Source of the DNA: Tetrahymena thermophila SB210
Taxonomy: Eukaryota > Ciliophora > Oligohymenophorea > Hymenostomatida > Tetrahymenidae
DNA: 64,000 bases
Reading direction: 5' to 3'
Assembly: GCF_000189635.1 (NCBI RefSeq)
Contig: NW_002476162.1
Coordinates: forward strand, 1 to 64,000
Shown piece after piece: positions 1 to 64,000 of this stretch. A program made the position numbers and the translations under genes. A model generated the notes under the pieces. That model saw only the letters and a list, made by a program, of their open reading frames with translations, searched no databases and was not told the origin of the DNA. The number at the start of each line of letters is the position of its first letter. Within the stretch, counting starts at the first letter, position 1.

Positions 1-25
1 CCAACCCCAACCCCAACCCCAACCC
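1..25. repeat. Telomere, C4A2 repeats
   Basis: The window begins with about four tandem copies of CCCCAA, read 5' to 3' on the plus strand, and they stop abruptly at unique AT-rich sequence. This orientation and unit are those of a Tetrahymena-type macronuclear chromosome end, so base 1 is at or very near the physical left end. The first gene starts only about 540 bases inward. Confidence 0.95.
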
Positions 26-564
26 TATTTATTTTTATAATAATTTAAGTAAAATTTCATTTATTTTTTAGTTATTTTAATTTTTATTTGTAAATTTACA
101 AACTTCCTAAAATTAATTTAATTATTTAAATCTAATTTAAAATAATTTAATAAATTCAAAACAATTCAACACTTAACATTTTCAAAAAAACTATTTGTGA
201 TAAAATATTTTTTAGATTTAAGAGAAGCATAAAAGAGTTTTATGATGAAACAACAATAAATATTGAAAATAATCATTTTAAATTTGACAAAAAAAATTTA
301 AGAATGTTTTATGCAATATTTTTTTATTGAAAGATTTGAGTTAATAATGAACAATAAATAAACATCCTTTTAAGATAAGAAATAAAATAAATAGTATTCT
401 ATCAAAGAAGTTATTAGATATAAAGAAGGAAAATATAAATATATACAAGCAGATAGCCTTAAGATATTAATGTTCTTATTAATTAACATAAGCAAGAAAG
501 CTTTTCTTTATTAAATATTGAATTAATTAAAATATAAAGATAATTATTTAGGTAATTAATAACA

Positions 565-1410
565 ATGGCTTTAAGAAGAATTTTAGCAAATTAAGCTAAG
601 CTTAATTAAAAGTTAGCTTAAACTAATAGAAATTATCATTATGATTTTTGCGGAAGAGCCTATATGGGTATTTAATTTAGCATGAAAAATATGAAAAAAT
701 TTTCTTTGACAAATTTTTTAAATCATTATTTGACATGATTTCAATCTATTTTATTTGCTGCAAATCATTTCAATATTTTTAATTTATATTTTATTAGGTA
801 ATCCTGCTGTTTAAAGCCCTCCTAAGGAATTTTTCAATTATCATTATGTTCCTGATAATTACCCTGATGCTCTTTCAGGTTTTAGAATTGCTTATAGAGA
901 TCCTTTTGAAGTTTAACACGTTTTCGCATACGAAAATTGGGAATATCAGTAATAATTTAATCACACTTCTTAAATAAATAAGGCTAAATGAAATTGATAG
1001 TTTGAAAAGCAATAATAAAATATATAAATTAATATGTAGAAAAAGGGATATAAAATCAATTTAATCAAATGGATGAAAATTAATTCATTTTATTTAGCAG
1101 ATATTTAATTTATCAAACATAAAATTTATATGCTAACTTAAATTTTCTATATAACAGATATGATGGATAATGGTGGAGCATGGGTTCATTGGCTTGTAAT
1201 GTTTTATTCTTCTGCACACCTCTTTTCTTATACCTTATTCTATAAGTTGAAGAAGTAAATACCATTATTTTTTAATATTTAAATATTAATTACATTCTTT
1301 TTAATATTGATAATTAGTTAAACTCTGAAAAGAGAGGAGGAACTTCAAACAAATTTTATCACAACAATGCTGGTTTCTTCCACTTCTAAATCTATGACAA
1401 TAAGCAATGA
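565..1410 (+). CDS. Small single-pass membrane protein, probably mitochondrial
   Basis: Four exons (565-667, 798-948, 1158-1254, 1318-1410) give 147 residues with the ciliate code, and all splice phases agree. The N-terminus (MALRRILANQAKLNQK) is basic and free of acidic residues, as in mitochondrial presequences. A tyrosine/proline-rich middle follows, then one hydrophobic segment around residues 92-112 containing two cysteines, and a short polar tail. Length, one membrane span and aromatic-rich loops resemble accessory subunits of the inner-membrane respiratory chain. Motifs such as RDPF and a Trp-rich stretch before the span faintly recall NDUFB8-like complex I subunits, but I cannot assign it. 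The exon 3 frame was chosen because it alone keeps phase with both neighbours and gives a clean membrane helix. It is the gene nearest the telomere. Confidence 0.7.
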
Positions 1411-2076
1411 TAATTAAGTTATTAGCAAATATAATTAACAAATACTATTATAGTTTGATTTCAATTAATTGCATTTGTTAGTAGCTTGCATTTATTTTCA
1501 TTAAGATCTTTCAATGACTCACTCTTATTGATTCAACAGCTATATAAATAAACAACAAACTAACTAACTAACAATACATACAAAAAATAACTAAATAAAT
1601 ATATTCACTTTCATCTTTTTTCAAAAATAAATTATTTTAATCCTTTTCTAATAATGTTTATTTCTAAAATAAATATCCTAATATTAATTTTACTTACTAA
1701 CTTAATTTTTGAATTATTATCGATGATTATTTTTTACTTGTTATATACACTAGAATATTAATTTAATATGATAATTTAAAATCTATAAAGATCTTTAAAG
1801 TTGTTAATACTACTTTAAAATTATAAAATATATTTTTTCATATATGAATTTTGGCATACATACTTCATACTATATGCATAGTGTATGTTGTTTTGTCTTA
1901 TTTACAATACTTGCAAACGAATTAATGTATCTTGAAATATAAATTAGAAGAAGCAGAAAAAAAGTCAAAGAAACAAATAAATTTAATATTGATTTTCATT
2001 GAAGGGTAATATTAATAAATCTTTATCAAATAGTAATTGAAATTAAAAGCAAACCACATACTCAAAAATAGGAGAA

Positions 2077-4143
2077 ATGTTTTAGGCTATTAAAAGCATA
2101 GAATTATAAACTAAGAGCTTGTTCTGCTAACTTTAAAATGGCTTCAAGAGAACAAGTGCATCCTAGAAGTTAAGATAAAAAATTAAATATCGTTCAAGCC
2201 GCCCTGATAAATTTAAATTAGTTAGTAAACTCGGAAAATTTGATTTCACAAAGCCAAATCTTAGTTTCCCTGTTAGCATCCCTCTCAAATTAAGCTATGT
2301 TTATCAACCCGCAAAGCATACTCCTAATTTGCCTACTCATGATTTTTTAAATTTTAAAACTATGACAGGAAACGAAATTTTGTTAAATCTTGAAAATTAT
2401 GAAAATTTGAGACCATCTGAAATTTGCGGTGCATTAATCGAACTTTCCAAAAGAGAAGGACATGAAGGTAAAATATACTTAAATTAATTATAAAACTATA
2501 GATTTTCAGATTAAAAATAGCTATTATAGTTTTATCAATAAATCTGCAATCATAAACATTAATTAGACATATTTCAGTAGCTAATAAGACTTTAAACTAG
2601 TCAAAGTGCAGAAAAAAAAGCTAGTTTATTGTATAGCTAAGTAGATATATTAACAAAAAAGTAGCAACGAATTAAAAAAAAGCATATCAAATTAATTTAC
2701 ATAATATCAAAACTTTTACTTCAATTAAAATTTAAATCTGTTTAATATTTAAGTATAAAAAAATAATTGTAATAAGCATTTTTAAATGAGAATTAAATCA
2801 TAAAATTAATTTAATTTTATCTAAGTCAAGTGATCAAAACGTTTAAAATTTTAAATAAATCTAAAAAAAATAAAAAGAAATTAAAACAATTTTAAAAGAT
2901 AATCAGTTATAAAAATAACCAAACAATAGAAATAATAAATAGATAAAAGTCTATCAAAATAATTTCTAAAGCAGAACTAAACATGAGTAACTAAATTTAG
3001 CAAAAGATATTAATTGAATATGAATGCAGGTTTCTTAAAAAAACTATGCTGTTTCACCTAATTTAAATTGTTTAGTAACATACATAAATAGTAAATCAAC
3101 CAATATAACAAAATTGTTATAAAAATTGAATTTTAAATTATGGAAATTCAACTTTTATATTAATTAAGCATAAGCTTACCTATTAATAAAAATGATTAAA
3201 TGAATATTTTTGATTAAGATGTCAAATTTATTTTAAGGATAAATATAATTATTATAAAAAATTAAATAACTTTTGAAGTAATCTATATTTTAATTGATGA
3301 TATTAAATTATAAATAGAAATCAATTGGAACGAACATGAATGGGTTGCAGCAACAACTGAGCATGTTACCAAAATGATGCCTACTTATACTCCTAGTGTA
3401 GTTTGCTATTTAATGGTTGCTTTCTAAAGATTGAGAATCACACACGAAAAGTTATGGAAAAATCTCACATTTGCTATTGAAAAGACCATTCATAAATTTA
3501 ATGCTAAATCTTTCGCTTACACTTATATTGCTTACTTAGAAGACACTAGCAGAAGTTCTGAAGAATTCCGTAAGAAACTCGTTGAATTGTTACCAATTCA
3601 CTTACATTAAATGAATCCCAACTAATTAACTAGATGCTTCGAATTAACTTTCGAAAGAGGTTACATGAACGAGTATCTTTTCGAATAACATTTCCATGTT
3701 TTATATTGGAGAAGAAACGTCTGGTTCGGAGTCAATAACATTATTAAAGTTCTTGAAATCTATCCTAAACTCAATTTTGTTGTAAGATTTACTCTAATTA
3801 TTTTTTTTAAAATAATCAAACTATTTTTCATTACAAGGATGATTGCGATTTCTTTGAAGGTGCTATTCTAGCTAATATTCCTAAAGTTAAGACTCAATTA
3901 AATGAATAAAATACTAAAGCCTTAATTGAAGCAATCTAAGCTCTTGAATCTAAATACCCTGACTTAAAAATTAACAGCACCCTTAAGTTCTTAAATACTC
4001 ATCTTACTTTCTGTCAAACAAAGCTTAAAGCTATCGAAAATTCTAAATTCTATAAAATAGTTCTTAACGATTTCGAATATTACAAGATTAAGGAATCCCA
4101 AAGATTAGAAAAAGAAGCCAAGCAAGCCGAGAAAACCAATTGA
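2077..4143 (+). CDS. Helical protein with mitochondrial-type N-terminus, unknown function
   Basis: Three exons (2077-2467, 3318-3781, 3838-4143) encode 386 residues ending in TGA, with consistent phases. Residues 1-60 are rich in Lys, Arg, Ser and Gln and nearly lack acids, typical of a mitochondrial targeting region. The remainder reads as successive amphipathic helices (for example GALIELSKREG and MNPNQLTRCFELTFERG) of the kind seen in helical-repeat organelle RNA-binding proteins. No PPR or RAP signature could be confirmed by eye. The C-terminal 100 residues are Lys/Glu-rich and probably helical. The first intron is 850 bases, far longer than most introns here, and no exon-like stretch is visible in it. 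It follows another probable mitochondrial gene in the same orientation. Function not recognised. Confidence 0.75.
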
Positions 4144-5488
4144 TATTTAAAATAATTTATTTACAATAAAGCAAGCTTTTCTAATTGAAAATAACATTAA
4201 ATATGAAAAGTTAGCTCTTGGCTATTTAGTTAGTTTTAGTTTGCAAAATAAAATATTAGAATTAGTTATGCTATTTATAAACTCTGTAATATTGTAAAGT
4301 TAGTTATGCTATTAATTTAATTGTGACAATTGTTATTTAAAAATAAATATGTTTAAAATTATTTTGTTAACACTATCGTTAAATTCTTTATGTAATTTAT
4401 ATTTACTTATCTTAAAATAATGATCTAGATAATTATTTCTTGCTTTTATTTCTTCTTAATTTGGTTAATTAATAAGTATTTCTACTTTGCTTTAATATCT
4501 TATTTTTCATAAGAAAATAAAAGTATTTGATCAAACAAACTCCAATAATAGGCATAAAAAAATTAAGCAAATTAACAAACAAAGAAATGGAGTAATTACT
4601 AAATTGTTTTATCTTTTCTTGCTTTGTAGATTAATTTATTCATTTATCTTTGATTTTAAATTAAGTAAAGACTCTGACTAAAAGCCGAGACTACTTAAAA
4701 CAGCTGAGAAGCACAAATAGGAGTAGAATTAGGTTGAATTGTTGATCTAAAAATTAAAAGATAAATTTAAGTATAAACAATTTAGAATTGAATCATTAAG
4801 GACCTTTAATTAGTATTAATAAGAGTAATTTTTTTTAATGGTTAAATTTTAATTAATCTTGAACCAAAAGTAAAAAACTCAAGTTAAAAATGGAGTAAAT
4901 GGAAGAAACTTACCCTCTAATAATCATAAATAGTTTTGCTTTTACATATTACATAAACAGAAAGCAAACTAATATTAGAAGATTAGGATTTTCAGTTGGT
5001 AAAACCAATTAATTCATTAACAAAAACATTATATTTTTTTCAAATTTATATATTAAAGGAGTCATGTGCACTTGCTACTTTTTGATGGTATTTTTTGGTG
5101 AGGAGTAAATGTTTTATCGAAATCTTTTATTGCACGATAGTCCTCAACAATCTTATTTAAGATAAAAGTAATTGTTAATTTTTTAATACTTGAAATTAAA
5201 AAATAATTTATTTATTGTCTAAGCTTTCTAGATGTTTCCCATAATGATTTTATTTTTTTACATTTAATTTAAAAAGATTTATAAATGTATTTCCAGACTC
5301 TTACTATACTAAATCTCTTATTGAGATAGAAAACTAGAAAAAAAAATTAATATAAACTGAAAAGCCTTAGCCTATTTAACTAAATTGAACTTCTGAGAAA
5401 TAAATATAAAAATTTATAAATATGTATGTACATAGATTATTTAATTAAAACAAGTTTATTAATTAATTAACTAAGCAGTAGTAGTAAT
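4144..5488. other. Intergenic region with a possible small gene remnant
   Basis: Mostly AT-rich spacer. Two patches look slightly coding. On the minus strand, 5151 to 5062 reads 29 mixed-composition residues (beginning IVEDYRAIKDFDK) before TGA and is preceded by a plausible splice acceptor, but no upstream exon in the right phase with a start was found. On the plus strand a 52-codon frame starts at 4587. Neither is convincing; the minus-strand patch may be the last exon of a short gene or a decayed one. Confidence 0.25.
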
Positions 5489-7488
5489 TCAATTTTCATA
5501 TTCTTCCCTTTGCTCTTCTTCATGTTCTTCATTATACTCTAAATCTATTGGTGGATATCCTATAATAGCATCTCTTCTATCTATTAACACTAAGCATTTA
5601 GAATTCTTATTCCACAACACCTTATTTACACTGAACTATTTTCCATCTTTATTTATTTATTAATTGATAAAAGAAATATTATCTTTTAATCCTAATTTTG
5701 TTAGCTTTTAATTTACATTATGGTAATTCGCAAACTGATGCTCCGTCAAGTGACCAAAAGTATATTTTGTTAGATCCTATTTTATTCAAAACTTAATATA
5801 AAATAAGATTTTTATAAACAAAATACCTGCATATATAATTAAATTATTTGAATTGTGTGACCATAAAAAGCCTTTGACAGGATTTTAAAGTAAAATGATA
5901 TATCTGAGTTCAAGCAGAGACACTTCCCAAATAAATACAGCATTAGGGAAACTTGCTATTAATTTTGATAGTAATAAATAATAATTTGAATTATTGCAAA
6001 TATTTAAACATACCTGATTTAGAAGCTATATAATTCGCATTAAAGCTAAAAGTAACATCAGTTACACCTGATTATTACGATTTATCTGTAGATTGTTTTG
6101 CTCCTGGTAGTTTATTTATTGACTCATCAATTACAACTATTAATTATTAGTTTCAAATTAAAAATGCATTTGTTTTCATATTAATTTTACATTGTGTTGT
6201 AGTTCTATCAACTAAGTGTTAAGCATTTAAAAGGGTGCTATTTTATTCTCTATAAACTACCTAATATATTATTTTGATTAAAGCAAATTTAAGATAAATC
6301 TTTATAAAATAAATTACTGCATTAGAATATTCTTTAATATTGGCTTTATGTTCAAGTTCAGTGATTATTTTCCATGTTAAAGTGTTCACTAATCTGATCT
6401 ATTTAATTTAAATATCTTACTCATATATAAATATACAATTTATATATTACCTTCTCATCATAACTTCCTATAGCCACAAAGTTAGGAGTATTTGACAATT
6501 CTACACATTTAATTCCCAAAGCATATTCATATGGTTGAATCCTTTAAATGAGACCATTTGAGGGGTGATAAACTAAAAATTTATACTTATTTAAAAAAAG
6601 AATTTCAATCAAACTATTTTTCACGCTTTAAACTAATTAATTAACTAACTTACATTTATAGAACTGTCCCAAACCAATATACTTCCATCATCTTTAGACC
6701 ATTAAATATCGACCAAGTCCATAGTATCAACTTAAAAATGCTAATATTTTTACTTATATTATAGCTGAAAAATAATAGTAAATATTTACATTAACCAATT
6801 TCCAATCTTTAGTGTAATAAATCCCAATGTAATCCTTAATATCTCTCCTTTCTGCTAAAGCCATAAACTTACCATCAGAAGAAAAACTTAAACCTTTAGA
6901 TTATTTTAAGTATATTTTTAATAAATTTGTAATACTTTTAGTTACCTTTATCAGTATACTTAGGATTTTTTATGAGGTATTATTGTTTATCAGTTAAGCT
7001 GTAAATAGTTGCTTTCATCTAAAATATATTTTAATATTTTTGATTATTTTAAAGACTTAAATGAAATAAATACTTAGAAATCTGAGAATGTAATTATACT
7101 TCTTGAGTCTGGTGCCCAAACTGCATGCAACAGACCACAAGCTTAGTCTACTATTTTACATATCCATTATTCATCATTAAAATTTTTAACTTCAACTGTA
7201 TTGCTATTAGATTATACAACTAATATAAGCTAATTATCAGGAGAGAATTCCATGTGAGTAATTATATCTTAGAATGAGTAAACATTTCTATTAATAAGCT
7301 CTTAATTTATGTCTTTAATCTTTTAATTTTTTTAGAATATATTATAAATATAATAAATCAGCTAACCTAAAGGAGCTTTAATCAAAGTATTTTACCAAAA
7401 TTTTAGATCCATTTGATATAGCAATCAATGATGAATCCTATGAAAAAATAGCAGAACAAGCTCCTTAAATTATGTTTGAAAATTGCAT
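5489..7488 (-). CDS. WRAP73: WRAP73 (WDR8) orthologue, WD-repeat centrosomal/spindle protein
   Basis: Twelve exons, all in phase: 7396-7488, 7074-7319, 6946-7018, 6790-6893, 6654-6740, 6451-6585, 6318-6398, 6191-6260, 6014-6136, 5827-5955, 5717-5776, 5489-5682. They give 464 residues; human WRAP73 is about 460. Hallmarks seen along the length are CKI followed by a W-x-PDSRSI block, the diagnostic MALAERRDIKDYI segment, WSKDDGSILVWD, EYALGIKCVELS, IGSYDEKIRLVN, ASFPNAVFIWEV and GSNKIYFWSLDG. Together these fit two stacked WD-repeat propellers. In other eukaryotes WRAP73 partners SSX2IP at centrosomes and spindle poles, so a basal-body or microtubule-organising role is likely here (inference). 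The intron at 5683-5716 is only 34 bases. The N-terminal ATG places the first exon in register with the human protein. Confidence 0.92.
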
Positions 7489-9654
7489 TTTTGTATTTTT
7501 ATATTAATGTCTAAATTGAATAAATTCTATTTTTATTAATTAATTCACTTATTTTGAAAATTATTGTTGGATTTGTTAGCTAATGCAAATTAATTAATAA
7601 AAATTTTAAATTTCTAAATTTTTTGAATTCAATCCATCAATTATATCTATCTATCTATGCTTTCTAAGATATATAGTATTTTATTCGCTAAACAAAAACT
7701 GGACATATCAGTTTTTAAAGTAAATAAAATTTGCAATATAATCTAATAAATTTCTATTTTTAATCAAATATATTTTGCTCTCTTTGAAAATTAGCTAGTT
7801 CTTAATATAAATAATAAAAAAATGCATAGTTTTTTATATATATAGATCATTTTTAAACATTTAATAGTAGTGTTAACTACATATAAGATAATAAGACTTG
7901 TATTTCCTGAATAAATAAAGGCTTTTTATACACTTCTCCTTTGATGTTGTATGAAAACGTCAAAAAATCCATCTTTCATCTTTAAATATGGATTAAAATG
8001 AATTAAATGTGAGAATTTGTTAGTTAATAAAACATAAAAAATAATTGATTAAAATTGGTATTTAGAAGTAGAATAAGTTCAATATTATATAAAAAATTTT
8101 AAATTTCAATATTTAATTGTAATAATATTAATTTTATTTGTGAATTAATATATTTATATGAAATTTTAATAAAATATTTTTTTCGAACTTTATTAACAGC
8201 TTAAATAAAATTGCACAATGTTTGAATTTTATTAAAGTTTTTTTATTAAAAAAAATGATAAGCAAAAAATTTTAATGTCATAAAAATAAAAAATATTTAA
8301 TTATTTTTAAATAGTTTGTTTCTCCTCTTAATATATTACAATAAAAAAGAAGTATTGTTATTTATCATGATTTGATTTTTTTTAAGGTAGTAAAATTGGA
8401 AAAAATTAGATGAAAATATATAACAATTAAGAAACTCTTTAAATATAAATTGAAGATAATATTATTAAACAGCTAATCAAAAAGTTAAAAACTTAGAATT
8501 TACCAATACCAATTTTAGATATTAAATTCTGATAAATAATAATATTATCAAAATTTCTTTTTATAATTTGATCTTTTTTTTAACAAAACACCATTTTAAC
8601 GCTCACATTTAAAAGAAAATAACTTAAAAACGTAAATTTTAAAATAAATAAATAAAGAAATATTTCTAAAGAAATGGTTAGAGGCTAGAGGAGCTACTAA
8701 AAATATAGTTTATTTTTTAAATAAATCAGCTTTATACACTAATTATGAAATAATTTCAATCAATTTTATCTCATTTTTTAATAAAGCCATATTTATTTTA
8801 AAATTTAAAAATAATTATTTTTCTACTCTCAAAAATATAAAAATATGGAGTAAAATTGCACACAAAATAAAGCATTCTTTCTATAAAACTATTTAAACTT
8901 ATAACAATACTTCTTAAAATACAATATTATTCATAGTATTCAACTCTTATAAAGAAATGTAAATAAAACAAAATGATTTTTAACATGATATTAATTAACA
9001 GTATTCTTTGTATTCCTTTTTATTTTAACTACTGTTTTTGTCTATTTTTACTCTGATCTCCCTCAAATAGAAAACAATATTAATAAAAAAGCTTCACTTA
9101 ATAGATATATTACACAAAAAAAAATAAATTATCTCCTAATATGTATTTTTAAAAAGCAAACTACCATTGTCAGCTATTAATTTTCCATGCTTTCTTAATT
9201 ACTGAAGAATCAGATGAATTTTATGTGAATTTAAATAAAATTTACATTTTAATTTCTTTTTTTATAGAAAGGAGATAACTATTATTATAAAAGAATATAA
9301 ATGGCACTTTATATTTTACTTATATAAAATATAATTTGACAAGAAATAAAGCTTTTTATCATTTGAGTAAAGATATTTTGAATTTAGCTGCTAATTTTAG
9401 TTGAAATTAAATATTTGGACTGTATGTGAGATATTTCTAATTTGATTTAGAAGTTTTACATGAATTTTACTTTTCTTCTAGCAGATTTTAGGTATTGTCT
9501 TAAGGAAGTTGTTTAAAAAAGTTTACTTATATCGCGACAAATTATTTAATTCAGAAAAATAATTAATTATTTATTGATCAAAAACCAAAATACAAGAAAA
9601 AGAAAATAACATAGAATCTTACCATAAAAAAGTAAATATATACATACGTTTTAA
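7489..9654. other. Intergenic, AT-rich
   Basis: About 2.2 kb of A/T-rich sequence between the divergently oriented WRAP73 and RBR ligase genes. It presumably carries both promoters. I saw no coding-like frame, repeat array or structured RNA in it. Confidence 0.6.
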
Positions 9655-10764
9655 ATGTAAATGAGGAGATAACAAAGTGATACAGTAGAGAGTATGCAAA
9701 CACCAATAGCTGCAACTTTTATTGAGTGCGAAATATGTTTTAGTGATTTTCAAAGCAAATTATAGCCAGGATGCATTGAAGGCGACTATGAGTGTACTAG
9801 TTAAATGTGCTAATAGTGTTTATCTTAATGGATTATAAAGCAAATCCATGACCTCAACTTTAACATAGAGAGCAATATCTTTAAGTGTCCTAATTAAACA
9901 TGCAAAAAGCAAATTCATGTTCTTGACAAGTTTTTAGAAAGCCAAATGGATGTAAATGAGAAACTCCAAATTGAAAAGGAAATGACACAGAAATACTTAT
10001 AGATTAGCAGAGATACTGTAAGCTGCCCAAAGTGTAACACATATTTCATTGGGACAGATGCTTTCTGTAAAGGAGAATACAAGTGTTTGGAATGTCAATT
10101 CTAATGGATCGATAAATCAAAAATAGAAGTTAGCCTTTTCACTTAGAGATTCTATCAAGAAGTGTTTACATACATTTTTTAAATAATGTTTACTCAATAC
10201 TGCCCTAAGTGTGGAATTAGCATACAAAAAAATGGAGGATGTCTACATATGACCTGCAAGAAATGCGATTTTGAGTTTTGTTGGTTATGTAAATAAAATT
10301 ATAACACTCATGAAGATTTAAGATGCGTCGCTTACATTTTTACGATGAAGAGTCTAACTATATACGTTTTTTTCAATATACTTGTTATATTTAACTCAGA
10401 AATGATCTTCTACTCATCTATATTTTGGATAATATCTGCCTTCTTTAAGTTTATTTATTACAACCTCTTCATTTTAATTGCTTGGTTTATTCTAAGTACA
10501 TTTTACAGTTATATCAAAATGCTTTAACCTTCATTGAAAATAGGAATTTACTAAAAAAACGAAAAGAAAAGAAAATGCTTAGCTTTGTGTTTTATAATGA
10601 TAATTTCAATGGTTGTTTTCCTTGGACTGACATATTTCCTCGAGCATTCTCTCACTAATGTTTTGACATTCTGCTTCTATGAGTGTATAGCACTCGCAGC
10701 TGCATATTTGCTTTATAAATCGAGATAATTTTTCCATTAAACATGGTTGAAATATGTCTATTGA
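9655..10764 (+). CDS. RBR-type (RING-IBR-RING) E3 ubiquitin ligase, membrane-anchored
   Basis: A single uninterrupted exon. Two in-frame ATGs (9655, 9661) could start it, giving 369 or 367 residues; numbering here is from 9661. RING1 begins with C23-x2-C26 and ends near a CPNQTCK pair. The IBR follows (SCPKC near residue 120, later KCLEC). RING2 carries [13 protein letters not shown] and CWLC; C199 in HMTC is the position of the catalytic thioester cysteine of RBR ligases, so the enzyme should be active. After RING2 come four hydrophobic segments in two hairpins, so the ligase is probably anchored in an organelle membrane, like the RNF144 and RNF19 groups. It probably ubiquitinates membrane or membrane-proximal targets (inference from family). 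Confidence 0.9.
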
Positions 10765-12186
10765 ATTGAAAAAAGCTAATTAAATCCATAGAGTTTATTT
10801 AATATATAAAATAAATTATTTCAACAAAATTAATTAAATCCCTAAAAATAGTCATATTACCAAAGTCATTTATTATTAGTTGGTTTAAACTGCTACAATT
10901 ATCTATTTCTCAAGCACTAAGCTAACTAATTAACAAACATTACTTACTTAATAAAATTTTACTTTATTATGTTTTCAATTAATTATTATTATTATTAATT
11001 TTTATTAAATAATAAATTTTCACTTTCATATTATGCGTTTGTATTTCTAATTAAAGTTAAAATACTAAAAATTAAAAAAAATGTATTGTCTTCTTTATCT
11101 AATTTTAAGGTGTAACATTTATAATTTTTTAAATTTCAATCCAATAGTTCATATTAATTTTACCCATTCCTAAAAAAATTACAAAATATCTTTCAATTTT
11201 TGGTATATTAACTTTTTATTTAATTAATTTTTGTGAGAAAATAAATAAATAAACAAATAATTTATAAAAGTTTTTAATATAGAGGAAAAACATAAAACCA
11301 AAAAAAGAATAACAAAGAAAAGATTATTTTTAAGTTTTTGAAAGCAAAACTGTTGATTTCTCTCCTAAATCCTCCTTAGTTTTTAAATATTTTAAAATGA
11401 TTATTATGATTTAAGTTGATCCCAATTAAGTATTATCTTAAAAATAAAATAAACTATCATATAATCAGATTAACAGTTTTAATGTTAAAAAATAATCTTT
11501 TCAAATATTCTAAATATCTTTCTATTCTTAGAAAGGGATATTTCAAAAAAATAAAATAAATGCATGCTAGCAAACAATAACGCAAATTCTCTTTTAGATT
11601 TAATAAAATATAATTAGCTATTATTTAAAATATAGGAAGCTTCATAGGCTTGAGAGGATGAATGTGTGTGAGATTGAGCTTCTTTGAAAATTTTTGAAAA
11701 AAATAAAGATAAAAATTTAAATAAAAAAATTCAAATAAATAAAAATTAAACAAAAAAATTCAAATAAATTTAAAAAATAATTAAAAAAATTAAAATAATA
11801 GACAAACAACAAAAAGCAAATTACAAAACAAATAAACAGAATAAAATAAAATTTGTAAATTCAAATAAAAAACAATATATTATAAAATTTTTTATTTTTA
11901 TATTAAAGCCAAATTGCTGTTAAAATTTTTAAATATTTATTTTCAGAATTATTTGAAATAAACGTGAGAAATGATTAAAAATACAACATTGAAAATAATT
12001 AAACTATTTTGATATCATTTAGAATTTAGAAAATATTAATTGATTTTTACTTATTTTTCATTTAAAATATGATATTTTTTTTAGTTTACAATGATAAATA
12101 TTTTTTAATCACAAGGAAAGAAAAAAAAATGATTTGCATTTAATAGTATTTTGACTAGATTATATTAGTCTATTTTTAAGTTTTTA
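10765..12186. other. Intergenic, AT-rich
   Basis: Spacer between two convergent genes. It includes simple A-rich tracts around 11690-11880 with short irregular tandem motifs of the form AATTCAAATAAA. No gene seen. Confidence 0.6.
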
Positions 12187-14042
12187 TCAAATAATTTTAA
12201 TGTCTTTGTCTTGTTTTATCAAATCAGTTAATTCTACATCCAAATAATATCCTTTAAGAGCAAAAAATTATGGCTTTAACTTTAGTTTGACAATTAATAT
12301 ATCGATTAGTAAGTCTATTATAATCATTATAGGCACAGATATTGCCCAATTAATATAATTTTAATCACTCCAATTTTACATTATTAATGAGCTAACTATC
12401 CAGAAACATATCATCAATCCCATGCAAATCGTATAAAATATGTATGTGTAAGTATGAGATTAGAACTGAGATTTTTCAATTTATTGAATAAATTCTTCAT
12501 CATCTTTGTTGTGTTCAGAAGCTTTTATAATTTTTATCTAAGAATCCAAAATTATTTTAAATTTTTTATAGTTAAGAAAGTTTAAGTATCCTAATAAAAA
12601 GCAAGGAGGCCAACTAATGAAAACACTTACAAAGCTAAAAATTACAAAAGAAAAAATCTATGAGCTATTCTATTAAATTAAGATGCATTAAATGAACATC
12701 TAAAATGTGATTTGAGTAAATAGTAAAGTAGTCCTACTATTTTTATTAAAGTAAACTCTATGCTCTACTTTAAAAATTGAATACAAAGGAATTTATGTCT
12801 TTTAAATTAATGGTAAAAATGATTAGTTGAGATATGTTGTTTGTTTAAAAAAAGAAAATTACTTTTAAATTGTTTCTGTATTCATTTTAATAAATATTTT
12901 TATAGTTAGGCCTGAAATAGGCAGAAAAAAAGTAAATAGTTAATATCACTAAATACCCCCAAAAGCCATAATTACTATTTACATAAATTTTTTCCTATTA
13001 TAAAATAAATGCTAAATATATTAATTTTTAGATGAGTTAACTTACATACTGCTGATCAAAACACCCAACTTTAATGATAGGGTTTTTATTAAACTGCTAA
13101 ACATCTCTCAAAGCACCTAATAAAATATTTTATTACCCATAACTTTAGTAAAAATATTAATAAACATCATCTTGCAGTAAAAATATTTCATCGAAAACAA
13201 ACCAGTTAACATTTTCTTAGGCACAGTTTACAGCTATTTATGACCCGTGATATTAAAAAAATCCATGATTATATTTCAGGCTAAAGTATTTTTGAAAATC
13301 TGTTGAAGGATTTATATTGATAGTCTATTTATTTTTAGTTAAATTTAAACAATCAAATATTTAAAAAACGTTTTTACTTACTTATTAATTATTTGCAAAC
13401 GGGGACAATAAAAAACTTCCTTCTAAATACCAGCTCATATTTTATTTTCCTTATCTGTTAAATAGAAAACTAACAGCTGCTTAGGTTATTGCTTATCCAT
13501 TTTCGCTATTTTCTTGCTAATTAGTTGTACTTTATGCTTTCATATAAAATACAAGTTCAACATCAGGAATAACAGACTGATATACATCTTCATACATGTT
13601 TTTATATAATCTTCTATGTCGTCCCGGTGTGTATATTTCAATACTTGTTAGATTAAAAGTCTAAATTTAGTTGTTTGTGTCTTTGGCAGTTATTGAAATA
13701 CCTCCATCGCTAACTGAATACTATTTAATTCCTGCAAATTAATATATATAAAGTATCCAAATTTATACCTTTTTATGGTAGTCTGCTTGAGAGACTGAAA
13801 TTTTGATATCCCTTTAATCAAAAATAAAATAGAATGGATAATCAACATCATTTTTGCACGAATAATCTTGTTTTATATAAATTGGAGATTAATTTTCACC
13901 CTTTTTTATAAAAACAATAGGTTATCAATTGATCAATTTTTTATTTATTTAATACAAAGCATTGTATGTTAAGTTATCCTTACGAATTAACAAGTAATGG
14001 TAATTAAATTAGAAGCAATGGTAGAATATATTATTTAATCAT
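12187..14042 (-). CDS. Alpha-carbonic-anhydrase-like membrane protein lacking zinc ligands
   Basis: Six exons (13956-14042, 13769-13900, 13382-13720, 13046-13324, 12864-12994, 12187-12664) give 481 residues. The last acceptor could instead be at 12634, removing 10 residues. A signal peptide (residues 1-20, MIKQYILPLLLIQLPLLVNS) precedes a carbonic-anhydrase fold marked by GENQSPIYI (30-38) and, in exon 4, YHGSQIAVNC...ENVNWFVFDE, which matches the family's Y-x-G-S/P-C/W-x-V blocks. At the zinc site the usual H-x-H...E-x-H pattern reads E101, Y103 and V130; the accompanying P105, H108 and E128 are kept. Zinc-dependent CO2 hydration is therefore unlikely. After residue 280 there are four hydrophobic segments (about 288-308, 325-350, 397-419, 430-455), so the fold faces the lumen or exterior. 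It may be a receptor-like or adhesion-like CA-related protein (inference). Confidence 0.85.
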
Positions 14043-14464
14043 TCTATTTAAATATTTAATAAAAACTTCTTTGTTATATTAATTTCAAGATATGTTAATT
14101 TATTTATTTATTAGAAATATTAAATGCAAGTAATTTGATTTTATTCCAAATTCAAAAAAAACCAGAAAATTTAACAAAAATAATAATTTGCAAACAGTTT
14201 GTTTACTTAGCTTTAATTATAATAATCAATTTTAAAATATCTATTTTATAGTAAGGTTAATAAATATACTTTTGATATGTTTTTGATGAGAAGTTGTTTA
14301 AGCTAAAAGCGAAACCAAAAACTAATAGATTTATTTATCTATAGAAAACTAAACAAAATATTAATATCAAATATATAAAATAAATATTTAATAATAGTAA
14401 TTAATATACATATACACTTTTGCTAAATAAAGATTTCTTTTAATTATTTTACTAAAAAATTGGA
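14043..14464. other. Short intergenic spacer
   Basis: About 420 bases of AT-rich sequence between two minus-strand genes. It should hold the promoter of the carbonic-anhydrase-like gene and the 3' region of the Rab gene. Nothing else seen. Confidence 0.6.
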
Positions 14465-15461
14465 TCAGTTATGCTCTGATTTTTTCTTTTTTATTAATTC
14501 TTCAACTATCATATTAAATATTCTATCTATTCCTTCTCCTGTTTTGGCTGAACACTCAGTAAACAAGAAGTTTTTCTCTCTAGCAAATTGCTCTGCCTTC
14601 TATGTTGAAACTTTTACCATTTCATAAGGTGAATCTATTTTATTACCAACTAGAGCTATAATCATGCCTTCTGTTTTTGCTTTATCTTCAAGCTCGTTTA
14701 TCCATAATTACAAACTATTGAAACTATCTGCATCAGTCACATCATAAACTAAAATGGCTGCCTAAGAATCTCTATAAAACCTATAAATTTAATTATTTTT
14801 ATTATTACATAAAATCTCTTTCTCGCTCTTTTAAAATAATCAAAGCCCATTTCGTATTTTTACTTACTTTGGCTTCCACAAAATATTGAGAATTAAAATT
14901 TACATGGAAAGGATTGAGCCTATTTTTTTTTTAGAAAATATTGTTAATATTTTACATATATTTTTGAAAATTTATTAAACAAATCAATAAAACCGATAAA
15001 AACGTGTAAAATGATAAAGTTCAACAATTTTTTTGTTCTGGTTTAAGTAAAAGTTAAAAATGATTAATAATTTACGATATCTTTCATCTCCTGCTGTATC
15101 CCAAATATGCAAAGACAAAACGGAATTATCTTATAATGTAATATTTTTTTCTATGTATGCTGCTCCTAATGTTGCTTGGTGGGCTGGATCAAATATTCCT
15201 TATTTAAATCTTTGAGTGATTGCAGTTTTTCCTTTATATTAGATTAAATATATTCTATAAAAAATGTTTCAAACTAAAACTGCTAAAATAGCTGTTTAAA
15301 ATTAATTCTAGTTGCTATTTTAATTGAATACCTACTGCTATATTTCCTAATAATACTACTTTTGCCTATTATGCTGGTTTTTTTTCATCCCTTAATCTTA
15401 ATGCTCTCTAGCTTTTACTACTAGATGATGATTGTGAAGATCCTCCGCATACGTTTCCCAT
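14465..15461 (-). CDS. Rab5-group (ARA6-like) small GTPase with N-terminal acylation signal
   Basis: Four exons (15332-15461, 15076-15231, 14904-14919, 14465-14780) encode 205 residues; exon 3 is only 16 bases. The protein starts MGNVC, a site for Gly2 myristoylation and Cys5 palmitoylation, then a serine run. The GTPase core shows the P-loop GNIAVGKT (39-46), switch I T64, WDTAGDER (87-94), a YRSILSMFYRDSQAA block as in Rab5 proteins, NKID and SAK. The C-terminus ends in a Lys-rich stretch and SEHN with no prenylatable cysteine. N-terminal acylation replacing C-terminal prenylation is the defining arrangement of plant ARA6/RABF1 and apicomplexan Rab5b, so I assign it to that endosomal group. 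The position normally held by catalytic Gln (TAGQE) is Asp92, which should slow GTP hydrolysis. Confidence 0.9.
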
Positions 15462-17002
15462 TTTTATTATAAATCTATAGCTAGTATATTTTAACTTTAC
15501 AAAGAAATATTCTATTTTTAACTTATTAACTCTCTCTTGCCCTAAGCTTAATTTCTTTTTCGTTTTTGTCTTAAATTTTTTTTTTCTAATCAAACCTAAT
15601 TATTTTTTGTTCAAAAGCAAAAGCTATTTTTGTGAATAATATCCTTCTTCTAAAAATGTAAAAAAAAAAAAATTGAAAAATTAATCATCAGCTAATTTGA
15701 TGTTTTTGTTTATAAAAACAATATAGTTAAAAAAATTGGTTGATTTCTCTTTAAAAATATAATAATTTGCAAAACAATAAAAATATAATACAAAAATATA
15801 TTTTAACAAATAAATACTACAAAATTAACTAAGATATTATTTTAGTTTAATACGAATTGAATGCTTTGCAAATATTTAATTAAATTTATTACTATTGTTT
15901 TTTTCTAAAATTTTTAATTATTTATCATTCAATTATTCATTTTTTGTAGTGTAAATGTTAATAAACGATCTAAAATTTTAAATATTAGTATAAACTACTT
16001 AATTAAATATTTAGTAATATATCTGCCTCCACCATTTATTATTTAAAAGGGATAAAAAATAATTTAACTTACAAATTGATTATTATGATAATTATATTTA
16101 AAATTAATATATTAATTAATACATGTAGTTAAAATAAAAAAGGGTTTGTTTACAATACACTAATTAATAAAAATTTAAAAAATATTTATTATCTATTTTT
16201 TAAATTCATTAGTTGATTGGAATTAGATACCAAGGATATTATAAAATTCTATTAATATATTTTGAATTTCTCTCATAGTATTTATAAATAAGTTATTTAT
16301 TCCAAGAAAATAATTAAGATTGGCTTTAAGAATACTCAAGTAATTAATACCTATATGTAAATGGTAAACAGTTATTTTTCAAAAATTATCTTGATGAAAC
16401 TGTATTTTAAAAGCAGAAAGGTAAATTAAAATTTTTAGTTTAAAATTTGAATTAAAATGAATAATTAAATTGATTGATCCATCCAAAAACTAAGGCTTTA
16501 AATTTATTTTTGAGTCTTTAGTAAGTTAATAAGAGCAAATAATGGCTAATCCTTGATTAAATTATTGAAGCTTTTATAAATACTAAGTAAAATTAATTTT
16601 TAAACTAGAATACTAAAAGAGAGTACTAAAAAGTATCAGTGTAGATTATTAATATTTATATGTTTTTAATATTTATTTTCATAGCTTTAATAAAGAATTA
16701 TATAAGCCAATAATTTAATTTATTTTAAGCTCTTTAATAATTATTAGAAATTATTTGCTGATTTATCCAAACATAACTATATCTTGATTACATTTTTGAA
16801 GCTTGCTTTTATAAATAATAGATAAAGTTAATTTTTAAAAAAGAATACTAAAAGGAGGATTTAAAAGTAAATAATCATTTTTTTCATTCTTTCTTTTTTT
16901 GATAAGTTTTTTTATATCAAACGTGCTTATTGGTTAATTAATTAATAATTTATTTATGTGACTAAATATAAAAAGATTTTATTTTATATTTTTTCCTTCC
17001 GT
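15462..17002. other. Intergenic, with a diverged direct repeat
   Basis: About 1.5 kb of AT-rich spacer. A segment near 16550-16630 (GAAGCTTTTATAAATA followed by TACTAAAAG motifs) recurs in diverged form near 16782-16860, about 235 bases downstream. No gene recognised. Confidence 0.5.
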
Positions 17003-18507
17003 TCATTTGTCTTATTTTTGCAAACTTATTAGAAGTTAATTGAATTGAAGTTATTATTGATCATCTTTACATATTTATTTAATTAATTAATTATTAATTT
17101 AAATTATAAACTTTTTATAAAAGAAAAATAATTTACTTGGTTTAGTATATTCAACCTTCTTGATTAATCCAGGAGTTGTTTTTGAATCAAAGAACTTTGT
17201 ATCAAATTTTTTATTTTCTTCTCTAAAATAATAAAAAATTTAAAAATAATTTTAATTTAATTTAAATTATCAATTTCCAAAAATTTTAAAAATTAAATGA
17301 AATAAGACTTAAATTAATGAAGATGGAGAAAAAATAAGTATTTGTGAAAATAAAATAATAATCTTTAATTCTTTACTTATTACAATCTTAAGGTTTCAAT
17401 TTTAAGTATTTTAAACAGTTTTCGTCATATTAAAATTATTCTATATTATAGAGTAGTTAATCTGGGTCTAGTCTTTTTTCTGCTACATGATTAACCATAT
17501 TACTTAAAATATTTTGAATGAAATTTTTGTTTTCATGGTATTTTAATTCAGGAAAAGCCTCCATTAAAGACTATGTATGCAATTTTTATACTTTTAATAC
17601 ATCAAAGTTATTTTAAGTTAATATTTCAAGTACTAATACTCCTATTGAAAATACATCTACCTATTTATTTTTTATTATTCTTATTAAGTTAGAATAAATT
17701 TATAATTTATTTTTAAGTACTTTAAGAGTATATGGCTTTTAACCATTATAAACTTCTGGAGATTAGTAATAGATGTTTCCCATCAAAGTCTGTATAAAAT
17801 GAATAAATTAATGAAGTATTTGAATAAAATTTAAATTACATAATTTGTATTCTATAATTTAGGATTTTTGAGTTAATGAGATAGTCCAAAATCAGCTTTA
17901 AAATTAATTTACATTAAATAATGAATAAATATATCAGTTTTTAAATAGCTATTACATAAAACAAACATCTTTTTATCAGAGCTATAAAGGATATTAGCTG
18001 GTTTAATATCGCTATGTATGACATTTTATTAATTTAAGACTTGTAATGCTTTCAACAGCTAATAAGTTAATGCTATCACTTGGATAAAATTAAACTTATT
18101 TAATTTTTTGATGTCTTCCAGACTACCTATTTGAAATAATTGGGTTTATGATTTTTCTAATTTTTGTATTTTTTAAAAATTTATTCTATACAATCATATA
18201 ATTCGGTGACAATAGCTTTCATTTTTATTTTTTTATCAACAATTTGATCTACTTTCTGAATCACATAATCCTGACCTTTTAGTTTTTTTAAAATTTCATT
18301 TTCTTTTTCATAATCATCCTTGTACTATTTATATATTTTAATTGCTACAGAAGTGTTATCTTTCGATGCTTTGTAAACTAATGAATAATCACCTTCACCT
18401 AAAATATTTTCAAGCTTATATCCAGGTTTACTTAGAAATTAGGTTACTTTATTTTCATTTGTAACATCGCTTTACATTTATTTAGAATTTCCAACACAAT
18501 TCCCCAT
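17003..18507 (-). CDS. N-acylated protein kinase
   Basis: Seven exons (18192-18507, 17956-18126, 17840-17895, 17721-17789, 17377-17660, 17137-17222, 17003-17064) give 347 residues in consistent phase. The start MGNC predicts Gly2 myristoylation and Cys4 palmitoylation. Kinase motifs in order are the Gly-loop GEGDYSLVYKA (37-47), VAIK with Lys57, VIHSDIKPANIL with catalytic Asp145 and Asn150 (HSD in place of HRD), SDFGLS (163-168), an SPEVY site in place of APE, and DVFSIGVLVLEIL. All residues needed for catalysis are present, so it is probably active and membrane-tethered. The C-terminal ~45 residues are Lys/Asp/Gln-rich. Group could not be fixed: the short helical lobe and HSD suggest a ciliate-specific branch. 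The last two small exons rest on phase and composition only. Confidence 0.85.
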
Positions 18508-18982
18508 ATTCAAATATTTTGATAGGCTTGACCTTTTAGAATATTGATTAAGCTTTAGAAATATATCTTTAATTGAATTTTAATATTCAAAGAAAGTATC
18601 AAAAGTTAATAAAGTAAATTAAAATTTTTAAATTAAATTGATGTAAACTACAATAGATAAATAAATACAATTAAGATATTAAACTAACTTCAAACAAAAA
18701 TCTTTAAGATTTCAAATTCATTTTATACAATAAAAATAAATTATAATGTCTACTGTAATTAAGGTTATAAATTTATCACAAAAATTATTTTTAACAAACC
18801 TTAATTCATTAATAAGAATATGTTATTTTAAAATTCTTAGTTTAGTGTAGGTATAAAATATGAAAGTTTTAGGTATATATTTTTTTAAATTCTGATGATA
18901 TAATTATAAAGAAAAATATATTCAATATGATTAATTTTTTTGAAATACAATATTACTTAACCAAAATAAAAATTTTTTTTTT
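18508..18982. other. Intergenic spacer
   Basis: AT-rich 475 bases between the kinase start and the 3' end of family-1 copy A, both on the minus strand. Nothing further seen. Confidence 0.6.
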
Positions 18983-21195
18983 TCATGTTAAAGAAGAGTA
19001 AATTCTTTGATCTATCACACTTAAATTATTTTGATTTTTGCACTTATTAATAAATTGTTTCATAAAATCAATTTACTTATCAATCGATAAAGAAATTGCA
19101 AACTATTCTTCAAAATAGGTCATTTTACTATCTACTTATTTTTTATAATTAAAATTAAAATTAAAGATTCCCTTAAAATATAAAATGATATTACCTTTAA
19201 TGTTTGTATTATTTAAGTGTTTTACGAATTCTTTTGAGCAACCAACTAACTTTAGGGCAGCTAACTGATCTTTACTCAAAATAATCATGACAGCTTTCTT
19301 CAAAAATATTAATTCTTCAATAATTTTAGAAAAATCTATTATATTATCAACTTATTGTCCAATTAATTAAATAGCTTTTTTATCTAATCCTAAAGACTCT
19401 TAATAATTTTATTATTTAAAAAACCTATTGAATAAAATAATTAAATTAATTTTATGAATCAGAATATAAAAATAATCAAATTTTATTTCTTAATAGAATT
19501 AAAAGAAAGTTATCTAACAAAAATTGGATACCTAAATTTGAATATCTTATCCTAAGCAGTCTGTAATGCTGGTTCTTCTTGAAGTCCTTTAATATTTTCA
19601 AAAATTTTATTCTCATGCACATTCTTAACTTTTATGTTTTCTTCTGTTTAATTTAATTATGTGCTTTATTCATTTACTTCATTAAAAATTGTAGTATTTT
19701 TGCCTTTTTTAATAAATACAGGATTTTTTTATTCAAATTATGTTTAAAATGAAATTTCTTTGTTTATTCTTGGTGATCTTTATTTATCATATCTATTTAT
19801 TTAAGGGCTATTAAAACTTAACTTGGATGAATCTCTCTTCGACTTAGTGGATGAACAGGGTGAGCTAATGATATATTTTTTTGATGAATTAGTAAAATTT
19901 TATTAAATTTCTGTATTGAAATCTTCTTTAACTTCGTCTTTTATGTTATTATTTATTTAGCTTAGAATAATATTAGCCTCCTTTGTTTTTAATGTAGGGA
20001 TAGAAACAGATTCATTAATAGTTTGCTCATCTAAGTCTTCTTTTTAAAAATTTTGTTCTTATTAAAGACATTAACTGTCTTGATATCTTTTTAAATTTGG
20101 TAAATTGTTTTCCTAGCACAAAACTTATGAATAATTATCTAAGAAAATATTTTTTAGAACAAGAACAAATAAATCTTGTTTTATTAGTCTCTGTGCAAAA
20201 TATTTTCCTATGATTCCTAAGCACATTAAGAGAGTAAGAGTACTATTGCACTGGGCTAGAATTTAAGGAAGAGTTGGGTATTAAATAGAAGTATACTACT
20301 AAAATTCATCCAAATCTATATGAAATTGAGTAAAATAATTCAAGCCTATAACATTTTGAACTGTATGTGTATCAAATATCTAAGTGTTGACTGTGTATGA
20401 TATTGGGGAGTTAAATGTTTCTGAAGTCTGTAAAATTGCTCCTTATTTTACAGAAGTAGATTATTATTATAATTTGAGCTCAGATATTGCTATGTTTGTC
20501 GTTGAAGTTAATATAATTTAGCTTCTATAACACTTTTCAATGCTTTTGGTTGTTGTATTAAACTGAGATACTTAGATTTTTACTTTTAATAATGTTGCAG
20601 GATTGTTGATATATTTATCTATTTGATCAGAGCTGGCACAGTTGTTGGGGATAAATGTTTTTCTACTATCAGTATCTTAGCATCTATAGAGTTAAACCAT
20701 AACATAGGAAAATATATTCTAGTTATTATCTAATGCCATGGTGTAGTTTTTAGGTACATTTGAGAAATCTAAACAATCAAAACCAGCTAATTGAGGATTC
20801 TAACATTTAAAAGTTTTCAACTACCAAACTTTTTGACCACTATTATCTTAGTAAGCAAATTTAGCTAAAGCTACAACATATGTCTTATTTTATTTCTGTT
20901 GAACTTCATCAATTGTGTTCAATCCATTTTAGCTTAGTTAATATGCAAAATAATCGCTCTATAATCCTACATTTATTTAACCATTAGAGATGAATGTTTG
21001 ATTTTTAAAAATAGGATCAATTTAGTTAGTAAAAAACTGAATGAAGATTTCAATGAAATAGAGTGCGGCTATAACAATTATAGATATAGTCAAAAACGCA
21101 CCAATGAGAGTTCTTTTTCTTAGCCTTTATTTCTAAGAATTGAATTGAAAGGTTTAATAAAAGATGTCAAAATTTTTAATAAATGTGAGTACCAT
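18983..21195 (-). CDS. Two-transmembrane ciliate family protein, copy A
   Basis: Three exons (19532-21195, 19195-19424, 18983-19134) encode 681 residues. A short cytosolic N-terminus and a basic stop (RLRKR) lead into transmembrane segment 1 (about 29-54). An ectodomain of roughly 255 residues follows with conserved cysteines at 131, 141, 172 and 186 and many Asn-x-Thr/Ser sites, then segment 2 (about 311-334). The long tail is a variable Glu/Lys/Asn/Ser-rich region ending in a conserved ~110-residue helical module (QESLGLDKKAIQ... to the C-terminus). From memory, Tetrahymena carries a very large set of such proteins annotated only as putative transmembrane proteins; function is unknown. Topology alone recalls two-helix channels such as P2X, but no sequence similarity supports that. 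Three paralogues follow in this window on the same strand. Confidence 0.85.
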
Positions 21196-21451
21196 AATTA
21201 ATTTTTTATTATTTCTTTGTTTATTATTTGCTTTTATATTTATATTAATTTAATTAATTTAAATAATAATTATAATTATTAACTAAATTGAATGTAAAAA
21301 TTACTTTTTTTAATTTAATTTATGGTTAATAAAGTGTTAGAAGTAAATTTAAAATTAATTATCACTGAATGCAATTCTTTTATTTTACGATTAACAATCT
21401 TATCAAAAACAGTTTAGTTTAAAAAACAACTAACTCTAATAAAGACTCATT

Positions 21452-22776
21452 TTAAAAGTAATATATAATTATTAAAGATAATAATTTACTTGATTTAGTA
21501 TCAAACATTTCATATTTATTAAATAAAAAAGATATATTTTAGTAATAGTTCTAGAATATTTGAATAATATTTAAATTTTAAGGATTTATCCGTATTAATA
21601 TTTATGAAATGTTAGTAAATTTTAAACAATAAAATTATTTTTCTTAAGTTTCATTTGAATAATTGTGACAGTTTTAGAGCATTTTAAAAGGAGATAAATT
21701 AAAAATTAATCATTAATTTTGTTTGTTTTAATTTTTAATCAAAAAAAGATAAAACATTTACCACCAATCAATTATTTTTTGCTAACATGTATTGTTTTTA
21801 CCAGAAAGTTCTATATTATATTAGTTTTTTAATCATATAAGCAAATAAATTTACATGAAATAATACTATTTAAGAATAATAATAGAAAAAGATAATATTA
21901 AATTAAAAATTACCTTAAAAATATAAATAGGAAAAATAGAATTTACTTTTCCACAAAAAAAAATAAAGTTATTGCTATTTGCTGCATTTTTTTTTGGTTG
22001 CTAAGAAGTTTCTATTGAAAATTAAATAAAATATAAAAAAATTAATTAATTATAATTTTTATGCTATTTTATTTTAATATGTTTACTTTTTAATTTTGGA
22101 AAAATGTGGTAGTTCTAGAGCATTTTTAAAAGGATATTTTCAAAAGTAATATATAATTATTAAAGATAATAATTTACTTGATTTAGTATCAAACATTACA
22201 CATTTATTTAAATTTTAGTAATAGTTCGAATATTTAAATAATATTTAAATTTTAAGGATTTATCCATATTAATATTTATGAAATGTTAATAAATTTTAAA
22301 CAATAAAATTATTTTTCTTAAGTTTCATTGGAAAAATGTGGTAGTTTTAGAGCATTTTTAAAAGGAGATAAATTAAAAATTAATCATTAATTTTGTTTGT
22401 TTTAATTTTTAATCAAAAAAAGATAAAACATTTACCACCAATCAATTATTTTTTGCTAACATGTATAGTTTTACCAGAAAGTTCTCTTTTATATTAGTTT
22501 TTTAATCATACAGTATAAGCAAATAAATTTAAATGAAATAATATTATTTAAAAATAATAATAGAAAAACATAATATTAAATTAAAAATTACCTTAAAAAT
22601 ATAAATAGGAAAAATAGAATTTACTTTTCCACAAAAAAAAATAAAGTTATTGCTATTTGCTGCATTTTTTTTTGTTGCTAAGGAGTTACTATTAAAAATT
22701 AAATAAAATATAAAAAAATTAATTAATTATAATTTTTATGCTATTTTATTTTAATATGTTTACTTTTTAATTTTAA
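21452..22776. repeat. Tandem duplication of ~0.68 kb intergenic unit
   Basis: The stretch from about 21452 to 22090 recurs nearly identically from about 22142 to 22776. Shared landmarks are a motif around AATTTACTTGATTTAGTATC (near 21482 and 22168), the block ACCACCAATCAATTATTTTT (near 21760 and 22434) and TTGCTATTTGCTGCATTTTT (near 21971 and 22650). The two units differ by small indels. They lie upstream of copy A and downstream of copy B. No coding frame resembling a protein was seen. Confidence 0.85.
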
Positions 22777-23216
22777 ATAATAATTTTATTTTTTATAAAT
22801 TAAAAAATAATTTATAAATTTAATGATAATTAATTTTATATTCTTTTTCCTTTTCTTATTTTATTTAAAATTAATTTATATATTAATAAATTACGAAATA
22901 TATCATTTTATTTTTATTTTTAAATTCATTGTTTGTTTATCATTTTAACCATTCATTTTTTGAGCTCCCTCGGTATTCGGTCAGGGCAAGTTATGAGGTT
23001 ATGTGGTAATTTCTAAAACTTTTAGCTTAAAAATTTTTTCCATAATTATTCTATTAATTATTAGAATATATTATTTAATGTATGAGGGTTTAATGAAAAT
23101 ATTTTTAAAAGTTTTGCTGATATAATTATTAAGAAAAATATATTCAAAAGGATTAATTTTTTTGAGAAAAAAAAACACATAATATTACTTAATGAATATA
23201 TATAATAATTTATTTT
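22777..23216. other. Intergenic with an isolated GC-rich patch
   Basis: AT-rich spacer apart from about 30 bases at 22962-22992 (GAGCTCCCTCGGTATTCGG then TCAGGGCAAG). That patch is far above local GC content and belongs to no gene I can see. Confidence 0.5.
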
Positions 23217-25432
23217 TCATGTTAAAGAAGAGTAAATTCTTTGATCTATCACACTTAAATTATTTTGATTTTTGCACTTATTAATAAATTGTTTCATAAA
23301 ATCTATTTACTTATCAACTGATAAAGAAATTGCAAACTATTCTTCAAAATAGTTCATTTTACTATCTACTTATTTTTTATTATTTAAATTAATTATTAAG
23401 ATAATCTTAAAATATAAAATGATATTACCTTTAATGTTTGTATTGTTTAAGTGTTTTATGAATTCTTTTGAACAACCAACTAATTTTAGGGCAGCTAATT
23501 GGTCTCTATTCAAAATAATCATTACAGCTTTCTTCAAAAATATTAATTCTTCAATAATTTTAGAAAAATCTATAATATTATCAACTTATTGTTCAATAAA
23601 TTAAATAGCTTATTTATCTAATCCTAAAGACTCTTAATAATTTTATTATTTATATAGCCTATTTAATAAAATAATTAAATTAATTTTATTAATCTATATA
23701 TAAAAATAATCAAGTTTTATTTCTTAATAGAATTAAAAGAAAGTTATCTAACAAAAATTGTATACCTAAATTAGAATATCTTATCCTAAGCAGTCTATAA
23801 TGCTGGTTCTTCTTGAAGTCCTTTAATATTTTCAAAAACTTTATTCTCATGCACATTCTTAACTTTTATGTTTTCTTCTGATTAACTTAATTACATGTTT
23901 TATTCATTTATTTCACTAATAATTGTAGTATTATTGCCTTTTTGAATAGATACCCGATTTTTTTATTCAAATTATGTTTATTATGAAATTTCTTTATTTA
24001 TTTTTGGTGATCTTTATTTATCATATCGGTTTGTTTAAGAGCTATTAAAATTTAACTTGAATGAATCTCTCTTCGACTTAATGGATGAACAGGGCAAGCT
24101 AATGATATTTTTTTTTGATTAATTAGTAAAATTTTATTAAATTTCTGTATTAAAATCTTCTTTAACTTCATCTTTTATGTTTTTATTTCTTTAGCTTAGA
24201 ATAATATTAGCCTCCTTTGTTTTTAATGTAGGAATAAAAACATATTTATTAATAGTTTGCTCTTCTAAGTCTTCTTATTTAAAATTTTGTTCTTCTTATT
24301 AATGACATTAACTGTCTTGATATTTTTTTAAATTCAGTAAATTATTTTCCTAACATAACACTTATGAATAATTATCTAAGAAAATATTTTTTAGAACAAG
24401 AACAAATAAATCTTGTTTTATTAGTCTCTGTGCAAAATATTTTCCTATGAATCCTAAGCACATTAAGAGAGTAAAAGTACTATTGCACTGGGCTAGAATT
24501 TAAGGAAGAGTTGGGTATTAAATAGTAGTATATTACTAAAACTCATCTAAATTTATATGAAATTGAGTAAAATAATTCAATCCTATAACTTTTTGAACTG
24601 TATATGTATCAAATATTTATGTATTTACAGTGTATGATATTGGCGAGTTAAATGTTTTTGATGTCTGTAAAATTGCTCCTTATTTTATAGTAGTAGATTA
24701 TTATTATAATTTGAGCTCAGATATTGCTATGTTTGTCGTTGAGCTTAATATAATTTAGCTTCTATAGCACGTTTCAATGCTTTTGGTTGTTGTATTAAAC
24801 TAAGATACTTAGATTTTTACTTTTAAATAGGTTGCAGGATTGTTGATATATTTATCTATTTGATCAGAGCTGGCACAGTTGTTGGGGATAAATGTTTTTC
24901 TACTATCAGTATCTTAGCATCTATAGAGTTAAACCATAACATAGGAATATATATTCTAGTTATTATCTAATGCGATGGTATAGTTTTAAGGTACATTTGA
25001 GAAATCTAAACAATCAAATCCAGCTAATTGAGGATTCTAACATTTAAAAGTTTTCAGCCACCAAACTTTTTGACCACTATTATCTTAGTAAACAAATTTA
25101 GCTAAAGCTACAACATATGTCATATTTTACTTTTCTTGAATTTCATCAACAGTGTTCAACCCATTTTAGCTTAATTAGTATGCAAAATAATCACTCTATA
25201 ATCCTACATTTATTTAACCATTAGAGATGAATGTTTGATTTTTAAATATAGGATCAATTTAATTAGTAAGAAACTGAATGAAGATTTCAATGAAATAGAG
25301 TGTGGTCATAACAATTATAGATATCGTCAAAAGCGCACCAACTAGAGTTCTTTTTCTAAGCCTTTATTTCTAAGAATTGAACTGAAAGGTTTAAGAAAAG
25401 ATGTCAAAATTTTTAATAAATGTGAGTACCAT
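23217..25432 (-). CDS. Two-transmembrane ciliate family protein, copy B
   Basis: Three exons (23766-25432, 23429-23658, 23217-23368) with the same intron positions and phases as copy A give 682 residues. Most of the sequence, including start, both membrane segments, ectodomain cysteines and the C-terminal helical module, is nearly identical to copy A at DNA level. Indels are in multiples of three and the reading frame is intact, so the duplication is recent and both copies are probably under selection for function. Differences cluster in the Glu/Lys/Ser-rich part of the tail. Short introns also diverge little from copy A. Confidence 0.85.
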
Positions 25433-26228
25433 AATTACTTTTTATTATTTATTTGGTTATTATTTGTTTTTATATTTATATTGATTTAATTATTTTAGAT
25501 AATAACTAAAGTGGTAGAAGTAAATTTAAATTAATTATCAATGAATGCAATTTAATTCTTTTAATTATGAATTAGTAATGATATCAATAATATTTTATAA
25601 AAATAAATAACTCTAATGAAGCATTTTATCAAGATAGTTTAAAATAACTGAAAAATTATTAAAGTTGATAATTTACTTGATTTATTACTTATCATTACTA
25701 TCATCTGATGATGAACATTATAAAATATCTATTAATTCTATCAACTAATGAAAAATATATATTTAATATTAGATTTTATGATTTTAAAACCATGTAAACA
25801 AACTCATTTAATATGAAATAAAATATTTTCATAAAATTGTAGAAAATAATATTAAAAAAATTAAAAATTGCCTATCCAAAAATAAAATAAAAAAAAAGTA
25901 GATTACACTTTTCTCCATATAAATAATAAAGTCATTAAAGTAATAATAACTTAAAAATAATAGAAATCAAATATATCCTCTTATCAAGCCATTAATTATA
26001 TTCCTTAAATATACAAATTTATAATTAAATACTTTTTGTTTCAGCTAAAAAATATAGTTATTTTGATTATAGAATGATAAAAATTCAATTTTTGTAAATA
26101 TACAATAAAAAAAGCAAAACCATTTTTATCTTTAAGTTATATATATATATATATATATATATACTGTAAATGCTCATTAATTAAGGCATTCCCTAAGTAT
26201 CTTTTTTGCCCTAAAAAAAGTGCCTTTT
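25433..26228. other. Intergenic with TA microsatellite
   Basis: AT-rich spacer upstream of copy B. A pure TA dinucleotide run of about 13 units lies at 26138-26163, just before the boundary of the large direct duplication. No gene seen. Confidence 0.65.
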
Positions 26229-28077
26229 TTTGGAAAAATTGAAGTATTCTTTTATGTTACAATAGGCATGTTTTTGAGGTTTTCTGGTGTTTAAAAAATT
26301 TGCAATTCATGCTTTGTTGATTAAATACAATCTTAATATTATAATCTTACATATGTTTTATTGAAAATGCTACTGAAATTTTTAATTCAGCTTTTTTTTT
26401 GATTAATTTATTTTTTTAATTCCATAAGATTAATTTTAAGACTGTAAAGAATATTTTTTAAAATAGTTTTTTTATTTTTCTCTTTATCTGTTTACTTTAA
26501 AATAGAGTACTTTAGTATTTACTAATAAATCTAGTACAAACAAACATTAATTCTTATTAATCTATTATTAATTGGGTATCTGAAAAATTCTTATTTATTT
26601 ATAAAAAAATAAAAGCAAATAATATCATAATTAGACTAAAAAATATAAAGGTAATGTTTTATTAGCTCTGAATACATTATTAAATTAAATTAATACAATA
26701 TATTATTGGTAAATTAAAAGCGATGTGATTAATAATTTCATATATCCTAATTATCATTTCTTTTATAAAAATAATAACCAAATAAATTGTTAGTTTATAG
26801 TTTATATATTACAATCAGCCAAACAACTTTTTTTTTTAAATGCAAAATCTATAAGAAAATAAAATATATGATAAATTTAACGTCTAAATATTAAACTCAT
26901 GTCAAGAAATTTCAGGAAGCTTAGAAGGTTTTGAATATTAATCAACTTATTAGAGTGAAAATGAATACAGTCGCTCAATTTAAAAGATATAATAATTGTA
27001 ATATTATGACTACGAAAATTTAAATAATAAACATTATGAAAATAATTCAATTATAAACTAGATTATTTTACAAATATCAAATATCCAAACGAATATATTT
27101 AAAACAACTTCTTTGTTTTTCTTTCAAAAATAAAAATTTTAATAATTCTTCTTCATTAACCTTTTTTTTGGAAAAATTGAGGTATTCTTTTATGTTACAA
27201 TAGGCATGTTTTTGAAGTTTTCTAGTGTTTAAAAAATTTTTGTAGCAATTCATGCTTTGTTGATTAAATAATTTTAAAAATAGTTCCTTTTAAAACTTAA
27301 AAATAGTTTTTTAATATTTTAATATTAAGGATATCAAGAGTCAATCATCAATCTTAATATTATAATCTTACATATGTTTTATTTAAAATGCTACTGAAAT
27401 TTTTAATTCTTAAGCGAGCTTTTTTTTGATTAATTTATTTTTTTAATTCCATAAGATTAATTTTAAGACTGTAAAGAATATTTTTTAAAATAGTTTTTTT
27501 ATTTTTCTCTTTATCTGTTTACTTTAAAATAGAGTACTTTAGTATTTATATATTAATAAATCTAGTACAAACAAATATTAATTTATTATTAATTGGGTAT
27601 CTGAAAAATTCTTATTTATTTATAAAAAAATAAAAGCAAATAATATCATAATTAGACTAAAAAATATAAAGGTAATGATTTATTAGCTCTGAACACATTA
27701 TTAAATTAAATTAATACAATATATTATTGGTAAATTAAAAGCGATGTGATTAATAATTTCATATATCCTAATTATCATTTCTTTTATAAAAATAATAACC
27801 AAATAAATTGTTAGTTTATAGTATATATATTACAATCAGCCAAACAACTTTTTTTTTAAAATGCAAAATCTATAAGAAAATAAAATATATGATAAATTTA
27901 ACGTCTAAATATTAAACTCATGTCAAGAAATTTCAGGAAGCTTAGAAGGTTTTGAATATTAATCAACTTATTAGAGTGAAAATGAATACAGTCGCTCAAT
28001 TTAAAAGATATAATAATTGTAATATTATGACTACGAAAATTTAAATAATAAACATTATGAAAATAATTCAATTATAA
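26229..28077 (+). repeat. Direct duplication (~0.85 kb) carrying a promoter and gene 5' end
   Basis: The segment from about 26229 to 27058 is repeated from about 27162 to 28077 with very high identity. Shared landmarks are GGAAAAATTGAAGTATTC (second copy GAGG), ATGTTACAATAGGCATG and the start of family-2 coding sequence. The second copy has about 80 extra bases near 27270-27350, and small indels distinguish the two. Each unit contains about 0.6 kb of upstream sequence plus the first ~215 coding bases of family 2. This would be a duplicated promoter with a gene start. Confidence 0.9.
26840..27113 (+). pseudogene. Family-2 gene fragment with internal deletion
   Basis: The ATG at 26840 opens a frame identical to the first ~72 codons of the intact family-2 gene at 27861. 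At about 27056 the sequence jumps directly to what is base ~28351 of the intact gene (motif GATTATTTTACAAATATC), skipping roughly 270 bases. The join is out of frame and the match ends about 50 bases later. No rest of the gene follows; the next duplicated unit begins instead. I regard it as a broken copy, although its promoter-like upstream sequence is preserved and it could still be transcribed. Confidence 0.85.
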
Positions 28078-29363
28078 ATGAAGACATTAATCTAATTTAA
28101 TTTCCTGAAGGCTTTAAATATGAAATATTCCAATTTAACCCTATTGCTTATGAAAACACTTCAGATTATTCTTTTAAAAAAATTATAAACGATTAGGAGA
28201 ACAAAACAGATTCGCAAAGAATAGTTATGAAGAGATAATCAAAAAGCAAAAAAATAAATTATGAAACACTTTTTGTAACTAAAGACACTCCATAAAAAAT
28301 TTTAAGCCTAAACAGGAAATTTTATCTGTTTTTAGATTAGATAATAGACCTAGATTATTTTACAAATATCAAATATCCAAACGAATATATTTAAAACAAC
28401 TTCTCTGTGTAATTAACAAAAGGTTTTAGACTTATAAATAAAGTTTTGCATAGAATCGATAATAAATTTATAGAAGTAGAAATAGAATATTTAACTAGAT
28501 AAACTCAAAGTATAGACTATATAATTCATATTTTGAAATCATTAGGCAATTAAGATTTAATAAAATATATTAACTATTTATCAGAATTTCAGTAGAATAT
28601 AAATATTTGTTAGAATTTAATCTAAAAATAATCTCTCGCATAAGATTTTATTCAGAATAGATTAGAAAGAGAAAAAGCAGCAAATGAGAAATTCAAAGAA
28701 ATTACATCAAATTTAAATCCTGCAAAATTGATATTTTACTAAAGATATTCAGTAAACTATGAAACTTATCAATATGAATCAACAGTCGCAGGATATTCAC
28801 CTGCTTTGTATGAGGTTTTAGATAATGGATCTTATTATTTTAAGAACTACCTATTAAAAAACGGCTATTTCGATCCTATGTCGCCTCTGTTTAGACTTGA
28901 AGAATTCTTTTATAGAGTTTGCTATTTTTCAAATAATTTACCTGAAGAGTCCGATGATGAGATAAATAAATAGGTCAACTTAGAATTAATTACTGTAGAT
29001 AATTATAGATTTCCGGTCACCATGAAGCTTACTCACAGATATCTTGAAAAAGATTTTGATATGCAAAATAATTTAGAATTCAAAATTAAAGACTTGCTGG
29101 CTGTGTATGAATTTTCATTCAAAGATTAATATGCTTATGAAAGTTTAATAAAGGAAAGATAAAACAATATAAAAAATTTATGTAAATCTGAAACAAGTTT
29201 AAGAGAGGATGTTGATTTGATTTAAAATGATTATCTACAAACTGAATTTTTTTAGAAATATTATCAAGATGAGATTTAAAATTTATTAAAAAGAGGAAAC
29301 AAATGGAATAAAATATGTGGTTTTCAAGAAATTCCTAAAAAAAAGTTAAAACAAGAAGTATGA
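27861..29363 (+). CDS. Family-2 protein, possible diverged PAS-like domain, copy 1
   Basis: A single-exon gene of 500 residues, intact with TGA at 29361. The N-terminal ~140 residues are Asn/Gln/Tyr/Glu-rich and probably disordered, with a basic patch (MKRQSKSKK). Residues 145-290 contain hydrophobic and helical segments ending in a Glu/Lys-rich helix. Residues about 311-420 (GYSPALYEVL..., a helical linker, then strands LELITVDNYRFPVTMKL and LLAVYEFSF) resemble the strand order and GYSPAF-type motif of PAS domains; this is suggestive only. No membrane segment, signal peptide or enzyme motif is present, so it is probably cytosolic or nuclear. It points towards family-1 copy C (convergent). 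The product is not recognised. Confidence 0.8.
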
Positions 29364-30100
29364 ATTGTTTAATACTGAATTCTTAGAAAATAAAATTTAT
29401 TTAAAAAATGCTTTACTTTTTTACTAAATTTCATGAAATATTCTAGTTTTACTCTTTATCTGAAGTTATTTAGTAAAAAGGTCTTGAACATAATAATTAA
29501 TTAAACATTTATTTAATAAAATGTCGTTTAAATAATTGACATTAAAATAGTTAAAAATCAGACAGAGTTAATTAATGAAAATATTAAAATAAATTATATA
29601 AAATAAAATATTTATAATTATTATTATTTTGGTATTATTTATATTAATTTATATAATATTTATTATATACGAATTAAGGCCATTTTTAAATTTTTGGAAT
29701 TATTTTTCGAGTCTCCTAAATTCGAACCATCTCTTAAATTAGAAGAATTATTATATTTAATCTTTTTATGAGTGTAATTTGGTAGATAACATTTTCTTTT
29801 AATGAAGGTAGTCTTTTTTCAAAATGATAAAATTATTAATTAAAAAATAATAAAATCTATTTTAATTAATAAAAATAGTTAATATTATAAAATTTTAAAA
29901 TATTGTAATATTTGAAATAATTTTTAAAATAGGAATTAAATTTATAACTTAATAAATTTTCATTTTAAAAGTTTTTATTCAAATTTTTTAAAAAATGAAT
30001 GGAAAATTGAAAAAAAGAAAAATAACATTGTATCAAATTTTATAAAATCTTAATTAATTTTATTTACTTAATTTGTATTTGTTTATAAATAAATTAATAA
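29364..30100. other. Intergenic, AT-rich
   Basis: Spacer between convergent family-2 copy 1 and the repeat unit behind family-1 copy C. Almost only A and T after 29570. No gene seen. Confidence 0.6.
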
Positions 30101-30532
30101 TTTGTTGAATTTACTGAAATATATTTTTTAAATCAAAGAAAATTTATTAAAAATAGATATAAAATATTAAAATAATTTAAAGTACTTAATGATATGCTTA
30201 TTTATTTATTTAAAAAATTGTATTAAATTTCAAAAAAAAGGATACATTTATAGATAATTATCATATAATAAAATATTTATAATTAATTTCATACTAATGA
30301 AGAATAAATTCTTTTATCAATTTTGTTGAATTTACTGAAAATATATATTTTTAAAAAAATGCTAAAACTATAATTAAAAGTTAAAAGAACTGTAAGTACT
30401 TAAATGTAAAATTATATGCTTATTTACTTTAAGAATTGTATTGAATTCAATAAAAAGAATACATATAAAAATAATTTTCATAAATAAAATTATTAACAAT
30501 TTCATAGTAATGAAGAATAAATTCTTTTATCA
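30101..30532. repeat. Tandem ~215-base repeat overlapping the 3' end of copy C
   Basis: Two diverged units, about 30101-30320 and 30322-30532, each begin with TTTGTTGAATTTACTGAAA or a close variant and end with AGAATAAATTCTTTTATCAA. The second unit contains the last ~31 coding bases and stop of family-1 copy C (30502-30532), so the gene's terminal codons have been duplicated into its 3' flank. Confidence 0.75.
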
Positions 30533-32690
30533 ATTATGCTTAGATTATTTTAAGTCTAACATTTGGTAATAAATTGCTTTATTACAGATAACTATTTTTC
30601 AATTGATAGAGAAATAGCAAATTATTCTTCAAAATAACTCATTTTATAATCTTTTATTTTATTAAATGGACTAAATATTTAAAAAAAAAAAAAATTATAT
30701 TTTACTGCTAAAATTTCTATTTGGAATTTCTTATTTTATGAATTCTTTAGAACACCCAACTAATTTTAAGACAGCTAATTAATCTTTATTCAAAATTATC
30801 ATAATTGCTTTCTTCAAAAGCGTTAAATCTTCAATAATTTTTGAAAAATCAATTAGATTATCAACTTATTGATCTATAAATTGAACATCTTATTTTCCTA
30901 GTCCTAATGAGTTTAAGTAATCTTCCTGTTTATTTAATCTTTTAAATAATTAAATATTTTAATAAATTATTCAAAAAGAAATGTTAAAGTAAACATATTT
31001 TATATCAAACTAATTACTTAAATTTGAATATTTTATCTTAGGCATTTTAAGAAGCAGTTTAGTCAAACAAAATTTAAATTCTTTCATCTATTTTTTTTTT
31101 ATCTTTGCTTCGAGCTTTTTTCTCTTAAATTTGAGCTTTTTTATCTTTTTTAGGATATATTTATTATTAGTTAAAATAATTAGCTTCAGTAAATAGTGTT
31201 ATATTTTTTTAAATAGGACTCTGTTGTATATCTTCAAACTATGCTTAAACTAAATCATAATCATTATTAACTTTTTAGGATTTTTCATCTGTTTGGCTAT
31301 TTAAGATTTAATTGATTGTAATAAGTGTTTTATTCTTAGATTCTATAGAAGATTTATTGTCATAGTTTTAGGAATTAAAATCGAATTATTAAATTTCTGA
31401 ATTAAAGTCCTCTTTAATTTCATCTTTCATTTTATCTTAGAGTTTGCTTATTTAGCTGAGAATACTTTCACATCTCTTTGTTTTGAAAGATGGAATAAAA
31501 ACAGATTAAGTAACTTCTCGCTCTTCTATATCTTCTTCTTTTTCATTATCTTTTACATCAAAATAGGATTTTTTTAAAAATTATTATTCATCTAGAAGTC
31601 TATTTTCATATCCTAATACCTGCGAATATGAATCTTAGAAAATATTTTTTAAAGCAAGAACAAATATATCTTATCTTACTAATCTCTGAGCAAAATACCT
31701 TCCTAAAATTCCTAAGCACATTAAGAGTGTTAGAGTACTATTGCATTAAGCTAAAATCTAAGGAAGATTTGGGTATTAAATAGAAGTATATTATTGAAAT
31801 TCATCTAAATTGATATGAAATTATGTAAAATAATTCAAACCTATAATTTTCTGAACTGTATAAGGGTCAAACATTTATGTATTTACTGTATACGATATTG
31901 GTGAGTTAAATGTTTCTGAAGTTTGTGTAATAGCTCCTTATTTTACAGTAGTAGATTATTATTATAATTTAAGCTCAGATATTGCTATGTTTGATGTTGG
32001 GACCAATAGAATTTAGCTCCTGTAGCATGTTTCAATTAACTTTGATGTAGTATTAAACTATGATACTTAGATTTATACCTTTAAATAAGTTGAAGGATTG
32101 TTTATGTATTTATTTATTTCATTTATGCTAGCGCAGTTATTAGGTACTGAAGTCTTTCTACCATCAGTATCTTAACATCTGTAGAGCATAACCATAACAT
32201 AAGAATATATATTTTAGCTATTATCTAATGCTAAAGTGTAGTTTGAAGGCACATTAGAGAAATCTAAACAATTATATCCAATTAATTTAGGATTTTAGCA
32301 TTAAATACTTTTTAAGTTCCAAGATTTTTTCCCACTATTATCTTAGTAAACAAACTAAGCTAAGGCAACAACATAAGTCTTATTTTCTTTCTTTTCTAGT
32401 TCATCAATTGGGTTTAGTCCACTTTGGCTTAATTAGTAAGCGAAATAATTGCTATTTAAACCTACATTTATTTGACCATTTGCAATGAAGGTTTGATTTT
32501 TAAATGTAGGGTCAATTTAATTAGTAAAAAATTCAATTAGTATTTCGATGAAATAGATTATGGTTAAGGTAATTATAGATATAGTTAAAAACGCTCCAAG
32601 AAGCGTTCTTTTTCTGAGCCTCTATTTTTACTAATTAAACTAAAAAGTTTATGAAAATATATCAAAACTTTTGATAAAAGACAGAAGCAT
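30502..32690 (-). CDS. Two-transmembrane ciliate family protein, copy C
   Basis: Three exons (31018-32690, 30706-30938, 30502-30650) at the same intron sites as copies A and B encode 684 residues with an open frame. The start is MLLSFIKSFDIF, followed by RLRKRTLLGAF into membrane segment 1. The Cys-bearing ectodomain, segment 2 and C-terminal helical module ending RIYSSLL are all present. It is clearly more diverged from A and B than they are from each other and shares its N-terminus type (MLLS) with copy D, so A/B and C/D are two duplication events. Lineage-specific family of unknown function. It is convergent with the family-2 gene at 27861. Confidence 0.85.
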
Positions 32691-33083
32691 TTTTAATTTT
32701 TAGATTGGTAAATTTCCTTTTTTTTGTTTATTAATTAATTATAAAAAATAATTCAAGTTTGTTTTTTCATCTATAATTTATACAGTAGAAAATTATATAA
32801 ATAATTATTTACTATCTAATAGATATTAAAATTTAAAAACTTTAAATTATAATCACAATTTAGATAAGCACTAAAGAGAGAAAAGCTGGTTATTAAAAAT
32901 AAGACAAATAAATGAAATATAATATGAAATGATAAATAAATCTTTAAAATAAACAAGCCAATCAATCAAAAATAAACAATACTTGTTTAAAAGAAAAATT
33001 TCAATCAATGATAAATGCTTGTATTGTATTCATTTATTATTCATAATATAATTTTATACTTTTTAAATGTTTGATAATTTACA
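32691..33083. other. Intergenic upstream of copy C
   Basis: AT-rich, probably the promoter region of copy C. No other feature visible before the satellite begins. Confidence 0.55.
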
Positions 33084-35000
33084 GTAGAAGATGAATTAAT
33101 TATGTTTAAAAGAAATAATTCTAAATCAAATCAAATCAATGTTTTAAAAAAACGAAATGTAAAATAAGGGGATGCAGTTTAAAGATTATTAAAATTTACA
33201 GCTTTTATATTTATAGCCACACATTTGCACATTTGATGAATAGACAAATTATAGGCTGGAATTATAAAATAACTTTTTAATTATTAATTAATCTTTTTAA
33301 CAAACCATTCAAATAACAACTATTAAAGGTTATTTACAAATAATAATAAATTAATACATTTACCATCCTACTTTCTTGCCTAACTATATACCTATCTATA
33401 ATAAAAATTTTACATACATGAAAGATAAATCAAATTTTATTAACGATTCATATAATATTTTGAATAAGTGAATTTATAGTAGAAGATGAATTAATTATGT
33501 TTAAAAGAAATAATTCTAAATGAAATCCATGTTTTTAAAAAAAAAAGCAAATGTAAAATAAGACGATGGAGTTGAAAGATTATTAAAATTTACAGTTTTT
33601 ATATTTATAGCCACATATTTACTAAATAGACAAATCATAGGCTGGCAATTAAAAATAAGAAAATTTAATAAAATTTAACTTTGATTATAAATAAATTTTT
33701 CATTATGAATTTATCTTTTTAACAAACCATTCAGATAACAACTGTTAAATGGAAAATTACAGATAACAATAAATGAATACATTTGCCTTCCTACTTACTT
33801 GTATCCCTATATATCTATCTATAATAAAAATTTTACAAACATGAAAGATAAATCTAATATTATTAATGATTAAAATAACATTTTGAATAAGTATATTTCG
33901 AGTAGAAGATGAATTAATTGTGTTCAAATGAAATAATTCTAAATGGAATTCATGCTTTTAAAAAAAGCAAATGGAAAATAAGAGGATTCAGTTGAAAAGG
34001 TTATTAAAATTTACAGCTTTTATATTTATAGTCACATATTTACTAAATAGACAAATCATAGGCTGGAAATTAAAAATAAGAAAATTTAATAAAATATAAC
34101 TTTGATTATAAATGATTTTTTAATTATGAATTAATCTTTTTAACAAACCATTCAGATAACAACTGTTAAATGGAAAATTATAAATAACAATAAATGAATA
34201 CATTTGCCTTCCTACTTACTTGTATCCCTATATACCTATCTATAATAAAAAATTTTCAAACATGAAAGATAAATCTAATATTATAAAGAATTAAAATAAC
34301 ATTACTAATAAGTAAATTAATTTTGAGTAGAAGATGAATTAATTATGTTTAAAAGAAATAATTCTAAATGAAATTCATGCTTTTAAAAAAACAAAATATA
34401 AAATAAGAGGATAGAGTTGAAAAATTATTAAAATTTACAGCTTTTATAATGGAAAATACAAATAACAATAAATGAATACATTTGCCATTCTACTTACTTG
34501 TATCCCTATATACCTATCTATAATAAAAATTTTACAAACATGAAAGATAAATCTAATACTATAAAGGATTAAAATAACATTTCTAATAAGTAAACTAATT
34601 TTGAGTAGAAGATGAATTAATTATGTTTAAAAGAAATAATTCTAAATGAAATTCATGCTTTTAAAAAAACGAAATATAAAATAAGAGGATGGAGTTGAAA
34701 GATTATTAAAATTTACAGCTTTTATATTTCTAACCACGCATTTGCTAAATAGGCAAATCATAGGCTGTTAATTAAAAATAAGAAAATTTAATAAAAAATA
34801 ACTTTTTAATTATTAATTAATCTTTTTAACAAACCATTCAGATAACAACTATTAAATGGAAAATTATAAATAGTAATAAATTAATACATTTACCATCCTA
34901 CTTACTTGCCTACTTATATACCTATCAATAATAAAAGTTGTACTATCATGAAAGATAAATAAAATATTTTTAAGGATTAAAATAACACTTTGAATAAATA
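33084..35000. repeat. Satellite of five ~0.4 kb units
   Basis: Units start with GTAGAAGATGAATTAATTATG or a variant at about 33084, 33479, 33902, 34327 and 34605, giving spacings of 395, 423, 425 and 278 bases plus a last unit of about 395. Each carries the same internal landmarks: TTACAGCTTTTATATTTATAG, then ATAGGCTGG, then ACAAACCATTCAGATAACAAC, then a CCTACTTACTTG/TATCCCTATATACC segment. The fourth unit has lost about 145 internal bases. Units differ by scattered substitutions. No ORF runs through a unit, so it may be non-coding satellite or repeated regulatory sequence. Confidence 0.9.
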
Positions 35001-35789
35001 ATTAATTTTTTTTATCTGTTTGACATATTAAAATTATTTTTAATATAGTTTAATAAGTATTTAATTATAAGATTCAAAACTATTTATATTTATTTGCTAT
35101 TTTAAAAATGTTTGATCACTGATAATGAGTGATCAAGCAAATAATTTTATTAATAAAAAAAATAAATTTACTTTTTAATTTAAAATAGAATTACAAATAG
35201 TAATAACAAAAATTAAAAATTATTTATTTAGATTTTAAATAACTAGTGCATGGATTCAAAAAAATTAAAAACTATGCTCAAAATATAAACAAAATTTGGA
35301 AGCATTTAAAAAAATAAATTAAATATAAATACTTTTCTAAGGTCATCTTTTTTATAATTTATAGTTAATATTTTAAAAAATTTATCATAATTCAGTAATA
35401 TTATTTTATAAGTAATACTATAATAATCTTTTTATTAAATCTGAATATAATAATAATTATCAATTTAAAAATTTATTAATGAATTTTATGTAAAGAAATT
35501 AAGAATGAATCTTAAAAATTTTTTTGTAATTAGTTATTTGAAAAATATTATTTCCTTTTATAACAAAAAAAATTAATTCAATGAATATAGAAAAAATATA
35601 TTTATTAATGGTCAATTACATCTTATTTAGTTATTAAATTAAAAATAAACTTACTAAATACTTATAAATAAATTAAAGAAAGCTATAAATTACAAATTAA
35701 TTATTTATTAAATCTTTTGTAAAAATATTAAAAGCAAATAATAATTGATTTTAATAGTTTAACATTATTTTTTTAATTTTATCTAAAAG
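35001..35789. other. Intergenic with short perfect hairpin
   Basis: AT-rich spacer before family-2 copy 2. A perfect 9-bp inverted repeat TTGATCACT / AGTGATCAA with a 7-base loop lies at 35112-35136; it is the only notable structure. Confidence 0.55.
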
Positions 35790-37304
35790 ATGCAAAATCT
35801 ATAAGATGATAAAATTAACAATAGCTATAGCTCCTAAATATTAAATGAATATCATGAAACTACATATAGCTTCGAGGGTTTCGAATATTAATTAAAACAA
35901 TTCAACGAAAATGTAAATGATATCTTGATTTAGCAGACATAAAATGAATAATTATAATGTTACTAAGAAAACTTAAACAATCAATTTTCTGAAAATAATT
36001 CAATTTAAATGGAAGATTTTAATCTAATTTAGTTTCCATAAGGCTTAAATTATGAAAATTCATAATTAAATCCTATTTTTTTTGAGGGCTCTTAAGAATA
36101 TATTAATGAAAAAGATGTAAGCAATTAGTAGAACAAAACAGATTCACAAAAAATAATAAACAAAAGATAATCAAATAACAAATAAATTAAATACGAATCA
36201 TTTTTTATTACCAAAAATGCTCCTCAATCAGTTTTAGGCTTAAACAAGAAATTTTATCTGTTTTTGGATTAAATGATAGACTTAGATTATTTTGCTAATA
36301 TCAAATCTCCAAATGAATATATTTAAAACAACTGTTCAGTGTAATTAACAAAAGGTTTTAGATTTCTAAACAAAGTTTTACATAGAATTGATAATAAATA
36401 TATAGAAGTAGAGATAGAATATTTAGATAGATAAACTTAAAGTATCGACTATATAATATAAATTTTGAAATCATTAGGCAATCAAGACTTAATAAAATAT
36501 ATTAGCTGTTTATCAGAATTTCAGAAAAATATATAAAATTGCAAAAAATGTATTTAAAAGTAATCTCTCAAGTTAGATTTTATCTAGAATAGACTATAAA
36601 GAGAAAAAGCAGCAAATGAGAAATTCAAACAGTTAACTTCAAATCTAAATCCTACAAAACTTATATTTTACTAAAGATATTCTGTAAATTATGAAACTTT
36701 TCAATATGAATCGACAGTAGCAGGATATTCTCCTGCTTTTTATGAGGTTTTAAATAATGGGTCTTATCATTTTAAGGACTATCTATTAAAAAATGGTTAT
36801 TTTGATCCTATGTCTCCTCTATTTAGGCTAGGAGAATTCTTTTACAGAGTATGTTATTTTTCAAGTAACTTACCATAAGATATTAATGATGATATTAATA
36901 AATAGGCTAATTTGGAATTAATTACAGTAGATAATTATACATTTCCAGTGACTATGTAGCTTTCTCACCAATATCTAGAAAAAGATTTCGATATACAAAA
37001 TAATTTAGAATTTTAATTTTATGATCTGCTAGCAGTTTATGAATTTACTTTCAAAAGCTAATATATTTATAAAAGTTTAATTGAGGCAAGATAAAAGAAT
37101 ATAATAAATTCATGTATATCTGAAACAAATTTAAGTGATAATATTGATTTAGATTAAAAAGATTATGTATAAACTGAATTCTTTTAGAAATATTATTAAG
37201 ATGACATTTAAAACTTATTAAAAAGAGGTAATAAATGGAATAAAGTATGTGGTTTTTAAGATATTACTAAAAAAAAATTAAAGCAAGAAGAAAAAAGAGT
37301 ATGA
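35790..37304 (+). CDS. Family-2 protein, possible diverged PAS-like domain, copy 2
   Basis: A single-exon gene of 504 residues, paralogous to the gene at 27861 along its whole length. It shares the MQNLQ start, the FYLFLDQ-IDLDYF block, KFI/KYIEVEIEYL, LIFYQRYSVNYET, AGYSPAFYEVL, SPLFRL and LELITVDNYTFPVTM. Both are intact; the N-terminal 130 residues diverge most and the central and C-terminal parts least, which indicates constraint on the putative PAS-like region. It lacks membrane segments and catalytic motifs. It is convergent with family-1 copy D, repeating the arrangement of the first family-2 gene and copy C. Confidence 0.8.
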
Positions 37305-37659
37305 ATAATCAGATAATATAGTTTTTAAAAATATATTTTGAATATTCTTAATTTTATATAATATTAAAATTTTTATTTTAAATTTTTTATTGCATGCTTA
37401 CTTTTATAAAAAATTAAAATTTTTTTGATAACTTTATTCAATAAAAATTATTTTTAAAAATAGATTTAAAATGCTTGAATTTATGGTAAGTAATTACTAG
37501 ATTATTTATTAAATTTATAATAAAGTATTTATTTAATCATAAAAAATTCAAAAGAGATTATTTTTAAAAAATAATTTTTCATGAAAATGAATTGTTTTGT
37601 ATATAATTAAAATGCATATATAATTATTTTTATTTTTTTGTAAACAAAATTCTTAATTT
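37305..37659. other. Short convergent intergenic spacer
   Basis: About 355 AT-rich bases separating the 3' ends of family-2 copy 2 and family-1 copy D. Nothing else seen. Confidence 0.6.
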
Positions 37660-40532
37660 TCATGTTAAAGATGAATATATTCTTTTATCTATAGTACTCA
37701 TATTATTTTGAGTTTAACATTTTTTTATAAATTATTTTATCAACTAAGATTATTGTTCAATTTATAAAGAAATCGCAAGCTATTCTTCAAAGTAGCTCAT
37801 TTTAATATCTAGTAATAAAAAAAATTTTTATTATTAAAACAAACTATGAATTAATTTCATTACCTTGATTGGTTTTATTTTAAAGGTGATTTATGAAATT
37901 TCTTGAGCACCCAACTAATTACAAGGAAGCTAATTAATCCTTACTTAAAATTACCATTACAGCCTTCTTCAAAAACATTAATTCTTCAACAATTTTAGAA
38001 TAATCTGTTATATTATCAACTTATTAATCTATAAATTAAAGATCTTATTTTTCTAATCCTAAAGACTTTAAATAAGCATCCTTTTTGCATAGCCTATTTA
38101 TAAAATAAAAATTATAGTATTACAATAATCTAATAAACAAGGAAAATATATTAATTATTATTTTATTATCAATAGCTAAAGAAAATTACATACTTTAGAT
38201 ACTCTAAAATTAATATATACTTTTGCAAAAATTATATAAAAAAATTAAAAAAGTAAAAAATTATTTTAAAAATTTATCATATATCTAAAAAGATGAAAAA
38301 TAATATTTTTAAAGTGTCTAATTAGTTTAATATTATTAATCCCATTGAAAATTATAAATAATTGAAATTTTTTTATTTGCTTTTAGTTTTTTTGAGAGTT
38401 TCATCTAATAACCAAAAAATAAATTAAAGATTGTTTTTTATTTTAGAGAGATCAATTATTTATTGTTTAAAAACAATATAATAATGTCATTTAATGTTAA
38501 ATATAAAATTAATGGGGACATATATTTTGACATGTTCAATTTAATAATTTTTTTAATCTATTTAAAATAATTTTTAATAGATTTTGATTCTATTTTACAA
38601 ATGAATGTTATTTTTATTTTTTAAATTTGATTGAAATATTCTTCTAAAAAAATCTAAAGCTTTCAAATTTTGGAATTAAATCATATATTATTTTTTTTAA
38701 AAGTAAGTATTCATCTTTTCATCAATAAACATTATCAAAAACTATATTCTAAAAAATAAAACTGTATTTTGTTGGAAAAATATTCATATTTTTTAAAATT
38801 TATTTTAATAAGAAAGTTTAATATTAAAAAGGTAATTAATATACTTAAATTTGTATAGTTTATCTTTGATGATTTTAGATGCAGATTCAATTCCAAGTTC
38901 TTACATTATTAAATCTATTTTATTTTGCTATTTATTTTTAACTTTCCTTTATACGTCTTTTTAATCTTAGCCAATGCGAAAAGCTTTTGTTTCTTGTAAA
39001 AAAAGAGAACTATTTTTTTACAATTATGTCTTATTTAATTCTTCATTAAATTGTTAAAAAAATTCTTCTTCATTAATTCTAAGTGAGTTTTGCTTAGTTA
39101 GATAACTTGCAAAAGTACTATTTAAATTCAACTTGCATGAATTAAACTATTTTTTATTATTATTTGATTAAGAAAAAGGAGAAATTTCTTTCATCCTTTC
39201 TTCTTAATTTGTTTGAGAATTAACCAATGCAATTTATTAAATTTTTGTATTTGTACTTTCTTAAAATGCATCTCTTCCTTATCCTTTAACTCTACTAAAT
39301 TAACTTAAATTATCAAATTACTTTGATTTAAAAGAAGGAATATAAACAGAACCTGACACATTTTCTTAAAAATCTTCTTCATTAAAATGTTAGCTTTCTT
39401 AAATTTAAGATTTATTTTAAGATTCTTCTTCATCACCCAAATTATTTTCTTTTCCTAATATTAGTGAATAGTTATCTTAGAACATACTTTTTAATATAAG
39501 AACAAATAATTCTTATCTTATCAACCTCTGCGCAAAATACCTTCCGATTATTCCTAAGCACATTAATAGAGTAAACGCGCTATTACATTAAGCTAAAATT
39601 TAAGGAAGTGTAGGATATTAAATAGAAGTATATTATTTAAACTCATCTAGATTTATATGAAATTGAGTAAAATAGCTTAAACCTATAACATTCTGAATTG
39701 TCTTAGGGTCAAACATTTATGTATTTACTGTATATGATATTGGTGAGTTGAAAGTTTCTTAGGTCTATAAAATTGATCCTTATTTAACAGTAGTAGATTA
39801 TTACTATAATTTGATTTCTGATATTGCTATATTTGATGTTGAAACCAATAGAATTTAACTTCTATAGCATGTTTCAATTTACTTATTTGTTGTATTAAAC
39901 TAGGATACTTAGATTTATACCTTTAGATAAGTTGCTGGACTATTTAAGTATGCATTTATTTTTTCTAGGCTGGCACAGTTATCAGGTACAAATGTTTTTC
40001 TAATATCTGTATCTTAGCATTTATACAAAGAAACCATGACATATGAATAAATATTTTAGCTATTATCTAATGCGATTGTGTAATTTGAAGGTACATTTGA
40101 GAAATCTAAACAATTATAACCAGCTAATTTAGGATCCTAACATTAAAAAGTTTTCAATCTCCAACTTTTTTAACCACTATTATCTTAGTAAACAAATTAA
40201 GCTATAGCTACAACATATGTCTTATTTTACTCCTTTTGAACTTAATCAATAGGGTTTAATCCATTTTAGCTCAATTAATATGCAAAGTAATCGTTCTTTA
40301 ATTCTACATTTATTTCATTTTTAGAAATAAACGTTTAGTTCTTAAATGTTGGGTCTATCTAATTATTAGCGAACTGCTATAATAGTTATATTAAATACAA
40401 AACTGTTATAGAGATTATTGATATAGTCAAAAGAGAGCCAATAAGTGTTCTTTTTCTAAGCTTCTACTTCTTAGAATTGAATTAAAATGTTTAAGAAAAT
40501 ATATCAATACTTTTTATTATAGATAGTAGCAT
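37660..40532 (-). CDS. Two-transmembrane ciliate family protein, copy D
   Basis: Three exons (38845-40532, 37864-38093, 37660-37808) give 688 residues. The start MLLSIIKSIDIF, the RKRTLIG entry to membrane segment 1, the ectodomain with conserved cysteines, segment 2 and the C-terminal helical module ending RIYSSLT are all present. Splice phases match copies A-C. The first intron is 751 bases (38094-38844), against about 80-107 in the other copies, so it has gained sequence since duplication; no gene or coding-like frame was seen inside it. Lineage-specific family of unknown function. Confidence 0.85.
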
Positions 40533-42168
40533 TTTTATTTATTAGTTATCTTGCTTTTTTAAAGAGTAATTATTTGAATGTTTTTTTGTTTTTTTTTTTC
40601 TTTTTTGTTTAAAATAATCAAAAATTCATTATATTTGCAAACTAAATAATTGATGAATTAAATAAAATTATATACAGTATATTTTTTAAATTAATCGATA
40701 AATTCAAGAAATTTACATTTATAGCCACAAGTTAATTAACCTTTATAAATTTTGATAAAATAATTCCTTTTTAAAGCTGCTTTATAATTTATAATACCAA
40801 AATTGAAAAAATATGTGATCAATACCCAAAAAATATTTTATTAAATTATGATATAATTGTCAAAATTCAAAATTTTAAGAATTACTTTACAATGAAAATT
40901 AAAATTATAGTCTTATAATTTAGCAAAAAAACAATAAGTAATAAATCTCTCAATATTAAGAAGAATTTTCTTTGATTAAGTAACATTAAATCACATTTTG
41001 TTAAATTAATTGATAATATTAAAATTGATTCCTACTAAATAAATTTTATATTAAAAATATTTATTTAATTTATAACATTGAAAAAAATTATATTTCTCTA
41101 TTAATTAATTGTGATAATTTTTTAAATATAAATAAATAGAAAATTATGTAGTTTGTTTATTTGTTTATTTTTTTGTCTGTTTGTTTCTTTGTTTGTTAAT
41201 AACTTCTTTATTGTTTAGAATGATAAATAAGCTTTTTTATTAACATCTATTAATGTTTAATTGATTGAAAACCAAAAAGTGTTATTTATTTTGTAATGCC
41301 AATTATTGAATCAAACCAGTTAAAAATTTTTGAAAAATTAATTAGTTAAGTCAATAAATTGACTAGCTTTTCTAAATTATTTGAATCAGATTCATATTTT
41401 TAATCCAATTAAATTTTTATAATACCAAAAAGTAATTTTACTAAAAATATGGCGTTTAATTTTAGTTTTTTGATTAAAGTAAAATTATGTTTTATTGGTT
41501 GATTATTTAATGTATACAAATATTAATCTAGGGTTAATAATAAAATTAAATTGATTTCAAAAAAAGTTAAAAAATTATTTGTATTTATATTTATTATTTT
41601 TACAATACTAAAGTGTAATAAAATTTCAACACAAGAAAAGGAACAATATGATTTATTTTTTTATTTAGTTATTCACATCTTATACTTATGATTAAATAAA
41701 TACTTTAATTATTTTACAAACGAATAATTTTCATTTTTAAATAAATTTATTTTTTTGTAAAAAATATTGAAAGAGACCATTTTTGCTGTTCTGATTAATT
41801 TAATTTATTAGAACATAATCTGTATAGTGAAAATTTTTACAATTAATTCTTCTAATCTGAAAAAAGCGATATTTTAATTCATAATATTTTCATCCAGTAT
41901 CTTAAAATTTAAAAAGTAGCTTTTAGTAAATATAATTTCATTATTTTATTATTGTGTTTCAAATTTCCATTTTTTGTTAACTTAATATTATTTTAAATAA
42001 AAACTAAATCGTAAAAACAAAAAAATTTTAGATTATTTATTTTAATTGTTACAAAAAGACAAGATCGTTGATAAGTTAAGTTATTTATTTATTTATTACA
42101 TATAATAATATAATTTAATTAATTAATATTATAAAATTTAATTTTAAATTAGTAAAGTAATTAATTTA
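40533..42168. other. Intergenic, AT-rich
   Basis: About 1.6 kb of AT-rich spacer containing TTTGTTTATTTGTTTATTT-like simple sequence at about 41150-41200. It marks the edge of the duplicated accessory block. No gene recognised. Confidence 0.6.
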
Positions 42169-43616
42169 TCACCCATCTTAAATAGGATCTATCCATCCAT
42201 CTTGCTTTTAATTATCTGTAAGTCTTTTTTTAGGCTCATCAGAAGTTAAATTATATTCCTAACTTAGTGTATAATCAGATTCTGAATAAATAGTAAATGA
42301 ATTACCACCTTAAGGATCAAATTAAATTAAAGGCCCTTAGAATTTTGTATCTTTTGATGCATAAGAGTATTTTTTGAGAATATCGAAATTGAATTATTAG
42401 CTTCTGATATTTTAAAACCTAGTAAAAGGTATTTTATTTGGCTCCTTATTAAATTAACTTATCATAGATATATCATATATATGTATAGTGCCTTCATCTT
42501 CACTTTTCTATTCATAAGTACTTATTAATCCAAAAGCAGTTAAGTCCTTCTTAAATTACATGTCTGTAATTATTTTAGGATATTTACCTCTGTAAAGAGT
42601 ACATTTGAGTTTACCTTTTTCTGTATCAAAAATTTTGATAATATTACCACCTTTTTCGCAGGCAGCTAATAGACTTCCATCATGACTTAAAACCATATTT
42701 GAAATATCAAATTCTCTTTATTCTAAAGATTATGGTGTAGAAACGCCTATTTCCTAATTAAAGTCAATTTAAACTGGGTTGTCATACCAAACATTTGTTG
42801 CTATAATCATTCCTTTTATTTTAAAGAAAATATTATCATTTTAAATATAATTTTTAATAATATAATTCTACCTTTATTTTTTGTTAAATAACAAAAGGTG
42901 AATGTGTCATAACGTTAGCTAGCTACAAATTTTTAAGGAGTAGATATATCTAAAATATATTTTAGTGGTTTTTTTTGCACTATGTCATACAAGACTAAAC
43001 GTTACTCGCTTGCAACTAAAAGGAATTCTCTCATATAACAAATTTATAGAATTGGCGAATAGAATTCATACTAACCTATTATTTGACTATTTTTTTAATC
43101 CCAAATATAAACTTTAGAATCAGGATATTATTTGTTCTTATTATCAGTGACTAAAGCACAAATATAAGTATCAAACATTAAAGAAACAAGCTTAATACCA
43201 CAATAAAAAGAGTTTTTTTCTTTTTCCATAATATATTTTTTATTTAACATTCCAACTTTTAATGATTCAGATGATTATATTCTCAACCCTTCTTCAGTTC
43301 CTATTGCTACAGTTTTTCCTGTTTACGAAAATGTAATTGCATATATCTTTGGAATATTTTTATGCAGAAATTCAGTGTCATCTGTTTCATCTGTCTATTC
43401 GTAGTTTTATGAATTTTCTATGAATTGCTATTACTATTCTATTTTATTTTTCTACTCTTATTTTGTAATGTTTTCATCTTATTTTGATTGCTATTTAGAG
43501 CTTTTTATATCAGATTTTTATTATCTAGGCTAGTTCAGCTATTTATTAGGATGTGTTTCATCATCCGAAAAGTTATCTATGACTTCAAAGCCTGAAACTA
43601 TATTTTACTTTTGCAT
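42169..43616 (-). CDS. PROPPIN (Atg18/WIPI-like) phosphoinositide-binding propeller
   Basis: Two exons (42872-43616, 42169-42812) encode 462 residues. An N-terminal Gln/Glu/Asp-rich region of about 90 residues precedes the propeller, whose repeats read AITFSQTGKTVAIGTEEGLRI, KVYIWDQ, then ILQICYMREFLLVASE with LVLYDI, and VLSHDGSLLAACEKGGNIIKI. This is followed by FDTEKGKLKCTLYRG (309-324) and GTIHIYDI. The FDT-x-GKL context and the position after it are those of the L/F-R-R-G motif that binds PI3P and PI(3,5)P2 in Atg18/WIPI proteins; here it reads LYRG, with one arginine lost. Family members act in autophagosome formation and endolysosome membrane dynamics. Weak lipid binding, or use of only one of the two lipid sites, is possible (inference). 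Confidence 0.85.
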
Positions 43617-44505
43617 TACTATTTATTTTGTGCTAATATTTTTTAAGTTTTGATGAAGATTTTCTGATATTAAATTCTAAACAATTTCAATAATAAAGAT
43701 TTATTTTTTCTAATCTGAATTGAATCTCTTAGTGAAATAAGAGTAAATTGAAAGGTAAAAAAGTAATTTTAATGAATAAATGATTAATCAATCAATGCAA
43801 CATTTAATATTTCTTTTATTCTTTTGATACATTTTTAAAGCAAAAAAGCAAAGAATTTGTTTGTATTTTAAATTCATATATTTATGTGCTAACAATTTTC
43901 TAAATGAATGCTTATTTTTTTGTTTTTATCTATTATTATTTTAAATAATATTCATAAAATTTAAAAAATTATCAAATAATGTAAAGCTTTTATTTTTAGT
44001 TCTTATTACAATAAAATGATACTGAAAAAAATAAATACGTTTTGAGCTAACGAAATACTTAATTGTAAAAAATGTAAAAAGTAGAACCAATAATAAATGT
44101 TATTATGATAAATATAAAGACATAAAATAATTTAAATTTATTATTTTATTAATTTATTTCAGAAAAATAATAAAAAATAATTTAGATGTCGCACTTTGAT
44201 AAAATTATAAAGTAATTTCTTTATTCTAAATTTATTCTAGTTTATTTATAAATTTGAAAAATGAAAACTTGTTTTATTTCGTTTAAGGATACATAAAATT
44301 TATTTATATTAATAATTTTTATTAAGGCTAAACAGATAGATAATTGGTAAGAAATCGTTTTTATTATTTATTTTAAATAATTATTAGCTTATTAGAATAG
44401 TGTTTAAATTTTTTATTAAATAAAAAGATAGATTATTTTCAAGTAATTTAACTAAAAAGGCATAAAAGTAATACATAGATAGAAATACATTTAGGAGATA
44501 CAAAC
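43617..44505. other. Divergent intergenic region
   Basis: About 0.9 kb between the divergent PROPPIN and B-box/WD40 genes; presumably carries both promoters. AT-rich, no other feature seen. Confidence 0.6.
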
Positions 44506-46505
44506 ATGATTGATTTAAAACCATTTAACTTTAACATAGAAGCGTATTGCTATAAGCATCCTTAGAAAAAGCTAGAATTTTTTTGTTTATCTAATGAAAG
44601 CTCTGAAAGATTATTTTGCTCTAACTGTATTTTAAAGGGACAGTTACCATGCAAATAATCTGATTTAATTGATATTGAAGAGTTCCTACTATCTTAAAAA
44701 TAGATTTTAGATACAAAGGGAATACATTCATATCCTGAAATAAATAAATATTTGTCTTAAAAGAAAAGAAGAGAAGTAGAATACCAATCAATTATCTAAA
44801 ATGAACTTTAAAAGTTTAGCGAATATGTAAATTTATTGCAAGAAAGAGTAAACAATGCTTTTAAAAATTTAAGAAAGATAGTTGAAAATGAGTTTGTTTA
44901 GAAAGAAAACTAATATATGTATTAATCAAATCAACTCATTTAAACAATTAATCAAAGCTTTACAGCTTCTCTTCTTGGCAACTATAAATCCTTTGAAGAG
45001 CTTTTAACTTAATTCGATTTAACTTCTTCTTTAGGTTTAAAGGATCTCGTTATTGCATTGATAGAGGTAAAAATAGCGTTTAATTTTATATGAAATATAA
45101 ATATTTTACAATTAAGACATATTTTTTTTTGAAAACTCTAACTAAATAGGATGAAAAGAACAGAATGGAATTATAAAATGAAGTTAAAAAGTAGTTTACA
45201 AGTGTTTAATCGCTTGAAAAATAGTTCATTTATGTTTCTGAAGATTAACTTTCTGAAATCGAGACTTCAATTAAGCAATTAGAAGAAAAGGTAGGAAATA
45301 CTCTAGCAAACATAGTTTTAACATTTAATACACAAGTAAATGACCTGGGCTTGGGAGAAGGTTCGCCAATGAATGTGTCTCACATAACGGGAAAAGACCA
45401 AACTCAACAATTCATGCTGAATGAATCTGTTTTAAATCAATCTGTTTTAATGAACCAAACTATAATTTAAATGCAAGAAAATGCACTATAAACAGTAAAA
45501 ATATCTGATATCAGGAAAATTGTTTGTAGTGCTGATTTTGTGAGTGGCCACACAAGGTAAATTAACTCAATATGCACTTATGGACCTAATAAAGTTGCAA
45601 CTGGTGGAGAAGATAATACCATTCGTTTGTGGAATTTAGAAACTATGGAGTGCTTACTTTGTTTAAGGGGTCACACTTAAGGAGTTCGTGATTTGATCTC
45701 TTTACCTAATGGATTTTTAGTTAGTGCAAGCTATGATAAATTAATAAAAATCTGGAATACTTCCTAAAGTTTAATCAATATGAATTAATCTATTTCGAGT
45801 CCTACAAACACCCCTAATGTTATTCAATAAGATTATAGCTCTTAATGCTTAGTTAAAACTTTGAAAGGGCATTTGAGTGGTGTAATATCCCTTTTATACC
45901 TAAGCGGCTAAATTCTTGCTTCTGGTAGTGCTGATTACACAATAAAAATATGGGATTTATAATCTGGTGAAGCTTTAAAGACTATTTCAGGTCATACAGG
46001 AGACATTTTATGCCTTTGCCAGCCCTTTAAAATTATACTTCCTAAAAGATACCCTGAATTTGCAGATTAAAGATGCTTGATTTCAGGTTCAAGTGATAAG
46101 ACAATAAAAGTTTGGAAATTAAATAAAAAAAATAATTAGGCTGTTTAAGTTAGAAATTTAGTAGGACACAAAGATTATGTTTAAACCTTAGTAATGCTAC
46201 CTGATGATTCCACTTTAGTTTCAGGTTCTCTTGATAAGTCTATAATGCTTTGGAATATTCATACAGGATAAAATATAGCTAAGCTTGATGGGCACACCTC
46301 TTTTATTACTAAACTTAACTTATATTCTGAAAGAGTTATTTTAAGTAGTTCTACAGATGGAACTCTTAAATTTTGGGATGTGAACATAAAAAGTTGTGTG
46401 CATACATTAGAAGGACATCAAGGTGCTGTAAATAACTTCTGCATTCTTCCTGATTAAAGCATATGGAGTGTAGGCTTTGATAAGAATGTTCATGTATGGG
46501 ACTGA
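44506..46505 (+). CDS. B-box-like zinc finger, coiled coil and seven WD40 repeats
   Basis: Two exons (44506-45066, 45150-46505) encode 638 residues. Cys15, His18, Cys27, Cys38, Cys41 and Cys49 form a B-box-like zinc site near the N-terminus. Residues about 75-270 are Glu/Lys/Gln-rich and helical, consistent with coiled coil. From about residue 345 there are seven WD repeats with clear GH...WD spacing (for example GGEDNTIRLWN, SASYDKLIKIWN, SGSADYTIKIWD, SGSSDKTIKVWK, SGSLDKSIMLWN, SSSTDGTLKFWD, VGFDKNVHVWD), enough for one closed propeller. The B-box plus coiled-coil plus propeller order parallels TRIM-type scaffolds but without a RING, so I would not call it a ubiquitin ligase. Probably a cytoplasmic scaffold; partner unknown. 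Confidence 0.88.
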
Positions 46506-47505
46506 TTGAGTTACTTGTTTGCCTACTTACTTACTTATTTATTTATTGGCTGAAAATAAACAAACCTTGAAAAAACTACATTATTTTTTAATCGTTAATA
46601 AAGCTTTGATTTTTGGTTAAGTGAATAATTTAATCAAATTTAACAAATAAAATAAAATATTTTAGTTTTTTCTTAATTTTTTTTGTGTACATTGCATTAA
46701 TTTTCTATCTTATTTTATTTACTGTAGATTTTGATTGATTTTTAGAAAAATAAATACTTTTTAGAAATTTGAAAATTTTATTATTTAGAAAAGCCTTTCC
46801 TCAAAAATTATTATTATTACAGTATTCAGCTAGAAATTTTATGGTATTTATATTCATTTAAAAAATTTTAAAAATAATATTTTATTTAAAAAATTTTGTA
46901 AGAAATATTAAGGTTTTTATATTAGTGATTTTCTTTAAATTATTTTTAGTTGGAATAATTATTTTTAATCAATTAAAGGAACATATTTTTTAAATGTAAT
47001 TGTTTTTATTTACTGACAATTTTTTAGTTAATTTTACTAAAAATTAATTAAATATACATAAAATTTCAAAGTATGATACAAATATCTATCATGATTTTGC
47101 TAAAAAAATGTTTGTGATAAAAATATATAGTAACTTCTCTAATTTTGCAAATTTAACAGATATATTTAGCTTGAAGTCAATTAGGATTTTGAGTAAAGAT
47201 ATATTTTTTGATCCTATTAAATTAGAAATCTAATCATAAAGTTAAGCCAAATTAGCTTTACATTTTTTGGAAATAATAATATTTATATAAAGCTTCATTA
47301 TTTTAGACAGTATAAGATTTAGGAATTAACATTTCTTTCACCTTTTGTTGATTAGATATTTATTTTATTATCAATTTAATTTTACTTGGATTCTTAAAAT
47401 TACTATTAAAATAAATTATTATTATTTTTAATAGTAAAAATTAGTAATTCCTTTAAATTTAGGAGAAGCAAATATATAATTAAATACATTTTTCTATTGT
47501 AAGAA
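46506..47505. other. Intergenic, AT-rich
   Basis: One kilobase between two plus-strand genes. No gene, repeat or structured element recognised. Confidence 0.6.
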
Positions 47506-48249
47506 ATGGTTGATTCTTATAAAGATAATACATTTGATGATTCTCATTTAAATAATTAGTCTATTGATTAGCATTATGACTTACCCTAGATCGCAATTTT
47601 AGGTGGATCTTTTGTAGGGAAGACAAGTATTTTTAATCAAATACTAGGACATGCTACTAATGAACCTTTAGAATAAGGCATTATCAACTAAAAATAAATA
47701 AAAATAGAAAAAAATGAAGAAGAAATAGAATTTAACTTGATGGATTTTCCTGGTTGCTTTGATTGCGATTAAATAATAATTAAGAGTATTGGATTTTTGC
47801 TAGTGTTTGCTGTAGACGATCGATAGTCTTTCCTCAAGATGCAAGATATATATCAAAAGATTTAACAAATTCATGGTAAATCAATACATAAAAAGATAAT
47901 TGTGATTGGAAATAAAAATGATTTACCAAAAAATGAAAAAGTTGTTAAAAAAAAAGAAATAGAAGAATTTTATACATAAAATAAACAAGAATATTGGAAA
48001 TTACCCTAAAAAAATTAAAATGCTGTTCAAGATATGTTCAAAAAGCTCAAAGAAAATATATGTAATGAAGCCAAGCTATCTCTAAGTAAATCTAATATAT
48101 TAAGTAAATCACTAACCGTAAACAGTCCTTATGGGACACATTTCATGACTCAAACTGGAGTATCAAAAAGTCATAAAAATTCAGTTGATAATAAAGATAG
48201 TAAACAAAAGAGTTACTGCTAAGAAAAATGTAATTGCAGCATATTTTGA
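47506..48249 (+). CDS. Small Ras-like GTPase with CaaX end and degenerate switch motifs
   Basis: A single exon encodes 247 residues. A ~28-residue acidic/Gln extension precedes the P-loop GGSFVGKT (33-40). The switch II aspartate motif reads DFPG (80-83) instead of DTAG, and there is no TAGQE. NKND provides guanine specificity, but no SAK motif follows. The C-terminal ~70 residues form a Ser/Lys/Asn-rich tail ending in three cysteines with a final CSIF, which fits a CaaX box for prenylation with nearby palmitoylation cysteines. It is therefore probably membrane-tethered with unusual nucleotide cycling. Its subfamily within the Ras superfamily cannot be told. The start was chosen as the first ATG with an A-rich leader. 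Confidence 0.82.
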
Positions 48250-48688
48250 AAATTTTAAAAATTCTAATCTTTAATTATTAATTATTACTAAATATACTAT
48301 TTCTTTATATTTTTTGTTTGTATTTTAGAGATTTCTTAAAATTAGTTGTTTGCTTAATATGGTTTTCTACTTACTTCTATTTTAAAGTAGTATCTTGATT
48401 CAAAACAAATTTACAATTATAAGAATAATAATAATAATAATAGATAAATATTCTTTTCAAGAATAAGATATCTTTTTTGTTATCAGAAAATATTAATTTA
48501 CAGACGCAATCTGTCTCAATTTAGTCTTTTTTTATTTCCTTCTTTTAATTATTCAAAAAAAGAAGAAATAGTAAAATTTGTTGATAAAGATTTATTTTTT
48601 TGCAGTCGAAATCAAAATATCTTTTTAAAATTGCACAAATATAAATAAATATGTATTGTTAATTGATGAATATTTATAAATACTCTTT
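48250..48688. other. Convergent intergenic spacer
   Basis: AT-rich 440 bases between convergent GTPase and polymerase-subunit genes. An AAT trinucleotide run of about five units lies at 48426-48441. Nothing else seen. Confidence 0.6.
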
Positions 48689-50476
48689 TCACAAACAATA
48701 TAAATCTACACGAGTTCTTTCGTGAATAGGAATGTCAGAATCTTTGAATAAAGTAATTATAGCAAAATTTCCTGCTTATGAGCCATCACGTATAACATAA
48801 TTAGGATTTATGACGACGGTATTATAGATTTTAGTTGCAAATTTTGGTAGAGATGAAGGAGAGATAATTATATGAGGATATTATTCTAGCTAGTAGTCAA
48901 AAGGGATGTCAAAATCATTTATATTAGGAAGTTTTACAGTTTCTAATATTTATTATGAATCTTGTGGATTTCTCATAGGATATATGGAGTACAAATTTTA
49001 TTAATTCATAAGTGCTTTAAAAGTAAGACGTGATTGCTGCATGTAGGGAATCTTTTTATCTAACAAACTATTTTAAAGAGTGATCATACCGACATCTGAG
49101 TTAGCAATGTAAACTCTTAATTTATCAATATCAATATAAGCTGGATTAGAGTAAGAGTGAATAGAATTCTTATGTTCAGAAACTTTAATTTCAAGACTCA
49201 TTTAAGGAATAGAGTCAGTGGAAAGAATATCGCGAGTAGAAGGGACAATGATTATTTAAGTTTTTCCTTCTAATTCCTTTACAGCTTTTTCAAACAAGGA
49301 ATTTTACAATTACTCAAAAGTATATTCTTTGCTATTTATTATAATACTGCCATCTTTTAAAATTTCATTCTTTATATCTAAAAATGGTCCAAGAAGGATA
49401 AGAGTGCTTACTTTCTTAGTCTTTGCAACATGAAGAATGTTATCAAATGATGTATATTAAGTAGACATAACAGTAGAAAAAGGACCTGCAGCTACCATGA
49501 TAAGCTAACTTTCATCTTAGTTCAAATTATCAATTTTTGGATGTTCTTCATCAGTTATTTCCTTAATGTGATCTGTGATTAACTCACTTACTACTAATTC
49601 TTCTTTTTCATTTATGATACCTTTAACCATCACTATCTAATTAGGAAAAAGAACATTGTTACCAAAATCAAAATCGTTTTCAAAGACGAGATCGAAATAT
49701 TGATTTCTATTAAGTTCTATCCTTAAATTTGTTGTATTCAAAAAACCATTTTCTGTCGATATCAATCTGCCAACCATTTTTACTTCTTCTGTCTTAGAGT
49801 AAGAGCTGACATCATTTATTAACTATTCACCGTTAACTATAAATTAACTGTAATTTTGTATTTTGAAAGTTAGGATCCTTTATTCGAGATGTTTGCGAAT
49901 TTTATCAATATTATTTGTTAAGTAGTTAGGAATTTTATTAGGATCGTATTATTCAAATAAATCGACAATAGTCATATTGTTGGAATTCTAATGCTAATTT
50001 TTTTCGAAGTTTACCTAGGGAAGGTTACTATTATATGAAAAACGTTTTGGGTCTAGCATTGATTCCTTTCCTAACTACTAACGCAATTATTCTTCGCAAT
50101 CAATTGCTGCATTATTTGCTTATTAAGTAGATGTCTGTTTTTTGGCTGAAGAAGCTTTAGTAAATAAATCTGCATCACCTTTAATAATGTCTATATTTTT
50201 TTAAACTTCAGATTCCTTTATTTTTTTAAAATTGTCATTTTGAGGTTTTTTGATGTCCTAATTAAGCACATTCTTCTTAAAATCCATCAGTTAAGCTTCA
50301 AGAAACTTTTACTTGCTATTGTAAATGATTGCCTCCAATTAAAAGAGCCACTTTTCCATTAATTACTCATCATCTAATATTCCATTGCTAATAATTAACT
50401 ATTTCAATTATTAAACTGCATTTTGGCTTAAATTAGCAGAATCAATTTCTTCTAATATTTTTTCAAATTCTTCCAT
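48689..50476 (-). CDS. POLA2: DNA polymerase alpha subunit B
   Basis: One uninterrupted exon of 595 residues; human POLA2 is 598. An N-terminal helical domain (MEEFEKILEEIDSANL...) is followed by a linker, an OB-fold region (KMVGRLISTENG through the LVFENDFDFGNN area) and the calcineurin-like inactive phosphoesterase domain. The latter is marked by IMVAAGPFS, LILLGPFLD, IIVPSTRDI and the C-terminal ISPSLPKFATK / VVINPNYVIRDG / AGNFAIITL blocks typical of replicative polymerase B-subunits. The protein tethers the catalytic subunit and primase and is needed to start DNA replication; it has no catalytic activity of its own. Two E2F-like sites lie about 160-190 bases upstream of the start, consistent with S-phase control. 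Confidence 0.93.
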
Positions 50477-51430
50477 TTTGCTATTCACTAGTTTCTACTT
50501 TGTAAAATATTAATTAAATTTGTTTTTATCATATATCTTTTGACTAAAAAAATAAAATACTTAACATCCCGTAAACTGCTAACAAATTAAATAGAGGTTT
50601 ATTAATTATTCACTAATTTGATTGGAACATATTTAAATTTGGCGCGGTATTATTTCTCAGGCGCCTAATGTAAACTATTTAAAAAGGTTTAAAGCTATTA
50701 AGTAGAATTAAAATTTTATTGGAATCTAAGTAAGTTTTATGACATGAAAAATTATATTTAAAATACGTTGAAAATAAAGAAATTTTATTATAATTTTGAT
50801 AAAATTTAATTTACTAAATATTTACAAATAAGCAATTACAGTAAAAAAAATATTTAAAAAATTAAATTAGGAAAGAATAAATTGAGATGAATGCAAAAAT
50901 AATATTCTTTTAATAATATACATTTATTTGATGAAAATATAAACAAAAATGAATGAATATTTAAGGAAATTTTATTTAAATTATAGTTTAAAGTGAGTGA
51001 TAAATATGTTTTTTTTTGAAGTGGTTTTTTATTTAATCTTCTGATTATAATTTTAATTATATTTATCATTAATTATTATATATAATAAGTATTTATTAGC
51101 TATTTATTTTTAGGTGTATTTTTGGTTATTATTAATTTAAAAGTTTATTATTTATTGGTGATAGGCGATAGCTTGCTATTATGGAAAATTTTAATTTAGG
51201 TCATATTTTTATAAGATTAAATAGTTTAAGCTGATAAGTACTGATTTTAAGAATAAAATAGCCCTATTTTACTTAATCACTTTAATTGTAGGAAATATAA
51301 TACCTATGTTTTATTTTACCATTTAGTTTATTTTTATTTTAGCTTTTAGCATTTTGTTTTTAATAATAAATATATTTTCATTTTCATTTTCTAAAAATAA
51401 GTAAAAAAGTTTAGGCATAAAAATTCCCAT
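50477..51430. other. Intergenic containing the POLA2 promoter
   Basis: AT-rich spacer between two minus-strand genes. Apart from the GC-rich element annotated at 50638-50668, nothing gene-like was seen. Confidence 0.6.
50638..50668. promoter_or_regulatory. Paired E2F-like sites upstream of POLA2
   Basis: TTTGGCGC (50638-50645) matches the E2F/DP consensus TTTSSCGC exactly. GGCGCCTAA (50660-50668), read on the minus strand as TTAGGCGCC, matches with one mismatch. They face each other across about 14 bases in an otherwise nearly GC-free region 160-190 bases upstream of the POLA2 start codon. E2F control of replication genes is established in animals and plants; use here is inferred. Confidence 0.7.
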
Positions 51431-54400
51431 TCAAAATTTCCAGCGAGGTTTATTTGATTAAATATTAGAGTTAAGTAAACCGCTGCTCACTGTGAATATA
51501 TTATCAGATTCTGAGCTGATTGCATTTATGTTTGATGATTGCTTTAAGTAGTCTATTTTTTAATCTACAAAAACATTTTAGCTAGGCTAAATTTGATTAT
51601 ATGATAAGCTACTTCCAGTGTTAGTGTAGTTTTAATTTAAAGTCAGAGCTTAACCAGGAGAGTTACTACGAATACGATTTTTACTTGTTCCCAATTATTT
51701 TTGTTTATCAAGTTTATTTTGAAGACCTTTTTAAAAATTTTATTATTTTGTTATTAATGAAAAAAAGAAATCTATTTTGAAATTACTTTAAATATCAGGA
51801 GAAAATGATCTATATTAAGGTGTCTGCTTGCCAATACTCTGCTTAGAGAGTACATTAGAAGTTCCAATTGTAAGACTCTCTTTTAGCTTCTATGTTTCCA
51901 TAAAGTTATTTGTCATAGGTTAGTAGACTGTGTAGGGCTAAATGTTATAATTCCTTTTAAAATAATTATTTAAAATTAAAATTAATTTATTTTTAATTTT
52001 TTACTCTTTTAAACTCTTATCAAAAGATTACTAAGGCTTTGATTGAGGAGGCTTGCTGATCAATGATGTCTTCATCGTTTGACCTATTAAAAAATAAGTA
52101 AAGATATATCAATTGGCTAAAATAGTCTTAATTGGTTACTTGAATTTATAGGAGATTTATTTGATGAAGGTATGATATTGCTATATTTATCATTTCCATT
52201 TAAGGTTTCAGAGTTCAATCCAGAAGATCCTGAAGTTATTTTGTTAGAAATAGTTTGAGTAAGTGAAGAGGAAGAAGGAGCCTACTAGAGATCTTAGCTT
52301 GATAGGTTAGACTAGTTTATTGATGTAGAAAATTAGTTGTAGGTGTTACTAGAGAATCTATTTGAGTCAGATGTGGAAGTTTATTAAGATTAAACATTAC
52401 TATTAATGCTGTATTTAGTAAGATTGGACTACTAAAATGATTTGCTCAGTGAAGTATTAATCGTACTATTTGTGTTGTTAGTTGTGCTTGTTAGTGAATT
52501 TTACTCTCTTGGTTTTAGAGGCTTTATCAAAAAAACAATTTAAAAAAGGGTAAAATATAAATTTAATTTACTGGTCTTTCATTCTTTATGTATCCTTTTG
52601 TATTATTGTTGTTGTTACTTACTGGGCTTTTATTAGTCTATAAAAGATTTCCAATAGCTTATTTTGCTTATGATTGAGAACTTAAGTAAAGGTTGTCTGT
52701 ATTTTTGAGATTGCTGTTGCTGTTACTTTAAGTATCACTGTTATGGGCTGATTGAGTTCTTACATAATTATTTTAGAGAAGAGGTTTCTCAAGTAAATTA
52801 TTACCCTACTATATCTAGGAATTCTTCATCTATAATTATAAAATAAAATAAAATAGTTTAGAAAAATGGTTTTTTTATTATCAATTTTAGTTACCTCATT
52901 ATTTAAATAGCTAAATTAATTTTTTTATTGCTGAAGAAGACTTTCTTATTTTTCTTTATTAGAAACTGATGATGGTCTATTATTTGCTTGTAGTTAGTAA
53001 TTCAGTTTATTACTCTAGGGGCTTCTTTCTTCATCAAGTTTTTTTGGTAAGCTATTGCTTCTGTAACCACTTTAGATTTAAAGGTTCTAGGAAGAGCTTT
53101 TATTAGTTTGGGGATCAGTACCTAGCTAGCTACCAAAACTTGTGTTATTTTTTTAAAGCAAACTCATATTAGAACTATTGTTATTATTGAGAGTTGTATT
53201 GCTTTGTTTTGTGTTATTATTACCTTATGGATTTAAATAAGTTTAGATAGAGTTTTTTGCTGAAAGATTGTTTTTATTTCCCACAGAATCTTTTTCATTA
53301 TCAAAAGCCCTTAAACTGTTGCTTCTAATCAAATTTGTAGTAGAATTTGTATTTGAAGAAGATGAAGAATGAGGTTATTGCTGTTCAAGTATCTTTGAGA
53401 TTAAATTTTATTTTTTCTCTTGCATTTAAGCACTTTGAGGTGGCATCATTTTATTACTTTTATTCCCACTGCTTGATCCATTACCAGCGCTATTGGAAGT
53501 CTAAGCTATTTTTTTATCATTTAAAGTGCTGCTCAAAGCATTTGTAATGCTTTTTTAATTATATGGTGAGGTTATTGCTGATGAACTAATACTTTTGCTT
53601 CCACTGTTATTACCTGAGTTTAATGTTAGGGAATTTTAAAAGGTAGTTGAATTTTTGGAAGAAGTATTTGCACTGTTAAGAGCCCTTAGTAAAATTTCAC
53701 CCTAAGTCTTTATTTGCTAAGCGCTGCTTGTAATAGGATTTGGAATATTTAGGTTTTATTTATTCTCATTATTATTTAAATTAAATTACACTGATGTATT
53801 GTTATCATTAACTCCAGAAGTATTAGAGTTATTAGCCTTACTAAAATTATTACCAATATTCAAAGTTTAAAGCTGACTCCCACTAATATTACTATACTAT
53901 TGGGAATTTAGTTAATTTAATTACTATTATTATTACTAATATTACTAAGCAAGTATTCCTGTAGATCCTGATAAGGCTCCAGATTTGTTATTTAAACTAT
54001 TAGAATTTATTTGCTGATTCTAATTATTAATAGGAATTTACTATTAGAGGTGTCTTATTTGCTAAGAGAGAAGAGGTTAATGCTGTTGAAAGCTTGATTG
54101 CTAATTAGTATTTGAAGAGTATTATTAAATAGACTAAGAAGATAGTTGTTAACTGTAATTGCTATTATTCTTGTTTTATAGTAAGGAATTACTAGTTCCA
54201 TTAATTTATTAATTTTAAGCATTTTGAATTTAATTTATGTTATTAATACTAAGATTATTATTTGAATAGAAGTTACTGTTGCTTATATTATTACAACTGG
54301 AAATTTCTGTCTTTTATTAGCTAGAGTTAAGTAAGAATGATGGCTGATTTCCTAATTAAGAAGCATCCTCTACAAGTGTTTTGACACTTTTGTTATACTT

Positions 54401-56614
54401 GAGCTATGGTCCAAAAACTCCTATTTGTTTACCACTCATAGATCTAGTCATTCCATTTTTCTATTGTTATTAGTTTTGCTATAGCATAGCTCCTTCACTT
54501 CCCACTCTACTGTGTTTATTAGATCCCTTTTTAAAATAAATTTTAAATAATCTTAAAGACAAAATTAAAGAATGCAGGAATAATAGAATTAGAAGGAGCA
54601 TGAAGTAGTAATTCTTAAATTATTGTTAAAGAAATTATATTTTATACCTTTAGACAGGATTTAATGGGTTTCTTACTTAAAGATGATTATCTATAATGCT
54701 AAATAGGATTGAATGTATCAGGATTAGGAAAGACTGCTACATGCAAATCACGATTATGATGAATATCATTCCAAGTAAGCTTATCTTTTTTTTCTTTTCT
54801 CATCATTTACAATTATATTTATTCATCTGAAAAGATATCAGCAACTGGTGCATTTCTTGAATTCAAAAAGGTATTTCTGATTATTAACTCCTCAACATTT
54901 ACGATTCCATTTGGAAAATAGGATATTTCATTCCAATCTTGAATCATAGCTCCTGCTCCTGTAATTTAGAGTTTTTTTGATAAATTGGTGAGTTATTAAA
55001 AAAAGCTTGATCTAATTTCTAAATCAGGTCTTCTGGAATTTAAAAATTCAAGTGTTTTTAACAAAGCCCAATTATATCTATTTTATTAATATTATTTTTA
55101 AATTAACAATCACATTAATTTTTTATTGCAAAAGCTTGTGTATCATTTTTAAATTTGAAATCAAATTTGCAACACAAGCAAATAATGAATGTATTGAAAT
55201 CTAATAAATACACAAACAAACGCTTTAAAATTTCAAAAAGTAGCAGAAATAGAAGTAGTTGCTGTCAAATCAAATTTAAAATAAATCAAATTATTTCATT
55301 CAAAAAATTAGTGATTTTAATTGAAATTGTATGATTTTTAATTGGTTTATACAGGCAATTTATAATAAAAGCGGAGCTAAACTTTGATAGAAAAAAGAGA
55401 TATTATTTTTTTTAATTACTTTTTCATAAAGTAGGATGCCAACACACAGCACGCGCGGCTCTATCCTTTGACAGAATGCACAAGAGTAGATTCACCTGCT
55501 TCGGCAGCTTCGTCTATAAATTTTACTATCTCATTCAAGATCTCATCTTATTCATCAAATAATATCTAAATCATTTATTTAATATTTGCTTTAATTAACT
55601 CTTCAAATAATAATTAATTTTGCTCGATGAAGTCATTAATTTTGAAATTTTGGTAGGATTATTTTGAAATTTTATAAAATATTCGCACCAAATAAAATAA
55701 TAGTCGACTATGATATTTTAGAATAAACATATTTATTACTTATTAATCACTTTAAGTCCAAGGAAACGTTAAATACATAACGCCTATTTGTTCCCAAATA
55801 TTGCCTATGCTTTGCCCTGCACAATTAATAATGTGAGTAACTTTGTTAGTAATAACAAACTCTAAGTCCTGTTTTTAAATAATATTATTAACAACGCGAA
55901 AGATTAAATTGATGTGCTTGGCTCTTTTATATTTATTTTAATAGCTAAATAGCCAATATAGCTAAATTTAAAATATATTACTTAAGCAGCGTATTCATCT
56001 CCTATAAATAAACCATCTTTTATTTTAATAGCCCCAATAATACTATGCTGCTCTTCAATGGGATTTTATTTGTTATTTTGCATATTCATTCCCTTTAAAT
56101 TCTAAAATGTCGGTAATCTTTTACAATAATCTGTTTTAATAAATGCACTCTCTTAAATTTATAGATAATATCCGAATGCTCTTGGTTATATTTATTGAAA
56201 GGTTGATAGCTAGCTATTCAGAATAATACTTTTATTGCTAAATCTTTTCTTCTTGCTTTTTAATTAAAAGTTTTCTTGATTATTTGATTTCAAAATTTGA
56301 TTTATTAACAAATATATAAATAACATTAGGAGAAATCCAAATAATTTCACTTATTTATTTGAAATGTCAATTTTTATGATTCCTATTCAATTAAATAACC
56401 AAAAAAGGTTTCCTTCCATTCAAAAATTGAACTAATATAAACTAAAATCGCTTGTCCAGCATATTTAATATAAATCTTATTAAATTACGTTTAAAATCCT
56501 TAATTGATTCTTTCAAAAATCATCTATTTTATTTGAATTGTATTTTCTTTTTCATAAATTTAAAATATTTTACTGAAATATATGATTGGTTCTCCTCATT
56601 CTGTCTGGTTCCAT
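51431..56614 (-). CDS. Catalytically dead dual-specificity phosphatase (STYX-like) with Q/N/S-rich tail
   Basis: Twelve exons: 56574-56614, 56351-56509, 55982-56255, 55740-55868, 55420-55565, 54648-55077, 52895-54526, 52572-52829, 52140-52521, 52005-52083, 51787-51953, 51431-51726. They total about 1,330 residues. The introns at 55566-55739, 51954-52004 and 51727-51786 are multiples of three without TGA and could be retained. A ~135-residue basic/Gln N-terminus precedes the phosphatase fold: KIKDGLFIGDEYAAQ, then VTHIINCAG, MYLTFPWTQSD, LVHSVKGQSRA, SYFMKK and LKTLEFLNSRRPDLEI. The H-C-x5-R loop reads H-S-V-K-G-Q-S-R, with Ser232 where the nucleophilic cysteine belongs and Arg238 kept, so it should bind but not hydrolyse phosphoproteins. 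After a conserved ~100-residue segment (MIQDWNEISYF...) the remaining ~900 residues are Ser/Asn/Gln-rich and low-complexity, like prion-like scaffolds. The first three exons are less certain. Confidence 0.82.
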
Positions 56615-57175
56615 ATTTTTTTAAATTCTATGTTTAAATTTTTAAAAACAAACTTAAAAATATTCTAATTTTGAAATTCAAATAAAATTAATTTTTATTC
56701 AATCAAACATATCTAATTCAAAAAAAATGTTATTAAACAAATAAACAAATAATTATTATTATGAAAAAAATATCTTTTGAATAGAAAAAGCTATCGAAAT
56801 TTCAATAATAAAAAATATAACATATTTCATTTGCCTTTATGCAAATTAATAAAATTATTAAATAACTTTAGTGGAAGAATTAAAGGTGAATTCTTAATCA
56901 TAAATTTATGATTATTTTTGCTTGTTTATTATAGCTTAGTTAGAAAAGGACGCAAATAATTAACTAAAAATATATAATATTAATACACAATATATTAATA
57001 AAGTAAAATACTGACTTTTATCACAAGTTATTTCCTTTTCAAAGATAGAATTAGCAAACACAATAAAGCAAAAAACAACTCTAAAACCTTAAAATTAGCA
57101 CTTTTATATAACTTAATTGTTAATTTTTGAATATAATTCGTAAAAAAAAATAATTTTAACTCAATTACTGAAAAA
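56615..57175. other. Divergent intergenic region
   Basis: AT-rich 560 bases between the divergent pseudophosphatase and coiled-coil genes; presumably both promoters. Nothing else seen. Confidence 0.55.
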
Positions 57176-57706
57176 ATGAGCAATAATAATAATAATAATA
57201 ACGGGAGCTATCAAGAAAGCAACGATGATGATTAATCAGATGATTATGAAATGAAGCAATCTAAAAATTTTGGTAAAGCTATGTTGCTACCAGTCAAAGA
57301 TCATTTGTAAAAGCTTGAAGTAAATATTTTAATTGAGTATATGCTTAATTGAATTATTTTATAATTATATCATATTATTAATTAGGATACTATGAATAGA
57401 GTGCAAAAAGATTTAGAATAAAGCCGCAAAGATATGAATAATTTAAAAACAGATTTAGCACATCTAAAAAGTTCTTAATTTGATGGATTCGGAGATATTT
57501 CTAAATTCGTCATGCATGAAGTAGAAAGGTTAGGTAATGATTTAAGAAAACAAGGAACTGAAGATTTACATGACACAGACTTTTTAAAAATGTAAGTAAA
57601 CTAGCTTCTTGCTGAAAAGTAAAAGCTTGAATCGACCACAGATATATTAAAATTAAGAATTGTAAATACAGAAAATGATGTTGGCTTTCGTTTTATCTAC
57701 GACTGA
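57176..57706 (+). CDS. Small acidic coiled-coil protein
   Basis: Two exons (57176-57319, 57386-57706) encode 154 residues. The N-terminus is a seven-Asn run followed by an Asp-rich acidic stretch (SNDDDQSDDYE). From about residue 35 to 135 the sequence has heptad-like hydrophobic spacing, for example VKDHLQKLEDTMNRVQKDLE and LLAEKQKLESTTDILKLRI, predicting a coiled coil. No membrane segment, signal peptide or enzymatic motif. Family not recognised; size and composition fit a cytoskeletal, tethering or complex-assembly subunit. Confidence 0.8.
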
Positions 57707-57943
57707 AAAATGTTATGAAATAATTAACTTTCAATTTACTTTGTGTATTTCTATAAATGTATTGACAATGAATCAAAGTATATTTTTTAAATAAAAAGTA
57801 AAAATAAACAAGATACAATACACACAATTAATAAACTAATTTAAATAAAATCATAACAAAAAAAAGTAGATTTTTTGTTTATCATCTATTTTCATAAAAC
57901 AATCTTAATTTGCAGAATAAATAATTAATTATAAATTCATTAC

Positions 57944-60900
57944 TCATGTGTATAAATCGTAATAAATAAAAAATGGATTATAAACCAATTAATCTCTTAT
58001 TTCATTATTAAAAGCTATGATCTTATAAAACTCATACTTTAACCCTTGAGAGATATCTTTCAAACCTTAAAGAGTTTGCAATCGATCTAAAGAAATATGT
58101 TAAAATTATTATTATATTTTACTCAAAAAATTTATTTTTACCTATTTCACTTAAATCAAAGTACCAAATTTTTGAATCTGAATCAACTATTTTCTTGATT
58201 ATTTAGATTACCTTCACTATTCTATAATATTTTAATAGAAATTATTAATGCTAAATTTTTAAAGTTTTTAATTTAGCTTAAAGTATTAAATTATTTGATT
58301 TTTTTCAATATTTTTATAATTTTAAAATTAAAATAATTTAATTTGATTATATTTTTATGGTAAAATTAATAAAGAACTACAAGTTTGAGTTTTATTTTTT
58401 AAAATAAGAATAATTTAATTTTTGTTAAAAAAAATAAAAAATTTTCAAAAGTAATAATTTATTATGGAAACATACAAATTTAAAGAAAGATATAAATATT
58501 TACTATTCATTATTCAATCTATAGAGCATAGCAGGGAATTCAAATTTCAATAATTTCTTTTATTTAGACACCAAATTATCAATATAACACAGAATGTTAG
58601 ATATATTTGTCGTAAAACTATTTTTATTTATAGAAAATAATGATGATAATCTGGATTTTAAATAATGTATTTACATTTTTCCATAAGTAATCTAACAAAA
58701 CTAATGCTCTAAAGCTATTGTATAACTAATTAAGTATTATTTAATAAAATATTTTTTTAAATAAAAATATTTACTTTGAAATTTTTATGTCAATTATATC
58801 TAATAGTGGGCAGTTATTCACTAGTTTCTCAACATATTTAATGTATTTTTCTGAATTTTATCTTTCAAAAATTAAAAAATAAAATAAAAGCAACAACTTA
58901 ATAAAATTAATTACATATTAGAAATTTCAATTTTTAAATATTTTAGATGAGGTAATTATTTAATGTGCTAGAAGCAATTTAAATGCATCACATATGTTTT
59001 TATCACTAGATGCTCAAGCTATTATAATTTATTAATTTGAAATCCTAATTCCTCACCTTACTAAAATTTTTCATAAAACCCTTTTAGGATAAGCTTTTAA
59101 AGGTTGATCTTAGAAGAAAGAAGTGAAGGTAATAATTTTGAAAAGCTTTCACTCTCTTATATTTATAAAAGCATATTTTTAAAACTAAAAGTAAAACATT
59201 TAAGATAATTTTACATCTAATTTTCAAAGATAATACTCTTAAATACTCATCTTAAGAAAATTTCAGTTCAGAACAAAATTCTTAAATACTATTTATTTGG
59301 TAAAAAGCTAATAATACATAAAAATTTAAAAAATTAAATAATTATCATACAACAATAGTGGTAACTTCACCTAAATTTCTTTTATCTTTGATTTATTATT
59401 TAGTAGAGAAATAATATGAGAAGGCTCATTTTAAAATTCAGGTCTGTTAAAAAATTAATTAATTAATTATCACTATAAATAAGATATTTAAAATTAAATT
59501 ACCCTAATTTTAATTTGATTTTCTATAAATTTTAGATTTTCTATAGAGACTAAGCAATTATTGATGCGTTATCGTCACTCATTTTATTTTATCTTTTAAT
59601 TTTTATTTGAAATTCATTTTTTAATTATTTATATAAAATATATAATTGGTAATTTTTCTTTTCTACACTTTATTAATTTTAATTTATGAATTGTAGAAAA
59701 TTTTTAAAAATAACCTCAATAATTTATTTTATTTTTTTGAAAAACAATCCTTATTAATGAGAGAATATGGAATGAAATTTAATTAAATAAAAAATGAATG
59801 AATTAAAAATAAAATACCTTATTGTTAACTCCAAGTGCTTTAAATTCTATAAACATTAAAGCCCTTTAGAGAATTCTTAAGCTTCACCAACTCTTATATA
59901 GATTTTTTCTAATAATATAAATAGGTGTTTTATTGTTTTTCCTTATTTCATTCCCATCCCAAATAGTTTCAAAGAAGTTGAGTTAGTTTCTGCAGAGCTT
60001 TAAATATACGTTTTAGAAAATAAAAACAAAACTATTTTCTAATATTTACAATAAATTTAGAATTAATGTCTTCAGCTGAGAGGTTTTGGAAAAAATTTTT
60101 CCTATATTTACATTTTAAATATCACATTCCCTAATAATATTTTTTTACATTAAAATAATCCTCCTTTTATATGTTTTTACGAAAGATTTAAGTAAGCAGT
60201 TTGCAAAGTATCATTTTATGATATACCATTTATAGCTGATTAAATGAGGTTTTAATCTGAATTTAGTTTCATTTAACCAAAATCTAAATATAAACTCTTT
60301 AAACTTTTGTTATTTTTTAATCCATTTTCTAACTAATGGGGTTACGAAGCTTTTCTTTTCATGTAAATAAATACTTATATATTTCATAATAACCATTTAA
60401 ATAAATTAATTACTCTAAATATAAAGAAATATGCTATAGGTATTTAGATTGATTTAAAATTAAACTTAATTGTTTCATTGAATCTCCTTCGAATTTCCTT
60501 TATTTAAAAAATAATTTTAAGAAAGAAGTTAGTTAAATTTATATTCTTACTTTATTTTTAAACTTAGGTATTAAAAATATTGGCTATTTAACTAAGGATA
60601 AATTATTTTTTCTAAAGCAATTATATTTGCTTGCATATTGCTATCTAAGTTAAAGAATCTTATTATTTTTATGTGGGTTGTGCTTTTAAAATAATTTTCT
60701 ATCTCTGTTAAGCATTCGCTGCAGTAATATGGTCTAAATAAAATTTATTTTGAGTATTTACTTTTAAATTTGTAAAAATAATACAAATTTACATATCAGA
60801 GATATCAATATCTTATATTAAGTTTTTTAAATTTTCATTAAAATTATTTGTGTTTTTGCATTTTGTTTAAAAACTTTTGTTTTGTCTGCTACCTATCCAA

Positions 60901-61002
60901 ATCTCATCACACTTTTCATTAAAATTATCACTAAAATACTAAATTTTATTATGCACCTAAAAATAGTTTCTTAAAATCTTTTTAAAATTTTCTTCGTTCA
61001 TT
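57944..61002 (-). CDS. Leucine-rich-repeat protein, many exons, boundaries approximate
   Basis: At least ten minus-strand exons with LRR-like spacing. Clear blocks include 60793-60960 (VHNKIQYFSDNFNEKCDEIW), 60551-60733 (PYYCSECL, with LSLKIK), one near 60220-60360 (LENGLKNNKSLKSLYLDF), one near 59828-59910 (FSKGLQCLQNLKHLELTIR), one ending near 59582 upstream of SDDNASIIAQSLQKIQNLQK, one near 58940-59060 (LQQLEHLVIKTYVM, QLPHLKYLKIEIS) and the last at 57944-58088 (LDRLQTLQGLKDISQGLKY) to TGA. Repeats of L-x-x-L-x-x-L-x-L type and the absence of enzyme motifs suggest a protein-interaction scaffold. A cysteine pair (YCSEC) lies near the N-terminus. The only good start, ATG at 61002 (MNEENFKKILRNYF), is one base out of frame with the rest at an A6 run (60959-60964). 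Several intron borders are uncertain. Confidence 0.6.
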
Positions 61003-61376
61003 TATTATTTATTCTTTTTGTGTTCAATTTATGGATATCTTTATTTAATTAGAATTCCTGCTTTTTTCAATTTCTGATTTTATAATATAAGATATTTCTG
61101 ATTAAATATTTCAATAATTTTAAGCGGTTTATTTGATCAATTCTTTACAAAAACAATATAAAATAATAATATTAGTAGAATTAGTCATAAATTATTTGCA
61201 TAATTATCACTTATCATATAAATATAGTAAAGCATTAATTATAATTCATAAAATATCTATTTTAATAACAATTTTTAGAGTTTTCAAATAACAAATATTT
61301 CTATACATTTAACTATATTATTACTTAAAATAAACTAGCTTTAAAGTTTATAAATTATTATTTTAAAGCTTTTTAT
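61003..61376. other. Intergenic spacer
   Basis: AT-rich 374 bases between two minus-strand genes, presumably holding the LRR gene promoter. Nothing else seen. Confidence 0.55.
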
Positions 61377-62213
61377 TCAATTTAAATGCTTCTAGAAGAA
61401 GGCAGCAACTTCTTCAAGAGCTTTATGAGCTACATCAGCATTGTAATGTACTGAATTCTAATTCATAAAAGCATGTTCACCGTCCTTCCATAATCTATAT
61501 TGTTTTTTGAATAAAAATGTATTTATTTTAAAATATTTAAAATTTTATAAAATCTATTACTTGAGTTCAAATTGAAGCTTTAATTCGTGGGCTTCCTTTT
61601 CAACTTTTCTAGCAGTTTCGGGATCAGAAAATCCTTTTGAAGTGTCAAGCTCTCCAAAGTGGGCTTGGACTGGGACGTGGATGTTCTTCAATGGGAATTT
61701 AGTCAAATCAGGAACACCATAAAAGGGAGCACCAGCACTAAAAACTTGTTAAGTAGTAGATAAAGCAGCAAATGTCAATGCACCACCTAAGCAGAAACCA
61801 AGGATACCAACCTTAGTACATCCTAATTTCTCCTTAAGATGTAAGGCAGCTCCTTTCATATCAGCTACAGCACCTGTCCAATCCAAATCACTGAAATAGT
61901 GTCCTGCTTCCTAAAAAAAAGAAAATTATTGATTAAAATGAGAATTCAGACAATTAAAAATTACTTCTCTGTTTTTAGCACATTTTCCTCTATATACATC
62001 AGGCACAATAACAGTGAATCCCTTAGCAGAGAATTTATCAGCAGTGATGCATAATGATTGGTTCAAGCCCCACCATTCTTAAATTAATACTAAACCATGC
62101 TTAGATCCGCCATTAGGTTATGTCAAATATCCCTTACCATCTTCTCTTCCTTCAACATGGAAAGTAACGTTGTGCTATCCTGCAGTAATAATTTCAGTTG
62201 CAAGTTTATCCAT
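61377..62213 (-). CDS. Dienelactone hydrolase family protein
   Basis: Three exons (61965-62213, 61561-61910, 61377-61494) encode 238 residues, the usual size for this alpha/beta-hydrolase family. The nucleophile motif is GFCLGGAL with Cys123, the acid is in HFGELDTSKGF (Asp172) and the histidine in DGEHAFMN (His207), so the Cys-Asp-His triad is complete. LIQEWWGLN near residue 43 is the family's conserved oxyanion-side motif (usually EWWGL/IFGL). Members hydrolyse dienelactones or related esters in the cytosol; eukaryotic versions such as CMBL cleave ester prodrugs. Physiological substrate here is unknown. Codon use is noticeably less AT-biased than its neighbours, suggesting high expression. 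No targeting signal. Confidence 0.93.
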
Positions 62214-63187
62214 TTATTATGTAAAACTAACTTTTTATTTTTTAATGTGTTTTTGATAAAATAAATAATGTATGTTAAAATAAATAAATAATTATTAATT
62301 ATCAGGAAGATTTTTTTATAAATATACAAAAAATATAAAAGATATTATTTATTAGCTGATTTAATTATCAAAGAACTTCTAAAGAAAAATCTTTGAATCT
62401 ATGTTAAGCATAGATAGATATTTCATTCATAAATTTACAAATTTTTTCTCTAATCTAATAAAATAGATCAATAATTAATAAAAATTAAGATTTTTCTAAA
62501 GAAAAGTAAATAGAAATAAATATATATTTTTTAATTTTAAAACTTTTACAAATCTCAAATACCCAAAAATAGCATAAATCAGACACTCAATTCCTCAGCA
62601 AAATAAATTGATAGTTGATATTTTAATTTTGTTATTTATGATTGGTTGAAAAATAAGTATTGTATAAATATAAATTACTGACTTAAATGTAACAACCACC
62701 TTTAAAAGAAATCAAAAAATATCTTTACTTCTTCTAATTTCTTTAAATCTTCTAAATTATTGTAAGCTATTAACTTACATCTAAATTTAAAAAATTCAAA
62801 CAGCTTAATACTATTCATATAAATTTTAGAGTTTTAAGATTTTATTATTAAAATTATTAACAAAAATTATATTTTTTGATAAGTTTATTTTTATAAAACA
62901 AAATCTATAAAATTTTAACTCAAATCATTTTTTAAAATATTTATAAAAAGCAAAAAATTTTTTTAGTCTTTAAAAAATATGGTGAACATTTATTTTGGAA
63001 ATAATTAATTAGAAGTTACAGTATAAAATATTATTTAATGAATCAAATATATCTTTTAAAAAAATTTAAGTTTAAAGAGTGAAATACAAATAAATCAATA
63101 TACATTTAATCCCAACATAAAGTTTCTAAATAATATATTTATGTATAAAAGCTATGCATTTAGCAATAATTAAATTTAAAAAAACTT
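62214..63187. other. Intergenic, AT-rich
   Basis: About 1 kb between two minus-strand genes, presumably promoter of the hydrolase gene and 3' region of the next gene. Nothing else seen. Confidence 0.6.
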
Positions 63188-64000
63188 TCAATTCTCTTGA
63201 GTTTATTGAGATTCAAATACATTAATATTCTTAGATTACTTTTTAACTATAAAACTAATTGGAGATCTTGCGATGCTATTTTCCTCAAAGTAATCTTTTT
63301 TTTTAAATTAATGAACAAAATTTTAATGATTATATTAATTTATACTTATAAATTCGTCATCTGTCTTCATGAGTTAGAATTTTTCTATTTTTAAATTATC
63401 TCTTTCTCCTGATTTTCTTCTATCTATTTTACCTTTTTAGTTTTAAAAAAAATCTTAATATTAAAAAAATTTATTTTCTTACCTTGAAGACTAATCTATG
63501 AAATGCTTTGAAGTTTTTAGAAAGAGTTGCTTATACCGTAGAGAGATGTTTATTAATTCATCTATATAATTAAATTTTTATTTTGTTCTTGTTCTTCAAT
63601 AATTTCATCAACTTGGTTATTACTTTTCTGTGCATTAGAATTTCTTTTCTTAAGTCTAATATATTTATATACTTCTTTTTAAACTTTGTTCCATCTTTTC
63701 ATTACTTAAAATTGATTGGAGCTTTATATTATTATTTAACTAGTTAAAAATTTAGGAAATATATCTTTTAATTTTATTAGCAATTAATGAAACAAATTTC
63801 TTTATTGAGGATCAAAAGGTATTTCTCTCAAAATTACTTTCAATAAAATTCTCACAATAAACACAAAGTTGAAGAAAAATATAATTATAGTAGAAATATT
63901 CTCCCAAACTGTATTTCCCATTTGATTGATTATTATTGCTAAGACGATAGAATTAAATTATAGAACTGTAGCCATTAAATCTAGATTATTTAGTTAAATA
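63188..64000 (-). CDS. C-terminal part of a membrane protein (5' end outside window)
   Basis: Two exons are visible: 63483 to beyond 64000 and 63188-63432, joined in phase and ending at TGA (63188-63190); about 254 residues are seen. The visible start of the fragment has hydrophobic stretches (LQFNSIVLAIII and STIIIFFFNFVFIVRILL) consistent with the last one or two membrane helices. These are followed by a basic/amphipathic cytosolic tail (VMKRWNKVQKEVYKYIRLKK), a Glu/Gln stretch and a Ser/Lys-rich end (RSPISFIVKKQSK). This layout is common in ciliate ion channels and transporters, but no diagnostic motif is in the window, so the family is not assigned. Confidence 0.7.

Follow-up and report, generated by a model that had tools for sequence, protein, structure and literature searches.

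Several DSP-type pseudophosphatases, in which the P-loop Cys is replaced, come closest to the protein described here. STYXL1 (MK-STYX) is a short protein, not known to carry a long tail. It has Ser for Cys, with Phe-Ser in place of His-Cys, and carries an N-terminal CH2 domain (PMC8269279). It is located in the mammalian radial spoke RS3 (PMC12399478, PMC11779644), whereas a study of Tetrahymena reported no counterpart of it in that spoke (PMC12399478). In mouse Styxl2 (DUSP27), which extends to residue 1138, an N-terminal DSPc domain with Ser225 in place of Cys is followed by a long tail; amino acids 510–1138, which lack the DSPc, are reported to be both required and sufficient for the action of the protein on non-muscle myosin II, the DSPc being dispensable (PMC11147509). 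STYX itself, described with Gly for Cys, is catalytically dead but still folds and binds partners. In protists, the trypanosomatid STYX group comprises atypical DSPs with a substituted P-loop Cys, one gene being given for each of three species (PMC2175518), compared with six genes here. Finally, crystals of the C88S mutant of DUSP22 hold PO4 in the P-loop, and most mutations in the D-loop/P-loop/N-loop network of this enzyme raised KM, with the exception of D57N (PMC7589817).

The gene studied here lies in a window of 64,000 nucleotides, the whole stretch of Tetrahymena thermophila DNA that was analysed. Like STYXL2, its product has an N-terminal DSPc, Ser for Cys and great length, so the architecture is not unprecedented, as an earlier note on this DNA had believed it to be (PMC11147509 for Styxl2). 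This is a resemblance of layout, and it has limits: STYXL2 belongs to vertebrate striated muscle and exerts its known effect without needing the DSPc, while a Q/N/S-rich tail, an N-loop Arg and a six-gene expansion are the features described for the ciliate genome. In contrast with STYXL1, where a CH2 domain precedes the DSP, only a DSPc is recognized here (the match begins at residue 27), the tail and three upstream open reading frames having no Pfam match. On our analysis, a ciliate STYX-type scaffold would be the best reading of the locus.

Gene model and phosphatase domain

In ciliate code 6, the model is a minus-strand gene running from 56089 to 51431, with 10 exons and a product of 1208 amino acids (Table 1). 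All joins are GT-AG introns with compatible phases, inferred solely from the splice consensus and the open frames; three of the nine joins allow alternative GT-AG pairs, and translation could also continue through the last intron (51786-51727), whose frame stays open. The spliced model ends at the same stop as proposed before. Its start is less certain: the window frame remains open upstream of 56089 to 56386, and the window alone leaves the choice undecided. However, an in-frame TGA precedes the homologous first Met in three of five paralogs (by 1 codon in C405, 14 in C206 and 5 in C138), which favours a start near 56089 over one at 56614, as does the lack of Pfam matches in the three upstream frames. 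We therefore take 56089 as the start, with some uncertainty; the roughly 120 additional N-terminal residues of the earlier note are doubtful, and the Ser that it numbered 232 becomes residue 110.

Table 1. Exons and P-loop of the modelled gene (window positions)
Feature	Position	Strand	Content	Basis
Exon 1	55982..56089	-	MNMQNNKQNPIEEQ..GAIKIKDGLFIGDEYAAQ, probable start codon	frame open; GTAATA donor at 55981
Exon 2	55740..55868	-	DLEFVITNKVTHIINC..WTQSDQQ; D-loop, general-acid position = Gln75	splice join, DUSP22/DUSP10 alignment
Exon 3	55420..55565	-	ILFDEQDE..LVHSVKGQSRACCVLASYFMKK; P-loop with Ser110	splice join, PF00782 match 55413-55550
P-loop octapeptide HSVKGQSR	55455..55478	-	Ser110 codon TCT for catalytic Cys, Arg116 kept	
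Exon 4	54648..55077	-	YNWALLKTLEFLNSRRPDLEIR; Arg150 for N-loop Asn, and extension to KLTW..SCLK	splice join, family and DUSP22 alignments
Exon 5	52895..54526	-	GSNKHSR.., Q/N/S-rich tail; islands KYNKSVKTLVED, RSNSLRAFDNEK, YRSNSLPKK, RPSSVSNKEK common with C405	
Exon 6 (tail)	52572..52829	-		splice join
Exon 7 (tail)	52140..52521	-		splice join
Exon 8 (tail)	52005..52083	-		splice join
Exon 9 (tail)	51787..51953	-	PYTVYQPMTNNFM, RSFSPD; MTNNFM shared with C206, RSFSP with C405 and C206	splice join
Exon 10 (tail end)	51431..51726	-	RSNSPGQ, C-terminal KPRWKF, stop TGA ending at 51431	

Within the first 271 residues of the spliced product, Pfam recognizes a DSPc at residues 27-161 (E 3.6e-18). 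The peptide V-H-S-V-K-G-Q-S-R is read in ciliate code 6 at window 55481-55455 on the minus strand, and the replacement of Cys with retention of Arg, noted earlier for the loop, is found again in the translated, spliced domain. The general-acid Asp is replaced by Gln75 and the N-loop Asn by Arg150 in the family alignment, and the DUSP22 alignment pairs these residues with D57 and N128, respectively. The three best PDB matches of the family profile are DUSP22 structures with Ser for Cys, although a profile built from Ser sequences favours them (69.6 bits, against 67.2 for the wild type); in 6l1s, LVHSLAGVSRS corresponds to LVHSVKGQSRA of our protein. The C88S protein differs in being an engineered mutant of an active enzyme, with D57 and N128 kept. 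STYX is matched less well by the same profile (2r0b, E 1.1e-10, versus 2.6e-18 for DUSP22).

A family of six genes

Five relatives were found in the same genome (C405, C206, C138, C306 and C288). DSPc is recognized in all six proteins (PF00782, E 2.8e-15 to 7.1e-22), with a core 40-60% identical to the present one, and the ~100-residue extension that follows it is common to four. Introns 1 and 2 occupy the same place in every gene, and intron 3 in four, being absent from C206 and C306. The P-loop Ser, Gly and Arg are invariant across the family, so that the nucleophile Cys of the HCxxGxxR signature of active DSPs is absent from each member; the N-loop Asn is lost throughout (Arg in five, Gln in one), and the five relatives have Glu (three) or Asp (two) at the general-acid position. 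Since the general-acid Asp is replaced in four of the six proteins and the N-loop Asn in all, catalysis appears to have been given up on several counts. A DSP domain with the Cys replaced and the P-loop Arg kept assigns the family, by sequence, to the STYX-type pseudophosphatases, in line with the pseudophosphatase that the earlier note saw in this protein; the binding of partners or phosphoproteins that goes with this class is putative.

The six Ser domains form one clade (support 99/99) in a tree with 25 Cys-bearing domains, and the distribution of Cys and Ser on this tree corresponds to one change, a value as low being reached in none of 500 label shuffles. The Ser codons are TCT, TCA, AGT, TCA, TCG and AGT (TCN in four genes, AGT in two), and the two AGT genes lie on different branches of the family. 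Either Ser outlived switches between codon sets two bases apart, or it may have arisen repeatedly from Cys. A census with PF00782 gave 55 places, reduced to 52 DSPc-type genes by counting each of three split pairs as one: 45 have Cys, five Ser, one Asp, and one is unreadable. All five Ser genes belong to the family; C288, its sixth member, was missed by that profile and stands outside the census. Set against the many Cys genes, Ser in every member of the family is more than chance would give. One other dead DSP, C167 (HDLNGINIG), was seen in the genome, and it has lost the Arg as well. Two further queries of the genome, in which only the best candidates were scored, gave no seventh member. Searches with a few short patterns gave 317 matches in prokaryote genomes and 119 in viral contigs, of which none was confirmed as a relative. 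No family member was among the matches listed (60 of 83) in either PDB search, nor did the family appear in the titles and abstract openings of the matches listed for pseudophosphatases or DSPs, Tetrahymena, Paramecium and ciliate phosphatomes.

The tail and its link to the domain

The very long Q/N/S-rich tail, put at about 900 residues before, has 937 in our model, with 18.2% S, 16.9% N and 13.3% Q (48% together), up to 41 Q+N in 80 residues, and no Pfam match. The C405 tail is similar in composition (50% Q/N/S) and collinear with it, the chain scoring 276 against 127 for the best of 200 shuffles. Q/N/S matches were scored zero in this test, which is therefore silent on conservation of the Q/N tracts. 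The shared islands are motifs of the Arg/Ser/Pro type; the SCLK|GS junction between exons 4 and 5 recurs in C405, which ends in KPKWKF. Of the three paralogous tails included in the test (C405, C206 and C138), C206 and C138 gave no significant collinearity, with 18 and 74 of 100 shuffles, respectively, scoring as high. The C206 tail nevertheless shares MTNNFM and RSFSP with ours and ends in KNKWK. These three tails are approximate, as intron letters or missing exons are possible, and the C405 pieces were joined by hand from open frames.

Because C405, the closest paralog, has the same domain, collinear islands and WKF end, domain and tail seem to belong to a single gene, as first proposed. The opposite view, that the model joins two adjacent genes or that the Ser codon holds a base error, is very improbable. 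It can draw on a gene model built from splice consensus and open frames, but it would have to account for Ser at six loci with both codon sets, and for the junction and the whole domain-and-tail arrangement recurring in C405.

Candidate binding motifs of two kinds were considered in the extension and tail. RSxSxP is the rule for a 14-3-3 mode-1 site; YRSNSLPKK here and YRSNSVPKR in C405 are candidates, and the C206 and C138 tails have none. For PP1 docking through RVxF, with SILK as an optional addition, Trp is accepted at the last position. The motif is given as [K/R][V/I]xF (PMC5437018). The match in the family is partial: KLTW and SCLK of this protein are both inexact, C206 has KIIW and SILK, and C306 has KLRW and SILK; SILK precedes RVxF in Rif1, whereas the order is reversed in this family. 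The S[IC]LK-GS junction is common to four members.

Possible functions of the family

On balance, we consider it probable that this protein is a STYX-type scaffold from a six-gene ciliate family, with a dead pocket that holds phosphate and a tail that acts as a kinase-regulated tether. As six related genes carry the same Ser replacement, the protein probably serves as a functional scaffold and not in catalysis. The pocket would no longer turn over its substrate but would still hold the phosphate group, the DSP domain would dock onto a phosphoprotein, and the flexible tail, with candidate sites of the Arg-x-x-Ser type and an RSNSxP site of the 14-3-3 mode-1 type, would be regulated by kinases and bring partners to that phosphoprotein. 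Phosphate binding by the Ser110 pocket is predicted from DUSP22 C88S, which has the same substitution and phosphate in its P-loop (PMC7589817); the likeness to a substrate-trapping form suggested earlier stands, by this analogy only. The altered pocket might bind weakly, since mutations of the DUSP22 network mostly raised KM (PMC7589817). It also counts against the scaffold that Styxl2 works through its C-terminal part (PMC11147509) and that clear tail homology is limited to C405.

Somewhat unlikely, but the strongest of the alternatives, is that the dead DSP is a folded interaction module blind to phosphate, with function residing in the tail and extension as in Styxl2, where a similar layout is combined with a C-terminal part that suffices without the DSPc (PMC11147509). 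In DUSP22 the pocket is ordered by residues of the D-loop and N-loop (PMC7589817); their replacement here and the collinear islands kept in C405 fit this idea. However, all six proteins retain Arg and the P-loop Gly, whereas the dead C167 lost its Arg, and it is the core that is conserved while the C206 and C138 tails lack significant collinearity.

That the tail is prion-like and nucleates condensates around phosphorylated clients, as the earlier note had imagined, is improbable. Its composition and that of the C405 tail are compatible with such a role, and MK-STYX is linked to stress granules; however, it is listed as antagonizing them, not as a builder (PMC8269279). PolyQ/N tracts are commonplace in ciliates that read TAA/TAG as Q; of 124 meiotic proteins of T. 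thermophila, 106 have them (PMC10942620). The chain test is silent on their conservation here, and condensate nucleation is left unsupported. Residual catalysis through Ser110 or another nucleophile is scarcely credible: Asp stands at the general-acid position in two of the six proteins, but this one has Gln there and the N-loop Asn is lost in all.

The scaffold reading has a bolder extension, which we regard as a long shot. One or a few losses of Cys to Ser would have preceded the change of the N-loop Asn to Arg, which would make the family a set of phosphate clamps reading phosphorylated proteins; the tail would recruit PP1 or 14-3-3 through the S[IC]LK-GS junction and the RSNSxP site, a dead phosphatase targeting a live one, and one member would occupy the position of STYXL1 in RS3.

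The family provides candidates for the STYXL1 counterpart in Tetrahymena (PMC12399478), although no link to cilia was seen here. A predicted consequence of the scaffold reading is that phosphate binding would depend on Arg116 and Arg150. Six paralogs with the same catalytic loss, encoded by two disjoint sets of Ser codons, make a natural case that suggests selection for a dead phosphatase.

Gene model and surroundings

In this 101-Mb genome TAA and TAG are read as Gln (code 6 fits), and the window gene, the minus-strand gene encoding a DSPc domain and a long tail, is modelled as ten exons linked by nine GT-AG introns with consistent phases. Alternative GT-AG pairs exist at three of the nine joins, where the best-scoring join was chosen, and read-through of the last intron is also possible. 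The earlier note placed the start at 56614 and numbered the serine 232; comparison with five paralogs in the same genome (named here by contig: C405, the closest, C206, C306, C138 and C288) suggests instead a start at 56089, hence Ser110, as an in-frame TGA lies 1, 14 and 5 codons ahead of the homologous first Met in C405, C206 and C138 respectively. It also speaks for this start that three ORFs upstream of the gene matched no Pfam family. Against it, the frame stays open upstream as far as 56386, and near the homologous start of C306 and C288 an in-frame stop is lacking.

The DNA polymerase ORF adjoins the 3' end of the window gene on the same strand. Further away, the IBR-domain ORF probably encodes an RBR-type ubiquitin ligase, and the one ORF tested of the four-ORF array gave a weak ERGIC_N match, below cut-off.

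Features of the window
Feature	Position	Strand	Remarks
Window gene	56089 (probable ATG) to 51431 (end of TGA)	minus	ten exons, 1208 aa
Signature loop HSVKGQSR	55478-55455	minus	residues 109-116; Ser codon TCT
Array of four similar ORFs (FIKNFDIFxQTFQFN...)	19459-21402, 23534-25537, 31005-32852, 38784-40625	minus	
Two similar long ORFs	27750-29363, 35445-37304	plus	interleaved with the array
DNA polymerase alpha subunit B	48689-50656	minus	DNA_pol_E_B, E 6.6e-25
IBR-domain ORF	9430-10764	plus	IBR_1, E 2.1e-12
Dienelactone hydrolase family ORF	61377-62426	minus	E 1.6e-29

A six-gene family with serine at the nucleophile position

Pfam DSPc covers residues 27-161 of the product (E 3.6e-18). Searching the genome with this domain identified the five paralogs, which have the same conserved core and for which gene models are partial; no seventh member was found among the best-ranked candidates when the two most distant members served as queries of the same genome. 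The paralog loops are HSVRGQSR (C405 and C206), HSVKGINR (C306), CSMRGQSR (C138) and CSVRGQSR (C288). The Ser, Gly and Arg of the loop are invariant in all six members, which bears out the earlier reading of a Ser replacing the nucleophile Cys with the Arg kept. Every PF00782 match in the genome was inspected (55 places, reduced to 52 genes by counting three pairs as exons of one gene): 45 genes have Cys, 5 Ser, 1 Asp and 1, on contig C134, is unreadable as the exon stops at the loop. All five Ser genes belong to the family, whose C288 member was missed by the PF00782 search and so is absent from this census. Another dead DSP, outside the Ser family, lies at C167:223846-224250; its loop, HDLNGINIG, has Asp for the catalytic Cys and has also lost the Arg.

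When the six Ser genes were put in a tree alongside 25 Cys-bearing domains, chosen for having nearly complete matches within a single exon, they formed one clade (support 99/99) with one state change, a value as low being obtained in 0 of 500 label shuffles. Their Ser codons are TCT, TCA, AGT, TCA, TCG and AGT. Cys codons (TGY) are a single base away from either set of Ser codons. As the two sets differ by two bases (PMC6872785), and as AGT occurs in two genes that are not each other's closest relatives (C288 groups with C138 at 100/99), the serine either persisted while its codon moved between sets or was acquired from Cys on more than one occasion; either history argues against both a sequencing error and a single neutral accident.

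Domain and tail

The phosphatase domain and the tail are predicted to form one gene. The tail comprises 937 residues after residue 271 (48% Q/N/S) and matched no Pfam family. C405 shares with the window gene the domain introns and the SCLK/GS junction, and its tail, read from hand-joined open frames, has about 1050 residues (50% Q/N/S). When the two tails were compared with Q/N/S matches scored zero, nine islands of 12 residues scored above the median of the shuffled maxima, and eight of the nine keep a common order in both tails; the islands include KxNKSxKxxxED, RSxSLxxFDxEK, YRSNS[LV]PK, RPxSxSxKxK, RSFSP, RSNSPGQ and the C-terminal KP[RK]WKF. Scores of 36 and 32 place two islands above every one of the 200 shuffled maxima, which peak at 29, and two others (27 and 27) beat 95% of these maxima, while the other five are singly not significant. 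The collinear chain scores 276, and none of 200 shuffles exceeds 127. Among the three paralogs submitted to the chain test, the tails of C206 and C138 fail it: their scores of 63 and 41 were equalled or exceeded in 18 and 74 of 100 shuffles, respectively. S[CI]LK followed by GS is common to four members, as a splice join in the window gene and C405 and by open-frame reading in C206 and C306. The latter two have SILK, which resembles the PP1 SILK docking motif.

Possible function and known relatives

Aligned with DUSP22, D57 corresponds to Gln75 in the window gene, Glu in C405, C206 and C306, and Asp in C138 and C288; N128 corresponds to Arg150, Arg being present in five of the six members and Gln in C306; the S93 position is Ser in five and Asn in C306; and R94 corresponds to Arg116, an Arg in all six. 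Together with the Ser for Cys, these replacements are predicted to disable catalysis: nucleophile and N-loop are altered in every member, and the acid in four. Mutations of the DUSP22 D57/S93/N128 network were reported to decrease efficiency 40-500 times, mostly with an increased KM, D57N being an exception, and phosphate was present in the loop of C88S crystals (PMC7589817). The pocket of the window gene product may still bind phosphate, Arg150 helping.

On balance we favour a STYX-type scaffold, in which the dead pocket would dock a phosphoprotein and the tail would act as a regulated tether. Ranked second, and rather unlikely, is a domain that is merely a fold, with the tail working alone, as in mouse Styxl2, whose C-terminal part is reported to be active without DSPc (PMC11147509). 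Condensate nucleation, suggested by composition only, is improbable, as Q/N-rich composition is commonplace in T. thermophila (polyQ/N tracts were reported in 106 of 124 meiotic proteins; PMC10942620).

The idea in the earlier note that the architecture is undescribed does not hold, because Styxl2 has a similar layout, with an N-terminal DSPc, Ser225 for Cys and a long C-terminal part to residue 1138 (PMC11147509), and STYXL1 likewise has Ser for Cys (PMC8269279). Among the solved domains compared by profile, those of DUSP22 and DUSP10 come closest and STYX matches less well, a ranking that hints at an independent origin of the family. STYXL1 has been assigned to radial spoke 3 of mammals, and a study on Tetrahymena reported no ortholog identified in this organism (PMC12399478). 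Our analysis provides no link to cilia; the six-gene family is a source of candidates for the Tetrahymena counterpart of STYXL1.
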